Origin: Mesorhizobium sp.
GTDB lineage: Bacteria; Pseudomonadota; Alphaproteobacteria; Rhizobiales; Rhizobiaceae
Direction: 5' to 3'
Assembly: GCF_016793485.1 (NCBI RefSeq)
Contig: NZ_JAEULZ010000001.1
Coordinates: forward strand, 62,001-126,000
Length of the DNA stretch: 64,000 nt
Below the pieces are notes generated by a model that was given only the letters and a program-made list of their open reading frames with translations, was not told the origin of the DNA and did not search any database. Below are positions 1 to 64,000 of the stretch, piece after piece (the first letter of the stretch is position 1; each line of letters begins with the position of its first letter). Made by a program: the position numbers and the translations under genes.

Positions 1-1058
1 TTGCTACCGTCCCGCGAAACGGCATGGAACCGTGCCAGCAGCGCACCGCATGCATGTGGGGTTGTGTCGAGAAGGCAAAGGCGTCTACCGACCGGACACA
101 CTGGCCCGAACTTGCCAGGCTCGGCGTCAGGCTCGTGCCGAATGCCCGTGTGACCCGCATCGAACTCGACAGGCAGGGACTTGCCCGGGGCGCTGTCTAT
201 GTGGACCGGAAAACCGGCCGCGAGCATCTCGCCAAGGCTGGCATCATCGTCATCGCCGCGAACGGCATCGGGACGCCGAGGCTGCTGCTGTCGAGCCGCA
301 TGCCGGGCAAGGAAGACGGCGTCGCCAACAGTTCCGGCCTTGTCGGCAAGCGGTTGATGCTGCACCCGACCGCTGCGGTTGTCGGCCTGTTCGACGCGCC
401 GCTCGAAAGCTATCGCGGCGCCTGGGGGCAGGTCGCCTACACGCTGCAATTCTACGAGACCTCGCAGGAACGGGACTTCGTGCGCGGCTCCAAATGGAGC
501 CTCCAGCCAACGGGAAGCCCGGCACAGATCGCTCGCCGGTGGCCATGGGGAGATGAGAACCAACTGTGGGGCGATGCGTTCCATGACGAATTCGCGCGGC
601 GGTTCGGCCGATCCGTGTCATGGGGAATCATTTGCGAGGATCTGCCCGATGCGGAGAACCGGGTCGAGCTGGATACCGAGACGCCCGACGACACCGGCAT
701 GCCGGGGGTAAAGATCCACTACAAGACGGGTGAGAACTCCAAGCGGATGCTGCGTTTCATGGCCGAGCGCGCCAAGGAGTCGCTGACAGAGGCAGGCGCA
801 TACCGTACCGTCGTTGCTCCTCAGAGCCGCGAGTCCGGCTGGCACATCCTTGGTACCGCGAAGATGGGTGACGACCCGCGCGACAGTGTCGTCGATCGCC
901 ACGGCCGGAGCCACGACGTGGCCAATCTGTTCATCGTCGATGGAAGTGTCTGGCCCACTTCTGCAGGGGTCAACCCGACCGCTACGATCGCGGCATTCGC
1001 CTCGTGGAGCGCTGCGCATGTCGTCGCAAACCGGGCGAGCCAGAGGATGGCGTCATGA
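1..1058 (+). CDS. GMC-family FAD-dependent oxidoreductase, 5' truncated by window edge
   Basis: The frame is open from base 3 through the window start, so this is the C-terminal ~350 residues of a larger protein (family size ~500-560). Seen: a Cys-rich CMWGCVEKAKAS segment typical of the gluconate/sorbitol-dehydrogenase branch of GMC proteins, a GTPRLLLSS element of the FAD domain, and the C-terminal catalytic region with His in GWHILGTAKMG and Asn in SAGVNPTATIAAF. Members of this branch oxidise sugars or polyols and usually pair with a small 'subunit 3', which is exactly the next gene, overlapping by 4 nt (ATGA). The ATG at 24 is internal, because the coding similarity continues upstream of it. 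The substrate cannot be read from the sequence; the following rhamnose genes make a sugar or sugar acid likely (inference). Confidence 0.85.
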   Translation, partial: ATVPRNGMEPCQQRTACMWGCVEKAKASTDRTHWPELARLGVRLVPNARVTRIELDRQGLARGAVYVDRKTGREHLAKAGIIVIAANGIGTPRLLLSSRMPGKEDGVANSSGLVGKRLMLHPTAAVVGLFDAPLESYRGAWGQVAYTLQFYETSQERDFVRGSKWSLQPTGSPAQIARRWPWGDENQLWGDAFHDEFARRFGRSVSWGIICEDLPDAENRVELDTETPDDTGMPGVKIHYKTGENSKRMLRFMAERAKESLTEAGAYRTVVAPQSRESGWHILGTAKMGDDPRDSVVDRHGRSHDVANLFIVDGSVWPTSAGVNPTATIAAFASWSAAHVVANRASQRMAS

Positions 1059-1468
1059 GCTCCGGATCACTGAGCGCCGCTGAACGCGACATCTTGGGAA
1101 GTCTAGCGGATGTGTTGATCCCGCCTGCTACCGGAGCGATTTGTGCCAGTGGGGCGGGCGTGAGCGGCGTGCTTCTCGATCAGGCCCAGTCCTATGCACC
1201 CGACCTGCCTGAGCGTCTGCGCGGAGTGATTGCGAAGGTCGGAAATCTTGGGCCGGCGCAAGCGCTCCAAGCTCTGAAGGCGAGCGACGGCGCGGCCTAT
1301 GACGGATTCTGCGAAACGATCGCCGCAATCTATTTCCTGTCCCCACAGGTACGCGCCGCCGTCGGATTTCCGGGCCGCGAGCCCAAGCCCGCGCGTGTCG
1401 ACGTGGCGGATCTCGAAGAACTTCTGTTGCCGGTTCTGGAAGCCGGCTTTGCTCCACGCACCGCCTAG
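1055..1468 (+). CDS. gluconate 2-dehydrogenase subunit 3-like protein
   Basis: A 137-residue protein whose N-terminus (LSAAERDILGSLADVLIPP) and overall all-alpha character match the Gluconate_2-dh3 family, the small partner of GMC-type sugar dehydrogenases. Its ATG overlaps the stop of the GMC gene by 4 nt, so the two are translationally coupled. Many family members carry a twin-arginine leader; this one has none, so either the complex is cytoplasmic or export relies on the partner. The C-terminus ends just after a short LLLPVLEAGF helix. Function is inferred from family and coupling; the family call is moderate because the protein is short and lacks catalytic motifs. Confidence 0.7.
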   Translation: MSSGSLSAAERDILGSLADVLIPPATGAICASGAGVSGVLLDQAQSYAPDLPERLRGVIAKVGNLGPAQALQALKASDGAAYDGFCETIAAIYFLSPQVRAAVGFPGREPKPARVDVADLEELLLPVLEAGFAPRTA

Positions 1469-1478
1469 AAAGGCCTCC

Positions 1479-1799
1479 ATGCAACGCATCTGCTTTCTGC
1501 TCAAGGTCAAGCAGCATCTGCTGCAGGAATACCGTGAGACACATCGCAATGTCTGGCCCGATATGCAGGAGGCTCTGCGTGCGGCGGGCTGGTCCAACTA
1601 CTCGCTTTTCTTGCGCGAGGATGGCCTACTGGTGGGTTATCTCGAAACGGACGACTTCGACAACGCTCGCGAAAAGCTTGCCGCCAGTGAGGTCAATCTG
1701 CGCTGGCAAACGGAAATGGCGCCGTATTTCGAGCAGCTCGAAGGACAGCGGCCCGACGAGGGTTTGACAATCCTGCCCAGCGTCTTCCATCTCGCTTGA
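1479..1799 (+). CDS. rhaM: L-rhamnose mutarotase
   Basis: A 106-residue protein of the normal RhaM length (~104). It interconverts alpha and beta anomers of L-rhamnose. Seen: the YRETHRNVWPDM segment in which Tyr18 and His22 fall at the positions of the catalytic Tyr18/His22 described for E. coli RhaM, followed by the W/NYSLFL strand. The ATG at 1479 is chosen because it starts directly at the conserved MQRICFLLKV strand. It lies 10 nt after the upstream stop and is followed by an enolase-superfamily acid sugar dehydratase, consistent with a non-phosphorylative rhamnose route. No rhamnose dehydrogenase or lactonase is adjacent on the visible side; the GMC/subunit 3 pair could supply the oxidation (inference). 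Confidence 0.85.
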   Translation: MQRICFLLKVKQHLLQEYRETHRNVWPDMQEALRAAGWSNYSLFLREDGLLVGYLETDDFDNAREKLAASEVNLRWQTEMAPYFEQLEGQRPDEGLTILPSVFHLA

Positions 1800-1809
1800 G
1801 GCTGGCGCG

Positions 1810-1890
1810 ATGCTCGAATGCAAGGGACCCATCGTTGCCGAACTTGCGAAGCAGGGCGCCGATGTCGTGTTCGATTACTTCGGCAAGTAA
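1810..1890 (+). CDS. 26-residue open frame, possible gene remnant
   Basis: A short ATG-to-TAA frame lies between rhaM and the rhamnonate dehydratase. It encodes 26 residues ending GADVVFDYFGK, which look like a piece of a Rossmann or TIM-barrel strand (AELAKQGADVVF) rather than random sequence. It could be the leftover end of a deleted enzyme or a chance frame. No Shine-Dalgarno of note precedes it. Function unknown; reported because it fills most of the 130-nt spacer. Confidence 0.25.
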   Translation: MLECKGPIVAELAKQGADVVFDYFGK

Positions 1891-1929
1891 CGACAACAAC
1901 GTGTTTGTTAAACCGCAATAGACGGAGCA

Positions 1930-3117
1930 ATGACCGTGAATTCAGATTTCCGGATAGCGGCTGTCCGCACCTACCTCGTCGAAAGCAGCGGCGATGGCGG
2001 CGATTATCATAGGCAGAAGCAGGGCCACTGGCTTATCGACAGCCTGATCAGCAATCCGATGTCGGCCTATCCCGAGTATAAGGCCAGCCGCACCAGCTGG
2101 GGCATCGGCGTCCTAGGCTCCATCGTTGTCGAGATCGAGACAGAAAGCGGCGCCACCGGTGTCGCTACGGGCTTCGGTGGCCCGCCGGCGCTTTGGCTCA
2201 TCCGAAATCACTTCGGCCGCTTCCTGATCGGCCAAGACGCGCGCAACATCAATCGCATATGGGACCAGCTCTTTCGCGCCTCGATGTTCTACGGACGCAA
2301 GGGGTTGCCCGTCGCGGCCATCAGTGTCGTCGACCTGGCGTTGTGGGACCTCGTCGGCAAGGTGCGCGGCGAGCCGGTCTACAATCTGATCGGCGGGCTC
2401 AGCCGCGAGGAAATCAGCTTCTACTGCACAGGCCCGGCGCCGGATGCTGTGAAGGCCATGGGCTTCTGGGGCGGCAAGGTTCCCCTGCCTCACAGCCCGG
2501 CCGACGGCGAGCCGGGGCTGCGGGCCAATGTCGAGTTTCTCGCCGGTCATCGCGAAAGGATCGGGCCGGACTTCCCGCTGATGGTGGACTGCTACATGTC
2601 CCTCGACGTGCCTTATGCCATTCGTCTCGCCGAGGCATGCAAACCCTTGAATATCTACTGGTGGGAGGAGGCGCTTCATCCGGATGACGTCGAGGGCTTC
2701 CGGTTCATCAAGCAGGCTCACCCGACGATCCGCTGGACGACTGGCGAACACGAATATTCACGCTATGGATTCCGCCGGCTGATCGAGGAAAGACTGATCG
2801 ATGTGCTGCAGCCGGACGTCATGTGGGTCGGCGGGCTGACCGAACTCCTCAGGATTTCAGCGCACGCCTCGGCCTACGACATTCCTGTCATACCGCACGG
2901 GAGCGGGCCATATTCGTATCATTTCATTGCCTCGCAGCCCCACTCGCCCTATTGCGAATATGTGGCGGCGAGCCCGGACGGCCGTTCAGTTCTGCCCGTA
3001 TTCGGCAAGCTGTTCAGCAACGAGCCCATGCCGAAGGATGGCAAGCTCGTCGTTGGCGGCGCCGCTGGCTTCGGCATGGAAATCGCAGACCGCGCAATGC
3101 TGACGCCGGTTGAGTAG
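1930..3117 (+). CDS. rhmD: L-rhamnonate dehydratase (enolase superfamily)
   Basis: A 395-residue enolase-superfamily acid sugar dehydratase that would convert L-rhamnonate to 2-keto-3-deoxy-L-rhamnonate. Seen: metal ligands Asp220 (LMVDCYM), Glu246 (YWWEEAL) and Glu273 (TTGEHE), and His323 in VIPHGSGPYSYHF, the arrangement characteristic of RhmD rather than mandelate racemase or galactonate dehydratase. The N-terminal capping domain contains the HWLIDSL and WGIGVLGSIVVEIET segments usual in this group. Length fits RhmD (~400). It follows rhaM on the same strand. An aldolase or dehydrogenase for the keto-deoxy product is not adjacent; the leftward aldolase at 4.5-5.5 kb is of a different class. 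The rhaM pairing supports rhamnonate as substrate. Confidence 0.88.
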   Translation: MTVNSDFRIAAVRTYLVESSGDGGDYHRQKQGHWLIDSLISNPMSAYPEYKASRTSWGIGVLGSIVVEIETESGATGVATGFGGPPALWLIRNHFGRFLIGQDARNINRIWDQLFRASMFYGRKGLPVAAISVVDLALWDLVGKVRGEPVYNLIGGLSREEISFYCTGPAPDAVKAMGFWGGKVPLPHSPADGEPGLRANVEFLAGHRERIGPDFPLMVDCYMSLDVPYAIRLAEACKPLNIYWWEEALHPDDVEGFRFIKQAHPTIRWTTGEHEYSRYGFRRLIEERLIDVLQPDVMWVGGLTELLRISAHASAYDIPVIPHGSGPYSYHFIASQPHSPYCEYVAASPDGRSVLPVFGKLFSNEPMPKDGKLVVGGAAGFGMEIADRAMLTPVE

Positions 3118-4545
3118 TCACGTCGTTGATGGTCGGGCACGTCCCTCGGCGAAGGATTTCTCCAGAAACTGTTTTACCGCCTGAACGTCGATCGTTCCGG
3201 TGGTTTCAACTGTCAGGACGGCCTCGCATCCGAATGGCTCGGCGCGGGCGGCCAGCGCGACAAGCTCTGTGGCATATTCGGCGCCGGGGTGTCCCGGAAG
3301 GCGGTTTGAGGCGCGAGCGGCGTAGCGGGCGCCGATCGTTTCCGGTGGCGCGGAACACCAGATCTCTGTGACCTTGTCGACGCCGGAACCGTCAATAAGT
3401 TCCTGAACGAATTCGCGCGGCTGGAAGCCGAACCAGGCATCCATGATCAGCGTGGTCCCGGCGGGAGCATCGCGCAGGATCGCGAACATCGCCTTCATGC
3501 TCGCGCGTCCGAGTTTGCGATTGAACGGGCGGTCAACGCCGTCGATCTCAGCCAGAAATGGTTCCTTGACCGCATCGAGCGACAGGAGAGGCCATCCCGT
3601 CTCACGGGCAAGGATGGCGGTAACACTGCTCTTTCCGCTTGCCGGTACGCCGTTCACCATCACCAGTCGCTTGGGCAGCGGCTGGGGCAGGGCCGCGAGC
3701 GCTGCGCCGATCACACCGGCGTCGTCGCCGAGCTTGGCCCCGACGATTGCGTAGGTGAACCAGGGCGAGGTCTCGACGTGATCCAAAAGAGCGGAGACCA
3801 TAGCATTTCCGAGGCCGCCACCGATGACGACCATCTCGGGGGCGATCGCCGCGGCAAGGCCGTTGATCGCGGCGCGCAGCGGCGAAGCCCATGCACGCAA
3901 CACTTGCGTCGCCACCGCATTGCCGGCGTCGCGGCCGGCAAGAAGATCGGCCGCCGTCGTTGAAGAGGGCAGGCCGGCATCCTGGATGTGACGGCGAAGC
4001 GACGTGCCCGAACTCTGCGTTTCCACGCAGCCCCGCCGGCCGCATTTGCATGGCAGTCCCGACGGGTCGACGACGATGTGGCCAAGCTGGCCCGCCACGC
4101 GCGCGCCCCTGAATATGGCTCCGTCGGCAAGCACCGCTCCGCCGATGCCCGTACCGATCGTCAGCATGGCCACGTGACGTTTTCCAGCAGCGGCTCCGCA
4201 CCGCGCTTCCGCGACCAGAGCCATGCTGCCGTCATTGTCGATCACGACTTTGCGCTCGAAGCGCGCTTCGATGCGTTCGCAGACTGGAAGACCGGACAGA
4301 TCCACATATCCGCCGGACAGAACGCGCCGCGCGGCGAAGTCCACCTGGCCGGGTACGCCTATCCCGATCCCCTCAACGGTCGGATCGTCGATTTCCGCAA
4401 TCAGGGACTCGACCCGGCTGAGGACTTGCTCGGGATCGGAAGAGCTTTCCGACCGGGCGCGCGCAAGGATCCGGCCATCGACGGCCACCCGTGCGGCACG
4501 GATGTTCGTGCCGCCGATATCCACGCCAATTGCGGTGCGCGTCAT
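3118..4545 (-). CDS. fusion of ROK-family sugar kinase and P-loop (AAA_33/CPT-like) kinase
   Basis: A 475-residue two-domain protein. Residues 1-290 form a complete ROK kinase: ATP-phosphate motif IGVDIGGTN, catalytic Asp105 in VIDNDGS, and the ROK zinc site His156, Cys166, Cys168, Cys173 (GHIVVDPSGLPCKCGRRGC). Residues 292-475 form a separate P-loop kinase domain with Walker A GVPASGKSS (299-307), resembling gluconate-kinase/chloramphenicol-phosphotransferase-type small-molecule kinases. Typical ROK kinases are ~300 residues, so the extension is a genuine fusion. Both domains lie in one uninterrupted frame. The gene sits 8 nt downstream of a class I LacD-like aldolase, so one polypeptide may phosphorylate a ketose twice before aldol cleavage (inference). 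Alternative: the second domain phosphorylates an unrelated metabolite. Confidence 0.85.
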   Translation of the reverse strand: MTRTAIGVDIGGTNIRAARVAVDGRILARARSESSSDPEQVLSRVESLIAEIDDPTVEGIGIGVPGQVDFAARRVLSGGYVDLSGLPVCERIEARFERKVVIDNDGSMALVAEARCGAAAGKRHVAMLTIGTGIGGAVLADGAIFRGARVAGQLGHIVVDPSGLPCKCGRRGCVETQSSGTSLRRHIQDAGLPSSTTAADLLAGRDAGNAVATQVLRAWASPLRAAINGLAAAIAPEMVVIGGGLGNAMVSALLDHVETSPWFTYAIVGAKLGDDAGVIGAALAALPQPLPKRLVMVNGVPASGKSSVTAILARETGWPLLSLDAVKEPFLAEIDGVDRPFNRKLGRASMKAMFAILRDAPAGTTLIMDAWFGFQPREFVQELIDGSGVDKVTEIWCSAPPETIGARYAARASNRLPGHPGAEYATELVALAARAEPFGCEAVLTVETTGTIDVQAVKQFLEKSFAEGRARPSTT

Positions 4546-4553
4546 GGCTGCCT

Positions 4554-5468
4554 TCAGGCCACTTTTGCTGCCGGCGCGCGATGGCGCGCGATGATCGCCT
4601 GCAGTTCGCGCAATCTGGGCACGGCGATCGTCTCCAGCTTCTGGCGCGTGACGGCGCGATCAAGCGAGATGCAGTCCTTCCACAGCGAGCGGCCTGCGAT
4701 GACGCCAGAGGCGCCATTGGCCATGGCAGTCTCGACCTGGGTCAGGAAGGTTTCGTGGTCGACGCCGGCGGAGAGTACCGCCCAAGGCACGTTGCCAGAG
4801 AGGCGCGTCACCGCCGCGCACGACTCCGCCGAACCAGGGTACGGCAGCTTCAGGACTTTCGACCCAAGGTCGAGACAGATTTTCGTGCCGCCCTGAATCA
4901 ATTCGGGAATCCTCGCCTGATACTCGGCCTTGCTTTCGCCTTCGACCTGATAGGTCAGGAACTCGACGACGAGAAGAAGATCCTCCTGCGCGAAGTCCGC
5001 TATCACCTGCTTCAGGATGTCGATGTTGTGCGCATTGGCCTGCGGAATATCCGACCGCAGGTAGACCATGATCTTGCCGCCCGTCCCGCCAAGCGCACGG
5101 ACCTGTCGTGCGCCGATGCCCTCCACCAGCTTGGACAGGCGGTATCCTTCCGGCGACGTATCCCAGCCCGACGCATCGAGCCCGATCAGCAGCGCCGTGC
5201 TGCGATCGATGATGCCGTCGTCAACGAGTTGCGGCACCGCGCAGATGGGATCGACCAGCACGCAGGACGCGCGGCTCGCCAGATAGCTGGTGATGTCCGC
5301 CTTCGTATGGCCGAGAACGTCATTGCCGATCTTTGCCTGTTCGGCGGGGTCGGCCGACAGCAGGGTCCGCATTCCGCCCCGCTGGTCACAGGCGATCACC
5401 ATCATCGCGCCGTCGTTGCCGCAGATCTGCTGATAGCCGCGTCTCTCGGCTGTCGTCATGGGAGCCAT
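4554..5468 (-). CDS. class I (Schiff-base) tagatose-bisphosphate/ketose-phosphate aldolase, LacD/YihT-like
   Basis: A 304-residue TIM-barrel aldolase of the LacD/YihT group. Seen: AMMVIACDQRGGMR near the N-terminus, the ASCVLVDP strand, and Lys207 in SKVLKLPYP, which sits where the Schiff-base lysine of LacD and of sulfofructose-phosphate aldolase YihT sits. The C-terminal GASGVIAGRSLW closes the phosphate-binding loop. It would cleave a ketose 1,6-bisphosphate (or a 1-phosphate analogue) to dihydroxyacetone phosphate plus an aldehyde. The start at 5468 has AAGGA 7 nt upstream. It heads a two-gene leftward operon with the fused kinase and is divergent from the SorC-type regulator. A sulfo-glycolytic role is possible in principle, but no sulfolactaldehyde enzyme is linked, so a tagatose-like sugar is preferred. 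Confidence 0.82.
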   Translation of the reverse strand: MAPMTTAERRGYQQICGNDGAMMVIACDQRGGMRTLLSADPAEQAKIGNDVLGHTKADITSYLASRASCVLVDPICAVPQLVDDGIIDRSTALLIGLDASGWDTSPEGYRLSKLVEGIGARQVRALGGTGGKIMVYLRSDIPQANAHNIDILKQVIADFAQEDLLLVVEFLTYQVEGESKAEYQARIPELIQGGTKICLDLGSKVLKLPYPGSAESCAAVTRLSGNVPWAVLSAGVDHETFLTQVETAMANGASGVIAGRSLWKDCISLDRAVTRQKLETIAVPRLRELQAIIARHRAPAAKVA

Positions 5469-5515
5469 GTCTCGGTCCTTCGTTTTTTTTCGGGCTGCGA
5501 TTGCGCAACGATCAG

Positions 5516-5545
5516 TTTCAAGTTAGATGTAACATATTGCTGAAA
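5516..5545. promoter_or_regulatory. candidate SorC-family operator in the divergent promoter
   Basis: The 88-nt spacer between the aldolase and the regulator holds a nested dyad: TTTCA (5516-5520) and TGAAA (5541-5545) flank a perfect ATGT-A-ACAT palindrome (5527-5535), the two being concentric to within half a base. It is the most AT-rich stretch of the local region. Placement in a divergent promoter next to a SorC-type regulator suggests autoregulation and control of the aldolase-kinase operon (inference). Confidence 0.45.
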
Positions 5546-5556
5546 GGAATTTCAAG

Positions 5557-6477
5557 CTGTCGTCCAACCCTGCACAGAGCCAAATCGCGTCGCGGTCGCT
5601 TCTGCATACGGTTGCGAAGCTGCACTACGTCGAGGACCTGAGCCAGGTGGACGTTGCCAAGCGCCTCGCATTGTCGACAGCGACTGTATCGCGCCTGCTT
5701 CAGAGGGCGCGCGCCGAGGGGATCGTACGCATCGAAGTGCGCGATCTTCCGGCTCCTGACGAACTTGCCGAACGCGTTGCGACAACCCTCACGCTGAAGA
5801 ATGTCGCAGTGATCGAAGCTACGGGCGCCGGGGCTCTCGCATCTCTCGCCGCTCCAGTCGGAGACATGCTGCGCAGCGCCGAGCTCGGGAACGGGTCGGT
5901 TCTCGCGATTGGATGGGGCCGTGCGGTTCGTGCGGTCATCGAGGCAGGACTGCCGGTTGCGCCAGGAGCGATCACTGTGTCGGCGACGGGAGGAATGCAG
6001 CAGCATCAGCCGCATTTCCAGGTCAACGAGTTCGTTCGGCTCGCTGCGGTGCAACTCGGTGGGACGCCGTGCTTCGTCTACGCTCCCTATCTGCCGGCGG
6101 CAGCCGCGCGCAAAGCGTTTCTGTCCGATCCGGCCATCGCCGACAGCATCGCCTTGTGGGACAGGGTCGATGTCGCGCTTGTGGGCGTCGGTCTGCCTGG
6201 CGCACTGGCAACCTCAGACGTCCCACGTCATCCCCAAGCAGTCGGGGATGTGATGCGCCACTATTTCGACGCCGAAGGCACCCTTCTAGACCGGGAGACC
6301 GAAAATCGGATGATCTCAATGTCAGTCGATCAATTGCGTCGTACGCCGCTCGTCATTGGCGTTGCGGTGGGTGAGGCAAAGGCCGTGGCAATCCGCGCTG
6401 CGGCAAAGGCAAAGCTCATTTCGGCGCTGGTGACCGATATCCGTACAGCAGAAAAACTGCTGGAGACCTCGGAATGA
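5557..6477 (+). CDS. SorC/DeoR-type sugar-responsive transcriptional regulator, CTG start
   Basis: About 306 residues with an N-terminal HTH (LHYVEDLSQVDVAKRLALST, then ATVSRLLQRA) and a C-terminal sugar-phosphate-binding domain (GDMLRSAELGNGSVLAIGWG onward) of the SorC family. The first conventional start, GTG 5647, would delete the first HTH helix. In frame upstream there is no ATG, GTG or TTG before the stop at 5530. CTG 5557 is preceded by AAAGGA with 8-nt spacing and restores the usual leader, so it is chosen. The protein is expected to sense a phosphorylated sugar and to control the divergent aldolase-kinase genes and perhaps the ABC genes downstream. Annotation pipelines are likely to truncate this gene. 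Confidence 0.82.
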   Translation: MSSNPAQSQIASRSLLHTVAKLHYVEDLSQVDVAKRLALSTATVSRLLQRARAEGIVRIEVRDLPAPDELAERVATTLTLKNVAVIEATGAGALASLAAPVGDMLRSAELGNGSVLAIGWGRAVRAVIEAGLPVAPGAITVSATGGMQQHQPHFQVNEFVRLAAVQLGGTPCFVYAPYLPAAAARKAFLSDPAIADSIALWDRVDVALVGVGLPGALATSDVPRHPQAVGDVMRHYFDAEGTLLDRETENRMISMSVDQLRRTPLVIGVAVGEAKAVAIRAAAKAKLISALVTDIRTAEKLLETSE

Positions 6478-6512
6478 CAATCCACCAATTTTGCGGCGCG
6501 GAAATTTTCATG

Positions 6513-6560
6513 TTTGCTCGCACAAATCGATTGACAGCAGTGCAGGGTCTGCGCCTTAAT
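6513..6560 (+). promoter_or_regulatory. candidate promoter with upstream dyad for the ABC importer
   Basis: In the 312-nt gene-free stretch before the binding-protein gene, TTGACA (6531-6536) and CTTAAT (6555-6560) are spaced 18 nt. A dyad with TTTG/CAAA arms around CG (6513-6526, TTTGCTCGCACAAA) lies 4 nt before the -35 box. It loosely resembles the dyads at 10908 and 16596 (shared CTCGC core on one strand). A second imperfect dyad, with ACCCT/AGGGT arms, lies at 6594-6610. The rest of the spacer shows no convincing coding signal. Confidence 0.45.
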
Positions 6561-6593
6561 TCGGATGCGTCGAGCGGAGGATGCGAAGACGTG

Positions 6594-6610
6594 GATACCC
6601 TAAGGGTGTC
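6594..6610. promoter_or_regulatory. 17-nt dyad in the importer leader region
   Basis: GATACCCT-A-AGGGTGTC is an inverted repeat with one T/G mismatch and a one-base centre. The centre is too tight for an RNA hairpin loop, so a protein-binding dyad is more plausible than a terminator. It lies downstream of the predicted promoter and ~180 nt before the importer start codon. The cognate regulator is unknown. Confidence 0.3.
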
Positions 6611-6789
6611 ACGGAGGAAGAAAGCACCATCACCGTTTCCACTTCGCGGTCCGCAAGGCGGCCGCGTGATCGCCTTGAGACGGAGTGTTTTCTAGGAATA
6701 TCGACGGTTCGGAGAGATCCGGCCGGAATTCGGTAGCACTATCTGCGGCGGTCGCCGGCCGGCGTAGGGCTCACAAAGGGAGGAGTACC

Positions 6790-7779
6790 ATGGAGCGTCG
6801 TTCAGTTCTTAAGTCCGCGGTGGCAATGGCCGCCGTCGCGGCAGTCGGTGCAGGGACAACCTCGGCATCGGCGCAGGAGAAATATTCCATCGCGCTGATA
6901 CCGGGCCTGACCACCGATGCCTTCTACATCACCATGCGCAAGGGCGCGCAGGCGGCAGCCGACGCGCTCGGCGCCGAGCTGATCTTCCAGGGCGGCCCGG
7001 AGTTCAATCCGGTCGTCCAGGTTCCCGTCATCGACGCGATCATTGCGCGCAAGCCTTCGGCGTTGTTGATCGCGCCGACCGACGTGACGCAGCTTGTCGA
7101 GCCGCTGCGCAAGGCGCATGACGCCGGCATCCCGGTTATCACAGTCGATACCTTTATCGGCACCGGCAAATACCAGACCGGCGCCGGCGATGCCGACTTC
7201 CCGCTCTCCTACATCGCGTCCGACAACATTCTTGGCGGCAAAATGGCAGCACGCGCGCTGGCCAACGCGATCGGCGGCGAAGGAAAGGTCTACGTCTCGA
7301 ACGTGAAGCCGGGCGTTTCCACGACAGACCAGCGCGAGGAAGGCTTCAAGACCGCGATGGCCGAGGAGTTCCCGAAGATCACGGTGCTGGAGACGCAGTT
7401 CAACGAGAACGACGCCAACAAGGCGGCGAGCCAGTTGCAGGCGGTGTTCGCCCGCAACTCCGACCTGAAGGGCGTGTTCGGCGCCAACCTGTTCTCCGCA
7501 CTCGGCGCCGGCAACGGCGTGCAGCAGGCGGGCCAGACGGGCACGATCAAGGTCGTGGCCTTCGACGCGCCGACCTCGATCGTCGAGAACATCAAGTCGG
7601 GCCTCGTGGACGTCGCCATCGCGCAGCATCCGGCGACCATCGGCTACTATGGTGTTGTGTCGGCCTTCGCGCATCTGACCGGACAGGCGATCCCGGTGGC
7701 TATCGGAACGGGCTTCACGGTGATTGACAAGAACAACGTCGACAATCCGGACGTCGCCAAGTTTATCTACTCCGACTGA
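6790..7779 (+). CDS. sugar ABC transporter periplasmic substrate-binding protein (RbsB-like)
   Basis: A 329-residue type 1 periplasmic binding protein. The leader MERRSVLKSAVAMAAVAAVG ends at SASA-Q (cleavage near 28) and has a twin-arginine-like RRSVLK start, so Tat export is possible. The mature protein shows the RbsB-family layout: KYSIALIPGLTTDAFY, IIARKPSALLIAPTD, GIPVITVDTF, and GKVYVSNVKPGVSTTDQREEGF with the ligand-hinge strand. It would capture a monosaccharide or polyol for the permease and ATPase that follow. The ATG at 6790 has AGGAG 4 nt upstream. A GC hairpin follows the stop, a common way to keep binding-protein mRNA more abundant than the membrane genes. Confidence 0.92.
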   Translation: MERRSVLKSAVAMAAVAAVGAGTTSASAQEKYSIALIPGLTTDAFYITMRKGAQAAADALGAELIFQGGPEFNPVVQVPVIDAIIARKPSALLIAPTDVTQLVEPLRKAHDAGIPVITVDTFIGTGKYQTGAGDADFPLSYIASDNILGGKMAARALANAIGGEGKVYVSNVKPGVSTTDQREEGFKTAMAEEFPKITVLETQFNENDANKAASQLQAVFARNSDLKGVFGANLFSALGAGNGVQQAGQTGTIKVVAFDAPTSIVENIKSGLVDVAIAQHPATIGYYGVVSAFAHLTGQAIPVAIGTGFTVIDKNNVDNPDVAKFIYSD

Positions 7780-7799
7780 TCTACCTCCCGAGACTGGCT

Positions 7800-7818
7800 C
7801 CCCGCGTTTAGCGCGGGG
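7800..7818 (+). terminator. intercistronic GC hairpin after the binding-protein gene
   Basis: A perfect 7-bp stem, CCCCGCG (7800-7806) and CGCGGGG (7812-7818), with a TTTAG loop lies 20 nt after the stop codon. No U-tract follows, so it is more likely a partial attenuator or 3'-end RNA stabiliser than a full terminator. The permease gene follows 78 nt later. Confidence 0.6.
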
Positions 7819-7896
7819 GGCCGGCCATCACACAATTCGACTGCGTTGTCGGGGCCAGACTCCTGAACGCGTCCGCTGCTCCGAAGAGGGGAGCCC

Positions 7897-8968
7897 ATGG
7901 CAGCTTCCGAACCGCACGCATCGACCGCCGGCGCTACAGGCGATGACAATCATGGCCGACCGCAGGCCGATCACGCCGATACCGCAAAGACACTGGTCCA
8001 GCGCATAGCCGATCTACGGGCTTGGCTGTTCCTTGCGGCGCTTGTGCTTGGCTTCGAGGCCTGGGCGCGCATCGATTTTGGCGGGACATTCATCCTGAAC
8101 CCGTTCAACCTTCAGTCCATTGCGATCTTCGCGGTTGCGCCGCTTCTGCTCGCCACGGGACAGACCTTCGTCATCATATCAGGCGGCATCGACCTCTCCC
8201 TGGGATTCATCATGGGGCTTGCGGCCGTCGTTGCCGCGCACACCATCAACGCCTTCACGCCAGGCCTCGGCATGCCGCTGGCTGTCCTGCTGGGCTTCAT
8301 GATCGCCGTGCTGGTCGCTGCCGTACCCGGTACGATCAACGGCCTGCTCGTGTCTCGTCTGCGCGTGCCGCCTTTCATCGGGACGCTCGGCATGTTCGGC
8401 GTGGCGCGCGGCGTGGCTTTCCTGTTCGCAGGCGGGACGACAGTCCCGGTCCAGAATTCACTGTTCGCGGCGATCGGCAATGGCCGCTTGATGGGCGTGC
8501 CCTACATCGTCATCATCACTGCCGTCTTCGTGCTGATCATGCACTATCTGCTCAGCCAGACGCGCTTCGGTCAGCACAATTATGCCATCGGCGCCAACAC
8601 GCAGGCGGCGAGGCGGGCCGGTATCGACATCAAGTCGCATCTGCTACGCCTCTACATCCTGTCGGCCTGTTGCGCGGGACTTGCTGGCGTGCTCTATGCG
8701 GCGCGCTTCAACGCTGGCGCGGCACAGGCCGGCGAGCCGTTGCTGCTTGACAGCGTGGCAGCCGTGGTGATCGGCGGAGCCAGCCTGTTCGGCGGGTCTG
8801 GCACGATCATCGGCACTGTCGCCGGCGCTTTCGTCATCGCGGTCATCCAGTACGGTCTCGTCTTTGTGAACGTCGAACCGTTCTGGCAGTTCATCAGCGT
8901 CGGCATCGTCATCATCATCTCGGTGCTGATCGATCAGGCACAGCGCCGGTTCAGCGGAGGTCGCCAGG

Positions 8969-8976
<8 letters not shown>
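7897..8976 (+). CDS. sugar ABC transporter permease (RbsC-like)
   Basis: A 359-residue inner-membrane permease of the BPD_transp_2 family. Seen: about eight to ten hydrophobic segments, the family landmark GQTFVIISGGIDLSLGFIMG, and the EAA-like cytoplasmic loop GANTQAARRAGIDIKSHLL that contacts the ATPase. The first ~45 residues are hydrophilic and variable. It forms the translocation channel for the preceding binding protein. Its 3' end overlaps the ATPase gene by 8 nt, indicating translational coupling. Confidence 0.92.
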
Positions 8977-9715
<739 letters not shown>

Positions 9716-9725
9716 GGCCATGCGT

Positions 9726-9748
9726 GCCGGACTGCATGCTGGTCCGGC
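9726..9748. terminator. hairpin between convergent genes
   Basis: GCCGGAC (9726-9732) and GTCCGGC (9742-9748) form a perfect 7-bp stem around a 9-nt loop in the 64-nt spacer between the rightward ATPase gene and the leftward lacI-type gene. There is no T-run on either side, so it is either a Rho-assisted or a bidirectional terminator. The position supports termination of both operons. Confidence 0.5.
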
Positions 9749-9779
9749 TGGCCGGCCCCGTGGGTCGGCATCCGGGCGG

Positions 9780-10823
9780 TCAGGCAGAACCGCGCAATAT
9801 CAGGTCGCCATTGACCAGCACATGCTCGCCGGGCGGACGGGTCTCACCGGGCGTATGCGCGATGTCGATGCGGGTGAGCAGCATGTCGAGCGCGAGGCGG
9901 CCCATCTCGGCGGTGTTTTGTTGAACCGTCGTCAGCGGCGGCCAGATATATTCCGAGAGCGGCTGGTTGTCGTGACCGGCGACCCGCAGGTCGCAGTCGG
10001 GCGTTATGCCCACCTTCAAGCCTGCCTGGTTGAGCGCTGCGAGCACGCCGAAGGCGATGCGGTCATTGCCGCACAGCACGACTTTCGTGGGGAACCCGCC
10101 CTCGCGCAGGATGCGCGACGCCTCGTCGAAGGCGTAGCGCTCGAAGTCCCAGTCCTCGGAATGTGCGACCGGAATGATGACTGGCTCCAGGCCGCGCCGC
10201 CGCATGGTCTCGATATAGGCGTTGCGGCGACCGGGAGCGTTGGAATTCACCCATGGCATATCGAAATAGCAGGGCGGCTCCCCGAACCGTGTGAGGTAGT
10301 CGGTTATCAGCGCCATGGACTGCCCGTTGTTCGTCCCGACGAAATCCTCTTCCTCGTCGAAAGGTGCGTCGATGAAAATGACCGGGATGTTCCTTGCCAG
10401 CGTCTTGACCTTGTTCCGATGCGCCGGGTCTCCGCCAACGGGCGCCATGATGACGCCGGCAACGTTGAGCGAGGAAAGCGTCTCCAGCGCTTCGGCCTCG
10501 AGTTCGGTCTTTCCATCCGAAGACAGCACGAAGGGAAGGTAGCCGAGCGCCGTGGCCTGGGATTCGATGCGACGGCGAAGGCCGGTGTAGAACGGGTCGA
10601 GGGAACTCGGGAGGATAAGCCCGAGGATCTTGGTGCGACGCCGGTTGAGATTGACCGCGAACAGGTTGGGGCGAAAACCCGTCTCCTTGAGGCCGGCCTC
10701 GATCTTTTCGCGCAGCTTGGGGCGAACCGACGCGGCGTTCTGGAAATACTTCGACACCGTCGGCCGCGACAGGCCGATCGCCTCGGCAAATTCCTCCATC
10801 GTCCGGATCTGTCTGGGTTTCAC
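9780..10823 (-). CDS. LacI-family transcriptional regulator
   Basis: About 347 residues with an N-terminal HTH (MEEFAEAIGLSRPTVSKYFQ) followed by the family hinge (VNLNRRRTKILGLILP) and a periplasmic-binding-protein-like effector domain. GTG 10823 is preferred: it has AGAGG 8 nt upstream and begins at the conserved VKPRQIRTMEEF segment, whereas an ATG at 10883 has no ribosome-binding site and adds a non-family leader. It is divergent from the PfkB gene and probably binds the dyad at 10908-10921. Its effector is expected to be the sugar handled by the adjacent operon or importer (inference). Confidence 0.88.
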   Translation of the reverse strand: MKPRQIRTMEEFAEAIGLSRPTVSKYFQNAASVRPKLREKIEAGLKETGFRPNLFAVNLNRRRTKILGLILPSSLDPFYTGLRRRIESQATALGYLPFVLSSDGKTELEAEALETLSSLNVAGVIMAPVGGDPAHRNKVKTLARNIPVIFIDAPFDEEEDFVGTNNGQSMALITDYLTRFGEPPCYFDMPWVNSNAPGRRNAYIETMRRRGLEPVIIPVAHSEDWDFERYAFDEASRILREGGFPTKVVLCGNDRIAFGVLAALNQAGLKVGITPDCDLRVAGHDNQPLSEYIWPPLTTVQQNTAEMGRLALDMLLTRIDIAHTPGETRPPGEHVLVNGDLILRGSA

Positions 10824-10907
10824 GGGTCTTGCCTCTGCGCTTCGCGACGTGCATCCCGCGCGGGTCGAAAGCAACGCTGCCATTCGTTTGCAAAAGGATC
10901 AACTATT

Positions 10908-10921
10908 TTGTCGCGAGACAA
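10908..10921. promoter_or_regulatory. candidate LacI-type operator in the lacI/pfkB divergent promoter
   Basis: TTGTCGCGAGACAA is a 14-nt dyad with TTGTC/GACAA arms and the central C|G step typical of LacI-family operators, embedded in AT-rich sequence. A 14-nt window at 16596-16609 in front of the SDR-GMC-SDR operon matches it at 11 of 14 positions, including the CGCGAGA core. The repeat of such a site at two promoters near a LacI gene supports a local regulon. Confidence 0.55.
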
Positions 10922-10948
10922 TAAAAAAATTGGCGCGGACCAACAAAA

Positions 10949-11932
10949 TTGGCGGCTTTCGTGACTGGGACGAGCGATCGAAGGCCTGCGATCGGGTCGA
11001 TGGGCGAGCTGCTCGTCGAGTTCGTCTGCGCAGAGAAGGACGGGCACAATCTCCGCGCCTCGACCTATGCCGGGCCCTACGCGTCCGGCGCGCCTGGTAT
11101 CTTCATTGATCAGGCGGCGCGCGTCGGCGCAAGCACGATTTTTGCCGGCGCGGTCGGCGGCGATGCGTTTGGGCAGGTTCTGCTCGACCGCTTCGGTTCG
11201 GTCGGCGTTTCGCAGGCGCTTGTCCGCACCGTCGCGGGCATACCGACCGGTTCGGCTTTCGTCTCCTACAATTCCGATGGCAGTCGCGACTTCGTTTTCA
11301 ACATCGCGCATTCGGCGGCCGCGCATCTGCCTATCGGCGGCGAGGCGATCGACGCCTTCGCGGACTTCGGTCTCGACGCGTTTCACATCTCCGGCTCGAC
11401 GCTCGGAGATTCCCGGATGGCTGCTGCCGCCTTGCATGTCTGCACTGCACTCCATGAACGCGGCGTCGCGATCTCCTTCGATCCGAACGTGCGCAAGGAA
11501 TTGCTGGCCGACCCGGCCTATATCGATACCGTTCGGGCGCTGCTTGCCATCTCGACGTTCGTGCTGCCGAGCGTCGAGGACGCAGCCGTCCTGTTTCCGG
11601 GAGAGAGTTTCGAGTCGTTCTCCCGGCGTTTCCACGAAGCCGGCGCACGCTACGTCGTGCTGAAGCGCGGCGAGGCCGGATGTATCGGTTCGGAGGCCGG
11701 CGGGAACATCGAGTCGTTCGACGCCCACGCGGTTGAGGTCGTCGACCCCACAGGCGCGGGCGACTGTTTCTGCGCGACCTTTGTCGCGCTGGCGACGTCT
11801 GGGCGATTTTCCTTTCGCGACGCGCTGCGTTTCGCCAATGCGGCGGGTGCGCTGGCGGTCGGCAAGGTCGGCCCGATGGAAGGCAACAGTTCGCTCCGAG
11901 ACATCGAAGCGTTTCTCGAGAGCCGGGCATGA
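10949..11932 (+). CDS. PfkB-family carbohydrate kinase, probable D-tagatose kinase
   Basis: A 327-residue ribokinase-fold sugar kinase. Seen: the N-terminal strand SMGELLVEF, the GGDAFG motif, and the catalytic-base signature DPTGAGDCF with Asp272. It phosphorylates a ketose at the terminal hydroxyl using ATP. The start is TTG 10949 or GTG 10961; neither has a strong Shine-Dalgarno, but the N-terminal strand excludes ATG 10999. Its stop overlaps the next gene by 4 nt. The partner is a GatZ/KbaZ (PF08013) protein. In Agrobacterium a PfkB kinase plus PF08013 epimerase turn D-tagatose to tagatose-6-phosphate and then fructose-6-phosphate, so D-tagatose kinase is the best-supported role (inference by context). 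Confidence 0.82.
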   Translation: MAAFVTGTSDRRPAIGSMGELLVEFVCAEKDGHNLRASTYAGPYASGAPGIFIDQAARVGASTIFAGAVGGDAFGQVLLDRFGSVGVSQALVRTVAGIPTGSAFVSYNSDGSRDFVFNIAHSAAAHLPIGGEAIDAFADFGLDAFHISGSTLGDSRMAAAALHVCTALHERGVAISFDPNVRKELLADPAYIDTVRALLAISTFVLPSVEDAAVLFPGESFESFSRRFHEAGARYVVLKRGEAGCIGSEAGGNIESFDAHAVEVVDPTGAGDCFCATFVALATSGRFSFRDALRFANAAGALAVGKVGPMEGNSSLRDIEAFLESRA

Positions 11933-13179
11933 TGGACCTTGGCGAAATCGTTGCGGCAAATCGCGCGGGCGAGCCGCGCGGCATTCCGTCGTGGTGCACC
12001 GCTCACCCGCAGACACTGAGAGCGATTTTCCATGCCTATCGGGACGATGACAGCCCGATCCTGGTGGAAGCCACCTGCAACCAGGTCAACCAGTTCGGCG
12101 GCTATACCGGGATGACTCCGGCCGCGTTCCGCGTCTTCGTTGAAGCGCTCGCTCGGGACGAGGGCGTCGATCCCGCGAGACTCGTTCTCGGCGGCGATCA
12201 TCTTGGTCCGAATCCGTGGAAAGCGGAATCGGCAGCGAGCGCCATGGCCAAGGCGCGCGATCTGGTCGCCGCGTATGTCGACGCAGGCTTCCGAAAGATA
12301 CATCTCGACGCCTCGATGGCCTGCGCGGACGACGGCGTGCTGGCGGAAGCGACGATCGCTGCGCGCGCTGCCGATCTTTGCGCGATGGCCGAGGGCAGGG
12401 GCAAAAGTGATCTTGTCTATGTCGTGGGGACCGAGGTGCCGATCCCCGGCGGGGAGACCGAGGCACTGGACGCCCTGGCAGTCACCTCTGCCGAAGCAGT
12501 CGCCGATACGTGGTCGCAACATCAGCAGGCCTTTGCAGCCAAAGGTGTTTCGGCGGCGCTTGAACGCGTCGTTGGAATCGTCGTCCAGCCGGGTGTCGAT
12601 TTCGGCAACGACATGGTGTTTTCCTTCGATGCCGCGAAGACCGTTGCGCTGTCGGCGTCGGTTTCCAACTTGCCCGGCATTGTCTTCGAGGCGCATTCCA
12701 CCGACTACCAGTCACAACAGGCGCTTGGCGATCTCGTGCGCAGCCATTTCGCGATCCTCAAGGTCGGGCCGGAACTGACATTCGCTTTTCGTCAGGCGAT
12801 GTTTGCGCTTGCCAGAATCGAAGAGCTTCTGGCGGTTCCGGAACCATCCAATCTGGTCACGGTGCTGCGCGACGAGATGCTTGCAAACCCTCGCGACTGG
12901 CGCGCCTACGTGGCGACTGGCGAACGCGAGAGCCAGATGATGCTCCATGGGCTTTCGGACAGGGTGCGCTACTACTGGCCGCGACACGCGGTGCAGGCGG
13001 CGCTCGACCGTCTCCGGAAAAACGTCATTGCGGCAAGGCCGGAACCGGGCATCGTGGCGCAGGTGACGGGTGGTCTCGTCGATCCCACGATTTCGGCGGA
13101 TGAACTGCCTCGGTGGATGGCAAGAAACATGGTGGGCGATGTCGTGCGAAAATATCGCGCGGCCGCCAGTGAAATGTGA
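11929..13179 (+). CDS. GatZ/KbaZ-family protein, probable D-tagatose-6-phosphate 4-epimerase
   Basis: A 416-residue PF08013 protein. Seen: GIPSWCTAHPQTLRAIF, LVEATCNQVNQFGGYTGM, LVLGGDHLGPNPW and KIHLDASMACADD, the family's conserved barrel strands with the GGDHLGP metal-binding region, and the later VVQPGVDFGND and EAHSTDYQ motifs. The family was first described as a non-catalytic subunit of class II tagatose-bisphosphate aldolase. No class II catalytic subunit (GatY/KbaY) is present here, which favours the later-described C4-epimerase activity on D-tagatose 6-phosphate. It is translationally coupled to the PfkB kinase by an ATGA overlap. Confidence 0.8.
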   Translation: MMDLGEIVAANRAGEPRGIPSWCTAHPQTLRAIFHAYRDDDSPILVEATCNQVNQFGGYTGMTPAAFRVFVEALARDEGVDPARLVLGGDHLGPNPWKAESAASAMAKARDLVAAYVDAGFRKIHLDASMACADDGVLAEATIAARAADLCAMAEGRGKSDLVYVVGTEVPIPGGETEALDALAVTSAEAVADTWSQHQQAFAAKGVSAALERVVGIVVQPGVDFGNDMVFSFDAAKTVALSASVSNLPGIVFEAHSTDYQSQQALGDLVRSHFAILKVGPELTFAFRQAMFALARIEELLAVPEPSNLVTVLRDEMLANPRDWRAYVATGERESQMMLHGLSDRVRYYWPRHAVQAALDRLRKNVIAARPEPGIVAQVTGGLVDPTISADELPRWMARNMVGDVVRKYRAAASEM

Positions 13180-13194
13180 TCAGGAGACGTAGGC

Positions 13195-14271
13195 GTGCCA
13201 AGAAAAGCGGATCGGAGATTGCGCGTCGGCGTTTTGGGGTGCGGGCCCATCGCACAGGCCGCGCACTTCGAGAGCTGCACAAAGGCGGCCAACGTCGATC
13301 TCTACGCCATATGCGATGTGGCTGACGACCTTCGTGCGCGCATGGCCGCGACCCACGCGCCGCAAAAATCCTATGCCGACTATGACGCCATGCTTGCGGA
13401 TCCCGACCTTGAGGCGGTTATCATCGCGACGTCGGACGCCTTTCACGTGCCCGCGGCGATCCGCGCGCTGGAGGCCGGCAAACATGTGTTGTGCGAGAAG
13501 CCGGTGGCGACGAGCGTGGAGGCTGCGGAGGAACTGGCGGCTGCTGTCGCGGCGAGCGGCAAGGTGGTTCAGGTCGGCCACATGAAGCGCTTCGACGCTG
13601 GCCTGCAAGCCGCTCGGGCCTTCATCGACGATGGCATGGGCGAGATGACCGCGCTGAAGGCGTGGTATTGCGACTCCACGCACCGCTACCCGATGACTGA
13701 CGCCGTGCAGCCGCTGATGGTGACGAGCGCGAATGCCAGAAAGCCCAAGGAAGATCCGAAGGCGAATCTCAACCGCTACTACATGCTGGCGCATGGCAGC
13801 CATCTGGTCGACACGGCGCGCTACTTCGCCGGCGAGATCGTCGCGGTCGATGCGCGTCTCAGCATGCGCGGCGGCATGCGCTGCTGGTTCGTCGATGTCG
13901 AGTTCGCCAACGGTGTGCTGGGCCACCTCGACCTGACGGTTGCCGTGCGCATGGACTGGCACGAGGGTTTCCAAATCTATGGCCAGAATGGCTCGGTAGT
14001 CGGCAAGACCTATAACCCCTGGTACTACAAGACGAGCGAAGTCGACATTTTCCATGAGGCCGAGGGCGGCTCGCGGAGGGTGCTCGGCGCCGACGGGCAC
14101 TTTTACCGGCGGCAGCTCGAAGGTTTCGCGTCGGTCATCCTCGACGGTGCGACGATGACGGGAGCGGATGCTGGGGACGGCGTCGCCTCGGTGCGGGCGA
14201 TGGTTGCGATCGCGCGCTCGGCCGAAAGCCGCAAGCCTGTGCGATTGGCTGACGTGTCGGGCGAAGTGTGA
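13195..14271 (+). CDS. Gfo/Idh/MocA-family NAD(P)-dependent oxidoreductase
   Basis: A 358-residue sugar/inositol dehydrogenase. Seen: an N-terminal Rossmann motif VGVLGCGPIAQ, the family hallmark CEKPVATS (Lys of the EKP motif), and a C-terminal alpha/beta domain with the YYMLAHGSHLVDTARYF active-site helix carrying the conserved His/Asp pair. The start is GTG 13195 with CAGGAGA upstream. The protein would oxidise or reduce a sugar or polyol C-OH at the expense of NAD(P). It lies in the PfkB-GatZ operon and overlaps the next ATG by 1 nt. The exact substrate is not deducible. Confidence 0.88.
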   Translation: MPRKADRRLRVGVLGCGPIAQAAHFESCTKAANVDLYAICDVADDLRARMAATHAPQKSYADYDAMLADPDLEAVIIATSDAFHVPAAIRALEAGKHVLCEKPVATSVEAAEELAAAVAASGKVVQVGHMKRFDAGLQAARAFIDDGMGEMTALKAWYCDSTHRYPMTDAVQPLMVTSANARKPKEDPKANLNRYYMLAHGSHLVDTARYFAGEIVAVDARLSMRGGMRCWFVDVEFANGVLGHLDLTVAVRMDWHEGFQIYGQNGSVVGKTYNPWYYKTSEVDIFHEAEGGSRRVLGADGHFYRRQLEGFASVILDGATMTGADAGDGVASVRAMVAIARSAESRKPVRLADVSGEV

Positions 14272-15089
14272 TGCGACTCGGTATTTTCGCCAAGACATTT
14301 CCGGGCAGCGAGCCGGCGGTCGTTCTCGATGCGGTGAGGGCGGCCGGCTTTTCGACCGCGCAGTATAATTTTGCATGTTCAGGTCTGCCGTCGATGCCGG
14401 AAGCGGTGTCATCGGAAGTGGCGGATGCTATCGCGGCTGCTTCCAGGAAGAGCGGCGTCCAGCTCTGCGCCGTGTCAGGCACCTACAATATGGCGCATCC
14501 CGATCCCACGGTGCGAGCAGACGGACTGCGGCGGCTTGAGGTGATAGCATCTTCCTGCGCGGCAATCGGGACCGACATCGTCACGCTCTGCACCGGCACG
14601 CGCGACGCGGAAGACCAATGGCGGCACCACCCGGACAACGGCTCGCCGGAGGCCTGGCGCGACATGGTTGCGGAAATGGAGAAGGCAGCGGCGATCGCCG
14701 AGCGCCATGGCATCCGGCTGGGCATAGAGCCGGAACTGGCCAACATCGTTTCCTCCGCGCCTCTCGCACGCCGTCTGCTCGACGAGATCGGTGGCGACAG
14801 GCTGGTGATCGTGCTTGATCCGGCAAACCTGTTCGAGGTTGCCGATCTCCCGGAGCAGCGCCGGCTGGTCGACGAAGCGATCGACTTGCTGGCGCCCGAT
14901 ATCGCGATGGGGCACGCGAAGGACCGTAACGCTGACGGCAGTTTCGCGACGGCCGGCAAAGGCGTGGTTGATTTCCGGCACTACATAGGGCGGCTGCGGT
15001 CTGCGGGTTTCGATGGCGATCTCGTGGCGCATGGGCTCGATTCGGGCGAGGCGTCGGGCGTCGCGAAATTCCTGCGCGATCTGCTGTGA
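14271..15089 (+). CDS. sugar-phosphate isomerase/epimerase, xylose-isomerase-like TIM barrel
   Basis: A 272-residue AP-endonuclease-2/xylose-isomerase-like barrel (IolE/IolI/tagatose-3-epimerase group). Seen: the starting strand MRLGIFAKTF, LCAVSGTYNMAHPD, LGIEPELANIV with a Glu ligand, VIVLDPANLFE with an Asp ligand, and IAMGHAKD with a His ligand, consistent with one divalent metal. It would interconvert ketose or inosose epimers, or dehydrate a cyclic sugar intermediate. ATG 14271 is chosen because it overlaps the Gfo stop by 1 nt (TGATG). Confidence 0.85.
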   Translation: MRLGIFAKTFPGSEPAVVLDAVRAAGFSTAQYNFACSGLPSMPEAVSSEVADAIAAASRKSGVQLCAVSGTYNMAHPDPTVRADGLRRLEVIASSCAAIGTDIVTLCTGTRDAEDQWRHHPDNGSPEAWRDMVAEMEKAAAIAERHGIRLGIEPELANIVSSAPLARRLLDEIGGDRLVIVLDPANLFEVADLPEQRRLVDEAIDLLAPDIAMGHAKDRNADGSFATAGKGVVDFRHYIGRLRSAGFDGDLVAHGLDSGEASGVAKFLRDLL

Positions 15090-15901
15090 TGAAACGGGAC
15101 GAGTTCAGGCGGTTCACGATCGAGCGCGATGGGCTTGCGCTTGCCGCCTACGATTCCGGCGGCGAGGGTTTGCCCGTCGTTTTCCAGCATGGGCTCTGCG
15201 GCGATATCGGGCAGGTGGCGGAAGCGTTTCCGGACAAACCCTATTTAAGGCTCATTGGGCTTGAATGCCGTGGCCATGGCGCATCGCCGGCAGGGCAGGA
15301 CGCGTCGATCGCGAGATTTGCCGATGACGTGGTCGCGCTGATCGAAACGATCGGAGCACCGGTAGTGCTCGGGGGCATTTCGATGGGGGCGGCGATATCG
15401 AGTCGCATCGCGGCGAAACGGCCGGACCTGCTACGCGGGCTGGTGCTGGCGCGGCCGGCATGGGTGGCGCAGGCCGGGCCGGAGAACATGCGGCCGAATG
15501 CCGAGGTCGGCGCGCTTCTTGCAAAGCTGCTGCCTAGCGAGGCGCGCGCGGCGTTCGAGGCGAGCGAAACTCATGCGATGCTGGCGAGGGAAGCGCCCGA
15601 CAATCTCAAGTCGCTGATGGGATTTTTTGAGCGTGAGCCGGCCGATGTGACGGCGCAGCTTCTGACGCGTATTTCGGGTGACGGTCCAGGCATCTCCGAG
15701 GAAGAATTGACCGCGCTCGACGTACCAACGATGGTCCTCGCCACCGAGCGGGATGTCATCCACCCGATGGCGCATGCGGAGCGACTGGCGGCCCTGATAC
15801 CGGCGGCGAAACTGGTCGAGATCACGCCGAAGGGCGTCGATAAATCCGCTTATATTTCCGAATTCCATGCGGCGCTCAGCGCCTTCCTGAAAGGATTTTG
15901 A
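15089..15901 (+). CDS. alpha/beta hydrolase with altered catalytic His position
   Basis: A 270-residue alpha/beta-hydrolase fold protein. Seen: oxyanion-hole VVFQHGLCGD, the GLECRGHGASP loop, nucleophile elbow GGISMG (Ser98), and a late acid in LATERDVIHPM. The final catalytic His, usually in a GH dipeptide before the last helix, is replaced: the local sequence reads TPKGVDKSAYI. Either His of EFHAALSAF takes over or the enzyme is impaired or repurposed. A lactonase or esterase acting on a sugar lactone would fit the operon (inference). It overlaps the upstream stop by 1 nt and ends 2 nt before the next ATG. Confidence 0.8.
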   Translation: MKRDEFRRFTIERDGLALAAYDSGGEGLPVVFQHGLCGDIGQVAEAFPDKPYLRLIGLECRGHGASPAGQDASIARFADDVVALIETIGAPVVLGGISMGAAISSRIAAKRPDLLRGLVLARPAWVAQAGPENMRPNAEVGALLAKLLPSEARAAFEASETHAMLAREAPDNLKSLMGFFEREPADVTAQLLTRISGDGPGISEEELTALDVPTMVLATERDVIHPMAHAERLAALIPAAKLVEITPKGVDKSAYISEFHAALSAFLKGF

Positions 15902-15903
15902 CC

Positions 15904-16593
15904 ATGCCGGCCACCGACTGGCTCTCCAGACTGCCAACCGACCGCCTGATCGCGGAGTATTCGATGTGGTCTGCCGATCTCATCCGCCTCGCTGACGATG
16001 TCGTGCGCATCGAGGGACACGCCGACATCCTGCACATCGATGTGGCCGACGGGCACTTCGCACCGGCGCTGCTCTTCTTTCCCGACCTCGTCGCCAGGCT
16101 GCGCGGCGCGACCGACATTCCGATCCACGTGCACCTGATGGTGGCCGACGCGGTGCTGGTGTCGCAGGTCGAGCAGTTCGCTGATGCAGGCGCAGACCTG
16201 ATCAGCATCCATGCCGAGAATACGTCGGTCGCCAACGAGGCTCTGTCGGTGATCAAGGCGCGCAGGCTTGCCGCCGGGATCGTGTTGCGCGTCGAGACGC
16301 CGGTGGTTGCGTGCAAGCCCTATCTCGACCGCGTCGATTTCCTGACGTTGCTCGGCACCGCAATCGGCGTGAAGGGGCAGGGGCTCGACCCCGCCGCGAC
16401 CGACCGGCTGCTGGAAGCCAAGTCGCTCATCTGGGACAGCGGCCGGCGCATCGTGCTCGCCGCCGATGGTGGCATTCGCGAGCATACCGTGCCGGAACTG
16501 TGCGCAGCCGGAGCGGAGACTGTCGTGCTGGGGTCATTGGCCTTCGGTACGGAGAATCTCGCAGCCCGAATGAAGTGGCTGCACGACCTCTGA
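15904..16593 (+). CDS. ribulose-phosphate 3-epimerase-like protein (Rpe/AlsE family)
   Basis: A 229-residue TIM-barrel epimerase of normal length. Seen: metal-ligand strands LHIDVADGHFAP (His and Asp), IPIHVHLMV (His) and LAADGGIREH (Asp), and the phosphate-binding GAETVVLGSLAFG. It would epimerise a ketose phosphate at C3. In the context of tagatose-type sugars, an allulose-6-phosphate 3-epimerase-like role is as likely as pentose-phosphate duty. ATG 15904 has AAGGA 8 nt upstream; TTG 15898 is a weaker option. Last gene of the PfkB operon. Confidence 0.85.
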   Translation: MPATDWLSRLPTDRLIAEYSMWSADLIRLADDVVRIEGHADILHIDVADGHFAPALLFFPDLVARLRGATDIPIHVHLMVADAVLVSQVEQFADAGADLISIHAENTSVANEALSVIKARRLAAGIVLRVETPVVACKPYLDRVDFLTLLGTAIGVKGQGLDPAATDRLLEAKSLIWDSGRRIVLAADGGIREHTVPELCAAGAETVVLGSLAFGTENLAARMKWLHDL

Positions 16594-16595
16594 TT

Positions 16596-16623
16596 TTTAC
16601 GCGAGATAATATTTTAATTGACG
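16596..16623 (+). promoter_or_regulatory. candidate LacI-type operator and -35 box of the SDR-GMC-SDR operon
   Basis: TTTACGCGAGATAA (16596-16609) repeats the dyad at 10908-10921 with 11 of 14 identities. It lies in an AT-rich island immediately after the Rpe-like gene. TTGACG (16618-16623) follows 8 nt later as a possible -35 box; a matching -10 (CATAGT, 15-nt spacing) is weak. The arrangement suggests that the next operon is under the same LacI-type control although transcribed from its own promoter. Confidence 0.5.
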
Positions 16624-16685
16624 GGCAGAAGCATCGTTCATAGTCTCGACTCAGAGTGCGAAAAGCATCGTTCAGGGAGGAATGA

Positions 16686-17411
16686 ATGGGTGAGCTTTCA
16701 GGCAAGGTCGTGCTTGTCACCGGCGGCAGTTCGGGCATCGGCCGGGCCATGGCGCGCGCCGCAGATGCGGCTGGAGCGCGGGTTGCGCTGGCGGGGCGCT
16801 CAGCCTCAAGGCTGAATGAAGTCGCGTCAGGGCTCCGCAACGAGGCCTTGCCTCTCGCCGCCGACCTGACCAAGCCGGAAGAAATCCGGCGTGTCGTTGA
16901 CGAGACGATTGCCCGTTTCGGCCGGATCGACATCCTGCTGCCCAACGCGGGCATCTACATTCCCGGCGAAGTGGCGGAAGGCGACCCGGATGCATGGGAC
17001 GAATTGATGGCCATCAACGTGAACAGCGTCTTCCGGCTGGTTCACGCCGTGCTGCCCGGCATGATCAAGCAGGAGGGCGGCCACATCCTCATCACGTCCT
17101 CGATCTCCGGACATGAGGCGATCCACTGGGAGCCGATCTATTCGGCGTCCAAGCATGCCATCCAGTCTTTCGTGCACGGATTGAGGCGGCAGGTGGCAAA
17201 GCACAACATCCGTGTCGGCGAGATCGCTCCCGGCGTCGTGCTCAACGAGCTTTGGGGCTATACAGACCCTGCGGCGATCGAGGCCAAGGTGCAGGCGCGC
17301 GAGGGTCTGAGGTCCGAAGACGTCGCCGACGCGGTGCTGTTCATGCTGACGCGTCCCGCAAACGTAAACATCCGCGACCTGGTGATCCTGCCGCACAATC
17401 AGGACATCTAG
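16686..17411 (+). CDS. short-chain dehydrogenase/reductase (classical SDR)
   Basis: A 241-residue classical SDR. Seen: cofactor motif TGGSSGIGRA, LPNAGI (NAG-type), catalytic Ser in ITSSISG and Tyr/Lys in YSASK. It oxidises a secondary alcohol with NAD(P). GGGAGG is 5 nt before the ATG. It is followed 2 nt later by a GMC oxidase and then a second SDR, so the trio forms one operon. The C-terminus NIRDLVILPHNQDI resembles sorbitol/L-xylulose-type SDRs; the substrate is not determined. Confidence 0.88.
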   Translation: MGELSGKVVLVTGGSSGIGRAMARAADAAGARVALAGRSASRLNEVASGLRNEALPLAADLTKPEEIRRVVDETIARFGRIDILLPNAGIYIPGEVAEGDPDAWDELMAINVNSVFRLVHAVLPGMIKQEGGHILITSSISGHEAIHWEPIYSASKHAIQSFVHGLRRQVAKHNIRVGEIAPGVVLNELWGYTDPAAIEAKVQAREGLRSEDVADAVLFMLTRPANVNIRDLVILPHNQDI

Positions 17412-17413
17412 TC

Positions 17414-19114
17414 GTGGGCCGATTCGACTATGTGATCGTCGGCGCAGGCGCCGCGGGCTGCGTGCTCGCCAATCGCCTGAGCGAAGATCCACGGGTTCGC
17501 GTTGCGCTGGTCGAGGCTGGTCCTGACAGGAACGCGCGCAAGGCGATCGTGCGCATACCGTTGGCGATGGTCACGTTCATGGCACCCGCGCTCGCCTTTC
17601 TCGGCGGGCCGAAATTCATGTCGTGGTTCGAGACCGAGCCCGAACCCGGCCTGCAGGGACGGTCCATCGCGCTGCCGCGCGGCAAGGGAACGGGCGGCTC
17701 CACGAACGTCAACGGACAGATATTCATCCGGGGCCAGCGCGAGGACTTCGACGGCTGGCGCGACCTCGGCAATCCGGGTTGGGGCTTTGACGATCTGCTG
17801 CCCTATTTCCGCAAGCTGGAGCGTTTCGAGCCTCTGGCCGACAGGATTTCGGGAGAACGCATCCGGTTCGACGGGAAGCCGTTCCATACCGGTATCGATC
17901 CCGCCTATCACGGCACGGACGGGCCGTTGAACATAGCGCCGCTGCGCAGCGTCAATCCGCTTGCCTTCGCCTATCTCGAAGCGGCGCGTCTGGCCGGCCA
18001 TCGGCTCAATCCCGATTTCAATGGCGAACGTCAGAACGGCGTCGGGCTTTACACGTTCACGCAAAAGAATGGAGAGCGCGTCACCGCTGAAGGCGCCTAT
18101 CTGGACCCGGTACGCAATCGGTCGAACCTGACAGTCCTTTCGGAGACGGAGGCAACCAGGATACTCTTCGACGGGCGGAAGGCGGCCGGCCTGGCATGGC
18201 GACGTGGCGGTGAGACCGGAACGCTGGAGGCGCGCGAGATCATTCTCGCCGCCGGCTCCTTCGTATCGCCTCATCTTTTGATGCTGTCCGGAGTTGGTCC
18301 CGCGGCCGATCTGAAGCGGCACGGGATAGAGGTCATTCAGGACCTGCCGGGCGTCGGCCAGAACCTTCAGGACCATCTGGACGTCACGCTTGAATATCGG
18401 GCGAAGTCGACCATGCCCTACGGCCTTTCCTGGAAGGCGCTTCCACGCAACGCGCTGCATGTCGGGGACTGGCTGTTTCGCAGGCGCGGATTGTTCTCGT
18501 CGACGACGGGCGAGGGGGGTGGTTTTGTCTCCACCGATCCCGCGAGCGAGCGTCCCGATGTCCAGCTTTTCTTCTGCACAGGGCGCGCCAACACCCAGGC
18601 CGCGTCGGGGTTCACCGGGCATGGTTTCCTCATGCATGTCTGCCAGCTTCGGCCGGGCAGCATCGGCCGGGTGAGCCTGAAGAGCGCCAGCACGGACGAC
18701 AAGCCTTCCATCATCTACAATTTCTTCCGCGGCGACAGCACGATGGATGTCCTGCGCGAGGGAATCCGGCTTGCTCGCCGCATCATGGCGCAGAAGCCGT
18801 TCGAGCCGCATCTCGATGCGGAAGTCGATCCGGGTCCGGATGTCCAGTCCGACGGCGCTCTCGACGCCTTCATCCGCGAGCGGGTCGGCACGCTGTTCCA
18901 TCCCGTGGGAACCTGCGCGATGGGGCGCGGCGATGGCGCCGTGGTGGACCCGCAGACGCTGAGGGTTCATGGAGTGGCCGGCTTGCGCGTGATCGACGCA
19001 TCTATCATGCCGACAATCGTTTCGGCCAACACCGTCGCGGCCACCTATTGCCTCGCGGAAAAGGGCGCCGATCTAGTAAAAGCTGAAGACAGGGCGGTCC
19101 CGAAAGCTGCCTAA
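17414..19114 (+). CDS. GMC-family FAD-dependent oxidoreductase (choline/alcohol dehydrogenase-like)
   Basis: A 566-residue GMC flavoprotein. Seen: FAD dinucleotide motif VIVGAGAAGCVLANRL at the N-terminus, GMC signature 1 around PRGKGTGGSTNVNGQ, signature 2 GSFVSPHLLMLSGVGP, and the C-terminal active site with His in FHPVGTCAMG and Asn in SANTVAATY. Length matches choline- and alcohol-dehydrogenase members. GTG 17414 lies 2 nt after the SDR stop and begins right at the FAD strand. It would oxidise a primary or secondary alcohol, passing electrons to quinone or oxygen. It differs from the first GMC protein of the window, which belongs to the subunit 3-dependent branch. Confidence 0.9.
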   Translation: MGRFDYVIVGAGAAGCVLANRLSEDPRVRVALVEAGPDRNARKAIVRIPLAMVTFMAPALAFLGGPKFMSWFETEPEPGLQGRSIALPRGKGTGGSTNVNGQIFIRGQREDFDGWRDLGNPGWGFDDLLPYFRKLERFEPLADRISGERIRFDGKPFHTGIDPAYHGTDGPLNIAPLRSVNPLAFAYLEAARLAGHRLNPDFNGERQNGVGLYTFTQKNGERVTAEGAYLDPVRNRSNLTVLSETEATRILFDGRKAAGLAWRRGGETGTLEAREIILAAGSFVSPHLLMLSGVGPAADLKRHGIEVIQDLPGVGQNLQDHLDVTLEYRAKSTMPYGLSWKALPRNALHVGDWLFRRRGLFSSTTGEGGGFVSTDPASERPDVQLFFCTGRANTQAASGFTGHGFLMHVCQLRPGSIGRVSLKSASTDDKPSIIYNFFRGDSTMDVLREGIRLARRIMAQKPFEPHLDAEVDPGPDVQSDGALDAFIRERVGTLFHPVGTCAMGRGDGAVVDPQTLRVHGVAGLRVIDASIMPTIVSANTVAATYCLAEKGADLVKAEDRAVPKAA

Positions 19115-19127
19115 GGAGGAAACCAGA

Positions 19128-19901
19128 ATGTCGGATTTTGCCGGCAAGGTCGCGCTTGTCACTGGCACAACGGGAATTGGGCGCGCGGTTGCGCTTGGCC
19201 TCGCACGACAGGGCGCATCGGTTGTCGCGCTTGGCATAGACGGGAAAGGCAATGCGGAACTGGCCGCTGCTCACTCGGCGGTTCGGGTGCGCACAACCGA
19301 TGTCGCCGATCCGGCGCAGGTCGAAGCGGCTTTGCGAGAGGTTGAGCAGGAGTTCGGCGGGCTTGACGTGATCGTCAATGCGGCGGCCGTCCATCCTTAC
19401 GGAGACGCCGTTTCCACCGATCCGCAAACCTTCATGCGCTGCTTGGCCGTCAATGTTGGGTCGATCCACCTGACTGCGCATTGGGGCGTACCGTTGATGC
19501 GAAAGCGTGGCGGTGGCGTGATCGTCAACATCTCCAGCGTCCAGGGCCATGCCTGCCAGCCGGGCGTTGCAGCCTATGTGGCGTCAAAGGGCGCGATCCA
19601 TGCGCTAACAAGAGCCATGGCTCTCGATTTCGCCGCCGACGGGATTCGTGTCGTTTCAGTCAGCCCCGGGTCGGTGCGGACGCCGATACTCGAGCTGGCC
19701 GCGCGCACCTTCGATGGACCGGACGCGGATATCGACGCCGTCTTCTCGCGGTTCGGGGCGGCCCATCCGCTCGGCCGCATCGGCGAGCCTGAGGAAGTCG
19801 CCGAGTTGATTGCCTTCTTGGCTTCGACGAAGGCTGCCTTCATCACGGGCTCGGACTACATCGTGGACGGCGGGCTGACCGCCGGCATTGGCGTTCGGTG
19901 A
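19128..19901 (+). CDS. short-chain dehydrogenase/reductase (classical SDR)
   Basis: A 257-residue SDR with TGTTGIGRAVALGLA cofactor motif, VNAAAVHPYGD in the NAG position, Ser in NISSVQG, and YVASK as catalytic Tyr/Lys. The C-terminal GSDYIVDGGLTAG is the usual SDR end. It closes the SDR-GMC-SDR operon, with AAGGAGG 8 nt upstream of its ATG. Pairing two SDRs with a GMC oxidase suggests stepwise oxidation of a polyol, but the substrate is not identified. It is followed by a 45-nt convergent spacer without a clear hairpin. Confidence 0.88.
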   Translation: MSDFAGKVALVTGTTGIGRAVALGLARQGASVVALGIDGKGNAELAAAHSAVRVRTTDVADPAQVEAALREVEQEFGGLDVIVNAAAVHPYGDAVSTDPQTFMRCLAVNVGSIHLTAHWGVPLMRKRGGGVIVNISSVQGHACQPGVAAYVASKGAIHALTRAMALDFAADGIRVVSVSPGSVRTPILELAARTFDGPDADIDAVFSRFGAAHPLGRIGEPEEVAELIAFLASTKAAFITGSDYIVDGGLTAGIGVR

Positions 19902-19946
19902 ACGCATCACAGAGTAAATGCCAGCTCGCGGCTGAACGTTGGTTTC

Positions 19947-20753
19947 CTATTTCTTCGGGAATAACAGAGTGACGACGCCGCGAACCCCCCAGCCTTCAGG
20001 TCCATTGTCCGGCGCTTCCGCCCAATAGCGAGCGCCGACCGTGAAGCTGACCGGCTGTTCGCCTAACTTCACCAGCTTGGCGACGGTAACATTGACCGGG
20101 ACCGACCAATCGCCGCCCGTCCAATCGTAGGTGCTTTCGGTGTTAAGGCCGAACGTCCATGCGTTCGCGGTGGTGTAAGTCAGGAACGGCTGCAGGAAGG
20201 TCGAGTTTACGTCGTTGCGGTCGCCGTCACCTGCAAATGACCAGATGTGGTTGGCAAGCACGCCGTAGGTCCATGGGCCGGACTGCTTGAGCGCAACGCC
20301 AGTGGGGCCTGCTCCCCATTTGCCTGTCCCCAACAGGTCGTCGGTCGCGGTCGGAACCAGGAACACGGGTCCGACACCCCAGATGATGCCACTCTCCCCG
20401 GGCACCTTTGGCGAAAAGAACAGACTCTGCGTGACGTCACCGAGCCCAGACTGGGTTCCGGACTGTCCTGCGATATCCTCCTGCGTGATGAGCGGCACGA
20501 TGGTGCGGGAGATCACATTCCACTGCTCGTTCAGGGAGATTGGAACCACCGGCTGGATGTTCAGCGTCGCGCGGTAGCCATCATCGGGACCATAGCCGGA
20601 ATCATAGTTGAACTGGAATGGCACGCTGATCAGGGACGCAACGGGGTTGCTCAACTGCTTGGCGAGTTCGGCATCGTCGGAACGAGCCTGTCCCGGCATG
20701 CACAGCGCTGCAATGGCGGCTACGCCAAGGAAAGTCAGTCGTCGGTCAGTCAC
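19947..20753 (-). CDS. outer-membrane transport-like protein (phenol MetA/neuromedin-type beta-barrel)
   Basis: About 268 residues beginning with a signal peptide (VTDRRLTFLGVAAIAAL to QARS-D). The rest alternates short polar and aromatic strands ending in a Phe-rich LLFPKK, as in outer-membrane barrels of the MetA-pathway-of-phenol-degradation type: VPFQFNYDSGYGP, NEQWNVISRTIVPL, GVGPVFLVPTATDD. GTG 20753 is chosen because AAGGGG lies ~7 nt upstream and the leader starts correctly there. It is the last gene of the sulfatase operon, 4 nt after the DUF1622 gene. It may form the outer-membrane entry route for the sulfated substrate (inference). Confidence 0.7.
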   Translation of the reverse strand: MTDRRLTFLGVAAIAALCMPGQARSDDAELAKQLSNPVASLISVPFQFNYDSGYGPDDGYRATLNIQPVVPISLNEQWNVISRTIVPLITQEDIAGQSGTQSGLGDVTQSLFFSPKVPGESGIIWGVGPVFLVPTATDDLLGTGKWGAGPTGVALKQSGPWTYGVLANHIWSFAGDGDRNDVNSTFLQPFLTYTTANAWTFGLNTESTYDWTGGDWSVPVNVTVAKLVKLGEQPVSFTVGARYWAEAPDNGPEGWGVRGVVTLLFPKK

Positions 20754-20757
20754 GGCG

Positions 20758-21144
20758 CTACCCCTTCTTTTGAGCGATACTTTTCCTTTCAGCGTCTTCC
20801 TTCTCCGCCTCGGCAACTTCTTCCGCGAGATCGCGCCCGAGGAAGTAGTTCAGGAAGGTGCGGATTACGGCAATCGCCGCAAGTCGCCCGATGTCCTCCC
20901 ATGTGGGGGTCATCGCCGATTCAATGATGTCGGCAGCCAGTTGGAACGTGAGTGCGGCAACGAGCCAGCGCGCATAGCGCAACCATATCTGGTGGTACTG
21001 TGGCTTACGTTCGAGGAATGCGGCGCGTCCAGCGCTGATGAAAGCTTCCACGGTGCCGAACACCACGATGACGAGCGCCATGAAATCGATCAAGAGGATC
21101 GACCCCTCGGTCAGCGTGGCAAAGAGCTCGCGGAAGGCTTCCAT
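20758..21144 (-). CDS. DUF1622 inner-membrane protein
   Basis: A 128-residue protein with three predicted transmembrane helices (about residues 15-35, 60-80 and 88-105) and a charged C-terminal tail rich in Glu/Lys (EEVAEAEKEDAERKS). The segment RKPQYHQIWLRYARWLV fits DUF1622, a small membrane family of unknown function often found beside stress or transport genes. It lies 4 nt downstream of the formylglycine-generating enzyme gene in the same operon. Role unknown. Confidence 0.75.
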   Translation of the reverse strand: MEAFRELFATLTEGSILLIDFMALVIVVFGTVEAFISAGRAAFLERKPQYHQIWLRYARWLVAALTFQLAADIIESAMTPTWEDIGRLAAIAVIRTFLNYFLGRDLAEEVAEAEKEDAERKSIAQKKG

Positions 21145-21148
21145 GTCA

Positions 21149-22114
21149 TCAACCTGCCTTGGGGCGAAATACGAGACGGAAACCGAGATGCGAAGTCGAC
21201 GTATCGACGGGCTGGGCCATTCGCGCAGCCGGGCGGTAGCGGCGGCAATAGTTCGGAGCGCAAAGGTGCGAGCCGCCCTTGGTCACCTTACGGGGAATAC
21301 CAGCAGGATCGCGAGGGTCGAGGCTCCCGTCCCGCTCGCCGCCGCGCGGGTTGGACGCCGTGCAGCACGGGCTGTCGATGTTGCTGTGGTCCTGATACCA
21401 GTCGCTGGTCCACTCCCACACATTGCCGATGGTGTCGTGCAGACCGTACCCGTTCGGCGGATACGATCCCACGGGCGCGGTATATTCGAAGCGGTCGTCC
21501 AGCGTGTTGCGGTATGGGAAGTCACCCTGCCACGTGTTCGCCATGTGAACGCCGCCTGGGGTCATCTCGTCGCCCCAGGAAAACTCCGCCCCCTCCAGCC
21601 CTCCACGCGAGGCGAATTCCCACTCCGCCTCGGTTGGAATCTCAAGGCCTGACCATTGCGCGTAGGCCTGCACATCTTCCAGCGCCACATGGACGACGGG
21701 ATGGTCCTTCAGCTTCGAGATCGAACTCGCCGGTCCTCTCGGGTGACGCCAGTTTGCGCCGGGCACATAGGTCCACCAATTGTAGTGATTGCTCATGTCG
21801 ACCGGGCCTTGCGGTTTCCGGAACACTGTCGACGACGGAGCGAGCATTCCAGGCAGCGCATTCGGGTAGTCGTCCGGGTTTGCCGGCCTTTCGGCCATGG
21901 TGACATAACCTGTCTGGTCCACGAATTTTTCAAACTCGCGATTGGTCACGGTAAAGCGGTCGATCCAGAAGCCGTCGACCGAAACACGATGCGCCGGCGC
22001 CTCTTCCGGATAGTGGCTGTCGGACCCCATCAGGAACTTTCCGCCCGGAACCCAGACCATGTCCCGACCGTGGACAGGGACCTCAGTTGTCATGGCTTGC
22101 GTCGTGATGTTCAT
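21149..22114 (-). CDS. formylglycine-generating enzyme (sulfatase maturation, FGE/SUMF1 type)
   Basis: A 321-residue FGE-sulfatase-domain protein that oxidises the sulfatase active-site Cys to formylglycine using oxygen and copper. Seen: MVWVPGGKFLMGSD start, PVTN-like FTVTNREFEKFV, EIPTEAEWEFASRGG, NVWEWTSDWY, and near the C-terminus GGSHLCAPNYC with both catalytic cysteines, Cys285 and Cys290, in the spacing of true FGEs; mere FGE-fold proteins lack these. It overlaps the upstream transporter gene by 4 nt, and two type I sulfatases needing it are encoded upstream in the same direction. No signal peptide, so maturation is cytoplasmic. Confidence 0.9.
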   Translation of the reverse strand: MNITTQAMTTEVPVHGRDMVWVPGGKFLMGSDSHYPEEAPAHRVSVDGFWIDRFTVTNREFEKFVDQTGYVTMAERPANPDDYPNALPGMLAPSSTVFRKPQGPVDMSNHYNWWTYVPGANWRHPRGPASSISKLKDHPVVHVALEDVQAYAQWSGLEIPTEAEWEFASRGGLEGAEFSWGDEMTPGGVHMANTWQGDFPYRNTLDDRFEYTAPVGSYPPNGYGLHDTIGNVWEWTSDWYQDHSNIDSPCCTASNPRGGERDGSLDPRDPAGIPRKVTKGGSHLCAPNYCRRYRPAARMAQPVDTSTSHLGFRLVFRPKAG

Positions 22115-22992
22115 TTGTGACCTTCAGAAGCAGTTGCCGGATCGCTGGAATGCCGGGCCTTGCGCCATCGTACGTAAGGGATCGAGACTATACCTCCGAT
22201 GACAAGATGCCAGAGCATAACGGCAAGAGCTGCTTTCTGGTCCGGAAAATTCAGCGTCACGATCGCAATGGCCACGCCGGGATGGCGCGTGCCTGCCGCA
22301 AGGGCGAGAACCGTGCGGTCATCGGGCTCCGGTCCGCCGAGCAGATGACCGGCGACAAGGCCGACGACCGTAAACAGCACCAGGAACAGCACCACCCCGT
22401 CTCCTATCTGCGACCAGAACGCTATACCGCTCGTGATCACCACGGGAATGCATGCAACGAGCAACAGCGCGGTAGCAGCGAGAGAAATGGGACGTGCTAT
22501 TCTTTGCGCGGCACCTGGAAACAACCGGCGGAAGATGATCCCCAGCAAGAGGGGGGCGAGTACCGTGGTCAGGACAGGCGGCATCACGCGGCTCGCCGGC
22601 ATATGAATCTCCGCATTGAAAATGCGTCCGACCATCTCCATCGAGACCGGATCAAGGACTATTGCCGCGGCGGACGCAAAGGCAAGCAGGCTGATGGCGT
22701 ATGACTGCGTGCCGCCAGCCTTGGTCTGCTTTCCGGGCAGGATCGGTGGAACCGGCGATACGGCGAGCGCAATCAGCGCGATCTTTACTTCAAGACCGAT
22801 TGGAAAGAGCAGCGCGACGCCAATCGCGAAGATCAGCAAGATCACGTTCATCGCGATGAGCGAGCGGATCAGCTTTGCCGGCCGTTTGACCAGATAGAGC
22901 AGGTCGCCAGTGGCCGCTTTGAGCCCGAGCGAGAAAACCAGCGCAACAAGGCTTGCGGTGATCCCGAAGGTTATCAGTTGCTGAACCGTCAA
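22111..22992 (-). CDS. BASS-family (bile acid:sodium symporter-like) transporter
   Basis: A 293-residue hydrophobic protein with nine to ten predicted membrane helices. Seen: the N-terminal LGLKAATGDLLYLVKRPAKL typical of prokaryotic bile-acid:Na+ symporter relatives, ALIALAVSPVPPILPGK on a broken helix, and AAGTRHPGVAIAI in the second half, matching the crossover motif of the family. BASS members move bile acids, steroid sulfates or other organic anions with Na+. Placed between two signal-less sulfatases and their maturase, it is the likely importer of the sulfate ester (inference). Confidence 0.82.
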   Translation of the reverse strand: MTVQQLITFGITASLVALVFSLGLKAATGDLLYLVKRPAKLIRSLIAMNVILLIFAIGVALLFPIGLEVKIALIALAVSPVPPILPGKQTKAGGTQSYAISLLAFASAAAIVLDPVSMEMVGRIFNAEIHMPASRVMPPVLTTVLAPLLLGIIFRRLFPGAAQRIARPISLAATALLLVACIPVVITSGIAFWSQIGDGVVLFLVLFTVVGLVAGHLLGGPEPDDRTVLALAAGTRHPGVAIAIVTLNFPDQKAALAVMLWHLVIGGIVSIPYVRWRKARHSSDPATASEGHK

Positions 22993-23024
22993 GTGGTGTT
23001 CCCTCCCAAATCCGCGCCAGCCGA

Positions 23025-23942
23025 CTAGTGATCGTCGAACACGACCTTCCAGTCGTGTTTCATGCTCACAACTGTGATGCCGTATTCGTCCGCCTTGTCC
23101 AGCGCCTCAGCCAGCGGGCTGAGGTGAAAGTCGCGATCATACGCGGCCTCGCGCTCCTCGTCGTCGTGATGAAGGAGCAGCGCGAGCCGCGCGCCGGAAC
23201 CGGTCCTCGTGTAGCGCATCATGGCGAGGTCGCCATCTGAATTGCCGAAGGCCAGGATCGGCCGACGGCCGATATGCAGGCCAATATTGGCAGGCTTGAT
23301 CTCCCTGTCGTCGAAGCTGTTGAGTTCGGCCGCCTTCATGAGCACAGCCTTGCCGTCATGCAACTCGTAGCGCAGGCGCCCCGACGAGCCGATCACCTGT
23401 TCTCTTGGGATGCCGTAGGCCTCCTCCGCGAACGCACGGATGAGATCGATGCCGCCGCCGGACACGATGAATGTCTTGAAGCCATTGGCGCGCAGGAACT
23501 GCAGCAACTCGACTTGTGGCCGGTAGAGGCATTGGTTGAACGGCTTGCCGTGTTTCGGATGTCTGGAGGCGGCGAACCAGGCTTTTGCGATTTTGTCGAA
23601 CGCCTCCTCGCTCATGCCGGCATGGGTGGCGAAGGCGAGTTCCATCAAACCCTGCTTGCCCTCCTCGCGTAACGTCTTCAGATCCCGTTCGAGGACAGCC
23701 TTGTAAGGCTGGCGATCCTTGAGCGAGGGGTCCTTCGCGGCAAGCTGCTTGACCCGGTCGACGAGGAAGAAGAGTTGCGGCTGCATAGGGTGCTCGCACC
23801 ACAACGTGCCGTCATTGTCGAATGTCGCGATGCGCTCCGAGGGTGGAACGTAGCCAGACCCGCCCTCGTCGGTCACTGCGGCGACAAAGTCGAGAATCGC
23901 CCGCTTCGCGGCGCTGTCATTCCAGGAAGAAAGCTCGCCCAT
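23025..23942 (-). CDS. HAD-superfamily phosphatase
   Basis: A 305-residue haloacid-dehalogenase-fold hydrolase. Seen: motif I ATFDNDGTLW with both Asp residues, motif II Ser in FIVSGGG, a Lys region (DREIKPANI), and motif IV GNSDGDLAM. ATG 23942 is preferred because it precedes the conserved SWNDSAAKRAI start. A TTG at 24065, overlapping the sulfatase stop, would add 41 residues of Gln/Ala/Arg-rich sequence. Members of this branch frequently accompany arylsulfatases. A phosphatase role on a phosphorylated intermediate is plausible. No signal peptide. Confidence 0.8.
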   Translation of the reverse strand: MGELSSWNDSAAKRAILDFVAAVTDEGGSGYVPPSERIATFDNDGTLWCEHPMQPQLFFLVDRVKQLAAKDPSLKDRQPYKAVLERDLKTLREEGKQGLMELAFATHAGMSEEAFDKIAKAWFAASRHPKHGKPFNQCLYRPQVELLQFLRANGFKTFIVSGGGIDLIRAFAEEAYGIPREQVIGSSGRLRYELHDGKAVLMKAAELNSFDDREIKPANIGLHIGRRPILAFGNSDGDLAMMRYTRTGSGARLALLLHHDDEEREAAYDRDFHLSPLAEALDKADEYGITVVSMKHDWKVVFDDH

Positions 23943-24061
23943 CGTCTCGCCTGTTGCAGATTCAAGGGCGGCAGATTGCTCCGCCGCCTGCTGCTGTGCT
24001 TGCGTCAACCGGCTCCGCTGACGGGGCCTGCGCGCGCAGACCCCGATCCAGTTGGTCCGGC

Positions 24062-26395
24062 TCAATCGACGGCGAAGGCCGCCGCCGCCAGCTTCTCAAG
24101 GTCGAGATATTGACCCTTCTCGACGGTCACGCCGACGAACAGGATCTTGCCGCCCTCGAACTCGCCCGGTGTCTTGTAGTCCTCGCTGACCGCATCGCCG
24201 CTGTCGCGACCGATGCAGAGCCCGTCCCCGGACAGGGTGAACTTACCCGGCTGGGTCTTCATGTTGCCCTGTGCTTCGATCTTCTCGTTGACGTAGAGCG
24301 TCGCCTTGCCGAGCGACTCTCCATGTTCCCCGGCGCTGTCGCGGATAAACTCCATGCCGAGCGTATACTTGCCGGGCTTGAGTTCGGTCTTCGACACAAA
24401 CTTCTGTTCCGGCTTGATGCCGAGGAAGTTGTAGACGTAGTGCAGCTTTCTGTCCTTGATGAACAGGCTGTGTCCGCCGAAGCGCGAGCCATGCGCGAAG
24501 ATCACGCCCGAGCAGTCCTTGTCGGTGATCTCGACGTCGGCGATGATCTTGTAGGACCGCCCGCGCACGTTGACCGCCACACCTTCCGGTACCGGGGAGG
24601 TGCCGGGATAGTAGATGTAACGTTCGCGTGGCGCTTCCTCACTCGGCCGTTCGACGCCAAGCAGTTCGGCGGCGCTGCGGTCGTCGAGCGGCAGCACGTT
24701 GTTCTTCTCCGCCTCGTCGAACCAGGCCTCGATCAGTGCCTTCAGCTTCTCGGGATGCTTTTTGGCAAGGTTGACCGATTCAGAGCGGTCCGCGTCGACG
24801 TGGTAGAGTTCCCATTCGTCCTTGTCGAAGTGACCCTTGCCGACCAGGGGTGCATGTATCGCCGAGGCCTTCCAGCCGTCCTCCCAGATGCCGCGCGTTC
24901 CGAGCATGGCGTAGTACTGGCGCTTCTTCTTGGTCTTGCCGTCGGGCTTGGCGGTGAAGCTGTAGGCCATCGACACGCCCGAAAGCGGGTATTGGTCGAC
25001 ACCGCGATAGACCTTCGGCATTTCGAGTTTGCAGGCTTCCAGGATGGTCGGCACGATGTCGGTCGAATGGTGGTACTGGTTGCGCACCTCGCCTTTTGCC
25101 TTGATGCCCTTGGGCCAGGAAATGACCATCGGGCAGCAGGTCCCGCCGGCATATTCCGAATAGCGCTTGAACATCTGGAAGGGCGCCGACGTCGCAACCG
25201 CCCAGCCGGTCGGATAATGGCCATAGGTCTCCGGCGAGCCGAGCACCTTGAGATATTTCAGGTTTTCGGAAAGCTCGTCGGGGAAGTTGTTGAAGAATTT
25301 GTTCTCGTTGACCGAGCCGCTCGGGCTGCCCTCGCCGGAAGCGCCATTGTCGGAGCAATAGAACACGAGCGTGTTTTCGAGCTGGCCGCTCTGCTCGAGA
25401 TAGTCGATCAATCGTCCGACCTGCACGTCGGTGTACTCGGAGAAGCCGGCATAGACCTCCATCATGTGGGAGAACAGCTTCTTCTCGTCGGCATTCAGCG
25501 AATTCCACGGACGCACGGCGTCACCAGGGTTGGCAACGTCCTCCGGCAACGGGTTGATCTGCGTCAGCTTGGTGTCCTTGGGCAGCAGGCCCTTCTCGAT
25601 CATGCGCGGCAGCACCCATTCGCGATAGGCTTCATAGCCCTTGTCGAACTTGCCCTTGTACTTGTCGATGTATTCCTGTGGCGCGTGGTGCGGCGCGTGA
25701 TTGGCGCCGGGGCACAGCCACATGAACCAGGGCTTCGACGGATTGCTTGCCTTCTGGTCGCGGATCATCTGCATCGCCTGGTCGACGAGATCCTTCGAGA
25801 GGTGGTAGCCCTCTTCCGGCCCATAGGGCTGGTCGATGAACTTGTTGTCCTCGACGAGGTCGGGATACCACTGGTTGGTCTCGCCGCCGAGGAAGCCGTA
25901 GTAGCGATCAAAGCCCTTGGACAGCGGCCATTCCGAGCGGCTGGCGCCCGACGAGATGTCCTGTTCCGGCACGTTGTGGTTCTTGCCGAGCCAATAGGTG
26001 CTCCAGCCTGCATCCTGAAGAACCTGGCCGATTGTCATGCACTCTGCCGGGAGCCGACCGCTCCAGCCTGGAAAGCCCTGTGCGCCCTCGGTGATGCAGG
26101 AGCAGGCGTTGAGATGGTGGTTGCGGCCGGTCAGGAAGGTCGAGCGGGTTGGCGAGCAGAGCGCGGTGGTGTGCCACTGAGAATACATCAACCCGTTGTC
26201 GGCAAGCCGCTGCAGCGTCGGCATCTCGATGCCGCCGCCGAATGGCGACCAGGCTGCCAGTCCGGTGTCGTCATAGAGTACGATCAGGATGTTTGGCGAA
26301 CCCTCGGGAGCCTTGGGCAGCGTGTAGGGGCCCCAGTCGGGTTTGGAGTCGCGGACGTCAAGCTTGATGACGCCCTTGAATGGTTTCTTGGTCAT
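24062..26395 (-). CDS. arylsulfatase (type I, formylglycine-dependent), long form with C-terminal domain
   Basis: A 777-residue alkaline-phosphatase-fold sulfatase hydrolysing sulfate esters. Seen: metal Asp42/Asp43 in VLYDDTG, the formylglycine signature CSPTRSTFLTGR with Cys80 as the modified residue, and metal/active-site segments HNVPEQD, CPGANHAPHH and YCSDNGASGEGSPSG. Residues from about 560 on form a beta-rich C-terminal domain (SGVIFAHGSRFGGHSLFI) seen in long arylsulfatases. No signal peptide (MTKKPFKGVIK), so it acts in the cytoplasm. It lies 93 nt after a second sulfatase and upstream of the HAD, BASS and FGE genes. Confidence 0.92.
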   Translation of the reverse strand: MTKKPFKGVIKLDVRDSKPDWGPYTLPKAPEGSPNILIVLYDDTGLAAWSPFGGGIEMPTLQRLADNGLMYSQWHTTALCSPTRSTFLTGRNHHLNACSCITEGAQGFPGWSGRLPAECMTIGQVLQDAGWSTYWLGKNHNVPEQDISSGASRSEWPLSKGFDRYYGFLGGETNQWYPDLVEDNKFIDQPYGPEEGYHLSKDLVDQAMQMIRDQKASNPSKPWFMWLCPGANHAPHHAPQEYIDKYKGKFDKGYEAYREWVLPRMIEKGLLPKDTKLTQINPLPEDVANPGDAVRPWNSLNADEKKLFSHMMEVYAGFSEYTDVQVGRLIDYLEQSGQLENTLVFYCSDNGASGEGSPSGSVNENKFFNNFPDELSENLKYLKVLGSPETYGHYPTGWAVATSAPFQMFKRYSEYAGGTCCPMVISWPKGIKAKGEVRNQYHHSTDIVPTILEACKLEMPKVYRGVDQYPLSGVSMAYSFTAKPDGKTKKKRQYYAMLGTRGIWEDGWKASAIHAPLVGKGHFDKDEWELYHVDADRSESVNLAKKHPEKLKALIEAWFDEAEKNNVLPLDDRSAAELLGVERPSEEAPRERYIYYPGTSPVPEGVAVNVRGRSYKIIADVEITDKDCSGVIFAHGSRFGGHSLFIKDRKLHYVYNFLGIKPEQKFVSKTELKPGKYTLGMEFIRDSAGEHGESLGKATLYVNEKIEAQGNMKTQPGKFTLSGDGLCIGRDSGDAVSEDYKTPGEFEGGKILFVGVTVEKGQYLDLEKLAAAAFAVD

Positions 26396-26488
26396 GGTCT
26401 CAATTCTCCCCTTGGAAGATTGGATTTCTCGCGAGCACAGGAAAGCGGGGTGGACGTCAGCCTCACCCCGCGTTCCGATTTCCTGTCG

Positions 26489-27997
<1,509 letters not shown>

Positions 27998-28031
27998 GGC
28001 TGGTGCTCCTCTGAATGTCAGCCTTTAAGGA

Positions 28032-28475
28032 TCAAAGTGCTCGGGTTAGTACTGCGAAGAACGCAAACAGCCCGATGAAAATAAGCGCGATCGACACCGC
28101 GTAGAGCGGCGTGTGCATGGCATGATCACCAAGGCCAGCGATCGGCTTGAATTCGCCGCTGCGCAGATAACCGATGACCGATCGGTACTGCCAAACGGAA
28201 ATAACCAACGCTGCAATGCCCACGGCAATCAGCGCAAGACCGAGATAGCGCGGCGCCTGGGGGCGCGTGGCGGGCTCAAAGCCTTGCATATTGCCGAGCC
28301 GCTCGAAGAACTGCACGATGGTGAAGCCGAAGCCGATCAGCGAAACTGCGGTCCGCACCCATGCCATCAGCGTGCGTTCAAGGCTGAGGCGGGTCCGCAG
28401 CCATGAGAAGTGACTGTCGGAGGTCGTCTTGACGGTGAAGCGATCCTCGCCTTCTGCGATCTGCTGCTGGCTCAT
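28032..28475 (-). CDS. DUF202 (YidH-type) inner-membrane protein
   Basis: A 147-residue membrane protein with three predicted helices. Seen: the DUF202 core WLRTRLSLERTLMAWVRTAV followed by SLIGFGFTIVQFF, then two further helices. ATG 28475 is chosen because it begins at a hydrophilic leader with an AGACGGA element upstream; a longer frame to 28544 is Pro/Arg-rich and unlikely. Function of the family is unknown. It could be the promoter-proximal gene of the sulfatase operon. Confidence 0.8.
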   Translation of the reverse strand: MSQQQIAEGEDRFTVKTTSDSHFSWLRTRLSLERTLMAWVRTAVSLIGFGFTIVQFFERLGNMQGFEPATRPQAPRYLGLALIAVGIAALVISVWQYRSVIGYLRSGEFKPIAGLGDHAMHTPLYAVSIALIFIGLFAFFAVLTRAL

Positions 28476-28609
28476 TCCGTCTCTCTCGGAGTGCGGGTGG
28501 TGTCCGCTCGGTGGCCGCACCGGTGAGCATGCACGCCAACTCACATGCGCGCCGACTTTCGGTGCCTTTCCGCGTGAGCCGGGATCAATGATGGAATTTT
28601 CCTTACCTC

Positions 28610-28633
28610 GATAGTTGGACTTAGGTCCCTATC
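28610..28633. promoter_or_regulatory. dyad in the divergent promoter between sulfatase operon and two-component genes
   Basis: The 308-nt gene-free stretch 28476-28783 separates the leftward DUF202/sulfatase genes from the rightward sensor kinase. It holds a nested inverted repeat: GGAC-TTAG-GTCC (28617-28628) inside GATAG (28610-28614) and CTATC (28629-28633). Such a dyad midway in a divergent promoter is a reasonable binding site for the adjacent NarL/FixJ-type response regulator (inference). No coding or RNA gene was convincing in the rest of the spacer. Confidence 0.4.
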
Positions 28634-28783
28634 AGGCCACCTTGGCTGATCAATGCTTGCAGATGCTTGTCTCGTCGACCGAAAACAAGTGCATCTGGAG
28701 TCTCGTCTTGGGTTTCAGAAAGTCCGTGAAAGGTGCTAGGAGGTTTGTGATCTAGCGCAAAACAAGATGGACAGGCGTTACCT

Positions 28784-30643
28784 TTGAGGAGGAGGTTGGC
28801 ATTCTTGTCGGTGATGGCGGCTGCGATTTGCTTCGCAGCGACGCAGATGGCGTATCCGCAACCCGAAGAAAAGCCGTTCCGCAGAGTGCTGGTCGTATAC
28901 GAAAATGAGAGCACCCAGGTTGCGGCCATGGAGATCGCTCGCGGCCTTGGCAGTGGTCTTCTTGACCGCGACCCGACGCAGTTCGAAATCTACACGGAGT
29001 ATCTCGACAATGCACGGTTCCCCGAGCCGGGCAATCTCGTCAGGATGTCCGAGCACCTAGCAAAGAAATACGCATCCCTGCCGCTGGATATCGTCATCGC
29101 GGCCGGGCCTACGGCGATGAAATTCATGCTTGATCATCGAGCGCAAATCGCGCCCGGCGTGCCCATGCTTTTCGGAGCTGTCGCAAGGAGCATAGCCGAC
29201 GCGCAGAACCTCCCGGCCGACGTCTATGGGGTCATTACCAACTTCGATCTCCAGGGCACGCTTCGTCTTGCGAAATCGCTGCACCCCAACGCCACGAACG
29301 CAGTCGTCATAACGGGCGACGGGGCTTTCGACCGCCTCTGGGAAAAGGCAGCATGGCGGGATCTGGGCGATAATTTCGAGGGCCTATCCATTGATTATAT
29401 CAGTCAGCTGACACTCGACGGCTTCAAAGACGTTGTCCGCCGGCTGGGCTCGAATACAATTGTTCTTCCGCTCACCATCTTCGAGACGGCCGATGGCAGG
29501 AAATACGTTCCTCGCGATGTAGCGGCAATGGTGGCGGAGGCATCTTCGGCGCCTGTCTATGTTGTCTACGATACCTATCTTGGCTCAGGCGCGATCGGCG
29601 GACGCATGGATACGTTCGAAGGCATCGGGCAGAAGCTTGCCTCGGTGGCGTCGAGTATCCTGCGGGGTGACATCCCGGAAAATCGGCTGATCGAGTCCGC
29701 TGTTCATCCCGTATTCGACTGGAGAGAAGTCGAGCGCTGGGGGATCTCGAAAGACCTTATTCCCAAGGACGCCGAACTCAGGTTCTTTACGCCGTCCGTC
29801 TGGCAGCAATACAGTACCGAGATAGGGCTGACGGTCGCGTTGCTGTCGCTTCAGAGCGCGATGATCGTCGCCCTGGTTGTTCAGCGGCATCGGCGGAAAC
29901 TGGCCGAGGCGGAATTGGCGACCGGCCAGATCGAACTGGCGCATCTCTCCCGGGCTTCATTGCTCGGAGCGCTATCAGGCGCTTTTGCACATGAACTCAA
30001 CCAGCCGTTGACGTCGATCCTGGCCAATACGCAGGCCGCGCAGCAGTTGATCGCAACCGGACGCGCGACGCCAGCCGATCTCAATGAGATACTTGCCGAT
30101 ATCGAAACGGATGACAGGCGTGCGGCTACCGTGATCGCGCAATTGAGACGCCTTCTTACCAAGGGCGATACTATCCTCGAAAATACCGATCTGAACCAAG
30201 TTGTCGTCTCCACCCTACAACTGGTCAGAAGCGAACTGCTGGCCAAGCAGGTAAAGATTGAGTTCGCCCGTTGGCATGAACCCGTGATTGTCTTGGCCAA
30301 TTTCGCACAGCTCCAGCAGGTCGTGCTCAATTTGATCATCAACGCTGTGGATGCCGTCCAGGATGTATCCGCGCCCGAACGCCTTGTAGAAGTCGCCGTT
30401 CGCGGGCGGGACAAGTCGGGCGAGATTGTCGTCCGGGACAATGGCGCCGGAGTGAGCCCGAAGATGATGGAAGACGCTTTCAAGCCATTTGTCAGCACAA
30501 AACCCAAGGGACTTGGCTTGGGATTGTCCATCTGCCGTTCTATCGCAAACGCTCACGGGGGCAGCTTGCGGTTTGACGAAGAAAGCGTGTCTGGCGCCGG
30601 GATTATCCTTTCATTGCCTTTGGGGGGGCAAGCTCATGAATAA
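28784..30643 (+). CDS. membrane sensor histidine kinase with ABC-substrate-binding-like periplasmic domain
   Basis: A 619-residue hybrid. Residues 1-25 form a signal/anchor; 34-330 resemble the ABC_sub_bind family (RVLVVYENESTQ, LDIVIAAGPTAMKFML, VYVVYDTYLGSGAIGG); a membrane helix spans about 348-368. Then a short coil leads to the HisKA region with His403 in AHELNQPLTSILANTQ, and an HATPase domain (N-box LINAVDAV, G1 VRDNGAGVS, G2 KGLGLGLSICRS). It should autophosphorylate on periplasmic ligand binding and pass phosphate to the overlapping response regulator. The start is uncertain: GAGGAGGAGG (28786-28795) lies inside this frame, so TTG 28805 or ATG 28814 could be the real start. Divergent from the sulfatase operon. 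Confidence 0.88.
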   Translation: MRRRLAFLSVMAAAICFAATQMAYPQPEEKPFRRVLVVYENESTQVAAMEIARGLGSGLLDRDPTQFEIYTEYLDNARFPEPGNLVRMSEHLAKKYASLPLDIVIAAGPTAMKFMLDHRAQIAPGVPMLFGAVARSIADAQNLPADVYGVITNFDLQGTLRLAKSLHPNATNAVVITGDGAFDRLWEKAAWRDLGDNFEGLSIDYISQLTLDGFKDVVRRLGSNTIVLPLTIFETADGRKYVPRDVAAMVAEASSAPVYVVYDTYLGSGAIGGRMDTFEGIGQKLASVASSILRGDIPENRLIESAVHPVFDWREVERWGISKDLIPKDAELRFFTPSVWQQYSTEIGLTVALLSLQSAMIVALVVQRHRRKLAEAELATGQIELAHLSRASLLGALSGAFAHELNQPLTSILANTQAAQQLIATGRATPADLNEILADIETDDRRAATVIAQLRRLLTKGDTILENTDLNQVVVSTLQLVRSELLAKQVKIEFARWHEPVIVLANFAQLQQVVLNLIINAVDAVQDVSAPERLVEVAVRGRDKSGEIVVRDNGAGVSPKMMEDAFKPFVSTKPKGLGLGLSICRSIANAHGGSLRFDEESVSGAGIILSLPLGGQAHE

Positions 30644-31241
30644 CGCGCAGTTTCGGGTATACCTGGTTGATGACGACGCTGGCGTCAGGACAGCGCTGTC
30701 GCGTGTGATCTCAATTGCCGGCTATGACGTGCAGACATTCGCCGATGCGGAGGCATTCCTCGATCAACACGATCCGGAGGCGCCCGGATGCGCAGTGGTT
30801 GACCTTTCCCTGCCTGGAAAGGACGGTTTCGAGGTCCAGGCGGCAATGGCATCGTGCGGCCGGCCTGTCGTATTCCTGACAGGTCAGGGAACGATCCAGA
30901 CGGGAGTAAGGGCGATAAAGGCCGGGGCGGTCGATTTTCTTGAAAAGCCGATAGAAGCGGCCACGTTGCTTACGACAATCGAGAAGGCAAGGCAGGTCGA
31001 TTGCCAGAGTAGAAGCCTGTTAAACGAGAGACGGGAGTTCCAGGAGCGGATCGAGCGGCTGACGCCGCGGGAACGCCAGGTCCTGTACAAAGTAGCGGAA
31101 GGACGCCTCAACAAGCAGATTGCCGGCGACCTGGGCACGGTCGAAAAGACCATAAAGGTTCACCGTGCACGGATGATGGAAAAGATGGGAGTGAGGACTG
31201 TCGCCGACCTTGTTCGGGTGGTTGAACGGTTCCACCAATAG
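30636..31241 (+). CDS. FixJ/NarL-family response regulator
   Basis: A 201-residue two-domain regulator. The receiver has acidic residues Asp12-14, phospho-acceptor Asp56 (VVDLSLPGKDG), Thr82 and Lys104 (FLEKP). The output is a LuxR-type HTH (LTPRERQVLYKVAEGRLNKQ, then VEKTIKVHRARMMEKM). ATG 30636 overlaps the sensor-kinase stop by 8 nt, making the pair a cognate system. It probably activates the divergent sulfatase operon and/or the downstream envelope genes (inference). Confidence 0.92.
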   Translation: MNNAQFRVYLVDDDAGVRTALSRVISIAGYDVQTFADAEAFLDQHDPEAPGCAVVDLSLPGKDGFEVQAAMASCGRPVVFLTGQGTIQTGVRAIKAGAVDFLEKPIEAATLLTTIEKARQVDCQSRSLLNERREFQERIERLTPRERQVLYKVAEGRLNKQIAGDLGTVEKTIKVHRARMMEKMGVRTVADLVRVVERFHQ

Positions 31242-31336
31242 TGTCGGATCTGGCCGCCTGCTGATCGCCGGCGGAGCTTCGAGGTTGGCCCTAAGGGCAA
31301 CTACTTGGCGGAAGGGATTTGCCGTAGCTTTCGTTC

Positions 31337-31708
31337 ATGACGGAAAGGCAACCTGTCATAGCGATCGTCGATGACGACGAAATAGTAAGGCGTTCCATAA
31401 AGCGCCTCATCAGTTCGTTGTCGTTTGAGGTTGACGACTTTGCATCTGGAGAGGAATTCTTAGAAAGTCTGTCACGGCGTCGGCCTGCCTGCATGCTGCT
31501 CGACCTGCACATGCCTGGCCTGAACGGTATCGAGGTGATTGAAGCGTTGCAAACCCGTCGTATAAAGATTCCGACGATCATCATTACGGGAAATACCCGG
31601 CCCGATACGCGCGGCCGCTGCCTCGACGCTGGTGCGATAGGTTATCTCGAGAAACCGCTGGAGCGAGACGTTGTTCTGGCGACCATCCAGACTGCAACGG
31701 CAACCTGA
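31337..31708 (+). CDS. stand-alone receiver (single-domain response regulator)
   Basis: A 123-residue CheY-like domain with acidic pocket IVDDDE, phospho-acceptor Asp56 (LLDLHMPGLNG), Thr84 in IIITGNT, and Lys106 (YLEKP). No output domain follows before the stop. Its sequence resembles FixJ-type receivers, so it may compete for phosphate from, or act as sink for, the neighbouring kinase. It lies 95 nt downstream of the FixJ-type gene on the same strand. Confidence 0.88.
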   Translation: MTERQPVIAIVDDDEIVRRSIKRLISSLSFEVDDFASGEEFLESLSRRRPACMLLDLHMPGLNGIEVIEALQTRRIKIPTIIITGNTRPDTRGRCLDAGAIGYLEKPLERDVVLATIQTATAT

Positions 31709-31726
31709 TCCCCAAGGAGGACGCAA

Positions 31727-32536
31727 ATGGCGAACAAGGGTAAGCTGACGGTTTCATTGCTTATTGGCGGTCTGCTTGCCGCTTTGGAACCGGGCGCCGC
31801 CAGGGCAGCGGATGCACAGGAGAATGTGGTCCAGCCGGTCAATGAATGGCGCTTTGCGATTGCACCTTACTTCTGGGCCGCGGGGATGAACGGCGATGTC
31901 GGCCTTTTCGGTCGTGAACCTGTCCCGCTCGACATGAGCTTCGGGGACATTTTCGATGATCTGCGTTTCGGCGGCATGCTTGTCGCGGAAGCACATAATG
32001 GCACTTGGGGGCTTTTTGGCGATCTCATCTACGCCAAGACGGAGTCGGACACCACGATCACGCGGACGGTCGCGGCGGTGCCGACATCACTTTCGGCGAC
32101 CCTCGAGACTTCGAGTTTCACCGGCACCTTGATGGGCGAATATCGCATCTATGGCTCGGGCACAGTTTCTCTCGACGTCATGGCAGGTGCTCGCATCTGG
32201 AGCGTTGACAACGACATCAACGCCGTAGTCGCCGCGAGCGGCGTCCCGGTCGCCGAATGGAGCGGGAGCGATGGCGCAACCTGGGTCGATCCGATGATCG
32301 GTCTGAAAGCGCGGTTCGAGACGGCCACTCCATGGTTCTTCAACGCATGGGGCATGATGGGAACCGGTTCATCGGATATCTCATGGGATGTGCTCGCAGG
32401 CGCAGGTTATCAATGGACGGACAAGGTATCTCTTGTCGCCGGCTACCGTGCTCTTGGCGTCGACTACAACGACGACGGCTTTGTCTACGACATGGTTCAG
32501 CACGGCCCCTACACGGGCCTGATTTTCGGCTTCTAG
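31727..32536 (+). CDS. outer-membrane beta-barrel protein, unknown function
   Basis: A 269-residue secreted protein with a clear signal peptide (leader to AARA-AD, cleavage near 28). The mature part is built of short amphipathic aromatic-ended strands (FAIAPYFWAAGMNG, LFGDLIYAKTESDT, GAGYQWTDKVSLVAGYRAL) and ends in Phe (YTGLIFGF), the C-terminal signature of barrels inserted by BAM. It resembles small uncharacterised OmpW/outer-membrane proteins of rhizobia. It starts the envelope segment downstream of the two-component genes with AAGGAGG 7 nt before the ATG. Confidence 0.75.
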   Translation: MANKGKLTVSLLIGGLLAALEPGAARAADAQENVVQPVNEWRFAIAPYFWAAGMNGDVGLFGREPVPLDMSFGDIFDDLRFGGMLVAEAHNGTWGLFGDLIYAKTESDTTITRTVAAVPTSLSATLETSSFTGTLMGEYRIYGSGTVSLDVMAGARIWSVDNDINAVVAASGVPVAEWSGSDGATWVDPMIGLKARFETATPWFFNAWGMMGTGSSDISWDVLAGAGYQWTDKVSLVAGYRALGVDYNDDGFVYDMVQHGPYTGLIFGF

Positions 32537-32658
32537 CCGCTTTCGCTGTGCAAGGAGGCGGTCCGAAACCTCAGCCAAGGCAAAAAAATATTGCACGATA
32601 TACGCATAGCGGCGCGACCAGCGAAAGCGACCTGTAGCGGAATGAGAGAGGAAACGAA

Positions 32659-34038
32659 ATGAGTATGCTGGACAAGCAGATTTTGGCGAGACTGGCTCTC
32701 GCCACCATACTGGCTTCGGGGGCGATGGAATTGGCGGTTGCGCCAGCTCTGGCGCAGGATCAGGTCGCAGCGGCGGATGCGTCCGCCGATGTCGATGCGT
32801 CGGCGCCTGAACCCCTGAGCGAAGACGAACTTGAAGTCCTGGTCGCGCGCATCGCCCTTTACCCTGACGAACTCATTGGATTGATCTCGGGCGCCTCGTT
32901 GTATCCGTTGCAGATCGTGGAAGCTTCGCGCTTTCTCGACCAGTACGAAAAGGACAAGTCGCTCAAGCCCAAGGATAGCTGGGACGGCAGCGTGGTGTCG
33001 CTGCTTAACTATCCCGAGATCGTCAGGATGATGAGTGACGATCTCGAATGGACCCAGCAGTTCGGCGACGCGATCGCCTGGCAGCAGAAGGACGTTCTGG
33101 TCGCGATCCAGCAGTTGCGCGACGAGGCCGTGGCCAATGGCGCCATCAAGACCGATGACAAGGTCCAGGTTACCCAGGAGAACGATAACGTCGTCATCAA
33201 GTCGGCCGACCCGCAGAAGATCTACGTCCCGCAATATCCGCCGGAAATGCTCTACGAACCGGGATATGTCTGGGAGCCCATCCGTTATTATCCCGATCCA
33301 TATCCGCCATACTGGTATCCCGGTGCGACCTTTTTCGCCGGCGTGGTGACAGGAGCGGTCTGGGGCGCAATCGTGGATTGGGACGATTGGGGCGTGTGGG
33401 GCGGCCATTGGAACGGCAACGACATCGACATCGACTGCAACAATTGCTTCAACAACCGCGACTTCAACGGCAAGATCAACTTCAACGACGTCGACTGGAA
33501 GAACATCGATCGCGACAAGATCAAGATCGACCGCGACAAGTTCAACAACTTCGACAGGAACGAGTTCAAAAACCGCGTCAAGCAGAACGGCGACAACTCG
33601 ATCGGTGATCGCGCACGCGACATCAAGAAGAACGACAAGATCGCAAACCGGCCGGGCAAAGGCGGCGCCGGGACGAAGGATGTTCGCAAGAGCATGCAGG
33701 ACGGCCTGAAGGCGCAGGGCGGCGACCGACCGAACCTGAACAGGCCCGCCAACAAGCCTGACATCAACCGGCCGTCCAGCAAGCCGGCGTCTTTGAATCG
33801 TGACGTGCAGCGGCCCGCCAAGATCGATCGCCCGGCAGGCAAGCCCAAACCCGCGCAGAAGATAGACCGTCGTCCGAACAAGCCTTCGGCGCTGGGCAAT
33901 CCTGAACGCGGGAAACCCGCGAAGATCAGTTCCAACCGCGGCCGTCAGTCGATGGGCGGCGGGTCTCGGGGCGGCGGCGCGCACAAGCAGGTGAGGCGGC
34001 CAGGCGGCGGTGGCCATGGTGGCGGACGCAGGCGCTGA
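32659..34038 (+). CDS. DUF3300 secreted protein with Asn/Asp-rich and Lys/Arg/Gly-rich tail
   Basis: A 459-residue exported protein. A signal peptide ends near PALA-QD (~33). Residues 50-185 are the DUF3300 core (VARIALYPDELIGLISGA, LYPLQIVEASRFL, VSLLNYPEIVRMMSDD, QQKDVLVAIQQLRDEA). A Pro/Tyr-rich stretch with repeated YPDPYPPYWYP-like motifs and a hydrophobic patch follows. Residues 260-330 are Asn/Asp/Lys repeats (FNNRDFNGKINFNDVDWKN) and the last ~130 residues are very basic (Arg/Lys/Pro/Gly). Family function unknown. It is typically paired with DUF2950, as here. Polyanion or cell-wall binding is a guess from charge. Confidence 0.85.
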   Translation: MSMLDKQILARLALATILASGAMELAVAPALAQDQVAAADASADVDASAPEPLSEDELEVLVARIALYPDELIGLISGASLYPLQIVEASRFLDQYEKDKSLKPKDSWDGSVVSLLNYPEIVRMMSDDLEWTQQFGDAIAWQQKDVLVAIQQLRDEAVANGAIKTDDKVQVTQENDNVVIKSADPQKIYVPQYPPEMLYEPGYVWEPIRYYPDPYPPYWYPGATFFAGVVTGAVWGAIVDWDDWGVWGGHWNGNDIDIDCNNCFNNRDFNGKINFNDVDWKNIDRDKIKIDRDKFNNFDRNEFKNRVKQNGDNSIGDRARDIKKNDKIANRPGKGGAGTKDVRKSMQDGLKAQGGDRPNLNRPANKPDINRPSSKPASLNRDVQRPAKIDRPAGKPKPAQKIDRRPNKPSALGNPERGKPAKISSNRGRQSMGGGSRGGGAHKQVRRPGGGGHGGGRRR

Positions 34039-34050
34039 GGAGGACAGGAG

Positions 34051-35004
34051 ATGACCAACATGCTTATCAGGACGCTTTTCCGTTCCGTCAGTGCGCTCGC
34101 ACTTCTTGTCGGCGTGATGGCGGTCTCACCCGCGATGGCGCAGGACGCCGAGCCCACGGGCATCGCGGCCCTCGCAGCGGCCACCGAGCCGCCAGCATTC
34201 GACACGCCGGAGGCGGCGCTGGATGCCTTCAAGCAGGCATTGCAGGCCGATGGTGGCGGCAAGGTCGCAGAGGTGCTTGGTCTCGACCCTGCGAAAATCA
34301 AGATGGATGAGAGCACGGCCGCCGCGCTTGTCCTGATCAAGGAAGGCGCGTCGAAAAAGCTTTCGCTGGAAGGCGACGGCGACCGGAGAACCGTGCTCGT
34401 CGGCGAGAGGTTGTGGCCACTCCCATTTCCGATCGTGAAATGGGAGGATGGCAAATGGGCGTTCGACACCTATGCCGGGCTGGAGGAGATCGTGAACCGC
34501 CTTGTCGGCGAGAATGAGTTGCAGACGATCGCGACCATGCGAGCCTATGTCGATGCGCAGGAGGACTACGCATCGGAGGACCGTGACGGCGATGGTGTCG
34601 AGGAGTTCGCGCAGAAGCTGATCAGTTCTCCCGGAATGATCGACGGCCTCTACTGGCCGAGCGACGAGGTCAATGGCGAGAGCCCGGCGGGTGACCTCGA
34701 CCAGTCCGAGCTCGACGACGCTGCGAAGGGCGAGGGGTACTTTGGCTACAAGTACAGGATACTCACTGGCCAGGGAGACAACATCGCGGGCGGCGCCTAC
34801 GACTATGTCATCAACGGCAACATGATCGCCGGATACGGCCTGATCGCGTGGCCGGCGAAATATGGCGAGACCGGGGTCAAGACATTCGCAGTCAATCAGC
34901 GCGGCATCGTCTACGAGATTGACCTCGGACCCGAGACGAGTGGGATGGTAAAGTATATCGATCGTTTCAACCCGGATGACGGATGGGAGGTCGTTGCGGA
35001 TTGA
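34051..35004 (+). CDS. DUF2950 secreted protein
   Basis: A 317-residue exported protein with signal peptide ending near AMA-QD (~31). The body matches DUF2950: FDTPEAALDAFKQAL, YADAQEDY-like AYVDAQEDYASEDRDGDG, GYFGYKYRILTGQGDNI, and GMIDGLYWP. AGGAGGACAGG precedes the ATG and the gene lies 12 nt after DUF3300, so the two are co-translated in one operon. The family's role is unknown; the constant pairing with DUF3300 implies a joint envelope function. Confidence 0.85.
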   Translation: MTNMLIRTLFRSVSALALLVGVMAVSPAMAQDAEPTGIAALAAATEPPAFDTPEAALDAFKQALQADGGGKVAEVLGLDPAKIKMDESTAAALVLIKEGASKKLSLEGDGDRRTVLVGERLWPLPFPIVKWEDGKWAFDTYAGLEEIVNRLVGENELQTIATMRAYVDAQEDYASEDRDGDGVEEFAQKLISSPGMIDGLYWPSDEVNGESPAGDLDQSELDDAAKGEGYFGYKYRILTGQGDNIAGGAYDYVINGNMIAGYGLIAWPAKYGETGVKTFAVNQRGIVYEIDLGPETSGMVKYIDRFNPDDGWEVVAD

Positions 35005-35048
35005 CCTGATCGTCTGAATTAAAGATCGGCCAGGCGAAAGCGAAAACG

Positions 35049-36230
35049 ATGGGTACTTCCGCAGCCCCGGATCCCCAGGACCTTGCGACGTTCCTGGCCT
35101 CGCATGGCGGGCCTTTCTACGAGTTGCAGGCCCGCCTGCGACTGCTCCATGAACAATCATTGAGGGTGCGTTCGCGCGCCGTGATCTTCGTAGCCATCGC
35201 GTGGGGCGTGCCGTTTCTCCTAGGGTTGCCGGCCAGCCTGTCGCTGCAGTCCGGAAGCTATCTTACCGACCTGAGCGTCTGGACACGGTTTTTTCTCGCG
35301 ATCGCCGCATTCATCCTGGCCGAGGAGCAGGTTGAACAAGGGCTGCGCAACAGGTTGGAACAGTTTGTCAGGGCGCCGCTCCTGACGCCAGAGTCGCTTC
35401 CGACCGCTGCGGCGGCAGTTTCGGCAGCACTGAAAAACCGAGATTCTCCGTTGGCCGAAATGATCGCGTTTCTCCTGGCAGCGGGCGCGGCTGTTTCATC
35501 CTTCCTGTTGATGAAGTCCGCGGACGTGTCTTCGTGGGCTGTCGTACAGTCGGCCACCGCAAATGAGCTGACGGCATCCGGGTGGTGGTCGGTATGGGTC
35601 AGCCTGCCCATCTGCTATTTTCTGATGTTTCGGGGGCTGTGGCGGCACTACGTCTGGGCGCGGCTGCTTCGCAGGATCGCAAGGCTGGACTTGCGTCTGG
35701 TGGCGACGCATCCGGATGGAAAAGGTGGACTTGGGTTTCTGGCAGAGTATCCGAACGCGTACATGTTCTTTGTCTTCGGCATGAGTTCGCTGGTGGCTGC
35801 GGCGCTGGGGAAGAACTTCATTCACGGGACGGTCTCCATCGCAGTGTTCGGCACTGTGATGGGAGGTTGGCTCGCAATCGTGATTGTGCTTTTTGCACTT
35901 GCGCTTTCCGCCTTCTCGCCACCTTTGGCGAAGCTCAAGCAGCGCACCCTGTTGGGGCTGGCAGCCGAGGCGACGCGCTACCACAGGTCCGTCGAAAGAA
36001 AGCAACTCGGGCGCAACATCGTCGCACAGGGCGAGGACGAGATAGACGATGGACTGACCGATCCGACGAAGCTTTTTGAGACGGCGCGGAAACTGTCGTC
36101 GGTTTTGGTCAGCCGTGCCGCAATCGTCCCGGTTGCGGCCGCCGCTCTCGTACCTTTCGCGGTGACCGGCGTTGCATGGCTCCCTCTCAAGGAAGTGGTC
36201 GATCTCATGAAAAAGCTGCTCCTGGTATAA
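35049..36230 (+). CDS. multispan inner-membrane protein, unrecognised
   Basis: A 393-residue protein not assigned to a family. About six to seven hydrophobic segments are visible (around residues 44-62, 75-95, 135-153, 178-195, 230-250, 262-288 and 352-375). A cytoplasmic-looking loop holds two HY-containing basic stretches (LWRHYVWARLLRRIARLDL). The segment RLVATHPDGKGGLGFLAEYP is conserved-looking and occurs in several uncharacterised bacterial membrane proteins. It is the last gene of the DUF3300-DUF2950 segment; function unknown. Confidence 0.7.
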   Translation: MGTSAAPDPQDLATFLASHGGPFYELQARLRLLHEQSLRVRSRAVIFVAIAWGVPFLLGLPASLSLQSGSYLTDLSVWTRFFLAIAAFILAEEQVEQGLRNRLEQFVRAPLLTPESLPTAAAAVSAALKNRDSPLAEMIAFLLAAGAAVSSFLLMKSADVSSWAVVQSATANELTASGWWSVWVSLPICYFLMFRGLWRHYVWARLLRRIARLDLRLVATHPDGKGGLGFLAEYPNAYMFFVFGMSSLVAAALGKNFIHGTVSIAVFGTVMGGWLAIVIVLFALALSAFSPPLAKLKQRTLLGLAAEATRYHRSVERKQLGRNIVAQGEDEIDDGLTDPTKLFETARKLSSVLVSRAAIVPVAAAALVPFAVTGVAWLPLKEVVDLMKKLLLV

Positions 36231-36332
36231 ATTCGAACAGCGCAGGCGTCGTTCGCAGTCGCTAGAGCGGCGCACCCACGCGCAGTAATTTTCGTAACCC
36301 TGATTGACAAACCGTCGGCGATAAGAAAACTT

Positions 36333-36377
36333 AACTCCCAAGTAAAGAAATCCGATAACGACGGATCAATGGGAGTT
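36333..36377 (+). promoter_or_regulatory. 5'-leader helix sequestering the ribosome-binding site of the NicX-like gene
   Basis: AACTCCCA (36333-36340) is perfectly complementary to TGGGAGTT (36370-36377), an 8-bp helix that contains the Shine-Dalgarno GGGAG (36371-36375) lying 7 nt before the ATG. An inner TCCG/CGGA stem (36351-36354, 36362-36365) with a 7-nt loop lies within. If transcribed, the mRNA would hide its ribosome-binding site, as in translational riboswitches or thermosensors. A TTGACA (36304-36309) upstream is a plausible -35. No known riboswitch family was recognised. Confidence 0.45.
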
Positions 36378-36382
36378 TTGCA

Positions 36383-37435
36383 ATGCTGCAGGAACGCGTC
36401 GAAGGACGCTGGCTGGACAGCTTTCGGCGCGTCTTTGCATTGAATGGAATTGGCAAGGGCACTCAGGTCGCGGTGCTGTCCGAGACGCAGTCGCGTCCCG
36501 TCCTCATCCACCTTTCAGAACTGGCGCTCCACGATCTGGGGGCAGGGTTCTGCATGATCCAGATGCCGACGCCGCGGCAGAGCGCGCCTGTTCCGGTGAA
36601 GTCGACAGGGACATCATGGGCAATCCAGGGCAACCGTCCCGTCATAGAGGCGCTCAAGCGCGTCGATGTGATCGTCGATTGTACTGTCGAAGGTCTGATC
36701 CATGCGCCGGAATGGCCTGAGATAGAGGAGGCCGGCCGTGCCCGTCTGCTGGTCATCTGCAACGAGCACCCTGAAATCCTGGAACGCACCGAGCCGACTG
36801 CCGAACTCGCCCCGAAGGTCGCGCTCGGCATCCAGATGCTGCGCGATGCCAGCGAAATGCGCGTGACCTCAGCAGCAGGCACGGACCTTTTGATCGATCT
36901 GCGCCAAGCGCCCTGTGGCGGCACACCGGGTTTCGGCACCACACCAGGCGCAGTGGCGCATTGGCCTGGCGGACTCTGCCTGGCGTTTCCGGGAAAGAAT
37001 TGCGTCAACGGCCGCATCGTCATGGACGTCGGCGACATGAACCTGACGTTCAAGACCACATTGGCCAGCCGCATCGACTTCACGGTCGAGGACGACTTTG
37101 TGACCTCCATCAAGGGTGACGGGGTCGATGCCATCCATTTCCGCGAATACATGGAGGCTTGGGATGACCGCAACGCCTATGGAATGAGCCATGTCGGTTG
37201 GGGCATGCATCCCCGTGCGCGCTGGGTCTCGGCGGCCATGTACGACAAGCGCGACATGCAGGCAGTCGAGTTTCGCGCATTGGCCGGTTCCTTCCTTTGG
37301 TCGACCGGCGCAAACCAGTATGCGGGCCGCTACACGCTCGGTCATTTCGACCTGCCGATGCGCAACTGCACGATCGCGCTGGATGGGGCAGTCGTCGTGA
37401 AGGATGGCGTCCTGCAAGGCGAACTGGCGTCCTGA
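36383..37435 (+). CDS. NicX-family (2,5-dihydroxypyridine 5,6-dioxygenase/M29-like) enzyme
   Basis: A 350-residue protein of the NicX/aminopeptidase T-like fold. In NicX a mononuclear Fe2+ held by two His and an Asp (H265, H318, D320 in the Pseudomonas putida enzyme) cleaves the dihydroxypyridine ring to N-formylmaleamate. Here His270 (GMSHVGWGMHP) and His321/Asp323 (GHFDLPMRNC) occupy the same relative places (51 and 2 residues apart). It therefore looks like an extradiol-type ring-opening dioxygenase rather than a peptidase. It heads an operon with a flavoprotein dehydrogenase, fused hydrolase, ligase, flavin reductase and permease. The substrate probably differs from that of the 62.9-kb paralogue, since the N-terminal half is divergent. 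Confidence 0.78.
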   Translation: MLQERVEGRWLDSFRRVFALNGIGKGTQVAVLSETQSRPVLIHLSELALHDLGAGFCMIQMPTPRQSAPVPVKSTGTSWAIQGNRPVIEALKRVDVIVDCTVEGLIHAPEWPEIEEAGRARLLVICNEHPEILERTEPTAELAPKVALGIQMLRDASEMRVTSAAGTDLLIDLRQAPCGGTPGFGTTPGAVAHWPGGLCLAFPGKNCVNGRIVMDVGDMNLTFKTTLASRIDFTVEDDFVTSIKGDGVDAIHFREYMEAWDDRNAYGMSHVGWGMHPRARWVSAAMYDKRDMQAVEFRALAGSFLWSTGANQYAGRYTLGHFDLPMRNCTIALDGAVVVKDGVLQGELAS

Positions 37436-37454
37436 CGCCTACCGGAGAAAATGC

Positions 37455-38765
37455 ATGAGCGACATTGCAGACTATTACGACCTCGCACGCATCCGTCCGG
37501 AGGTGCAGGCAAAGCTTCGCCTGATCAACGAGATGGGCCGCGAGAAGTTTGCGCCTCGCGCCAAGGCCATTGACGACGACGCGTCGTTTCCGGTCGAAAA
37601 CTATCGCGACCTCGCGGACGAGGGCTTCCTGGGTCTGTGCATTCCAGAGGAGTTCGGCGGCTGGGGCTATTCCATGTACGAGTATGCCATGATCGGCGCC
37701 GAAATCGGCAAATATTGTGGCGCGACCGCGCTAACCTTCAACATGCACAATTCGTCCATGGCGTGGTCACGTTTCATGTTCGGGATGCCGAACCTGACGC
37801 CTGAGGAGAAAGCGGCTTTCGCGCCGTTGCGCGAACGACAGTTCCGCCGCGCCATTGCCGAGAAGGCGATCTATTCGCAGCCCATTTCAGAAGGTGGCCA
37901 GAACTGGACCTCCAAGCCGAACCAGACGCAATGTCGCAAGGTCGATGGCGGATGGAAGATCAACGGCTTCAAGAAATTTGCATCGCTCGCCGGTTATTGC
38001 GACTACTACACCATCGTCTGCACAGAGGTCTTCGAGGGTCAGGAACCGCGTCACGAGGACACGATGCTGTTCGTCGTCCACAAGGATGCGCCAGGGCTTA
38101 CCGTCAAGGGCGAATGGGATCCGCTCGGCATGCGCGGAACCAACAGCCGCGACTTGATCCTCAAGGACGTTTTCGTCGCCGAGCAGGATTTGCTCATGCC
38201 GCGCGGTATCTTCAACAAGACGCTGCCGAACTGGCCGCACATGATGATCACGCTGTCGCCGACCTATATGGGCGTCGCGCAGGGTGCGTTCGACTTCATG
38301 GTCGACTACCTCAAAGGGCAGATACCGGGCCAGCCGCCCATCGACAGGCGCATGTATGCGACGAAGCGCATCGCGGTCTCGAAGATGTATGCGCGCCTTG
38401 CCAATATCCGGGCGCTTTGGTGGCAAGCCTTCAGCGAAGCGAAGGGCCTTCCGACCAAGGCCGAGGTCATGCGTATGTACGCCGCGCAGTACAACGTCAT
38501 GGAGGGGGCTGCCGAGATGACGTCGATGGCGATCCGCACCTGCGGTGGCCAGTCGATGCTGAAGTCCCTGCCGCTGGAACGCATGTATCGCGACAGCCGC
38601 TGCGGCGCGCTCATGCTGCCATACACTTCTGAAATCATGGAAGATTATATCGGCGTGCTGGCCCTCTATGAGATGGACGAGCTCGACGCAGCGCCCGGAG
38701 ACGAGGGCGGCGCACGCAATTCTCTGTGGCGCGGCGATGCCGGTTCCATCCGGTCGGTGCGATAA
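37455..38765 (+). CDS. acyl-CoA dehydrogenase-family flavoprotein
   Basis: A 436-residue ACAD-fold flavoenzyme. Seen: an all-alpha N-terminus (EEFGGWGYSMYEYAMIGAEI), the beta-domain KVDGGWKINGFKKFASLAG, and the C-terminal FAD helix region (CGGQSMLKSLPLERMYRDSR). The usual TEP-GAGSD loop is replaced by YSQPISEGGQNW. Members with such changes act on CoA esters or as flavin-dependent monooxygenases using FADH2 from a separate reductase, and a flavin reductase domain lies in this operon. ATG 37455 starts the conserved leader MSDIADYYDL; GGAG lies upstream. It ends 3 nt before the next gene. Confidence 0.85.
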   Translation: MSDIADYYDLARIRPEVQAKLRLINEMGREKFAPRAKAIDDDASFPVENYRDLADEGFLGLCIPEEFGGWGYSMYEYAMIGAEIGKYCGATALTFNMHNSSMAWSRFMFGMPNLTPEEKAAFAPLRERQFRRAIAEKAIYSQPISEGGQNWTSKPNQTQCRKVDGGWKINGFKKFASLAGYCDYYTIVCTEVFEGQEPRHEDTMLFVVHKDAPGLTVKGEWDPLGMRGTNSRDLILKDVFVAEQDLLMPRGIFNKTLPNWPHMMITLSPTYMGVAQGAFDFMVDYLKGQIPGQPPIDRRMYATKRIAVSKMYARLANIRALWWQAFSEAKGLPTKAEVMRMYAAQYNVMEGAAEMTSMAIRTCGGQSMLKSLPLERMYRDSRCGALMLPYTSEIMEDYIGVLALYEMDELDAAPGDEGGARNSLWRGDAGSIRSVR

Positions 38766-38768
38766 GAG

Positions 38769-40055
38769 ATGGCGCGCGAGACGGTAGAGGTCACAGGCAC
38801 CTTGTCCGCCTCGCCCGAGGCGGTGTGGTCAGTTGTCTCGGACTTCTCCGGCAAATGGCATCCTGCGATCGCGGCGATCAAAGCCGAGCGTGATGGGCGC
38901 GGGTCGCTGGTTCGTATCTTCACGGTCCACGGCGAGGATAGTGTCTATCGCGAGCAACTGACGTGGCTGAGCCACAGCGACCGAACGCTCGGATACACCC
39001 ATCTGGAAGGGATACGCGGCGCCGACGCCTACAATGCCCGGATGGAAGTTGCCGCAGCAAGGGACGGCGGAAGCATTCTGCGCTGGACCGCCGCCATCGA
39101 AGCCGACGAGCCTCGCTTGCAGGACATATGCGAGGGCACGCAGGCGATCTTCGAAGCAGGCCTTATGGCGCTGCACGATGTTACCGCCAAATCGCGCCTG
39201 CAGTCTGTCGCGGAGCCCGTGCAGGCCGTGACCGAAGACATCGTCATCAAAGATGAGCCGCGCCTCGCACTGACCGTGACGCCGTCGAAGGCAGGTCCGC
39301 TCTGTCTATTCCTGCACGGAATAGGCGGCTCACGGGACAACTGGTTGCCGCAAATAGCAGCCGCAGGCGGCGTCATGCGCTCGGCTGCCCTCGACTGGCG
39401 CGGCTATGGCGGCAGCGCGCTCGGTTCACGGCAATCTACCATCGATGATTATTGCGCCGACATCCTGCGCGTGAAGGAGAAGCTTGGCGCCGATCGTCTC
39501 GTTCTGGTCGGTCTGTCCTACGGCTCATGGATCGCGACGTCCTTCGCGATGCGTCATCCGGATATGCTCGCCGGGCTCGTGCTGTCCGGCGGCTGCACCG
39601 GCATGTCGGAAGCGGGCCAAGCGGAACGCGAAGCCTTCCGCGCCAGCAGGGAGGCGCCACTTGAGGCCGGACAGACTCCTGCCGATTTTGCGCCGGCAGT
39701 GGTCAAGGTGCTGGCAGGGCCCGACGCATCCGACGTCATCAAGTCGAAGCTGTTTTCCTCGATGGCGGCAATCCCCACAGCCACGTACCGCGATGCGCTG
39801 GTCTGCTTCACCAACCCACCCGAGCGGTTCGACTTTTCGCGGCTGACCATGCCGGTCCTGATGATGACGGGAGAATACGACCGGCTGGCGTCGCCGGCCG
39901 AAATCCGCGGTATCGCGAACCGTATTCTGGCGCAGGCGAAGTGGCCCGACGTCCGCTACGAGACCATCGCCAACGCCGGCCACGTCTGCAATATCGAGCA
40001 GCCCGAAGCCTACAATCGAGTCCTTCTGCAATTCCTTGGGAGGTTGTCGCAATGA
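38769..40055 (+). CDS. fusion of SRPBCC (START-like) domain and alpha/beta hydrolase
   Basis: A 428-residue two-domain protein. Residues 1-145 form an SRPBCC ligand-binding fold (ETVEVTGTLSASPEAVWSVV, SDFSGKWHPAIAAI, REQLTWLSHSDRTLGY). Residues 165-428 form an alpha/beta hydrolase with oxyanion FLHGIGGSRDNW, nucleophile Ser250 in GLSYGS, acid in MTGEYDRLASP and catalytic His in NAGHVCNIE. The two are usually separate proteins. The pair may bind a hydrophobic ring-fission product and hydrolyse a C-C or amide bond (inference). It overlaps the TetR gene by 4 nt. Confidence 0.85.
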   Translation: MARETVEVTGTLSASPEAVWSVVSDFSGKWHPAIAAIKAERDGRGSLVRIFTVHGEDSVYREQLTWLSHSDRTLGYTHLEGIRGADAYNARMEVAAARDGGSILRWTAAIEADEPRLQDICEGTQAIFEAGLMALHDVTAKSRLQSVAEPVQAVTEDIVIKDEPRLALTVTPSKAGPLCLFLHGIGGSRDNWLPQIAAAGGVMRSAALDWRGYGGSALGSRQSTIDDYCADILRVKEKLGADRLVLVGLSYGSWIATSFAMRHPDMLAGLVLSGGCTGMSEAGQAEREAFRASREAPLEAGQTPADFAPAVVKVLAGPDASDVIKSKLFSSMAAIPTATYRDALVCFTNPPERFDFSRLTMPVLMMTGEYDRLASPAEIRGIANRILAQAKWPDVRYETIANAGHVCNIEQPEAYNRVLLQFLGRLSQ

Positions 40056-40741
40056 CAGCAATTCCCAAGCGACAGCAGAATCGTATCGAGCGCGAAAAGC
40101 GCATTCTGCGCGCCGCGCTAAAGGTGTTCTCGGAAACCGGCTACTCCGGCGCCAACATGGATTCAGTGGCGTTCGAAGCTGGATTGTCGAAGCCGACGCT
40201 CTACCAATATTTCGAATCCAAGGAGGCGCTGTTTTCGGCAATGATGCTGGACGAACGCGACCGCATGATCGACGTGTTCCAGCACCCTTCCCACGAAGGC
40301 GTGGTACGCGATTTGCTGAGCTTCGCATGGGACTACGCCGATACGGTGCTACGCCCCGACATGCTGTCATTGGCCAGGCTGATCATCGGCGAAGTCCAGC
40401 GCTTCCCCGAGATCGGACGGGCATATCAGGAAGTTGGTCCGGACCGTTTGCTGTCCGGGATCATGACGTATCTGGATGGCCAACGCCGTCATTCCCGGCT
40501 GGAGTTCGAAGACACCGAACTGGCCGCGGAGGATCTCTGGGGCCTTATTCTGTCCGCACCGCGAACGAAGGCGCTCTACATGCCCGACCGGCAGCCGACG
40601 CGAGCCGAGCTTGCGCGCTACATCCATAACGGCCTGCGGGTTTTCCTGAAGGCCTACTCGACCCAGCCCGCAAACGATGTCGCTGAACTCGACCGGCTGA
40701 TGGACACTCAACCCTCCAGACAGGTGGAAGATGACGATTGA
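40052..40741 (+). CDS. TetR-family transcriptional regulator
   Basis: A 229-residue TetR protein. The N-terminal HTH is RILRAALKVFSETGYSGANM followed by AGLSKPTLYQYFESKEALF; the remainder is the helical effector domain. ATG 40052 overlaps the upstream stop (ATGA) and the gene overlaps the ligase gene by 11 nt, so it is embedded in the operon it probably controls. Such an internal position suggests feedback by a pathway intermediate. Typical length; no odd features. Confidence 0.92.
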   Translation: MTAIPKRQQNRIEREKRILRAALKVFSETGYSGANMDSVAFEAGLSKPTLYQYFESKEALFSAMMLDERDRMIDVFQHPSHEGVVRDLLSFAWDYADTVLRPDMLSLARLIIGEVQRFPEIGRAYQEVGPDRLLSGIMTYLDGQRRHSRLEFEDTELAAEDLWGLILSAPRTKALYMPDRQPTRAELARYIHNGLRVFLKAYSTQPANDVAELDRLMDTQPSRQVEDDD

Positions 40742-42071
40742 CGACTATCTGGCCGAACCGGCTAGCCGTTTCGCCACGGTTGCGATGACGGACACCAACG
40801 GCCTGCTGCGCGGCCAGATGGTTTCCGCCGCCAGCCTCAGGGGAATCGCGAAGAACGGCATGGGCATGGCGCCCGCACAGCTGGCGCTCGATCCAACCGA
40901 CGCGATGCTGACGATTCCCGGCGTCAACGACGACAAGGGCGATTTCCACGACGATCCGCTGCAGCTCGATCCCTCCTCGGTCAGGCGGTTGCCGTGGTCG
41001 AAACCCGGCTACGATATGCTCGTCCTGTCAAACTATGTTGGTCCGTCCGCCCAGATTTGTCCGCGCGCGTTGCTGAAATCTGTGTTGGCTCGGGCCGGCG
41101 ACGCCGGGATCGTTCCGAAATATGGCATGGAGCTCGAATACACGCTGTTCGACGAAACACCGGAGACCGCACGCGCCAAAGGCTACCGCAACCTCAAGAC
41201 GGCGACCGCGCATGCGAGCCATGACCTCATTCTCTACCAAGTCGTCCAGACTGAATGGTACGAGTCGGTCGCGGCCATGTGCGATCCGCTTCGGATCGAC
41301 CTCGCCAAAATGCACGAGGAGATCGGCGCCGGCTTCATGGAGGCCTGCATCGGCGCAGGCGAGGGAACAGAACCCGCGGACCAACTCGTCCTCCTGAAGA
41401 ACTTCATCCGTGCCCTGGCGCTGCGCCAGGGTCGCTCTGTAACGTTCATGCCGCGCTGGACCGAAAAGGCCGACAGCCAATCGATCCATCTTCATATCAG
41501 CCTGAAGGGCAAGGACGGCCAGCCGCTGTTCTGGGACGCGGCCGAAAAGAACGGCGTCAGCCGCAAGTTCAGACACTTCCTCGGCGGGCTGCAAACTTAC
41601 ATCGGCGATCTGACGCTCGTCTTCCAGCCAACGGTCAACAGCTACCGCCGCTTTGCGCCGGGCACCTTCGCTCCACCCGGTCTCACTTGGGGCTTCGAGA
41701 ACCGCACGACCTGCTTCAGGCTGGTTGGCCATGACGAGAGAACGCTGCGCGTGGAAAACCGCCTGCCGGGTGCAGATTCCAACCCATACCTCTCTGCTGC
41801 CGCGACGATCGCCGCCGGCGTCGCTGGCATGCTCGGCGAGATCGAGCCGGACCCTGAAACCATCGGCTCTGGATACGCCCAGGAACCTTCGCGTGATTTC
41901 GCGCGGTCTATGCCTGAGGCGATCGACCGTCTCCGTCGCTCGGCCTTTGCGAAGGACTGGCTGGGTGAACGCTTCGTCGAAGCGTTCACTGCAACGCGCG
42001 AGGGGCAATACGATGAGTTCCGCCGCAAGGTTCCCGACGTGGAACTTGAGCGGTTCTTCGATCTGGGTTGA
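40731..42071 (+). CDS. glutamine synthetase-like gamma-glutamyl ligase
   Basis: A 446-residue GS-fold protein. Seen: KYGMELEYTLFD with metal Glu residues, the ATP/metal HLHISL motif, and NSYRRFAPGTFAPPGLTWGF for the substrate-binding loop. The C-terminal adenylylation-loop Tyr of true GlnA is not present, and length and sequence fit the GlnT/PuuA-type ligases, which link glutamate to amines using ATP. In an operon with ring-cleavage and permease genes it may gamma-glutamylate an amine substrate before oxidation, as in putrescine or isopropylamine degradation (inference). Confidence 0.85.
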   Translation: MTIDDYLAEPASRFATVAMTDTNGLLRGQMVSAASLRGIAKNGMGMAPAQLALDPTDAMLTIPGVNDDKGDFHDDPLQLDPSSVRRLPWSKPGYDMLVLSNYVGPSAQICPRALLKSVLARAGDAGIVPKYGMELEYTLFDETPETARAKGYRNLKTATAHASHDLILYQVVQTEWYESVAAMCDPLRIDLAKMHEEIGAGFMEACIGAGEGTEPADQLVLLKNFIRALALRQGRSVTFMPRWTEKADSQSIHLHISLKGKDGQPLFWDAAEKNGVSRKFRHFLGGLQTYIGDLTLVFQPTVNSYRRFAPGTFAPPGLTWGFENRTTCFRLVGHDERTLRVENRLPGADSNPYLSAAATIAAGVAGMLGEIEPDPETIGSGYAQEPSRDFARSMPEAIDRLRRSAFAKDWLGERFVEAFTATREGQYDEFRRKVPDVELERFFDLG

Positions 42072-42079
42072 GAAGCACC

Positions 42080-43231
42080 ATGGATGCCGATCTTCGCAGC
42101 CGCTTTATCGAAGGCATGAGCCGCGTGGCTTCGGCAGTCACTGTCGTGACGACCGACGGCGATGCGGGCAGGTTTGGCGTCACCGTGTCTTCCATGACTT
42201 CCGTCTCTGCCGATACGGCTAAGCCATCCCTGTTGATCAGCGTCCACCATCTGAGCCCAGCCTGCGAGGCGCTTCGCCGGAATCAGCGGTTCTGCGCAAA
42301 TGTTCTTGGCGGCAACCAGAGCTTTGTTTCCGATCTCTTTTCCGGGCGGCTGAAACATCTGAACGAGGATCGTTTTGGCGCGATCAAATGGCACCGGGGC
42401 GCTACCGGCGCGCCGGTCGTTGACGGAGCCGTTGTGTCTCTCGACTGCGTGTTGAAGACCGCCTTGATGTGGGGAACGCACATCATTTTCGTCGGAGAGG
42501 TCGAACAAATCGAACTCTCCACGCAGCGCTCGCCGCTGGTTTACGCCAATCGGGGTTATCGACGTGCCGTTCCGATCGCGCCCGAGGATCACCAGGCGCA
42601 AGGTGCCGACAATCAGTTGCGCGTCGGCTTCTTCATTACGCTCGGCCCGGAATTGGTGCCGGCGCTCATCGCCGATTTTGCAAACATGGAGCCGAGTGTC
42701 GACCTTCGGTTGCTGGAAGCCGACCACGACGATCTCGTCGAGCAGATGCGCGCGGGGAGCATCGAGACAGCTATCACCTTCGGCTCAGTTGAAGACCCTG
42801 GCCTTTCGGCCGAGCTTCTGTGTGCGCCAGACCCACATATCCTGGTCGCTGGCGATCATCCGCTTGCCCGGAAATCTCGTCTTTCTCTGGCCGACATCGC
42901 CGACCAGCCGATGATCCTGCTCGATCATCCATCCGTGCGCAGGGCAAACGCGGCACTGTTCGAGCGTCACGGCCTCAAATCCACCATACGGCTGCAGTCG
43001 CCCGCGTTCGCCATGGTGCGCGGCATGGTCGCGCAGGGCCTAGGATATTCGATCGTGCCACAGAAACCGCATACCAAGACCGGCCCCGATGGAAAGCCCA
43101 TCGTTGCCGTCTCCCTGGATGCAGACTTTCCAGAGGCGGCGATCATGGCGCTGACCAAGAACTCCGATCAACGCGGACCGCTGGTCGAGGCATTTCTGGA
43201 AAAATGCAGAACCCACTTTATGCGCAAGTAA
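42080..43231 (+). CDS. fusion of flavin reductase domain and LysR-type effector domain (no HTH)
   Basis: A 383-residue protein. Residues 1-163 are a DIM6/NTAB-HpaC-type flavin reductase (FIEGMSRVASAVTVVTTDGD, FGVTVSSMTSVSAD, FCANVLGGNQ, GAVVSLDC). Residues 180-383 are a LysR substrate-binding domain (LRVGFFITLGPELVPALIAD, IETAITFG, GMVAQGLGYSIVPQ). No DNA-binding helix-turn-helix is present. The frame is continuous with a short linker (PIAPEDHQAQ). I know of no standard family with this architecture. It may be a ligand-gated flavin reductase supplying reduced flavin to the operon's flavoenzyme (inference). ATG 42080 lies 8 nt after the previous stop. Confidence 0.85.
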   Translation: MDADLRSRFIEGMSRVASAVTVVTTDGDAGRFGVTVSSMTSVSADTAKPSLLISVHHLSPACEALRRNQRFCANVLGGNQSFVSDLFSGRLKHLNEDRFGAIKWHRGATGAPVVDGAVVSLDCVLKTALMWGTHIIFVGEVEQIELSTQRSPLVYANRGYRRAVPIAPEDHQAQGADNQLRVGFFITLGPELVPALIADFANMEPSVDLRLLEADHDDLVEQMRAGSIETAITFGSVEDPGLSAELLCAPDPHILVAGDHPLARKSRLSLADIADQPMILLDHPSVRRANAALFERHGLKSTIRLQSPAFAMVRGMVAQGLGYSIVPQKPHTKTGPDGKPIVAVSLDADFPEAAIMALTKNSDQRGPLVEAFLEKCRTHFMRK

Positions 43232-43240
43232 ATCAAACGA

Positions 43241-43260
43241 CACAGGCCAGCCAGCCTGTG
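43241..43260 (+). terminator. intercistronic hairpin between fusion gene and permease
   Basis: CACAGGC (43241-43247) and GCCTGTG (43254-43260) form a perfect 7-bp stem with a 6-nt loop in the 61-nt spacer. No U-tract follows, so partial termination or RNA processing is more likely than a full stop; the permease gene starts 33 nt downstream with its own GGGAG. Confidence 0.45.
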
Positions 43261-43292
43261 CAGGGGAAATAAATTCAACGGGAGACAGTGAC

Positions 43293-44729
43293 ATGAATAC
43301 CGAGGGGACAAATCAACTAAGAAAGAATTCACTGGGGCTGATCGCAGTCACCTTCATGGTGATTTCGGCGGCGGCGCCTCTGACCGGAATAGCCGGCGCC
43401 ATGCCGATCGCTTTCCTGCTTGGGAACGGTGCCGGAATTCCCGCTACCTTCATCTTCGTCACGCTGCTGATGCTGGCATTCTCGGCCGGCTATGTCGCGA
43501 TGGCGCGTCACGTCAAGAACGCGGGCGCTTTCTACGCATATGCGGCTCATGGCCTCGGAGGACGTGCAGCCGGCGCGATAGCCATCGTCGCGCTTGTTGC
43601 ATACAACGCCATGCAGTTCGGCCTGATCGGCCTGCTTGGCGGCATAGCCTCCGGCGTATTTTCGGAGTTCGGCCTCGTCCTACCGTGGTGGGTATGGAGC
43701 CTGATCGCCATCGCCTTGTTCGGCATCCTTGGCTATCGGCAGGTCGCCCTTTCCGCGAAGGTGATGGTCGTTCTCGTCGCGCTCGAATATCTCATCGTCC
43801 TGATCGTGGATTTCGCGATCATCGGCAAGGGCGGCGGCGCAAGCGGCCTTTCGGTCAATATTCTCGACAGCAGCGCGATCTTTTCGGGCTCGCTCACTAT
43901 CGCGATACTGTTCTGTCTTGGCTCCTTCATCGGGTTCGAGGCGACGACCATCTACGCCGAGGAAGCCCGCGAGGCAGAAAAGACCATTCCACGCGCCACC
44001 TATCTGTCTGTCCTGATGATCGGCATTTTCTACGTCTTCAGCACATGGCTGATGATCGCTGCCGTCGGCGCCGACAATCTCGTCCCGACACTCCAGGCAC
44101 TTCCCGATCCGTCCGCATTTTTCTTCAACCTTGCGGGCGAATTTGTGGGCGGGCCAATACCTGCAATCGCAGGCATCCTTCTTGTGACGAGCCTTTTTGC
44201 CGCATTGTCGGCTTTCCACAACTACATCGCTCGCTACACCTACGTCGCGGGCCGCGAGGGCTTGCTGCCTGCCGTCTTCGGCCGCACGCATTCCAGTCAT
44301 CAGAGCCCCCACATAGGCTCCGTCCTGCAGACCGTCGGCGCCTTGATCATCGTTGCGATCTTCGCCGGCCTTGGCCTTGATCCGGTGCTCAACCTGTTCA
44401 CATGGATCAGCCAAGTCGGCACGCTCGGCATCCTCGGCATGATGACCGTAACCTCGATCGCGGTCATCGCATATTTTGGCCGCAAGCAGACGGGAGGATC
44501 GACAATGTCGACCAAAATCCTGCCGGCGCTTTCGGCTCTGATCATGGCCATCCTGTTCGTGTATATCTTCATGAACTTCGGCGATCTTACCGGCACGACC
44601 GGCGGTGCGCTCGGCATTATCCTGCCTTGCCTCATTCCGGCGGCGGCGGTGGTAGGCTACCTCTTGGCCGTACGACTGGAAAACGCAGATCGTTCGCGCT
44701 TCTTGGCCATGGGGCAGAATCGCACCTGA
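43293..44729 (+). CDS. APC-superfamily amino acid/amine permease
   Basis: A 478-residue protein with about twelve membrane helices. Seen: the APC N-terminal helix break MVISAAAPLTGIAGAMPIAF, LGSFIGFEATTIYAEEAREA at helix 6, and a charged loop TYVAGREGLLPAVFGRTH. It would import an amino acid, amine or related nitrogen compound with protons. As last gene of the operon with a gamma-glutamyl ligase, it likely brings in the primary substrate. The gene ends with a 104-nt convergent spacer containing only a weak 5-bp hairpin (44744-44757). Confidence 0.9.
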   Translation: MNTEGTNQLRKNSLGLIAVTFMVISAAAPLTGIAGAMPIAFLLGNGAGIPATFIFVTLLMLAFSAGYVAMARHVKNAGAFYAYAAHGLGGRAAGAIAIVALVAYNAMQFGLIGLLGGIASGVFSEFGLVLPWWVWSLIAIALFGILGYRQVALSAKVMVVLVALEYLIVLIVDFAIIGKGGGASGLSVNILDSSAIFSGSLTIAILFCLGSFIGFEATTIYAEEAREAEKTIPRATYLSVLMIGIFYVFSTWLMIAAVGADNLVPTLQALPDPSAFFFNLAGEFVGGPIPAIAGILLVTSLFAALSAFHNYIARYTYVAGREGLLPAVFGRTHSSHQSPHIGSVLQTVGALIIVAIFAGLGLDPVLNLFTWISQVGTLGILGMMTVTSIAVIAYFGRKQTGGSTMSTKILPALSALIMAILFVYIFMNFGDLTGTTGGALGIILPCLIPAAAVVGYLLAVRLENADRSRFLAMGQNRT

Positions 44730-44833
44730 GTTGATCCCCTGCCCAGGCTGGGGCCTGCCGGTCTACAGCTTGGGCAAAGTTGCATGAGATTCGCTTCGAT
44801 GGACTTATGAGCCATCTACAGGCTCCGCAGGGC

Positions 44834-45766
44834 CTATCGTGACCCGCGTACGAAGCTTTCGCCAAGCGCAACGGGGAGTGCTGCCTTTCGGCCGGCAACG
44901 AGCAGAACCAGCATGACCATCGCGAATGGCAGCATCTGGATGACGTCAGTGGGTATATCGACGCCGGCAACCTGAAGTGCAGTGGTCAACGATAGCGATC
45001 CGCCGAACAACAGCGCCCCCCCGAGTACCCATAGTGGCCGTCCGCGGGCCAGCATCGCGAGCACTATAGCGATGAAGCCGTTGCCGTGAGTCATGAACGG
45101 AACGAACACGCCGGCGACCACGATCGACATGTAGGCGCCGCCAAGTCCCGCAAGCGCGCCGGTCACGAGGACGGCCATCGTTCGGGTGTTCGTGACATCG
45201 ACGCCGGCGGCATCGAGCGCCGCAGGTTTGTCGCCCGCGGCCTGCAGCGCGATGCCCAGATTCGTCTGCCGATAGACCCATGCGAAGACGGCGACGAGGA
45301 CGATGGCGAAATAGAAAACGACGTTGTTGTTGAAGAGGATCGGCCCGACGAAGGGTATTTCTGACAGTGGCCAGAGGGGTAGTGTCGGGACACCGTCGAG
45401 GCGTGGGTATGTGCGTGAGAACTGAACGAAATGAAGGAGCGCGGTCAGTCCTTCCGCAGCCAGCGTCAGCGCGATACCGATGACGATCTGGTTGAGCCCG
45501 AGGCGCACACAGAGCAGTGCCATCAAAGCGGCGACCACCATTCCGCCCGCCGCACCGGCGACAAATCCGAGAGCGAGGCTGTCGCTTGACCAGGCGACGA
45601 GAAAGCCGGTGTAGGCACCGAAAAGCATCATGCCTTCCAGGCCGATGTTCAGTACGCCGGTCTTCTCCGAAAGCTGTTCGCCGAGGCCGGCGAGAAGCAA
45701 CGGGATGCCGGCCGCGATCGCCCCGAGAAACAGGGTGATGATGAAGCTTTGCGTGAACAGGGCCAT
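44834..45766 (-). CDS. BMP-type ABC transporter permease, second subunit (YufQ/NupQ-like)
   Basis: A 310-residue BPD_transp_2 permease. Seen: the start SFIITLFLGAIAAGIPLLLAGLGEQLSEKTGVLNIGLEGMML in fragments (LGEQLSEKTGVLNIG), and the cytoplasmic loop QAAGDKPAALDAAGVDVTNT. It pairs with the other permease immediately upstream, the two forming a heterodimeric channel for BMP-family (nucleoside-like) importers. It lies 18 nt after the partner stop. Substrate class is inferred below from the binding protein. Confidence 0.9.
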   Translation of the reverse strand: MALFTQSFIITLFLGAIAAGIPLLLAGLGEQLSEKTGVLNIGLEGMMLFGAYTGFLVAWSSDSLALGFVAGAAGGMVVAALMALLCVRLGLNQIVIGIALTLAAEGLTALLHFVQFSRTYPRLDGVPTLPLWPLSEIPFVGPILFNNNVVFYFAIVLVAVFAWVYRQTNLGIALQAAGDKPAALDAAGVDVTNTRTMAVLVTGALAGLGGAYMSIVVAGVFVPFMTHGNGFIAIVLAMLARGRPLWVLGGALLFGGSLSLTTALQVAGVDIPTDVIQMLPFAMVMLVLLVAGRKAALPVALGESFVRGSR

Positions 45767-45784
45767 GCGCTTTTTCGCAGCCGG

Positions 45785-46873
45785 TCAGCGCCGGGCGCGC
45801 TCCTGATGACGTTTGTCGAGATATTCGGCGAGGCCCAACGTGATCAGCAGGATGGCCACGATCACAAGGGAGAAGAAGCTGGGGACGCCAATCCGGCGCG
45901 CCGCGCTTTCGCCTCCAATGGTCAAGGCGGAGAACAGGAACACATAGGCGATGGAGCCGAAGCCATTGAGGCGCGCCAGAAAGACCAGAGGCACGACAGT
46001 CAGGCTGTAGGCCGGGTTCCAGTCCGCCCGCACGTTGCCGTGCGTGCCGAGGATGTCCACCGCGCCGGACAGGCCGGCCAGCGCTGCCGAGATAGCGAAG
46101 ACAGCGATGGTGAGCGTCGGAACAGAAAGGCCAGCATGTATGGCAGCGCGCGGGTTGGCGCCGACGAGTCTCAGCCGCATGCCGAACGACGTGCGGGTCA
46201 TGATGAGATGAACTGCGATCACCGCGACAAGGCCAATGATCAGGCCGGACGATACGGAGGTATCGAACAGTCTCGGCAATCGCGCTTCGACCGGCAGGGT
46301 CCGCGTCTGTGGTGTTGTCGTCGCAGGATCGAGGAAGGCAAGCTTCACGAGGACATTGGCGAGCGATACGCCGAGAAAGCTCATCATCAGCGTGGTGATG
46401 ATCTCGTTCAGCCCCTGCCAGGCCTTCAGTATCGCGGGCAGGAGACCCCAGATTGCGCCGACCGCTGCGCCGATAAACAGACCTAGCAGAAGATTGGTCC
46501 AAACGGGCAGAATGCCCAGCATCAACGGGACGATCGCCGCGACAAATACGGCCGCGAGAAGGTACTGCCCATCACCGCCGAGATTCCAGATACCGGCGCG
46601 AAACGCCACGATGAGGCTCGCGGCGATCAATAGAAGCGGCCCCATGCGGGTCAACGTGGCTTCGAGCCCGGATGGCGAGAAGATCGCGCGTTGTACCACA
46701 TAGGCATAGTAGCTCAGGGGATTGAAGCCCATGAGCAGAAGCACCAGCCCACCCAGCACCAGAGCTGCTACCAGAGGGCCAACGCCGAGAGAAACCACGC
46801 GCAGCAGTCTTGGGAATGTGTCCGTACGGGCCGCGCTCTGCGCGGTTGCCGAGACGACCTGTTCGTCGGTCAT
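45785..46873 (-). CDS. BMP-type ABC transporter permease, first subunit (YufP/NupP-like)
   Basis: A 362-residue permease with an N-terminal cytoplasmic leader and about nine helices. Seen: NPLSYYAYVVQRAIFSPSG, AFRAGIWNLGGDGQYLLAAV (the diagnostic N-I/W-N-G-G/E-GQ helix), and LVGANPRAAIHAGLSVPTL as the ATPase-contact loop. Its ATG overlaps the ATPase gene stop by 4 nt. Part of the four-gene BMP importer. Confidence 0.9.
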   Translation of the reverse strand: MTDEQVVSATAQSAARTDTFPRLLRVVSLGVGPLVAALVLGGLVLLLMGFNPLSYYAYVVQRAIFSPSGLEATLTRMGPLLLIAASLIVAFRAGIWNLGGDGQYLLAAVFVAAIVPLMLGILPVWTNLLLGLFIGAAVGAIWGLLPAILKAWQGLNEIITTLMMSFLGVSLANVLVKLAFLDPATTTPQTRTLPVEARLPRLFDTSVSSGLIIGLVAVIAVHLIMTRTSFGMRLRLVGANPRAAIHAGLSVPTLTIAVFAISAALAGLSGAVDILGTHGNVRADWNPAYSLTVVPLVFLARLNGFGSIAYVFLFSALTIGGESAARRIGVPSFFSLVIVAILLITLGLAEYLDKRHQERARR

Positions 46874-48450
46874 TCGTCGTCTCCGGCGCTCATGAGGCGG
46901 CCGATGGCGTCGCGGGCGTCGTCGTCGTTGCCGACAATGCCGCGCAGGCGGCCGCGGTCCATCACCGCGATGCGGTCGGCCAGCTCCAGCAATTCGTCCA
47001 GATCGGTCGAGATCAGCACGACTGCCTTGCCGCTATCAGCCGCTTCGCGGATGCGCTTGCGCGTCGTGCGGATGTTGTTCACGTCGAGACCATAGGTCGG
47101 CTTGGCAAAGATCACGGCCTCGGCCGCGCCGGTGAGTTCTCGCGCCAGCAAAACTTTCTGGATGTTGCCGCCGGAGAGCTTGCCGACAGGCGTCTGCGTG
47201 CCTGGCGTGCGGATGTCGAAATCGCGCACATGGCGCTCCGCCTGCAGGCGGATTTCCTGCGGACGCTCAATGCCTCCGCGCCAGAAAGGATCAGCGCCAA
47301 TGTCCTTAAGCAGAAAATTGGTGGCGACGGGAAATGTGCCGACGGTGCCTTCGCCCAGCCGGTCGTCCGTAACATATCGTAACCCCCTGTTACGGCGCTC
47401 TCCGACCGACGCGCCACCCATCTCGCTTCCCATGAGCAGAATCGAACCGCTGCCACGTGGAAGCTGGCCGGCAAGCACCTCGGCCAATTCCTTCTGGCCA
47501 TTGCCGTCGATGCCGGCAATTCCGAGGATTTCGCCTGATCGCACGGAGAAACTGATGTCGCGTACCGGCACGCGACCGGCGTCGCAACAAAGGCCTTCTA
47601 CTGTCAGGACCACGTCGCCGAGCCTCCTGGAGACTTGCACGCGGCGCACGCTTTCGCCTTTCTCGGACGTGCCGAACATCAGGGCAATGATGCGTTCGAT
47701 GTTTTCGCTTTCAGATGCGCCGCGAAGCGCGTCGGGGTCGATCTCGCCGACCTTGCGTCCAAGCCGGAGGACCGAAATTCGATCGCCGTAGGCAATCGCT
47801 TCGTTGAGCTTGTGGGTTATGAAGATGACGGCGATCCCTTGAGCGACCAGCCGCCGCATCAGTTCCCCGAGCGCGACAGCCTCGTGAGGCGTCAGCATGG
47901 CGGTTGCCTCGTCGAGGATCAGGCAACGACTGCCACGCATCAGCGCGCGCAGGATTTCCACCTGCTGCCGCTCGCCCAGGGAGAGGCTGCTGACCAGCGC
48001 CTGGGGGTCGACCCGCAGCCCGAGCCTCCTGGCTGTGTCGCGAATACCGGCGGCGATGCCCGCACGGTCGGGTCGTTTCCACCACGGTCCGCCCAGCGCG
48101 AAATTGTCAGTTACGGTGAGGCTCGGCACCAGCATGGAATGCTGGAAGACGGTGCCCATGCCCATCGCGAGCGCCTGCTTGGGCGATGCGACGACGCAGA
48201 CCTTGCCATCAATTTCGATCCGGCCCTCGTCGGGCTGCTGGAGTCCCGACAACATGCCGACCAGCGTCGACTTTCCGGCGCCGTTCTCGCCGAGGAGAAC
48301 ATGCACCTCGCCGGAGCGAATTTCGATCGTGACGTCGTCATTGGCGACGACGCCGGGAAAGCGCTTGGTCACGCCGCGCAGCGCAACGACGGGTGCGCCC
48401 GAAGGCGTCGCCGCAAGGGCTGCCGGTGCCTGATCGAGGGCCTGCATCAA
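46870..48450 (-). CDS. BMP-type ABC transporter ATP-binding protein, two ABC domains (YufO/NupO-like)
   Basis: A 526-residue double ATPase. Domain 1: Walker A GENGAGKST, signature LSLGERQQ, Walker B CLILDEAT. Domain 2: degenerate Walker A GIDGNGQKE, signature LSGGNIQKV, and a Walker B-like VIFAKPTYGLDV in place of the usual AEQPT. Such asymmetry is normal for RbsA/YufO-type proteins, though the AKP variant is uncommon. It energises import of the ligand captured by the BMP lipoprotein-like binding protein upstream. It starts 60 nt after the binding-protein gene, with a strong hairpin between. Confidence 0.92.
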   Translation of the reverse strand: MMQALDQAPAALAATPSGAPVVALRGVTKRFPGVVANDDVTIEIRSGEVHVLLGENGAGKSTLVGMLSGLQQPDEGRIEIDGKVCVVASPKQALAMGMGTVFQHSMLVPSLTVTDNFALGGPWWKRPDRAGIAAGIRDTARRLGLRVDPQALVSSLSLGERQQVEILRALMRGSRCLILDEATAMLTPHEAVALGELMRRLVAQGIAVIFITHKLNEAIAYGDRISVLRLGRKVGEIDPDALRGASESENIERIIALMFGTSEKGESVRRVQVSRRLGDVVLTVEGLCCDAGRVPVRDISFSVRSGEILGIAGIDGNGQKELAEVLAGQLPRGSGSILLMGSEMGGASVGERRNRGLRYVTDDRLGEGTVGTFPVATNFLLKDIGADPFWRGGIERPQEIRLQAERHVRDFDIRTPGTQTPVGKLSGGNIQKVLLARELTGAAEAVIFAKPTYGLDVNNIRTTRKRIREAADSGKAVVLISTDLDELLELADRIAVMDRGRLRGIVGNDDDARDAIGRLMSAGDDE

Positions 48451-48469
48451 TACGTCCTGAATGAATAAG

Positions 48470-48492
48470 CCCGCCGCGCAAGGCGCGGCGGG
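48470..48492 (-). terminator. strong GC hairpin between the BMP binding-protein and ATPase genes
   Basis: CCCGCCGCGC and GCGCGGCGGG form a perfect 10-bp stem with a 3-nt loop (arms 48470-48479 and 48483-48492). On the minus strand it follows the binding-protein stop by 18 nt and is trailed by CTTATTCATT, a weak U-rich tail. It should partially terminate or stabilise the upstream message so that binding protein exceeds the membrane subunits. Confidence 0.7.
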
Positions 48493-48510
48493 TGAATTTG
48501 CCGGGATGGC

Positions 48511-49551
48511 TTACTGGACAGTCTTGACCAGTTTGCGGACGCTTTCTGCGTCATACTTGGGCTCTACGACGATCTTTCCGGAGATGATGTCGGCCTTGAT
48601 CGCTTCAATCTGTGCCCAGATGTCGTCCGGGATGTTCTTGGTCTTCAGGAGCGACAGGCTGTCGTCGGAAAGCTTGATGTCGTAGTTGCGGGTTCCGTAC
48701 TTGTCGGCCTTAAGGTCTTCGATCATCGCCGTATAAACCGGAGTCAGATTCCACAGCACCGACGAAAGGAGGTTGCCCTTGTCGATCGACGTCTTGTCGC
48801 CAATCACGTCGATGAAATAGGCCTTGCCGCCGTCCGTCGCCTTTGTGGTCTCGACAGCCTGCAGCATGCCGAAACTGGATCCGTTGCCCTGGCCGAAGAT
48901 GACGTCCGCGCCCGAGGCGATGACCGTCTCGGTGACGCGCTTGCCGCCCGCCGCATCCGAGTAGGCAGCCGGGCCGATCACAGCGTAACGAACTTCCACG
49001 GCGGGGTTCTCAGCCTTCACGCCCTCAGCGAAAGCAACCGACATGTTGTTCCAGGACGGAGGCTCGCCCGACACGACGATGCCTACTACCTTCGTGCGGC
49101 TCATCTTGGCTGCGAGGCGGCCGGCGAGATAGGCGCCATCGTGGCCCGACGCCGTGTAGTCGGCAACCTTGCCGGCAGACAGCTTGTCTGGGCTGTCGAC
49201 GATCGCCACCGGGATGTTCAGTTCGGCGCCGATTTCGGGTGCTGCGGTGTTGTAGCCGCTGGCATGGGCGATCAGGAGGCTGGCGCCTTCCTCTCCCAGT
49301 TCGCGCAGAGTCGGACGCACGTCGCCGTAACCAAGGTTCTCCGCCACAACGACCTCAACGCCCGTCGCCGCGCCGGCGGCCTTGGCGGCATCGACGCCCT
49401 GCTGGTTCCAGCCCATGTCCGTACCCTGTTCAGGTGCGAGGATGGCGATTGATTTCACATCCGCCGCCTGCAGGGCTACCGTTCCCAACCCTCCCATGAG
49501 AGCCAGCGCCAAGGCTGTCCGGCTCGCCGTCTCGATCATCCAGTTCTTCAT
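48511..49551 (-). CDS. BMP-family ABC transporter substrate-binding protein
   Basis: A 346-residue periplasmic binding protein of the basic-membrane-protein (PnrA/BmpA) family. Signal peptide to about residue 29 (TVALQA-A), without a lipobox Cys, as usual for proteobacteria. Seen: IAILAPEQGTDMGWNQQGVD, GASLLIAHASGYN, TKVVGIVVSGEPPSWNN, GADVIFGQGNGSSFGML, and FIDVIGDKTSIDKG. BMP proteins bind nucleosides, purines or other N-heterocyclic compounds. Its position beside the pyridine-degradation island makes a pyridine compound such as a B6 vitamer a candidate ligand (inference). Confidence 0.9.
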   Translation of the reverse strand: MKNWMIETASRTALALALMGGLGTVALQAADVKSIAILAPEQGTDMGWNQQGVDAAKAAGAATGVEVVVAENLGYGDVRPTLRELGEEGASLLIAHASGYNTAAPEIGAELNIPVAIVDSPDKLSAGKVADYTASGHDGAYLAGRLAAKMSRTKVVGIVVSGEPPSWNNMSVAFAEGVKAENPAVEVRYAVIGPAAYSDAAGGKRVTETVIASGADVIFGQGNGSSFGMLQAVETTKATDGGKAYFIDVIGDKTSIDKGNLLSSVLWNLTPVYTAMIEDLKADKYGTRNYDIKLSDDSLSLLKTKNIPDDIWAQIEAIKADIISGKIVVEPKYDAESVRKLVKTVQ

Positions 49552-49643
49552 GACATTTGTTCCCAGTTCCAGATTTTTGGTTGACTATTGGCCGTCAGCC
49601 GGGTGCATTCGTCTTATACTTTCACCTCGGGCCACGATTAAAG

Positions 49644-50045
49644 ATGCAGGTTTCACCCCTTCTTGTTGCAGCCCTCGCGGGGCTGGTAGCAGTGCCGGCG
49701 ACAGCCGCCACGCAATCCTTTGAAGTTGCAGTCAAGAACACCGGCGAAACGGTGCTCGCGTGCGATGCATCGATAGCACATTGGTATTCAAATGCGCTCG
49801 GCGATGTCGAGCCGGGCGAAACGCTAAGGTTTGTCCTTCGCGCCGACGCTGCAAGCGGCGCGGTGTTCCTGCGCAACGACGTGGGCGATGACATGCCCGT
49901 GCAACGAGTCTGGTGCGGCCTGAAAGGCCAGAGCTGGGCAACGCGCGCCGAAATTTTACTGGAACGCCGGATTGGCGAGGTTCCCAAGGATATCGTCCTC
50001 GACTGCGCTGGCAAACCAACGGGAACTTCCTGCGCTCGTCCTTGA
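49644..50045 (+). CDS. small secreted protein, unrecognised
   Basis: A 133-residue exported protein with signal peptide (MQVSPLLVAALAGLVAVPAT, cleavage near ATA-A) and a mature beta-rich domain containing three Cys (LACDASI, VWCGLKG, LDCAGKP), suggesting one disulfide. It looks like a small periplasmic domain found in rhizobia with no assigned role. ATG 49644 begins the signal peptide; no good Shine-Dalgarno precedes it. Divergent from the BMP importer. A TATACT (49615-49620) upstream is a possible -10 box without a clear -35. Confidence 0.6.
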   Translation: MQVSPLLVAALAGLVAVPATAATQSFEVAVKNTGETVLACDASIAHWYSNALGDVEPGETLRFVLRADAASGAVFLRNDVGDDMPVQRVWCGLKGQSWATRAEILLERRIGEVPKDIVLDCAGKPTGTSCARP

Positions 50046-50156
50046 GCGAAGGGTTCTGTCCAGTTGATGTGTCCAACGCTCGGACGCAATGAGATCACTC
50101 TTTCGCTTGAACAGATCGTAGCGGTGCCTTGATTGACAATGCGAGAATACGATAGC

Positions 50157-50166
50157 ACGATCATAC
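50157..50166. promoter_or_regulatory. candidate GntR-family half-site upstream of the SDR gene
   Basis: ACGATCATAC (50157-50166) recurs as ACGATCGTAC at 51839-51848 in front of the gntR gene (9 of 10 identical), and its right end is GTATGAT on the minus strand, close to the GTATGAC arms at 57057-57079. TTGACA (50133-50138) lies 18 nt upstream as a possible -35 box. The rest of the 233-nt spacer 50046-50278 shows no gene. Confidence 0.4.
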
Positions 50167-50278
50167 CGTACTACAATCGAAAACTTGCGCTGGTAGATTC
50201 CGTTGTCGTCAGACATCCTCGCCAGCCATATTGAGCGCGGGGCTTGGGTGCCTCGTCGGCTTATCTGGGAGCAGAGAC

Positions 50279-51046
50279 ATGCGTACAGCCATCGTGACCG
50301 GCGCGAGCCGTGGTCTTGGGCGCGCCTTCGCGATCGGCCTTGCCAAGGATGGCTTTGCGCTCAGTCTTGCCGCCCGTCAGGCCGATGAGCTGGAGGTCAC
50401 GGCGGAGCTTGCCCGTCTGGCCGGGTCGCCGCTGGTAGCGACGCATGCGATCGATCTGTCGCTGCCGGAGTCGCCGGCCTTGGTGGTCGAGCGGACGCTG
50501 GCCCAAACAGGCGGAATCGATGCTCTGGTTAACAATGCCGGCGCGACGAAACGTGGCGATTTCCTTGCGCTGTCGGATGACGATTTCCTGGATGGATTTG
50601 CCCTCAAATTTCACGCCACGGTCCGGTTCTGCCGGGCAGCCTGGGAAGCGCTGGCGGCAAGCCAGGGCGCCATCGTCAACATTTCCGGCGTCGGCGCCCA
50701 CACGCCGGAACCGGACTTCACCATCGGCGGCCCCGTGAATTCCGCGCTGATCAACTTTACCAAAGCGATCGCCAAGCGCGCCCGGGATACCGGCATGCGC
50801 ATCAACACCTTGTGCCCCGGCCACATCGTTACTGAACGTCTGCAGAAGCGCATCGACACGCTCGCGCGCGCAGAGGGTATTTCAGTGGAGGCCGCGCGGG
50901 AAAAAATGCGGATCGACCAGGGCATTGCTCGATATGGCGAGCCCGAGGAAGTAGCTGAGGTCGTACGCTTCCTTTGCAGCCCGGCCGCCGCCTATGTCCA
51001 CGGCACCGTCATCAATGTCGACGGCGGCGCAACGCCCGGCATCTGA
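50279..51046 (+). CDS. SDR-fold protein lacking the catalytic Tyr/Lys
   Basis: A 255-residue SDR with intact cofactor motif VTGASRGLGRA, VNNAGAT and Ser136 in NISGVG, and a normal C-terminus (GTVINVDGGATPG). Where YxxxK should stand the sequence reads IGGPVNSALINF: Gly150 replaces Tyr and Asn154 replaces Lys. The same GG-P-VN variant occurs in some other rhizobial SDRs, so it is not a sequencing artefact of a normal SDR. It may use a different acid/base mechanism or be a binding protein. ATG 50279 is chosen. Convergent with gntR and probably controlled by it. Confidence 0.85.
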   Translation: MRTAIVTGASRGLGRAFAIGLAKDGFALSLAARQADELEVTAELARLAGSPLVATHAIDLSLPESPALVVERTLAQTGGIDALVNNAGATKRGDFLALSDDDFLDGFALKFHATVRFCRAAWEALAASQGAIVNISGVGAHTPEPDFTIGGPVNSALINFTKAIAKRARDTGMRINTLCPGHIVTERLQKRIDTLARAEGISVEAAREKMRIDQGIARYGEPEEVAEVVRFLCSPAAAYVHGTVINVDGGATPGI

Positions 51047-51061
51047 CGGAGCAGGGCGCTT

Positions 51062-51775
51062 TCAGGAGGTGGCTTCGGCCATCTCCTCGACCAGTCGCCC
51101 GCGCAGAATCTCGATCGCGACCTTGCCGGCATTCATGACGTGACGGGCGGCCGCCTTGCGGGCTTCCTTGCCGCGACGCGCAGCGAGGTGGCCGACGAGT
51201 TCCTCGAGTTCCTGCAGGCTTTCGCGCGTGCGTCCGGGGGCGCCGAGGGATGTTGCGCGGAGCACCATGACCCGCGCATTCAGCGATGACAGCGTGTGTC
51301 CGAGCGCTTCATTGTGCGCGCCGTCGATCAAGCAGTCGTAGAAGGCGTTTTTCGCCGTCAGCCGTTCGAGCGGATCGGAACTGCCAGCAGAGCGCTTCAA
51401 ACCTTCAAGCGCGCGCTTTAGCGCCTCGATGTCGGCGTCGGTTGCGTTGCGTGTGAACAATTCGCAGGCGAGCCCTTCCAGTTCGACGCGAACCTCGTAG
51501 ATGCCCTGCGCCTGCTCAGGCGTCAGTGTGGCGACGATCGGGCCACGATGCGGCACGACCTGGACGAGCCCCTCGCTCTCCAGTTGCCGCAAGGCTTCGC
51601 GGACAGCCGTGCGGCTCACCCCGGTCATCTCGCAAAGGTCCCGCTCCGTGATGCGCTGGCCGGCCGTGAAGTAGCCAAGCGCGATGGAGTTGCGGATGCT
51701 CTCGGTCACGCTGTGGCGAACCGGAGCGGCCGCCTTGGTGACCCTGAAATCGAGAGGCATAGCCTTGATGTTCAT
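51062..51775 (-). CDS. GntR-family regulator, FCD (FadR) subfamily
   Basis: A 237-residue regulator. The winged HTH (VTESIRNSIALGYFTAGQRI, LCEMTGVSRTAVREALRQLE) is followed by an all-helical FCD effector domain (GIYEVRVELEGLACELF, FYDCLIDGAHNEALGHTL) with His/Asp/Arg residues typical of metal-dependent carboxylate binding. The recognised ligands of FCD regulators are small carboxylic acids, fitting a pathway intermediate such as a pyridine carboxylate. The start M1 or M6 (51760) is uncertain. Candidate sites lie at 50157, 51832 and 57057. Confidence 0.92.
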   Translation of the reverse strand: MNIKAMPLDFRVTKAAAPVRHSVTESIRNSIALGYFTAGQRITERDLCEMTGVSRTAVREALRQLESEGLVQVVPHRGPIVATLTPEQAQGIYEVRVELEGLACELFTRNATDADIEALKRALEGLKRSAGSSDPLERLTAKNAFYDCLIDGAHNEALGHTLSSLNARVMVLRATSLGAPGRTRESLQELEELVGHLAARRGKEARKAAARHVMNAGKVAIEILRGRLVEEMAEATS

Positions 51776-51831
51776 GCCTTGACCTGTGGGTGACGTTTCC
51801 TCGGGTTCCGCGACTCAATAACGCCGGGAGT

Positions 51832-51848
51832 TTGTATGACGATCGTAC
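51832..51848. promoter_or_regulatory. candidate autoregulatory operator of the GntR regulator
   Basis: TTGTATGACGA (51832-51842) fits the FadR-subfamily consensus TNGTNNNACNA exactly, and the overlapping ACGATCGTAC (51839-51848) shares 9 of 10 bases with the site at 50157. It lies 57 nt before the gntR start and between gntR and the PPAT gene stop region, so it probably controls gntR itself. Confidence 0.5.
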
Positions 51849-51882
51849 TATACGACCGAGCGGCATTGCGAAAGCCGCTACG

Positions 51883-53073
51883 TCAAACGGTCGAATCGAT
51901 CGACTTCATGACGGCCGAAACTCCGGCTCCGACATCGATTCCCTTGACTTCGAGGGCCTGAAGCCCGCCAGCGACGGCCGCAACCGAGACCAGTGAATAG
52001 ACCGGCCTGGCTGTCGGCCCCATGTGTCCGATGCGGATGAGCTTGCCCAGCGTCTCCGCCCGGCCGGACGACACCACGACGCCGTATCTGTCCCTTATGA
52101 TTGTGCGCAATGCCAGTTCATCAATCCCTTCCGGAATGCGGACGGCGGTGCAGGTCGGCGAGGCAATCTCCTCGCGCGCCGCCCAGAGCGACAGGCCCGC
52201 AGCCTTTATGCCCGCCCGGCAGGCGGCAGCGGTACGAGCGTGACGTTGCCAGACAGCCTCGTCGCCCTCGCACAGATAGAGATCGAGCGCGGCGTCGAGG
52301 GCGTTGATCTCCGAAACCGAAGGGGTGAACGGAAAGGGCTGGGTCGCTTCATGCGCGCGCCGCCAGTCAAGGATGGAGAGAATCGAAGCGCGGGGCGCGT
52401 CGGGGTTGGCTTCCATCTTTTCCCATGCCGCCTCACTGACATGGAGGAGTGACAGACCCGGTGGACAGCCCAGGCACTTGTTGGGGCCGGTGACGAAGAT
52501 GTCGGCATGGATTGGCTCCGGAAGCACGTCCATGCCGCCGAAGGATGATACGGCATCCACGATGAGCAGCTTGCCTGCGGCATGCACCGCGGCGCCGATT
52601 TCCTTAGCGGGATTTATGGTTCCCGACGGCGTATCGTGGTGGCAGAGCGCGACGACTGCGATGTCAGGGCGCTTGCGTAGCGCCTCGGCGACGGCGTCCG
52701 CCGTCAGCACTTCATTATAGGGGACGGCCAGTTCCACGACTTCCTTGGCGTAGCGGGCGGCCCAGTAGCCGAAGCCCTTGCCGTAGACGCCCGAGACTAG
52801 GTTCAGGATCACATCGCCCTTGGCGATCAGCGAAGCGGCCGCAGCTTCCAGCGCCAGGACGGGCTCGCCATGCAGGATGACGGGAGGCGTCGACGAACGA
52901 AACGCGCGCTGGACCTTTTCGTTGACCGCTTCGTACTGCGCCAGGAAGGCCGGGTCGTAGTCGTAGAGCACAGGTCGCGACAGGCCGCGCAACACGGCAG
53001 GGTAGGCGTCAACCGGGCCGGTCGTCAGCGTGAAGATCGGGTCGGGTATGGGCTTCTTGCTCACGGCTATCAA
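51883..53073 (-). CDS. ppaT: pyridoxamine-pyruvate aminotransferase
   Basis: A 396-residue class V aminotransferase-fold enzyme that converts pyridoxamine plus pyruvate to pyridoxal plus alanine, the entry step of vitamin B6 degradation. The sequence follows the Mesorhizobium loti enzyme closely from TLTTGPVDAYPAVLRG to the C-terminus. All residues I recall for its active site are present with a +2 offset: Glu70 (VILHGEP), Tyr97 (SGVYGKG), Lys199 (VTGPNKCLG), Arg338 (VVSSGRAE) and Arg347 (LIRIGHMGP), matching Glu68, Tyr95, Lys197, Arg336 and Arg345. The enzyme is unusual in using free pyridoxal as substrate without bound PLP. It ends an operon of lactonase, SDR, dehydrogenase and MmgE/PrpD genes. 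Confidence 0.9.
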   Translation of the reverse strand: MIAVSKKPIPDPIFTLTTGPVDAYPAVLRGLSRPVLYDYDPAFLAQYEAVNEKVQRAFRSSTPPVILHGEPVLALEAAAASLIAKGDVILNLVSGVYGKGFGYWAARYAKEVVELAVPYNEVLTADAVAEALRKRPDIAVVALCHHDTPSGTINPAKEIGAAVHAAGKLLIVDAVSSFGGMDVLPEPIHADIFVTGPNKCLGCPPGLSLLHVSEAAWEKMEANPDAPRASILSILDWRRAHEATQPFPFTPSVSEINALDAALDLYLCEGDEAVWQRHARTAAACRAGIKAAGLSLWAAREEIASPTCTAVRIPEGIDELALRTIIRDRYGVVVSSGRAETLGKLIRIGHMGPTARPVYSLVSVAAVAGGLQALEVKGIDVGAGVSAVMKSIDSTV

Positions 53074-53091
53074 CTCCTCGCCTTCGGCTCT

Positions 53092-54453
53092 TTATTGCGG
53101 CCGGGTCAGGGCCAGAAATGCTGCTCCGTCCTCGGCGTCCTCGATGCTCTCGATCGCTGCGACCAGCCTGCCAACGTCGAGTTGGAGGCCGCGCCATTCG
53201 ACCTGTGCGGCAAGCTTGGCGGCGAGCTCGGCATCGCTCATGGGCCGGGCGAGGCCGCCCTTGGCCGCGTCCACGGTGCGAGCGATTTCGCGGCCATCCG
53301 CGAAGCGCAGCAGCACCCGCGCGCTTTCCAGCGCATAGGTCGGATCGTCACGGAAACGCAGCCGGGCCGCAAAAGCACGCAATACGGGGTCGGCCACGCT
53401 TTCGTCGGAAAATGCATCGAGGTCGGCCTTGCCATGCAGCAGGCTGACGGCGACAGCGTGCTGCGCGCAGACTTGCGCGAGACGGCCGGAGGTGACGCCG
53501 GGACGGTCGGTGCGCTGGCGCAGCAGCGGATGCCCGGTAAGCTCGACCTCGACGATGTCGCGCGCGTCGAACCCGCCCTCGGCGTTGAGCGCGAGGCAGG
53601 CTTCGATCACAGGGTTCAGCACGACGCCGCAGGGATAGGGCTTGAAGGTGTTGTTCAGGATTTCCCAGCTTCTGCCGAGGCCTTCGGTCAGGCTGGCAGC
53701 GTCGGCGTGATCGCAATAGAGCGAAAAGAAGCCGCGTGCCCCTGTCAGCGGATGTCGCGGCCCGGTGTAGCCGCGTTCCGCGAGCAGCGCCGCCAGCAGG
53801 CCGCCGCGCGCTGCCTGTCCGACGCCGAGGCTCTTCGACATGGTGCCGAGCGTCTCGACGGACCCTGCTGCCTGCGCCAACGCGTTGCCGATCGCATCGA
53901 CCAATGCGGGAGGCGGCAGCTCAAGCAGGCGGCCGCAAGCGAGGGCGGCTCCGAAGATGCCGGCGGTCGAGGTGATGTGCCAGCCCCGCGCATAGTGAGC
54001 CTCACCTGCCGCGAGACCGAGTCGGCATGTGATTTCGACGCCGAGCACGAACGCTTCGAGCAGGGTCGCTCCACTGACAGGTCGCCCCAGTGCCGCACGA
54101 GCTTCGGCCAGCGCCAGAACGGCCGGGCCGACAGGTGCAGAAGGATGGACGACGGTCGGGATATGCGTGTCGTCGAAGTCGAAGATGTTGGCGGCGGCGG
54201 CGTTGATGCTGGCCGCCCACAACATGTCGGCGCGCTCCCTGCGGCCGACGAGCGTTGAGCCGTCCGCGCCGCCGAATTCTGCAGATAGTTCTACCAGTCG
54301 GTCTATCGCGGTCTCACCACTGCCGCCAATCGTGGTGCCGACCATATTGAGAAGCGAACGCCTGCCAGCCGCCCGAACCTCTTTAGGTAAGGCGGGCGGC
54401 GCGCTGACAAAGTCCGCCAGAACCTCTTCGGCAACCGGCTGGCTCGTGGTCAC
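53092..54453 (-). CDS. MmgE/PrpD-family protein
   Basis: A 453-residue member of the MmgE/PrpD family (2-methylcitrate dehydratase, aconitate decarboxylase, iminodisuccinate epimerase relatives). Seen: FDFDDTHIPTVVHPSAPVGP with the catalytic Asp/His region, GVEITCRLGLAAG, GWHITSTAGIFGAAL, KSLGVGQAARGGLLAALLA and FKPYPCGVVLNP. The family dehydrates, decarboxylates or epimerises small di- or tricarboxylates. In a ring-degradation operon it may process a ring-opened acid (inference). It abuts the dehydrogenase gene with no spacing and is 18 nt upstream of PPAT. Confidence 0.88.
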   Translation of the reverse strand: MTTSQPVAEEVLADFVSAPPALPKEVRAAGRRSLLNMVGTTIGGSGETAIDRLVELSAEFGGADGSTLVGRRERADMLWAASINAAAANIFDFDDTHIPTVVHPSAPVGPAVLALAEARAALGRPVSGATLLEAFVLGVEITCRLGLAAGEAHYARGWHITSTAGIFGAALACGRLLELPPPALVDAIGNALAQAAGSVETLGTMSKSLGVGQAARGGLLAALLAERGYTGPRHPLTGARGFFSLYCDHADAASLTEGLGRSWEILNNTFKPYPCGVVLNPVIEACLALNAEGGFDARDIVEVELTGHPLLRQRTDRPGVTSGRLAQVCAQHAVAVSLLHGKADLDAFSDESVADPVLRAFAARLRFRDDPTYALESARVLLRFADGREIARTVDAAKGGLARPMSDAELAAKLAAQVEWRGLQLDVGRLVAAIESIEDAEDGAAFLALTRPQ

Positions 54454-55353
54454 TCAGGCCCCCTTCGCCGTGGCCCGACGCACTTCGACGCTGGCCCAGC
54501 GTTCCAGCGGACGGATCACCGCCGTCATGTCTGCATCGGGACCGAAGTCCGCCTTGGTTATGGCAAACAGCATGCGCACCGCGTTGCCGACCATCATCGG
54601 CACACCGAGACGCTCGGCTTCTTCCAGGCAAAGGCGGATGTCTTTCAGCGACAACGAAATCGCGAAGCCGAAGTCGAAGGTACCCGGCAGGACGAAACGC
54701 GGAATCTTGTCGACGCTGGCCGAGGTGCGACCGCTTCCGGCATTCAGGACCTCGACCATGATGTCCGGGTCGAGCCCGGCCTTGGCGCCCATCACCATGG
54801 CCTCGCTGGTGATGGCCAGCGACGCTGCCGAGCAGATGTTGTTGATGAGCTTCATCACCTGCGCCTTGCCGGGTTCATCGGCAACGCGGATCACCTTACC
54901 CAGGGAGGTGAGCAGCGGCTCGACCACAGCGAAATGCTCCGCCGGCCCAGCGGCCATCAGGGCGAGCGAGCCCTTCTTCGCGCCGGCGACGCCGCCGGAA
55001 ACCGGGCTATCGACCAGCGCTATACCCGCGACGGCCAGGATGTCCGCAAGCTCCATCTCGCTCTTCGGGCCGGTCGTGGAGAGATCGACAACGCGCTTGA
55101 CCGAACCAGGGTTCGCCGCGATGGTCCTGCCGACGGCAAGTACGACTTCCGGCGTCGGCAGAGACAGGAAGATCGTCTCGACCTTGGCGGTCAGGGCTTC
55201 CAGAGTGGAGGCGGCGATCGCACCCGCGTTGACCACCTCGGCAATCGCCGTCTGCGATTTGTCGTACACCGTCGGGATGTGCCCGGCGCCGACCAATCGC
55301 AGCGCCATGGGGCCGCCCATGTTTCCCAGTCCGACGAAACCAATCTCGCTCAC
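54454..55353 (-). CDS. 3-hydroxyisobutyrate dehydrogenase-family NAD(P) oxidoreductase
   Basis: A 299-residue beta-hydroxyacid dehydrogenase. Seen: GFVGLGNMGGPMALRLV (NAD(P) motif), VDSPVSGGVAGAKKGSL (substrate-binding), the catalytic Lys in GKAQVMKLINN, and DFGFAISLSLKDIRLCLEEA in the C-terminal domain. It would oxidise a 3-hydroxy acid or reduce a semialdehyde such as a ring-fission product. Its stop directly adjoins the MmgE/PrpD start, so both are translationally coupled. Confidence 0.9.
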   Translation of the reverse strand: MSEIGFVGLGNMGGPMALRLVGAGHIPTVYDKSQTAIAEVVNAGAIAASTLEALTAKVETIFLSLPTPEVVLAVGRTIAANPGSVKRVVDLSTTGPKSEMELADILAVAGIALVDSPVSGGVAGAKKGSLALMAAGPAEHFAVVEPLLTSLGKVIRVADEPGKAQVMKLINNICSAASLAITSEAMVMGAKAGLDPDIMVEVLNAGSGRTSASVDKIPRFVLPGTFDFGFAISLSLKDIRLCLEEAERLGVPMMVGNAVRMLFAITKADFGPDADMTAVIRPLERWASVEVRRATAKGA

Positions 55354-55379
55354 ATCACTCTCCTTGCGCGGTCGCCGCC

Positions 55380-56162
55380 TCAGGCGAACGACCAGCCGTT
55401 ATCCACCGGTATCGCTGCGCCGTTGATGCCCTCGCTCTGCGGCCCGCAAAGGAAAAGCGCCAGCGCAGTCACCGTCTCGATCGGGATGAACTTGCCGCCC
55501 GGCTGTCGCGTCGAGAGGAAGAGGGCCGTCGCCTCCTCCTTGTCGATGTTCTTCTCGGCAGCCAGCGCATCGATGCGGGCAAGCGCGCTGTCGGTCGCCA
55601 TCAAGCCCGGGCAGATCGCATTGCAGGTTATCCGCGTTGCGGCCAGTTCCAGCGCCACCGTGCGCGTCAGGCCGATCATGGCATGTTTCGTCGTCACGTA
55701 GTCGACGCGACCGGCGAGCGCGATCAGGCTGTAGACTGATGCCATGTTGATGATGCGGCCCCAGCCGCGCTCCTGCATGCTCGGCACGCATGCGCGACTC
55801 AGACGGAATGGAGCGGAGAGATTGACTTCCATGGCCCGATTCCAGTCGGCGTCGCCGAGCGCTGCGACAGGCGACATTTTCCTGATGACGGCATTGTTCA
55901 CCAGAATGTCGATGCCGCCCATGGCTTCGGAGGCCTGTGCTGCAAGTCTTTCCGACGCGCCATCTCCGGCAAGATCGATGACAGCAGAGCCGAGCGCCCT
56001 GCCGGTCTCGGCGGAAAGCATCGCTGTCGCGTCGGTTACAGCAGGCGAGATGTCGGTGAGGAACACCGTGTCACCGGCGGTGGCGAAGGTGCGGGCGAGC
56101 GCCAGGCCAAGTCCGGTGGCGGATCCGGTGACCAGCACCCTGCGGGCAGCCTCGGCATTCAT
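55380..56162 (-). CDS. SDR dehydrogenase, candidate pyridoxal 4-dehydrogenase
   Basis: A 260-residue SDR with TGSATGLGLALARTF cofactor motif, VNNAVIRK, Ser in INMASVYS and catalytic Tyr/Lys in YVTTK. The C-terminal half (EKNIDKEEATALFLSTRQPG) resembles 3-hydroxybutyrate dehydrogenases. In Mesorhizobium loti an SDR next to PPAT and a lactonase oxidises pyridoxal to 4-pyridoxolactone, and the same neighbours occur here. Identity to that enzyme is not obvious, so the role is inferred from context. ATG 56162 overlaps the lactonase stop by 4 nt; 26 nt separate it from the next gene. Confidence 0.7.
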   Translation of the reverse strand: MNAEAARRVLVTGSATGLGLALARTFATAGDTVFLTDISPAVTDATAMLSAETGRALGSAVIDLAGDGASERLAAQASEAMGGIDILVNNAVIRKMSPVAALGDADWNRAMEVNLSAPFRLSRACVPSMQERGWGRIINMASVYSLIALAGRVDYVTTKHAMIGLTRTVALELAATRITCNAICPGLMATDSALARIDALAAEKNIDKEEATALFLSTRQPGGKFIPIETVTALALFLCGPQSEGINGAAIPVDNGWSFA

Positions 56163-57010
56163 CGCGAAAGCTCTTGCCAAGAAAGCACCGGCGGCTCGTC
56201 CAGGCGTACAACGATGCCATTGAGCGACGGATCGGGAGCGCGGTAGGCGCGCGTCACCGCAGGATCGTGTCCCGGCACGATGTGGTCGAGGCTCGGGGCG
56301 AGCGCCTTCAGCCGCTCGAAGCCTGCAAGGAGCGCCTGCTGGTCGAAGAAGATGGGGAAGGGGTTCTTTTGCGCCATATTGGCGTAGAGATGCGTGGCGT
56401 CGGATGCGACGATGACCCATCCGCGTTTGGTGAAAACCCGCACAGACTGCAGCCCGGCCGTATGACCCGGAATCCTGTGAAGCCAGAGGCCGGGCGCGAG
56501 TCGAACGTCGCCGTCGTGAAAGGTGACACGCCCGGCGTAGAGGCTGCGCACATAGTCGACGATGTTCTCCACGTCGAAGGTGGCCCTCGTCCTCGGGTCG
56601 CAGATGCAGGGACCGGTGGCGTAGGCGGCCTCGGCGACCTGAATGTGGAACTGTGCCTTGGGGAAATCGGTCAGCGTGCCCGCGTGGTCGTAATGGAGGT
56701 GGGTGACGATCACTTGGTCGACTTCCGCCGCATCGACCCCGAGCAGCTTCAGCGTATCAGCAGGCTTGCGCAGCAGCGTGCGCCCACGCGCTGCGGCGGC
56801 GGCTTGCGCAAAGCCGGTATCGATGACGTAGACTTCCTCGCCGCGGCGGGCGAGCCAGATAAAATAGTGCAGGTCTGCGCCAGCCTCATGAGGATCGGCG
56901 TGGAGAAAATTATCGCTCTGCTTGCGGCCCGTGTGCACGGCGTAGTGAAGGGCATAGAGTTCGAAGGGCGAAAGCGCCTCATCGTCCTCGATAGCACCAG
57001 CCTCAACCAT
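56159..57010 (-). CDS. metallo-beta-lactamase-fold lactonase, candidate 4-pyridoxolactonase
   Basis: A 283-residue hydrolase of the N-acyl homoserine lactonase branch of the MBL superfamily. Seen: VTHLHYDHAG with His104, His106, Asp108 and His109 for two zinc ions, RIPGHTAGLQSVRV (His ligand), ASDATHLYANM (Asp ligand) and HIVPGHDP (His ligand). 4-Pyridoxolactonase of M. loti is from the same branch, so with an SDR and PPAT downstream it may open 4-pyridoxolactone; a quorum-quenching role is the alternative. It is the first gene of the leftward operon, 178 nt from the divergent rightward operon. Confidence 0.78.
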   Translation of the reverse strand: MVEAGAIEDDEALSPFELYALHYAVHTGRKQSDNFLHADPHEAGADLHYFIWLARRGEEVYVIDTGFAQAAAAARGRTLLRKPADTLKLLGVDAAEVDQVIVTHLHYDHAGTLTDFPKAQFHIQVAEAAYATGPCICDPRTRATFDVENIVDYVRSLYAGRVTFHDGDVRLAPGLWLHRIPGHTAGLQSVRVFTKRGWVIVASDATHLYANMAQKNPFPIFFDQQALLAGFERLKALAPSLDHIVPGHDPAVTRAYRAPDPSLNGIVVRLDEPPVLSWQELSR

Positions 57011-57056
57011 TGCCTTACCCGCTTGTCCGTCCCGCCCGGTTCGCGGCTCATGTTCA

Positions 57057-57079
57057 GTATGACCGTATTCCTGTCATAC
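57057..57079. promoter_or_regulatory. inverted repeat operator in the divergent promoter of the two ring-degradation operons
   Basis: GTATGAC and GTCATAC (57057-57063 and 57073-57079) form a perfect 7-bp inverted repeat with a 9-nt spacer. The arm GTATGAC also occurs at 51834 before gntR. TTGACA (57086-57091) and TCTAAC (57108-57113), spaced 16 nt, form a plausible promoter for the rightward operon just downstream. The site is well placed to control both the lactonase-PPAT and the HpaB-NicX operons. Confidence 0.6.
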
Positions 57080-57188
57080 AATCTGTTGACAGGTCAAGGA
57101 TGGCATGTCTAACTCGTGCCAGATGCACCAGCGATATCTCGATCGCTATATCGTTCGAACTCAGTCCAACTTCGTACCGGAGAGATAC

Positions 57189-57602
57189 ATGACTCGTCCC
57201 GAATTCCAAGGCGAGCAATTCGAGAGGGGGCTGAAGGTTCGCAGGGAGGTTCTGGGCGAAGCATACGTCAATACGTCGCTCGCAAGCGCCGATGAATTGA
57301 CCGCTCCGCTGCAGAAGCTGGTCACCGAATGGTGCTGGGGCGAAATCTGGAACCGGCCCGGACTCGAACGCAAGACCCGGAGCCTGCTCAATCTCGGCAT
57401 GCTGACCGCCCTCAATCGTCCGCACGAGGTAAAGCTTCATGTGCGCGGCGCGATAAACAACGGTGTTACGGAGCAGGAGATCATCGAAGTGATCCTGCAG
57501 GCTGCCATCTATTGCGGGGTTCCTGCCGCGCTCGATGCGCAGCGCGTCGCCGTGGAAGTCATCCGCCAGATGCGTACGGAGAAATCCGCAGACGCCGGCT
57601 GA
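57189..57602 (+). CDS. carboxymuconolactone decarboxylase-family protein
   Basis: A 137-residue CMD-fold protein. Seen: WCWGEIWNRPGLERKTRSLL, LNLGMLTALNRPHEVKLHVR and VTEQEIIEVILQAAIYCG, the family's helical core with the Glu/His pair of gamma-carboxymuconolactone decarboxylase. ATG 57189 has GGAG about 6 nt upstream; it begins at the usual leader. It may decarboxylate a lactone or unsaturated acid from the ring pathway, or act as a redox-active AhpD-like protein; the CxxC of AhpD is absent. First gene of the rightward operon. Confidence 0.85.
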   Translation: MTRPEFQGEQFERGLKVRREVLGEAYVNTSLASADELTAPLQKLVTEWCWGEIWNRPGLERKTRSLLNLGMLTALNRPHEVKLHVRGAINNGVTEQEIIEVILQAAIYCGVPAALDAQRVAVEVIRQMRTEKSADAG

Positions 57603-57680
57603 CGATATCAGTTCATCGCCCGGGGAGCGCTGCGCAACAAGGCTGCCTCCGGGTCTACCGAATTCAATGGGAGACCTGCC

Positions 57681-59168
57681 GTGACACAGGCAAAAGCAAA
57701 AAGCCCGCTCGACAAGCCGCACAAGCTCCGGAGCGGCGCGGAATACAAGGAGTCGCTGCGCGACAATCGCCAGATCTGGGTGGGTGGGCGCAAGCTGTCC
57801 AGCGTCTATGACGAACCGGCGCTGGCGAAGGGCATCGACCTGCTCGCGACCATGTTCGACGACCAGTTCACCGAAGAGCACGCTGGCGCGACGACCTATT
57901 TCGATAAGGATGCCGGCGCGGTCGTCAGCCGCTCTTGGCAGATTCCGCGCACGAAGGAAGACCTCGCAGACCGCCGCAAGATGATCGAGTACACCTCGCT
58001 CAAGACGGCCGGCACCTTCGGTCGCCCGCCGGACTTGGCCCCGGCCATCGTCGTCGGCCTCTATGCCTATCTGCCGACCTTCAAGAAGAAGAAGTCATTG
58101 ATCGAGGGCGTCGATCCGGACTTCGCCGAGAATATCGAGCGCTACCTCGAGTACGGCCGCGACAACAACGTGACTGCCTCGGAAAGCCTGGCGGGTCCTC
58201 AGGCCGACCGGTCGTCGCCGACGGCCGGCGAAGCCTCGCTGCTGAAGGCGCGCAAGGTAACCAAGGACGGTATCTACATCTATGGCGCCAAGACCGTTGG
58301 CTCGATCTCGGCACAGGCAAACGACATCTTCTTCACGAATCTCGGCGGTATCCAGGACACTCCGGCAGATGCTTGCATCTGGGGATCGATCCCGATCGAG
58401 ACCGACGGCATCAAGATGATCTCGCGCGAGATGGTGTCGCAGCCCGAATCCAGCTCGTTCGACCATCCGGTTTCGAGCCTAGGCGAGGAAGCCGACCAGT
58501 TTATCGTCTTCGATAATGTCTTCGTGCCGAAGGAGCGCCTGTTCAACCTCGGCGATCCGACAGCGATGAGCTACTACGGTCCAGTCTGCGTATTCGCACA
58601 CTGGCACGTGCTCACCCGCCTCGCGGTGAAGGCGGAGCTTTTTGTCGGCGCCGGCCAGATGGTGCTCGACTATCTCGGGACCGGTCGGATCCCAGCGGTG
58701 CAGATGATGCTCGGCCAGCTGATCGAGTATGCGCAGACGTTGCGTGCTTTCGTTGCCGCAGCCGAGGCGCTGGCGACGCCGACGGAAGGCGACGTGATGC
58801 GCCCGGATGTCGGCATGCTGACGGCTGGCCGCCTCTACTCGATCGAGCAATATCCGAAAATCATCCATATCCTACAGGAAATGTGCGGCCAGGGTCTGGT
58901 CATGCGGTTCGGCAAGGAGGCTTTCGACAATCCCGATGTCGGCCACTACTTGCACGAACTGCTGCCTGGCCACGGCGTCAGCGCGATGGTCAAGGAACAG
59001 CTGATGAACTTCATCTGGGACATGACCTCCGGCTCGCTTGCCGGTCGTGTCGCGCTGTTCGAAAACGTCAACGCCACGCCGGCGCCGGCGCTTCGGGCAC
59101 GCCTGTACAATGAAGTGAAGCGCGACGCTTACGTCGCGCAGGTCAAGAAGATCGCCGGCATCGAATGA
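57681..59168 (+). CDS. HpaB-type FADH2-dependent aromatic monooxygenase
   Basis: A 495-residue member of the 4-hydroxyphenylacetate 3-hydroxylase (HpaB/PvcC) family. Seen: RSGAEYKESLRDNRQIWVGG, SLKTAGTFGRPPDLAPAIV, the flavin region KTVGSISAQANDIF, and the C-terminal GVSAMVKEQLMNFIWDMTSG. These enzymes hydroxylate rings using reduced flavin from a partner such as HpaC, and a flavin reductase is in this operon (62353-62874). GTG 57681 is the start; GGGAG is 8 nt before it. A substrate of the pyridine type is inferred from PPAT and NicX neighbours. Confidence 0.9.
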   Translation: MTQAKAKSPLDKPHKLRSGAEYKESLRDNRQIWVGGRKLSSVYDEPALAKGIDLLATMFDDQFTEEHAGATTYFDKDAGAVVSRSWQIPRTKEDLADRRKMIEYTSLKTAGTFGRPPDLAPAIVVGLYAYLPTFKKKKSLIEGVDPDFAENIERYLEYGRDNNVTASESLAGPQADRSSPTAGEASLLKARKVTKDGIYIYGAKTVGSISAQANDIFFTNLGGIQDTPADACIWGSIPIETDGIKMISREMVSQPESSSFDHPVSSLGEEADQFIVFDNVFVPKERLFNLGDPTAMSYYGPVCVFAHWHVLTRLAVKAELFVGAGQMVLDYLGTGRIPAVQMMLGQLIEYAQTLRAFVAAAEALATPTEGDVMRPDVGMLTAGRLYSIEQYPKIIHILQEMCGQGLVMRFGKEAFDNPDVGHYLHELLPGHGVSAMVKEQLMNFIWDMTSGSLAGRVALFENVNATPAPALRARLYNEVKRDAYVAQVKKIAGIE

Positions 59169-59226
59169 TCGCTGACACCGCGCCTGCCGACCGGTGGGCG
59201 CGGAAGAGGCCGGACTGGATTGTGCC

Positions 59227-59616
59227 ATGGACCACGCCGCGCTCATCGACCGCTTCTACGCCGCCTATGCCGGTCGTGACGCCGACGGCGCGGCGGCGCT
59301 CTATCATGCCGATGGCTGGCATGAGGAAGTAGCGATGGCCAAGCGGCGTCAGGGCACGGATGCGCTGGCCGAGGGGCTGCGAGGCTTCTGGCGCATGCTG
59401 CCCGATGTCACGTGGGAACGCCGCAGCTATGTCCGTGCCGGCAACACGGTGGCGGTTCCCTATCGCATGACTGGCACCTTCACCCCGAAGGGCGAGGGTG
59501 GGACGCCAAAGCCGATCGCTCTCGACGGTCTGCATCTTTTCGAGATACGCGACGGACTGCTCGCCGGAACCCGCGACATGTGGGATCTGGACCTGTTCCG
59601 CGCGCAGATGGGCTAG
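59227..59616 (+). CDS. SnoaL/NTF2-like small protein
   Basis: A 129-residue NTF2-fold protein. Seen: ALIDRFYAAYAGRDADGAAA and ALYHADGWHEEVAMAKRR, GTDALAEGLRGFWRMLPDVT, and LHLFEIRDGLLAGTRDMWDL, matching ketosteroid-isomerase/SnoaL-like proteins. It could isomerise or hydrate a small ring product, but no catalytic residue set is diagnostic. ATG 59227 is preferred; GTG 59194 is an alternative that overlaps nothing useful. It lies 58 nt after HpaB and 6 nt before the first amidase. Confidence 0.78.
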   Translation: MDHAALIDRFYAAYAGRDADGAAALYHADGWHEEVAMAKRRQGTDALAEGLRGFWRMLPDVTWERRSYVRAGNTVAVPYRMTGTFTPKGEGGTPKPIALDGLHLFEIRDGLLAGTRDMWDLDLFRAQMG

Positions 59617-59622
59617 TGGCAG

Positions 59623-61041
59623 ATGAACGGTCTCGCTGAACTCGACGGCATCGCGCTTGCGGCGCTGATCGCCAAGGGCGAGGTCAGCGCGTCTGAGGTG
59701 GTCGAAGCATCGATCGAGCGCGCCGAGCGGCTGAACCCCGTCCTGCATGCTGTCGTGCATCCATATTACAACCTCGCGCGCGAGCAGGTATTGCGCGGGC
59801 TGCCCAAAGGCCCGCTCTCGGGCGTGCCGATGCTGCTGAAGAACACGGGCTTCGAAGCCGAGGGGATGCTGCTCTCGACCGGCTCCGAACTGCACCGCCA
59901 TACTGTCAGCACGCGCGATTCAACGATCACCGCCCGTTACAAGGCTGCCGGCATGGTCATCATCGGCCGCAGCAACACGCCTGAGTTCGCGCTGAGCTTC
60001 ACCACCGAGCCGGAGGCTTTCGGGCCGACCCACAATCCATGGGACAACACCCGCACGCCGGGCGGGTCGTCGGGCGGCTCGACAGCCGCCGTTGCGAGCG
60101 GGATCGTGCCACTCTCCAACAGTTCGGACGGCGCGGGCTCGACGCGGTTGCCGGCCAGCCATTGCGGCGTGTTCGGCCTGAAGCCGTCGCGGCTGGTCAA
60201 TCCCGTCGGCCCTATAGCTGCCGAGGTGCTTGGCGGCATGTCGACTCCGCATGCGGTCAGCCGGTCGGTGCGCGACAATGCGGCCATGCTCGACGTCACC
60301 TCCGGAGCCGACCTCGGCGACGCCTGGGCGTCGCCGGCCCGGCCCGGCACCTATCTCGCCGCCCTCGATGCGCCGCTGCCCCGGCTGAAGATCGCGATGT
60401 TGCTGAAACCGCCGCTAGGCAGCGAGATCGACGCGGAAGTGCTCGAACAGGTGCGCGCCGTTGCCCGGTTGCTCGAAAGCCTCGGCCATCATGTCATCGA
60501 AATAGACGACGCCGGCTATGACGCGGAAAACCTCAAGACTGCATGGCGCATCGTTGCCGGCGTCGGCATCGGGCTCGGTGTCGCCGGCGGCGATCCGCAG
60601 TCGCCCAACCTCGCCAAGCTGGAACACGTGAACCGGGAGTGGGCGCGCGAAGGCATCGCGACCCCGGCAACGCGATACGCCTGGGCGATCGGCCAGGTGC
60701 AGGCCACATCGCGCGCCATGGGCCGGTTCTTCGCGCAGCACGATATCATGCTGACGCCGAGTGCCGCCGAACCGGCGCCAAAGCTCGGCAAGCTCGCCGG
60801 CAAGGGCAAGGACGTCGACACGTTCTACGACCTGTTCTGGTCGCATTCGCCTTTCACCGCAGTCTTCAATTCGTCCGGCTGTCCAGCAATGAGCGTGCCG
60901 CTCGGCATGAGCGCTGGTGGCTTGCCGATCGGCGTGCATTTCGGCGCGGGATTCGGCAAGGACGCCCTGCTGCTGCAACTCGCCGCCGAACTCGAGCGCG
61001 CCGCTCCGTGGGCGATACGCCGCCCGCCGATCTTCGGCTGA
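59623..61041 (+). CDS. amidase signature-family hydrolase (first of two)
   Basis: A 472-residue amidase with the Ser-cisSer-Lys triad: Lys73 (PMLLKNTG), cis-Ser149 (PGGSSGGST) and nucleophile Ser173 (DGAGSTRLPAS), spaced as in family members. It hydrolyses a carboxamide to acid plus ammonia. In ring-cleavage of 2,5-dihydroxypyridine the products N-formylmaleamate and maleamate are handled by NicD and NicF, which are of other folds and missing here, so the two amidases may substitute (inference). It is separated by 16 nt from its tandem partner. Confidence 0.9.
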   Translation: MNGLAELDGIALAALIAKGEVSASEVVEASIERAERLNPVLHAVVHPYYNLAREQVLRGLPKGPLSGVPMLLKNTGFEAEGMLLSTGSELHRHTVSTRDSTITARYKAAGMVIIGRSNTPEFALSFTTEPEAFGPTHNPWDNTRTPGGSSGGSTAAVASGIVPLSNSSDGAGSTRLPASHCGVFGLKPSRLVNPVGPIAAEVLGGMSTPHAVSRSVRDNAAMLDVTSGADLGDAWASPARPGTYLAALDAPLPRLKIAMLLKPPLGSEIDAEVLEQVRAVARLLESLGHHVIEIDDAGYDAENLKTAWRIVAGVGIGLGVAGGDPQSPNLAKLEHVNREWAREGIATPATRYAWAIGQVQATSRAMGRFFAQHDIMLTPSAAEPAPKLGKLAGKGKDVDTFYDLFWSHSPFTAVFNSSGCPAMSVPLGMSAGGLPIGVHFGAGFGKDALLLQLAAELERAAPWAIRRPPIFG

Positions 61042-61057
61042 GGGACGGTAGCGCGCC

Positions 61058-62356
61058 ATGCAGAACGCTGAAATCCTATCGCTGACCGCCAGACAGATGG
61101 CCGCGTCCGTCGCGGCCGGAAGCCTGACCGCCCGCGAAGTGGCCGAGGCGCATCTCGAACGCATCGCCGAGGCTGACGGCCCCGTGATGGCGTGGCAGCA
61201 TCTCGATCCTGCGCAGGTGAGAGCCGACGCCGACCGCCTTGATGCGAATTACGCCTCCGGTCCGCTTGCAGGCGTGCCGCTCGGCGTGAAAGACGTAATC
61301 GAGACCGCCGACATGCCGACGGGCTACGGCGCGACGATGTATGATGGTTTCCAGCCGCTCTGGGATGCGCCCTGCGTCCAGATCGCCAGGAATGCCGGCG
61401 CCATGGTGATGGGCAAGACGGTCAGCACCGAGCTTGCCATGGCGAGCCCGAACAAGACCCGCAATCCCCACAATCCAGCGCATACGCCGGGCGGTTCGTC
61501 GTCCGGTTCCTGTGCCGCAGTGGCGGCGGGCATGGTGCCGCTTGCCTTCGGCACTCAGACTTCCGGCTCGGTGATCCGGCCGGCGAGTTTTTGCGGCGTG
61601 ACGGCGCTGAAGCCGACCTTTGGACTGATCAACACCGTGGGCATCAAGGTGCTCTGCCACGGCCTCGATACGCTGGGCATCATCGCACGTGACATCGGCG
61701 ATGCCGCGGCCTGCGCGTCGGTCCTGTCGGGGCGTGCGGAACTGGCCGATCTTTCGGCGCCGAAGCGTCCGCGTTTCGGCGTGTTGCTCGGCACGCGGCT
61801 GGAGAAGGCTGAGCCTTCCACCATCGACGCCGTCGAACGGCTTGCGCGCCTTGCCGACAGCGCGGGCGCCGAGGTGGTCACGATCCCTGCGCCGGAATGG
61901 TTCGACGGCATTTTCGATCTCCACGAGGCCGTCATGGGCTGGGAGGTCACGCAGTCGCTCGCCTATGAAATTGGCGAACGCTGGAACGAGTTGACGCCGG
62001 TCACGCGCGCGATGCTCGAAGACCAGGGTCGCGTGACGGAGGATCGCTATCGCGCCGCGATGCAGGTCCTGCCGGGCATGCGTCATATCTTGGACGCGCT
62101 GGTGTCGCGCTTCGACGCCGTGCTGACGCTTGCCGCACCGGGAGAGGCGCCGGAAGGCACTGCGACCGGCGACCCGATCTACAACAGGCTTTGGAGCGTG
62201 CTGCAGGTTCCGCTGGTGGCGCTGCCTGTGGCGAAAGGCCCTCGCGGGCTGCCCGTCGGCGTGCAGCTTGTCGGCGCGCGCGGCGAGGACCACCGGCTCG
62301 CTTCGGCTGCTCTCTTCCTCGAGAACTGCGTTGCGGCGCAGGGAGGCCCCAAATGA
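61058..62356 (+). CDS. amidase signature-family hydrolase (second of two)
   Basis: A 432-residue amidase with Lys78 (PLGVKDV), cis-Ser147 (PGGSSSGS) and nucleophile Ser171 (TSGSVIRPAS). It differs from the upstream amidase in length and in its binding region, so the two probably act on different amides in sequence rather than being a recent duplication. It overlaps the flavin reductase gene by 4 nt. Confidence 0.9.
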   Translation: MQNAEILSLTARQMAASVAAGSLTAREVAEAHLERIAEADGPVMAWQHLDPAQVRADADRLDANYASGPLAGVPLGVKDVIETADMPTGYGATMYDGFQPLWDAPCVQIARNAGAMVMGKTVSTELAMASPNKTRNPHNPAHTPGGSSSGSCAAVAAGMVPLAFGTQTSGSVIRPASFCGVTALKPTFGLINTVGIKVLCHGLDTLGIIARDIGDAAACASVLSGRAELADLSAPKRPRFGVLLGTRLEKAEPSTIDAVERLARLADSAGAEVVTIPAPEWFDGIFDLHEAVMGWEVTQSLAYEIGERWNELTPVTRAMLEDQGRVTEDRYRAAMQVLPGMRHILDALVSRFDAVLTLAAPGEAPEGTATGDPIYNRLWSVLQVPLVALPVAKGPRGLPVGVQLVGARGEDHRLASAALFLENCVAAQGGPK

Positions 62357-62874
62357 TTCACTCCAAGCCTCCTGCTGATCCGCTGGTGCATGATTTCCGC
62401 GCCGCCATGCGCCAGCTTGCGGCTACGGTCTGCGTGGTCACAGCCGGCAAGGATGACGCAAGACGCGGACTGACCGCGACCGCAGTGTGCTCGCTCTCCA
62501 TCACGCCGCCGTCGATGCTGGTCTGCGTCAACAGGCAGGGCGCGGCGCATCGCGCGATCACGGAAAACGGCTGCTTCTGCGTCAATATCCTCGCTGCCGA
62601 CCAGATGGACGTTGCTCACCGGTTTGCGGGTCAGGCAGGCGATATCGGCGAAGGCAAGTTCGCCATCGGTCACTGGAGCCATCTTACCACAGGCGCACCG
62701 GCGCTGGATGGCGCGCTCGTCAATCTCGACTGCACGCTTTCCTCCGATGTCGAGACCGAGAGCCACAGCATCTTCATCGGTCATGTTCAGCAGGTCAGGT
62801 TCGGCGATACGAAATCGCCGCTGCTGCACTACGACCGCCACTTCTTCTCCCTCGAAAATCAGACAGCACTTTAG
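62353..62874 (+). CDS. HpaC-type flavin reductase
   Basis: A 173-residue flavin reductase-like FMN-binding protein. Seen: VHDFRAAMRQLAATVCVVTA, GLTATAVCSLSITPPSMLVC, FCVNILAADQMDVAHRFAGQ and LLHYDRHFFSL. It would supply FADH2 or FMNH2 to the HpaB-type monooxygenase 4 genes upstream. The N-terminal 163 residues of the 42.1-kb fusion protein belong to the same family. ATG 62353 overlaps the amidase stop (ATGA). Confidence 0.9.
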   Translation: MIHSKPPADPLVHDFRAAMRQLAATVCVVTAGKDDARRGLTATAVCSLSITPPSMLVCVNRQGAAHRAITENGCFCVNILAADQMDVAHRFAGQAGDIGEGKFAIGHWSHLTTGAPALDGALVNLDCTLSSDVETESHSIFIGHVQQVRFGDTKSPLLHYDRHFFSLENQTAL

Positions 62875-62921
62875 CCGCAATTTAGGTCGCCTACGCGGCG
62901 CACGACAGAAGGATCGCAGGC

Positions 62922-63965
62922 ATGGCAATCAGCGACATTCAATTCTTCCAGGGCTGGAAGCAGGTGCTCGGCATGTGCAACCTGAAGCCCGGCGAGCAGG
63001 TCACGATCCTCACCAGCGATGACAGCAACCAGCAGATCGCCAACATCGCGCGGCTCGCTGCGGCCGACATGGGAGCCATCGTCAGCGTGCTGAACCTCGC
63101 GCCGATGAACGGCGAGAAGGCGATCTCGCGCGACAAATCGGGCTACATCGGCAAGACGCCGCTGGAGGGCAACACGGCCGCGCTCGCCTGCCTGAAGGCG
63201 TCCGACATGGTGATCGACACGATCCAGCTTCTGTTCTCCAAGGAGCAGGAGGAAGTGCTGAAGACCGGCGCGCGCATGCTGCTGGCAGTCGAGCCGCCGG
63301 AGGTCATGATGCGCATGATCCCGACGCCGGAGGACAAGGCGCGTGTGCTTGCGGCTGCGAAGAAGATTGGCGCTGCGAAGAAGATGACGGTCAAGTCCGC
63401 CGCCGGCACGGATTTCAGCTGTGATATCGGGCAGTATCCCGTGCTGACGCAGTACGGCCTTGCCGACGAACCCGGCCGCTGGGACCATTGGCCGAGCTGC
63501 TTCGCTGCAACCTGGCCTGACGAGGGCAGCGCCGAGGGAACGATCGTCATCGATGAGGGCGACATCCTGCTGCCGTTCAAGATGTACGCGCGCGATCCGA
63601 TCACCGTGACCATCGAGAAGGGCATTATCCGCGACATCAAGGGCGGCTTCGACGCCGAGTTCATGCGGAAGTTCATGGAAAGCTTCAACGATCCGCGCGC
63701 CTATGCGATGGCGCATGTCGGCTGGGGTCTTCACACGCGCGCGCACTGGACGGTGCTCGGCCTCTACAATCCGGAGGCGCAACTCGGCATGGACGCGCGT
63801 TCCTTTGCCGGCAATTTCCTCTGGTCGTCGGGCCCGAACACCGAGGCCGGCGGCGACCGCGATGTGCCGTGCCATCTCGACATTCCGTTGCGCAACTGCT
63901 CGCTATCACTCGACGGCGAGGCGATGACGATCGACGGACGGGTCGTCAACGAAGACCAGCGCTAG
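62922..63965 (+). CDS. NicX-type 2,5-dihydroxypyridine 5,6-dioxygenase homologue
   Basis: A 347-residue enzyme of the NicX family. His265 (AHVGWGLHTR), His318 and Asp320 (CHLDIPLRNC) fall at the very residue numbers given for the Fe2+ ligands of P. putida NicX, and length is the same, so an extradiol-type opening of a dihydroxypyridine ring is strongly suggested. AGGATCGCAGGC precedes the ATG. It belongs with the HpaB monooxygenase, flavin reductase and amidases, giving a plausible hydroxylate-cleave-hydrolyse sequence. The natural substrate may be a substituted ring; this cannot be read from the sequence. Confidence 0.85.
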   Translation: MAISDIQFFQGWKQVLGMCNLKPGEQVTILTSDDSNQQIANIARLAAADMGAIVSVLNLAPMNGEKAISRDKSGYIGKTPLEGNTAALACLKASDMVIDTIQLLFSKEQEEVLKTGARMLLAVEPPEVMMRMIPTPEDKARVLAAAKKIGAAKKMTVKSAAGTDFSCDIGQYPVLTQYGLADEPGRWDHWPSCFAATWPDEGSAEGTIVIDEGDILLPFKMYARDPITVTIEKGIIRDIKGGFDAEFMRKFMESFNDPRAYAMAHVGWGLHTRAHWTVLGLYNPEAQLGMDARSFAGNFLWSSGPNTEAGGDRDVPCHLDIPLRNCSLSLDGEAMTIDGRVVNEDQR

Positions 63966-63969
63966 AACC

Positions 63970-64000
63970 ATGTCGCACTATGACTTGGCGATCGTCGGCG
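63970..64000 (+). CDS. FAD/NAD(P)-binding oxidoreductase, 3' truncated by window end
   Basis: An ATG four bases after the NicX stop begins MSHYDLAIVG, the usual opening of FAD-dependent monooxygenases and related Rossmann flavoproteins. Only ten codons are visible. In NicX-type operons a salicylate-hydroxylase-like FAD monooxygenase (NicC) is expected here, but the fragment is too short to assign. Confidence 0.5.
   Translation, partial: MSHYDLAIVG

Follow-up and report, generated by a model that had tools for sequence, protein, structure and literature searches.

A putative vitamin B6 catabolic locus of Mesorhizobium with a probable non-classical lower route involving HpaB-like and NicX-like enzymes

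The bacterial breakdown of vitamin B6 that is described in detail (PMC6253932) is the route of Pseudomonas and Mesorhizobium leading to succinic semialdehyde. NicX, the ring-cleaving dioxygenase of the Pseudomonas putida nic cluster, binds its dihydroxypyridine substrate through Glu177 together with His189, according to PMC7910607, which names 2,5-dihydroxypyridine as the sole substrate reported so far. In HpaB-type oxygenases of the TftD/HadA kind, a histidine is described in two reports as a base serving to hydroxylate the position para to the phenol (PMC8342789, PMC3431827).

The locus studied here lies in a 64-kb window, the window being the whole stretch of DNA that was analysed (Table 1). 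Every gene named in the initial annotation is an open frame where it had been placed. Two features absent from that annotation were found. A B6 ABC transporter (44834-49551) is encoded upstream of the catabolic genes and within the window, with all four subunits above the equivalog cut-offs of NF047927-NF047930. A pyridoxine 4-oxidase gene begins 4 bases after the NicX-like stop codon and lies mostly beyond the window edge. The identity of PPAT is upheld by both its equivalog model and its match to PDB chain 2z9u, a chain labelled aspartate aminotransferase by its depositors and which we take to be M. loti PPAT. The protein contains the motifs TGPNKCLG, SSGR and RIGHMG, which presumably hold the active-site lysine and arginines. 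Given the PPAT model pass, the transporter and the pyridoxine 4-oxidase, the predicted role in vitamin B6 metabolism is on firmer ground than the initial annotation had reason to claim. NF047924, considered as a further B6 family model, was rejected, as it represents a T6SS effector.

For comparison, loci with a close HpaB relative were designated group A (40 of them long) and those with more distant HpaB-NicX pairs group B (n = 10, two on short contigs).

Table 1. Genes of the putative B6 locus, with model and structure matches (scores in bits).
Product	Coordinates	Strand	Evidence
Putative B6 ABC transporter permease 1	44834..45766	-	NF047928 496.5, cut-off 465
Putative B6 ABC transporter permease 2	45785..46873	-	NF047929 516, cut-off 400
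Putative B6 ABC transporter ATP-binding protein	46870..48450	-	NF047930 755, cut-off 670
Putative B6 ABC transporter substrate-binding protein (BMP family)	48511..49551	-	NF047927 483.5, cut-off 400
Small exported-looking protein, family unknown	49644..50045	+	No Pfam/NCBIfam match; similar gene in 39/40 long group A loci
SDR2, SDR-family oxidoreductase	50276..51046	+	Pfam adh_short; 17/40 long group A loci
GntR-family regulator	51062..51775	-	NCBIfam GntR-type matches, all below cut-off
PPAT, pyridoxamine-pyruvate aminotransferase	51883..53073	-	NF046070 649.5, cut-off 600; 2z9u 542
MmgE/PrpD-family protein (PrpD-like)	53092..54453	-	PF03972 199, PF19305 83
3-Hydroxyisobutyrate-dehydrogenase-like (HIBADH-like) enzyme	54454..55353	-	PF03446, PF14833; NCBIfam, none over cut-off
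SDR, 3-hydroxybutyrate-dehydrogenase-like	55380..56162	-	HBDH subfamily 230.4 vs 258; NF047923 125.8 vs 325; scored on frame 55380-56174, start 56162 chosen by ATGA overlap
MBL, metallo-beta-lactamase-fold lactonase-like protein	56159..57010	-	PF00753; HLHYDH motif
CMD, carboxymuconolactone-decarboxylase-family protein	57189..57602	+	PF02627 (on 57186-57602); PcaC model 147, cut-off 155.7 (scored on alternative longer frame from 57105)
HpaB-like oxygenase component	57681..59168	+	PF11794, PF03241
SnoaL-like protein	59194..59616	+	PF12680; 36/40 long group A loci
Amidase 1, amidase-signature	59623..61041	+	PF01425 277; GGSSGGS, Lys73
Amidase 2, amidase-signature	61058..62356	+	PF01425 221; GGSSSGS, Lys78
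Flavin reductase	62353..62874	+	PF01613 142 (from longer frame 62191-62874); ATGA overlap with amidase 2 stop
NicX-like ring-cleavage dioxygenase, B6-associated clade	62922..63965	+	7cn3 397
Pyridoxine 4-oxidase (PNOX), first 31 bases	63970..64000	+	Whole gene, to contig position 127523: 4ha6 825, E 2.4e-247

The locus resembles B6 degradation pathway I of Mesorhizobium loti and Pseudomonas in its entry to pyridoxal through PPAT and pyridoxine 4-oxidase and in its B6-type ABC transporter, which is also present in a classical-type locus (L091). The gene content supports uptake of B6 by the transporter, oxidation of pyridoxine to pyridoxal by the predicted pyridoxine 4-oxidase, and conversion of pyridoxamine and pyruvate to pyridoxal and alanine by PPAT. 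Beyond pyridoxal the likeness ends. The SDR and MBL had been proposed to complete the classical conversion of pyridoxamine to 4-pyridoxate; this part of the proposal is not supported, both proteins falling far below the models for pyridoxal 4-dehydrogenase and 4-pyridoxolactonase. The SDR is rejected as the classical dehydrogenase on its score against NF047923 and is closer to 3-hydroxybutyrate dehydrogenase, itself matched below cut-off (Table 1); the MBL is rejected as the classical lactonase at 54 bits against a cut-off of 325. Furthermore, both are absent (at a threshold of at least 40% identity) from 23 of the 40 long group A loci.

A complete classical pathway elsewhere in the genome, an eventuality raised by the initial annotation, was checked through three markers, none of which was found over cut-off. 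The best genome-wide scores were 197.3 against 325 for SDR-type pyridoxal 4-dehydrogenase (68/68 candidates scored), 51.4 against 325 for 4-pyridoxolactonase (the MBL of the locus) and 162.2 against 500 for FHMPC 5-dehydrogenase. Six PF01494 proteins are encoded (all scanned against NCBIfam, two of the six searched against the PDB), and none is an evident MHPC oxygenase orthologue, as judged indirectly from family-level queries. These figures bear on the possibility that this strain uses a divergent form of pathway I, in which 4-pyridoxate would be made by the SDR and MBL and the NicX module would serve a side substrate. The pair does possess the right broad folds, and the MBL its HLHYDH motif, but with the SDR at 125.8 and the MBL at 54 against cut-offs of 325, and nothing over cut-off across the genome for the three markers scored, we regard this explanation as very improbable.

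The same pattern was observed among relatives, for which 41 NicX-type genomes (the source genome and 40 related ones) were compared with seven PPAT genomes in which PPAT has no such module nearby. Matches to FHMPC dehydrogenase (E up to 1e-90) occurred in 0/41 versus 5/7 (three over cut-off), and SDR-type pyridoxal dehydrogenase over cut-off in 0/41 versus 4/7, the two zeros being slightly soft because only part of the first-look candidates was scored (e.g. 44/105). 4-Pyridoxolactonase exceeded its cut-off in one of the 41 genomes, that of L063, and marginally so (339.9 against 325), as opposed to five of the seven module-free genomes; six further genomes of the 41 gave lactonase matches below cut-off (E up to 1e-20). 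In six of the seven other PPAT genomes the surroundings of PPAT were also searched by motif for a protein resembling MHPC oxygenase, and none was found.

We propose that ring chemistry is instead the task of a two-component monooxygenase and the NicX-like dioxygenase. The HpaB-type assignment made initially is borne out by the presence of both N- and C-terminal HpaB domains (PF11794, PF03241) and of a linked flavin reductase (62353-62874). With TftD, TcpA and HadA the oxygenase shares the HpaB fold family, the linked reductase and, by alignment to solved relatives, a histidine, His307 corresponding to His289 of TftD and His290 of HadA. By this alignment the enzyme keeps the catalytic histidine of its para-hydroxylating relatives. 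An H-x-H motif was read in 43 of 44 group A HpaB sequences (the exception being a 209-residue fragment) and in 12/12 of group B. Unlike those enzymes, the protein has a predicted 3-hydroxypyridine substrate with no halide or nitro group to leave, and its scores against the six best solved members are low (183.5-204.6 bits), one of the top two being named 4-hydroxyphenylacetate 3-hydroxylase. The HadA authors link the catalytic histidine to dehalogenation and denitration (PMC8342789); this role is not required by the proposed B6 route and, like the occurrence of H-x-H in group B, counts against it.

The dioxygenase had been described as NicX-type with its iron ligands in position, and H265, S302, H318 and D320 are indeed all in place. 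Family membership and ligands therefore stand, but the protein is not simply a NicX: the substrate-binding Glu177 is replaced by Gln, with His189 kept beside it. In our tree, B6-associated NicX-like proteins form a single clade (support 100/99). Across this clade the iron ligands are kept and E177Q is found in 43/43 proteins, against Glu in 7/7 nic-type proteins; Gly193 to Cys and Ser264 to Ala are likewise present in 43/43. E177Q alone is no marker of B6, since Gln177 also occurs in 10/10 group B proteins and an HpaB-linked NicX of Peribacillus retains Glu. H105F was considered as a mark of the clade and rejected, Phe being found also in 4/7 nic-type proteins.

Comparison with the P. putida nic cluster reveals a common dioxygenase family, length and set of four iron ligands, and in both cases ring opening would precede amide-hydrolysing enzymes. 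The identity between the two dioxygenases (approximately 52%) might suggest a nicotinate pathway of nic type combined with B6 salvage. We consider this extremely improbable, as E177 is changed and the partners of the NicX-like protein are HpaB and amidase-signature amidases rather than the nic-type set. In six nic-type plasmid loci, nicX adjoins genes for an FAD monooxygenase, an Asp/Glu racemase-type protein, an alpha/beta hydrolase and an isochorismatase-type or N-carbamoylsarcosine-type amidase, and none of these gene types was seen in the present cluster. Additionally, the NicC chain (6-hydroxynicotinate 3-monooxygenase) was the best PDB match for neither of the two PF01494 proteins compared (62.7 bits; 113.3 bits behind salicylate-type enzymes).

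Conservation of the locus bears on a further explanation, namely that the module of HpaB, NicX and amidases breaks down a different N-heterocycle and sits beside B6 uptake and entry genes by chance. Precedents exist in the group B loci, in all ten of which (two on short contigs) no match to PPAT or PNOX was found, and six of the eight long ones encode amidase 1 at 40% identity or more; moreover, no NicX substrate other than 2,5-dihydroxypyridine has been reported, according to PMC7910607. Conversely, the HpaB-like/NicX-like module adjoins PPAT and pyridoxine oxidase in 40/40 long group A loci, and this association is retained across four arrangements of the five core genes (one additional locus lacks the transporter gene). 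The NicX proteins with B6 context form one clade, and classical markers are rare or missing in the genomes that carry the module. We therefore judge a chance association unlikely. Within group A, the HpaB-like and NicX-like genes keep together as one module, as judged from gene content; at 40% identity, however, neither amidase nor the reductase was found in L051 and L052, and three more long loci are without the reductase.

Taken together, the locus probably serves vitamin B6 catabolism with a non-classical lower route. The different lower pathway put forward initially, comprising hydroxylation, NicX-type opening and amide hydrolysis, remains plausible in the light of the three markers not found and of the indirect evidence on MHPC oxygenase, although its SDR/MBL upper part is not supported. 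In the proposed scheme, the linked reductase would supply reduced flavin to the HpaB-like oxygenase, which would hydroxylate the 3-hydroxypyridine ring at C6, para to the hydroxyl, and so create the 2,5-dihydroxypyridine arrangement required by enzymes of the NicX type. The NicX-like enzyme would then cleave the ring at C2-C3. Owing to the methyl group on C2, the product would be an N-acetyl amide and not the N-formylmaleamate formed in nicotinate breakdown. Acetate and ammonia may be freed by the two amidases in place of NicD and NicF. Both amidases of the divergent operon, as initially described, match PF01425 and carry the signature motifs and lysines given in Table 1; the third residue of the triad was sought with an ad hoc pattern, which matched neither amidase. 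The leftover branched acid may form a butenolide, to be decarboxylated by the CMD-family protein and opened by the MBL lactonase, whereupon the PrpD-like and HIBADH-like enzymes could act, perhaps yielding succinic semialdehyde. These late steps are weakly founded, as the PrpD-like and HIBADH-like genes are, like the SDR and MBL, absent at 40% identity from 23/40 long group A loci.

The substrate of ring hydroxylation may be pyridoxal or 4-pyridoxate. We tentatively raise the possibility that it is pyridoxal itself. The HpaB-like enzyme would then hydroxylate pyridoxal at C6, and a re-specialised NicX would cleave C2-C3 to give the N-acetyl amide, bypassing pyridoxal dehydrogenase, pyridoxolactone and pyridoxate. 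This suggestion stems from the 23 long loci without a local SDR and MBL, in whose genomes the classical dehydrogenase was found over cut-off in 0/23 (candidates partly scored) and the classical lactonase was not found over cut-off in 22/23.

Among the titles and abstract openings listed in a literature search, a weak guide given that most subscription journals lie outside its coverage, none reports an HpaB/NicX-type B6 route. If correct, the proposed route would be a second one for B6 at gene level, with the ring opened by enzyme families for which we found no link to B6 in the literature covered. One database record annotates the dioxygenase gene as 2,5-dihydroxypyridine 5,6-dioxygenase; this automatic annotation would be corrected, and the NicX family would gain a second kind of substrate. 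The route would extend to carriers labelled in the tree as Rhizobiaceae, Brucellaceae (Ochrobactrum type), Xanthobacteraceae, Pleomorphomonadaceae, Stappiaceae, Roseobacteraceae and Paracoccaceae.

The source genome spans 5.21 Mb in 52 contigs (window, C49:62001-126000), and every gene named in the initial annotation was recovered in its place. Two tightly packed gene rows diverge from a common region (see table). The leftward row encodes, in order, a metallo-beta-lactamase-fold lactonase-like protein (MBL), an SDR, a 3-hydroxyisobutyrate-dehydrogenase-like (HIBADH-like) protein, an MmgE/PrpD-family (PrpD-like) protein and pyridoxamine-pyruvate aminotransferase (PPAT). The rightward row encodes a carboxymuconolactone-decarboxylase-family (CMD) protein, an HpaB-like oxygenase, a SnoaL-like protein, amidases 1 and 2, a flavin reductase and a NicX-like dioxygenase. 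ATGA overlaps occur at MBL/SDR and amidase 2/reductase.

Coordinates of features discussed in the text
Feature	Sequence	Coordinates	Strand
Region from which the two rows diverge	window	57011-57188	
Small exported-looking protein	window	49644-50045	+
Second gene row	window	36383-44729	+
HpaB-type and NicX-like genes, Peribacillus plasmid	L133	2190-6008	

Assignment of B6 uptake and of both entry reactions to pyridoxal to the transporter, PPAT and pyridoxine 4-oxidase (PNOX) is well supported, because all four subunits of the upstream ABC transporter, named by NCBIfam as a putative B6 transporter, exceeded their equivalog cut-offs (483.5/400, 755/670, 496.5/465 and 516/400), PPAT was upheld at 649.5 bits (NCBIfam cut-off 600), and a GMC oxidoreductase matched pyridoxine 4-oxidase 4ha6, presumably the M. 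loti chain, at 825 bits. The GMC gene begins 4 bases after the NicX-like stop, with only its first 31 bases inside the window.

The SDR and MBL had been proposed to complete the classical upper route, a reading that fails on their scores. The SDR reached 125.8 bits against the pyridoxal 4-dehydrogenase model and the MBL 54 against that of 4-pyridoxolactonase (cut-off 325 for each); the SDR scored 230.4 with the 3-hydroxybutyrate dehydrogenase subfamily (cut-off 258). Judged by these models, the upper route of the locus is not the classical one. Genome-wide, no protein passed the cut-off for pyridoxal dehydrogenase (top score 197.3, cut-off 325), 4-pyridoxolactonase (51.4, the cluster's own MBL; cut-off 325) or FHMPC dehydrogenase (162.2, cut-off 500). 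The classical ring-opening enzyme, MHPC oxygenase, we take to be a PF01494 member. Six such proteins are encoded; two passed ubiquinone-hydroxylase models and the remaining four passed no NCBIfam cut-off among the matches listed. The PDB comparison covered two of the six: for one, MHPC oxygenase came up at no more than about 60 bits, over a best stretch of 81 residues; the other had salicylate-type monooxygenases and relatives above 1e-20, and no MHPC oxygenase. Given the genome-wide scores and the PF01494 survey, the absence of the three markers is firm and that of MHPC oxygenase indirect.

Scanning the HpaB-like protein against one genome per species yielded 54 loci; because short peptide patterns were used, only close relatives could be recovered. 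The loci were sorted with 20 query genes by local tblastn. Those with an HpaB identity of 70% or more, 44 in all, made up group A, and 40 of them were at least 17 kb long. At 40% identity or more, these 40 contained PPAT (identity 58 to 87%), PNOX and NicX without exception, the B6 substrate-binding protein (SBP) in 39, amidases 1 and 2 in 38 each, SnoaL in 36, the reductase in 35, CMD in 24, and MBL, SDR, HIBADH-like and PrpD-like genes in 17 each. The four loci left out of the count (4.7 to 11.6 kb) included PNOX in two and PPAT in none. The five core genes (SBP, PPAT, PNOX, HpaB and NicX) occurred in four arrangements (16, 13, 8 and 2 loci), with one further locus lacking SBP in the stretch examined; this co-location, surviving rearrangement, is the main sign of a shared function. 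Between the SBP gene and SDR2 lies a small exported-looking protein without a Pfam or NCBIfam match; relatives occur in 39 of the 40 long loci, and weak ones in L091, L092 and L093, PPAT loci without HpaB/NicX.

Group B (HpaB 54-65% identical; 10 loci, 8 long) gave no PPAT or PNOX match in any locus. HpaB-NicX pairs lacking both genes (L072, L074-L077, L080, L084-L087) occur eight times in Pseudomonadota and twice in Actinomycetota. Two Neorhizobium genomes carry an HpaB-NicX pair without PPAT/PNOX near an amidase-less B6 locus on the same contig.

PPAT exceeded its cut-off in 8/385 genomes of the class, the source genome included; in the other seven, no HpaB-like or NicX-like match lay within the 15 to 30 kb around PPAT. 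Classical markers were sought in 48 genomes: the source, these seven and 40 of group A. FHMPC dehydrogenase (E up to 1e-90) was found in 5/7 PPAT genomes (three over cut-off) versus 0/41 NicX-type genomes, and SDR-type pyridoxal dehydrogenase over cut-off in 4/7 versus 0/41, candidates for both being scored only in part for larger genomes. Lactonase exceeded its cut-off in 5/7 versus 1/41, the exception being Actibacterium naphthalenivorans (L063); six more of the 41 had weaker matches (E up to 1e-20). We describe this pattern as mutual exclusion. L091 combines PPAT with three classical genes over cut-off (415.3/325, 484.3/325 and 500.6/500). L092 and L093 (genomes G263 and G037) have PPAT and the B6 transporter, no HpaB/NicX nearby and none of the three markers over cut-off; judged by first residues, they carry genes like L091's AMP-forming ligase and 2-dehydropantoate-reductase-like genes, and maybe represent a third kind of B6 locus.

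The top solved relatives of the HpaB-like protein were a 4-hydroxyphenylacetate 3-hydroxylase chain and a 4-nitrophenol 4-monooxygenase chain (204.6 bits each), followed by chlorophenol-4-monooxygenase component 2 (192.7) and 2,4,6-trichlorophenol 4-monooxygenase (188.7); 4-hydroxyphenylacetate 3-hydroxylase 2yyk scored lower (169.9). The two chlorophenol chains were taken to be TftD and TcpA, as residue numbers (Ile292, Ala293) fit the paper. His289 of TftD and His290 of HadA are described in PMC8342789 and PMC3431827 as the base for C4 hydroxylation, para to the phenol; the HadA authors state that conservation of this His is confined to enzymes with additional dehalogenation or denitration activity. 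Counted along the alignment, the equivalent is His307, and the H-x-H motif was present in 43/44 group A and 12/12 group B reads.

The NicX-like protein aligned with P. putida NicX (7cn3) over residues 1-344 of both. According to PMC7910607, the latter cleaves between C5 and C6, binds iron through H265, S302, H318 and D320, and contacts substrate through E177, H189, L104 and H105. The iron-ligand positions initially reported as exact were all kept in 43/43 sequences (that of the source genome and 42 of group A, in which two loci lacked NicX in the stretch examined). These 43 formed one branch (support 100/99) of a 64-row tree. Position 177 was Gln in 43/43 B6-associated and 10/10 group B sequences, and Glu in 7/7 nic-type proteins (P. 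putida and six plasmid loci with nic neighbours) and 3/3 others; the nine plasmid loci were hand-picked among 50 listed of 202 records. Positions 193, 264 and 336 likewise separate the 43 from the nic-type seven; outside the 43, Cys193 occurs in a Peribacillus protein and Ala264 in one Variovorax protein. H105F, also considered as a separator, does not divide the two sets. On the Peribacillus plasmid, an HpaB-type gene whose annotation is split in two shares the locus with genes for an alpha/beta hydrolase and for a NicX-like protein that has Glu177 and Cys193. Variovorax NicX homologues (L128, L129) lie near Rieske oxygenase genes, not a NicC-type monooxygenase, a context hinting at other pyridine routes.

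In the route we propose, pyridoxine and pyridoxamine would be imported and converted to pyridoxal, as sequence supports. The HpaB-like enzyme and flavin reductase would then place a hydroxyl on ring C6, giving a 2,5-dihydroxy pattern, since C6 lies para to the hydroxyl of 3-hydroxypyridine. The NicX-like enzyme may split the C2-C3 bond, which would leave the nitrogen acetylated because C2 carries the methyl; the two amidases would release acetate and ammonia. No maleate-isomerase-type gene was seen within the cluster, which fits a substituted acid. A late lactone stage is weakly suggested by a set of CMD-family, lactonase-like, hydratase-type and HIBADH-like genes recurring in two lineages, the lactonase-like and hydratase-type members being MBL and PrpD-like in the source cluster and PcaD-like and crotonase-like in Ancylobacter (L054). 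The enzyme families are known already; their combined use on B6 appears new, no published report of an HpaB/NicX-type B6 route being among the literature matches listed.

One protein encoded by the second gene row of the window belongs to the NicX superfamily; it shares 32% identity with the B6 NicX-like protein, keeps all four iron-ligand positions and has Thr at position 177. The row also carries genes for a protein resembling acyl-CoA dehydrogenases, an alpha/beta hydrolase that includes a cyclase-like domain, a ligase similar to glutamine synthetase, a fusion of flavin reductase with a LysR substrate domain, and an amino-acid permease; it perhaps serves another N-heterocycle or amine pathway.
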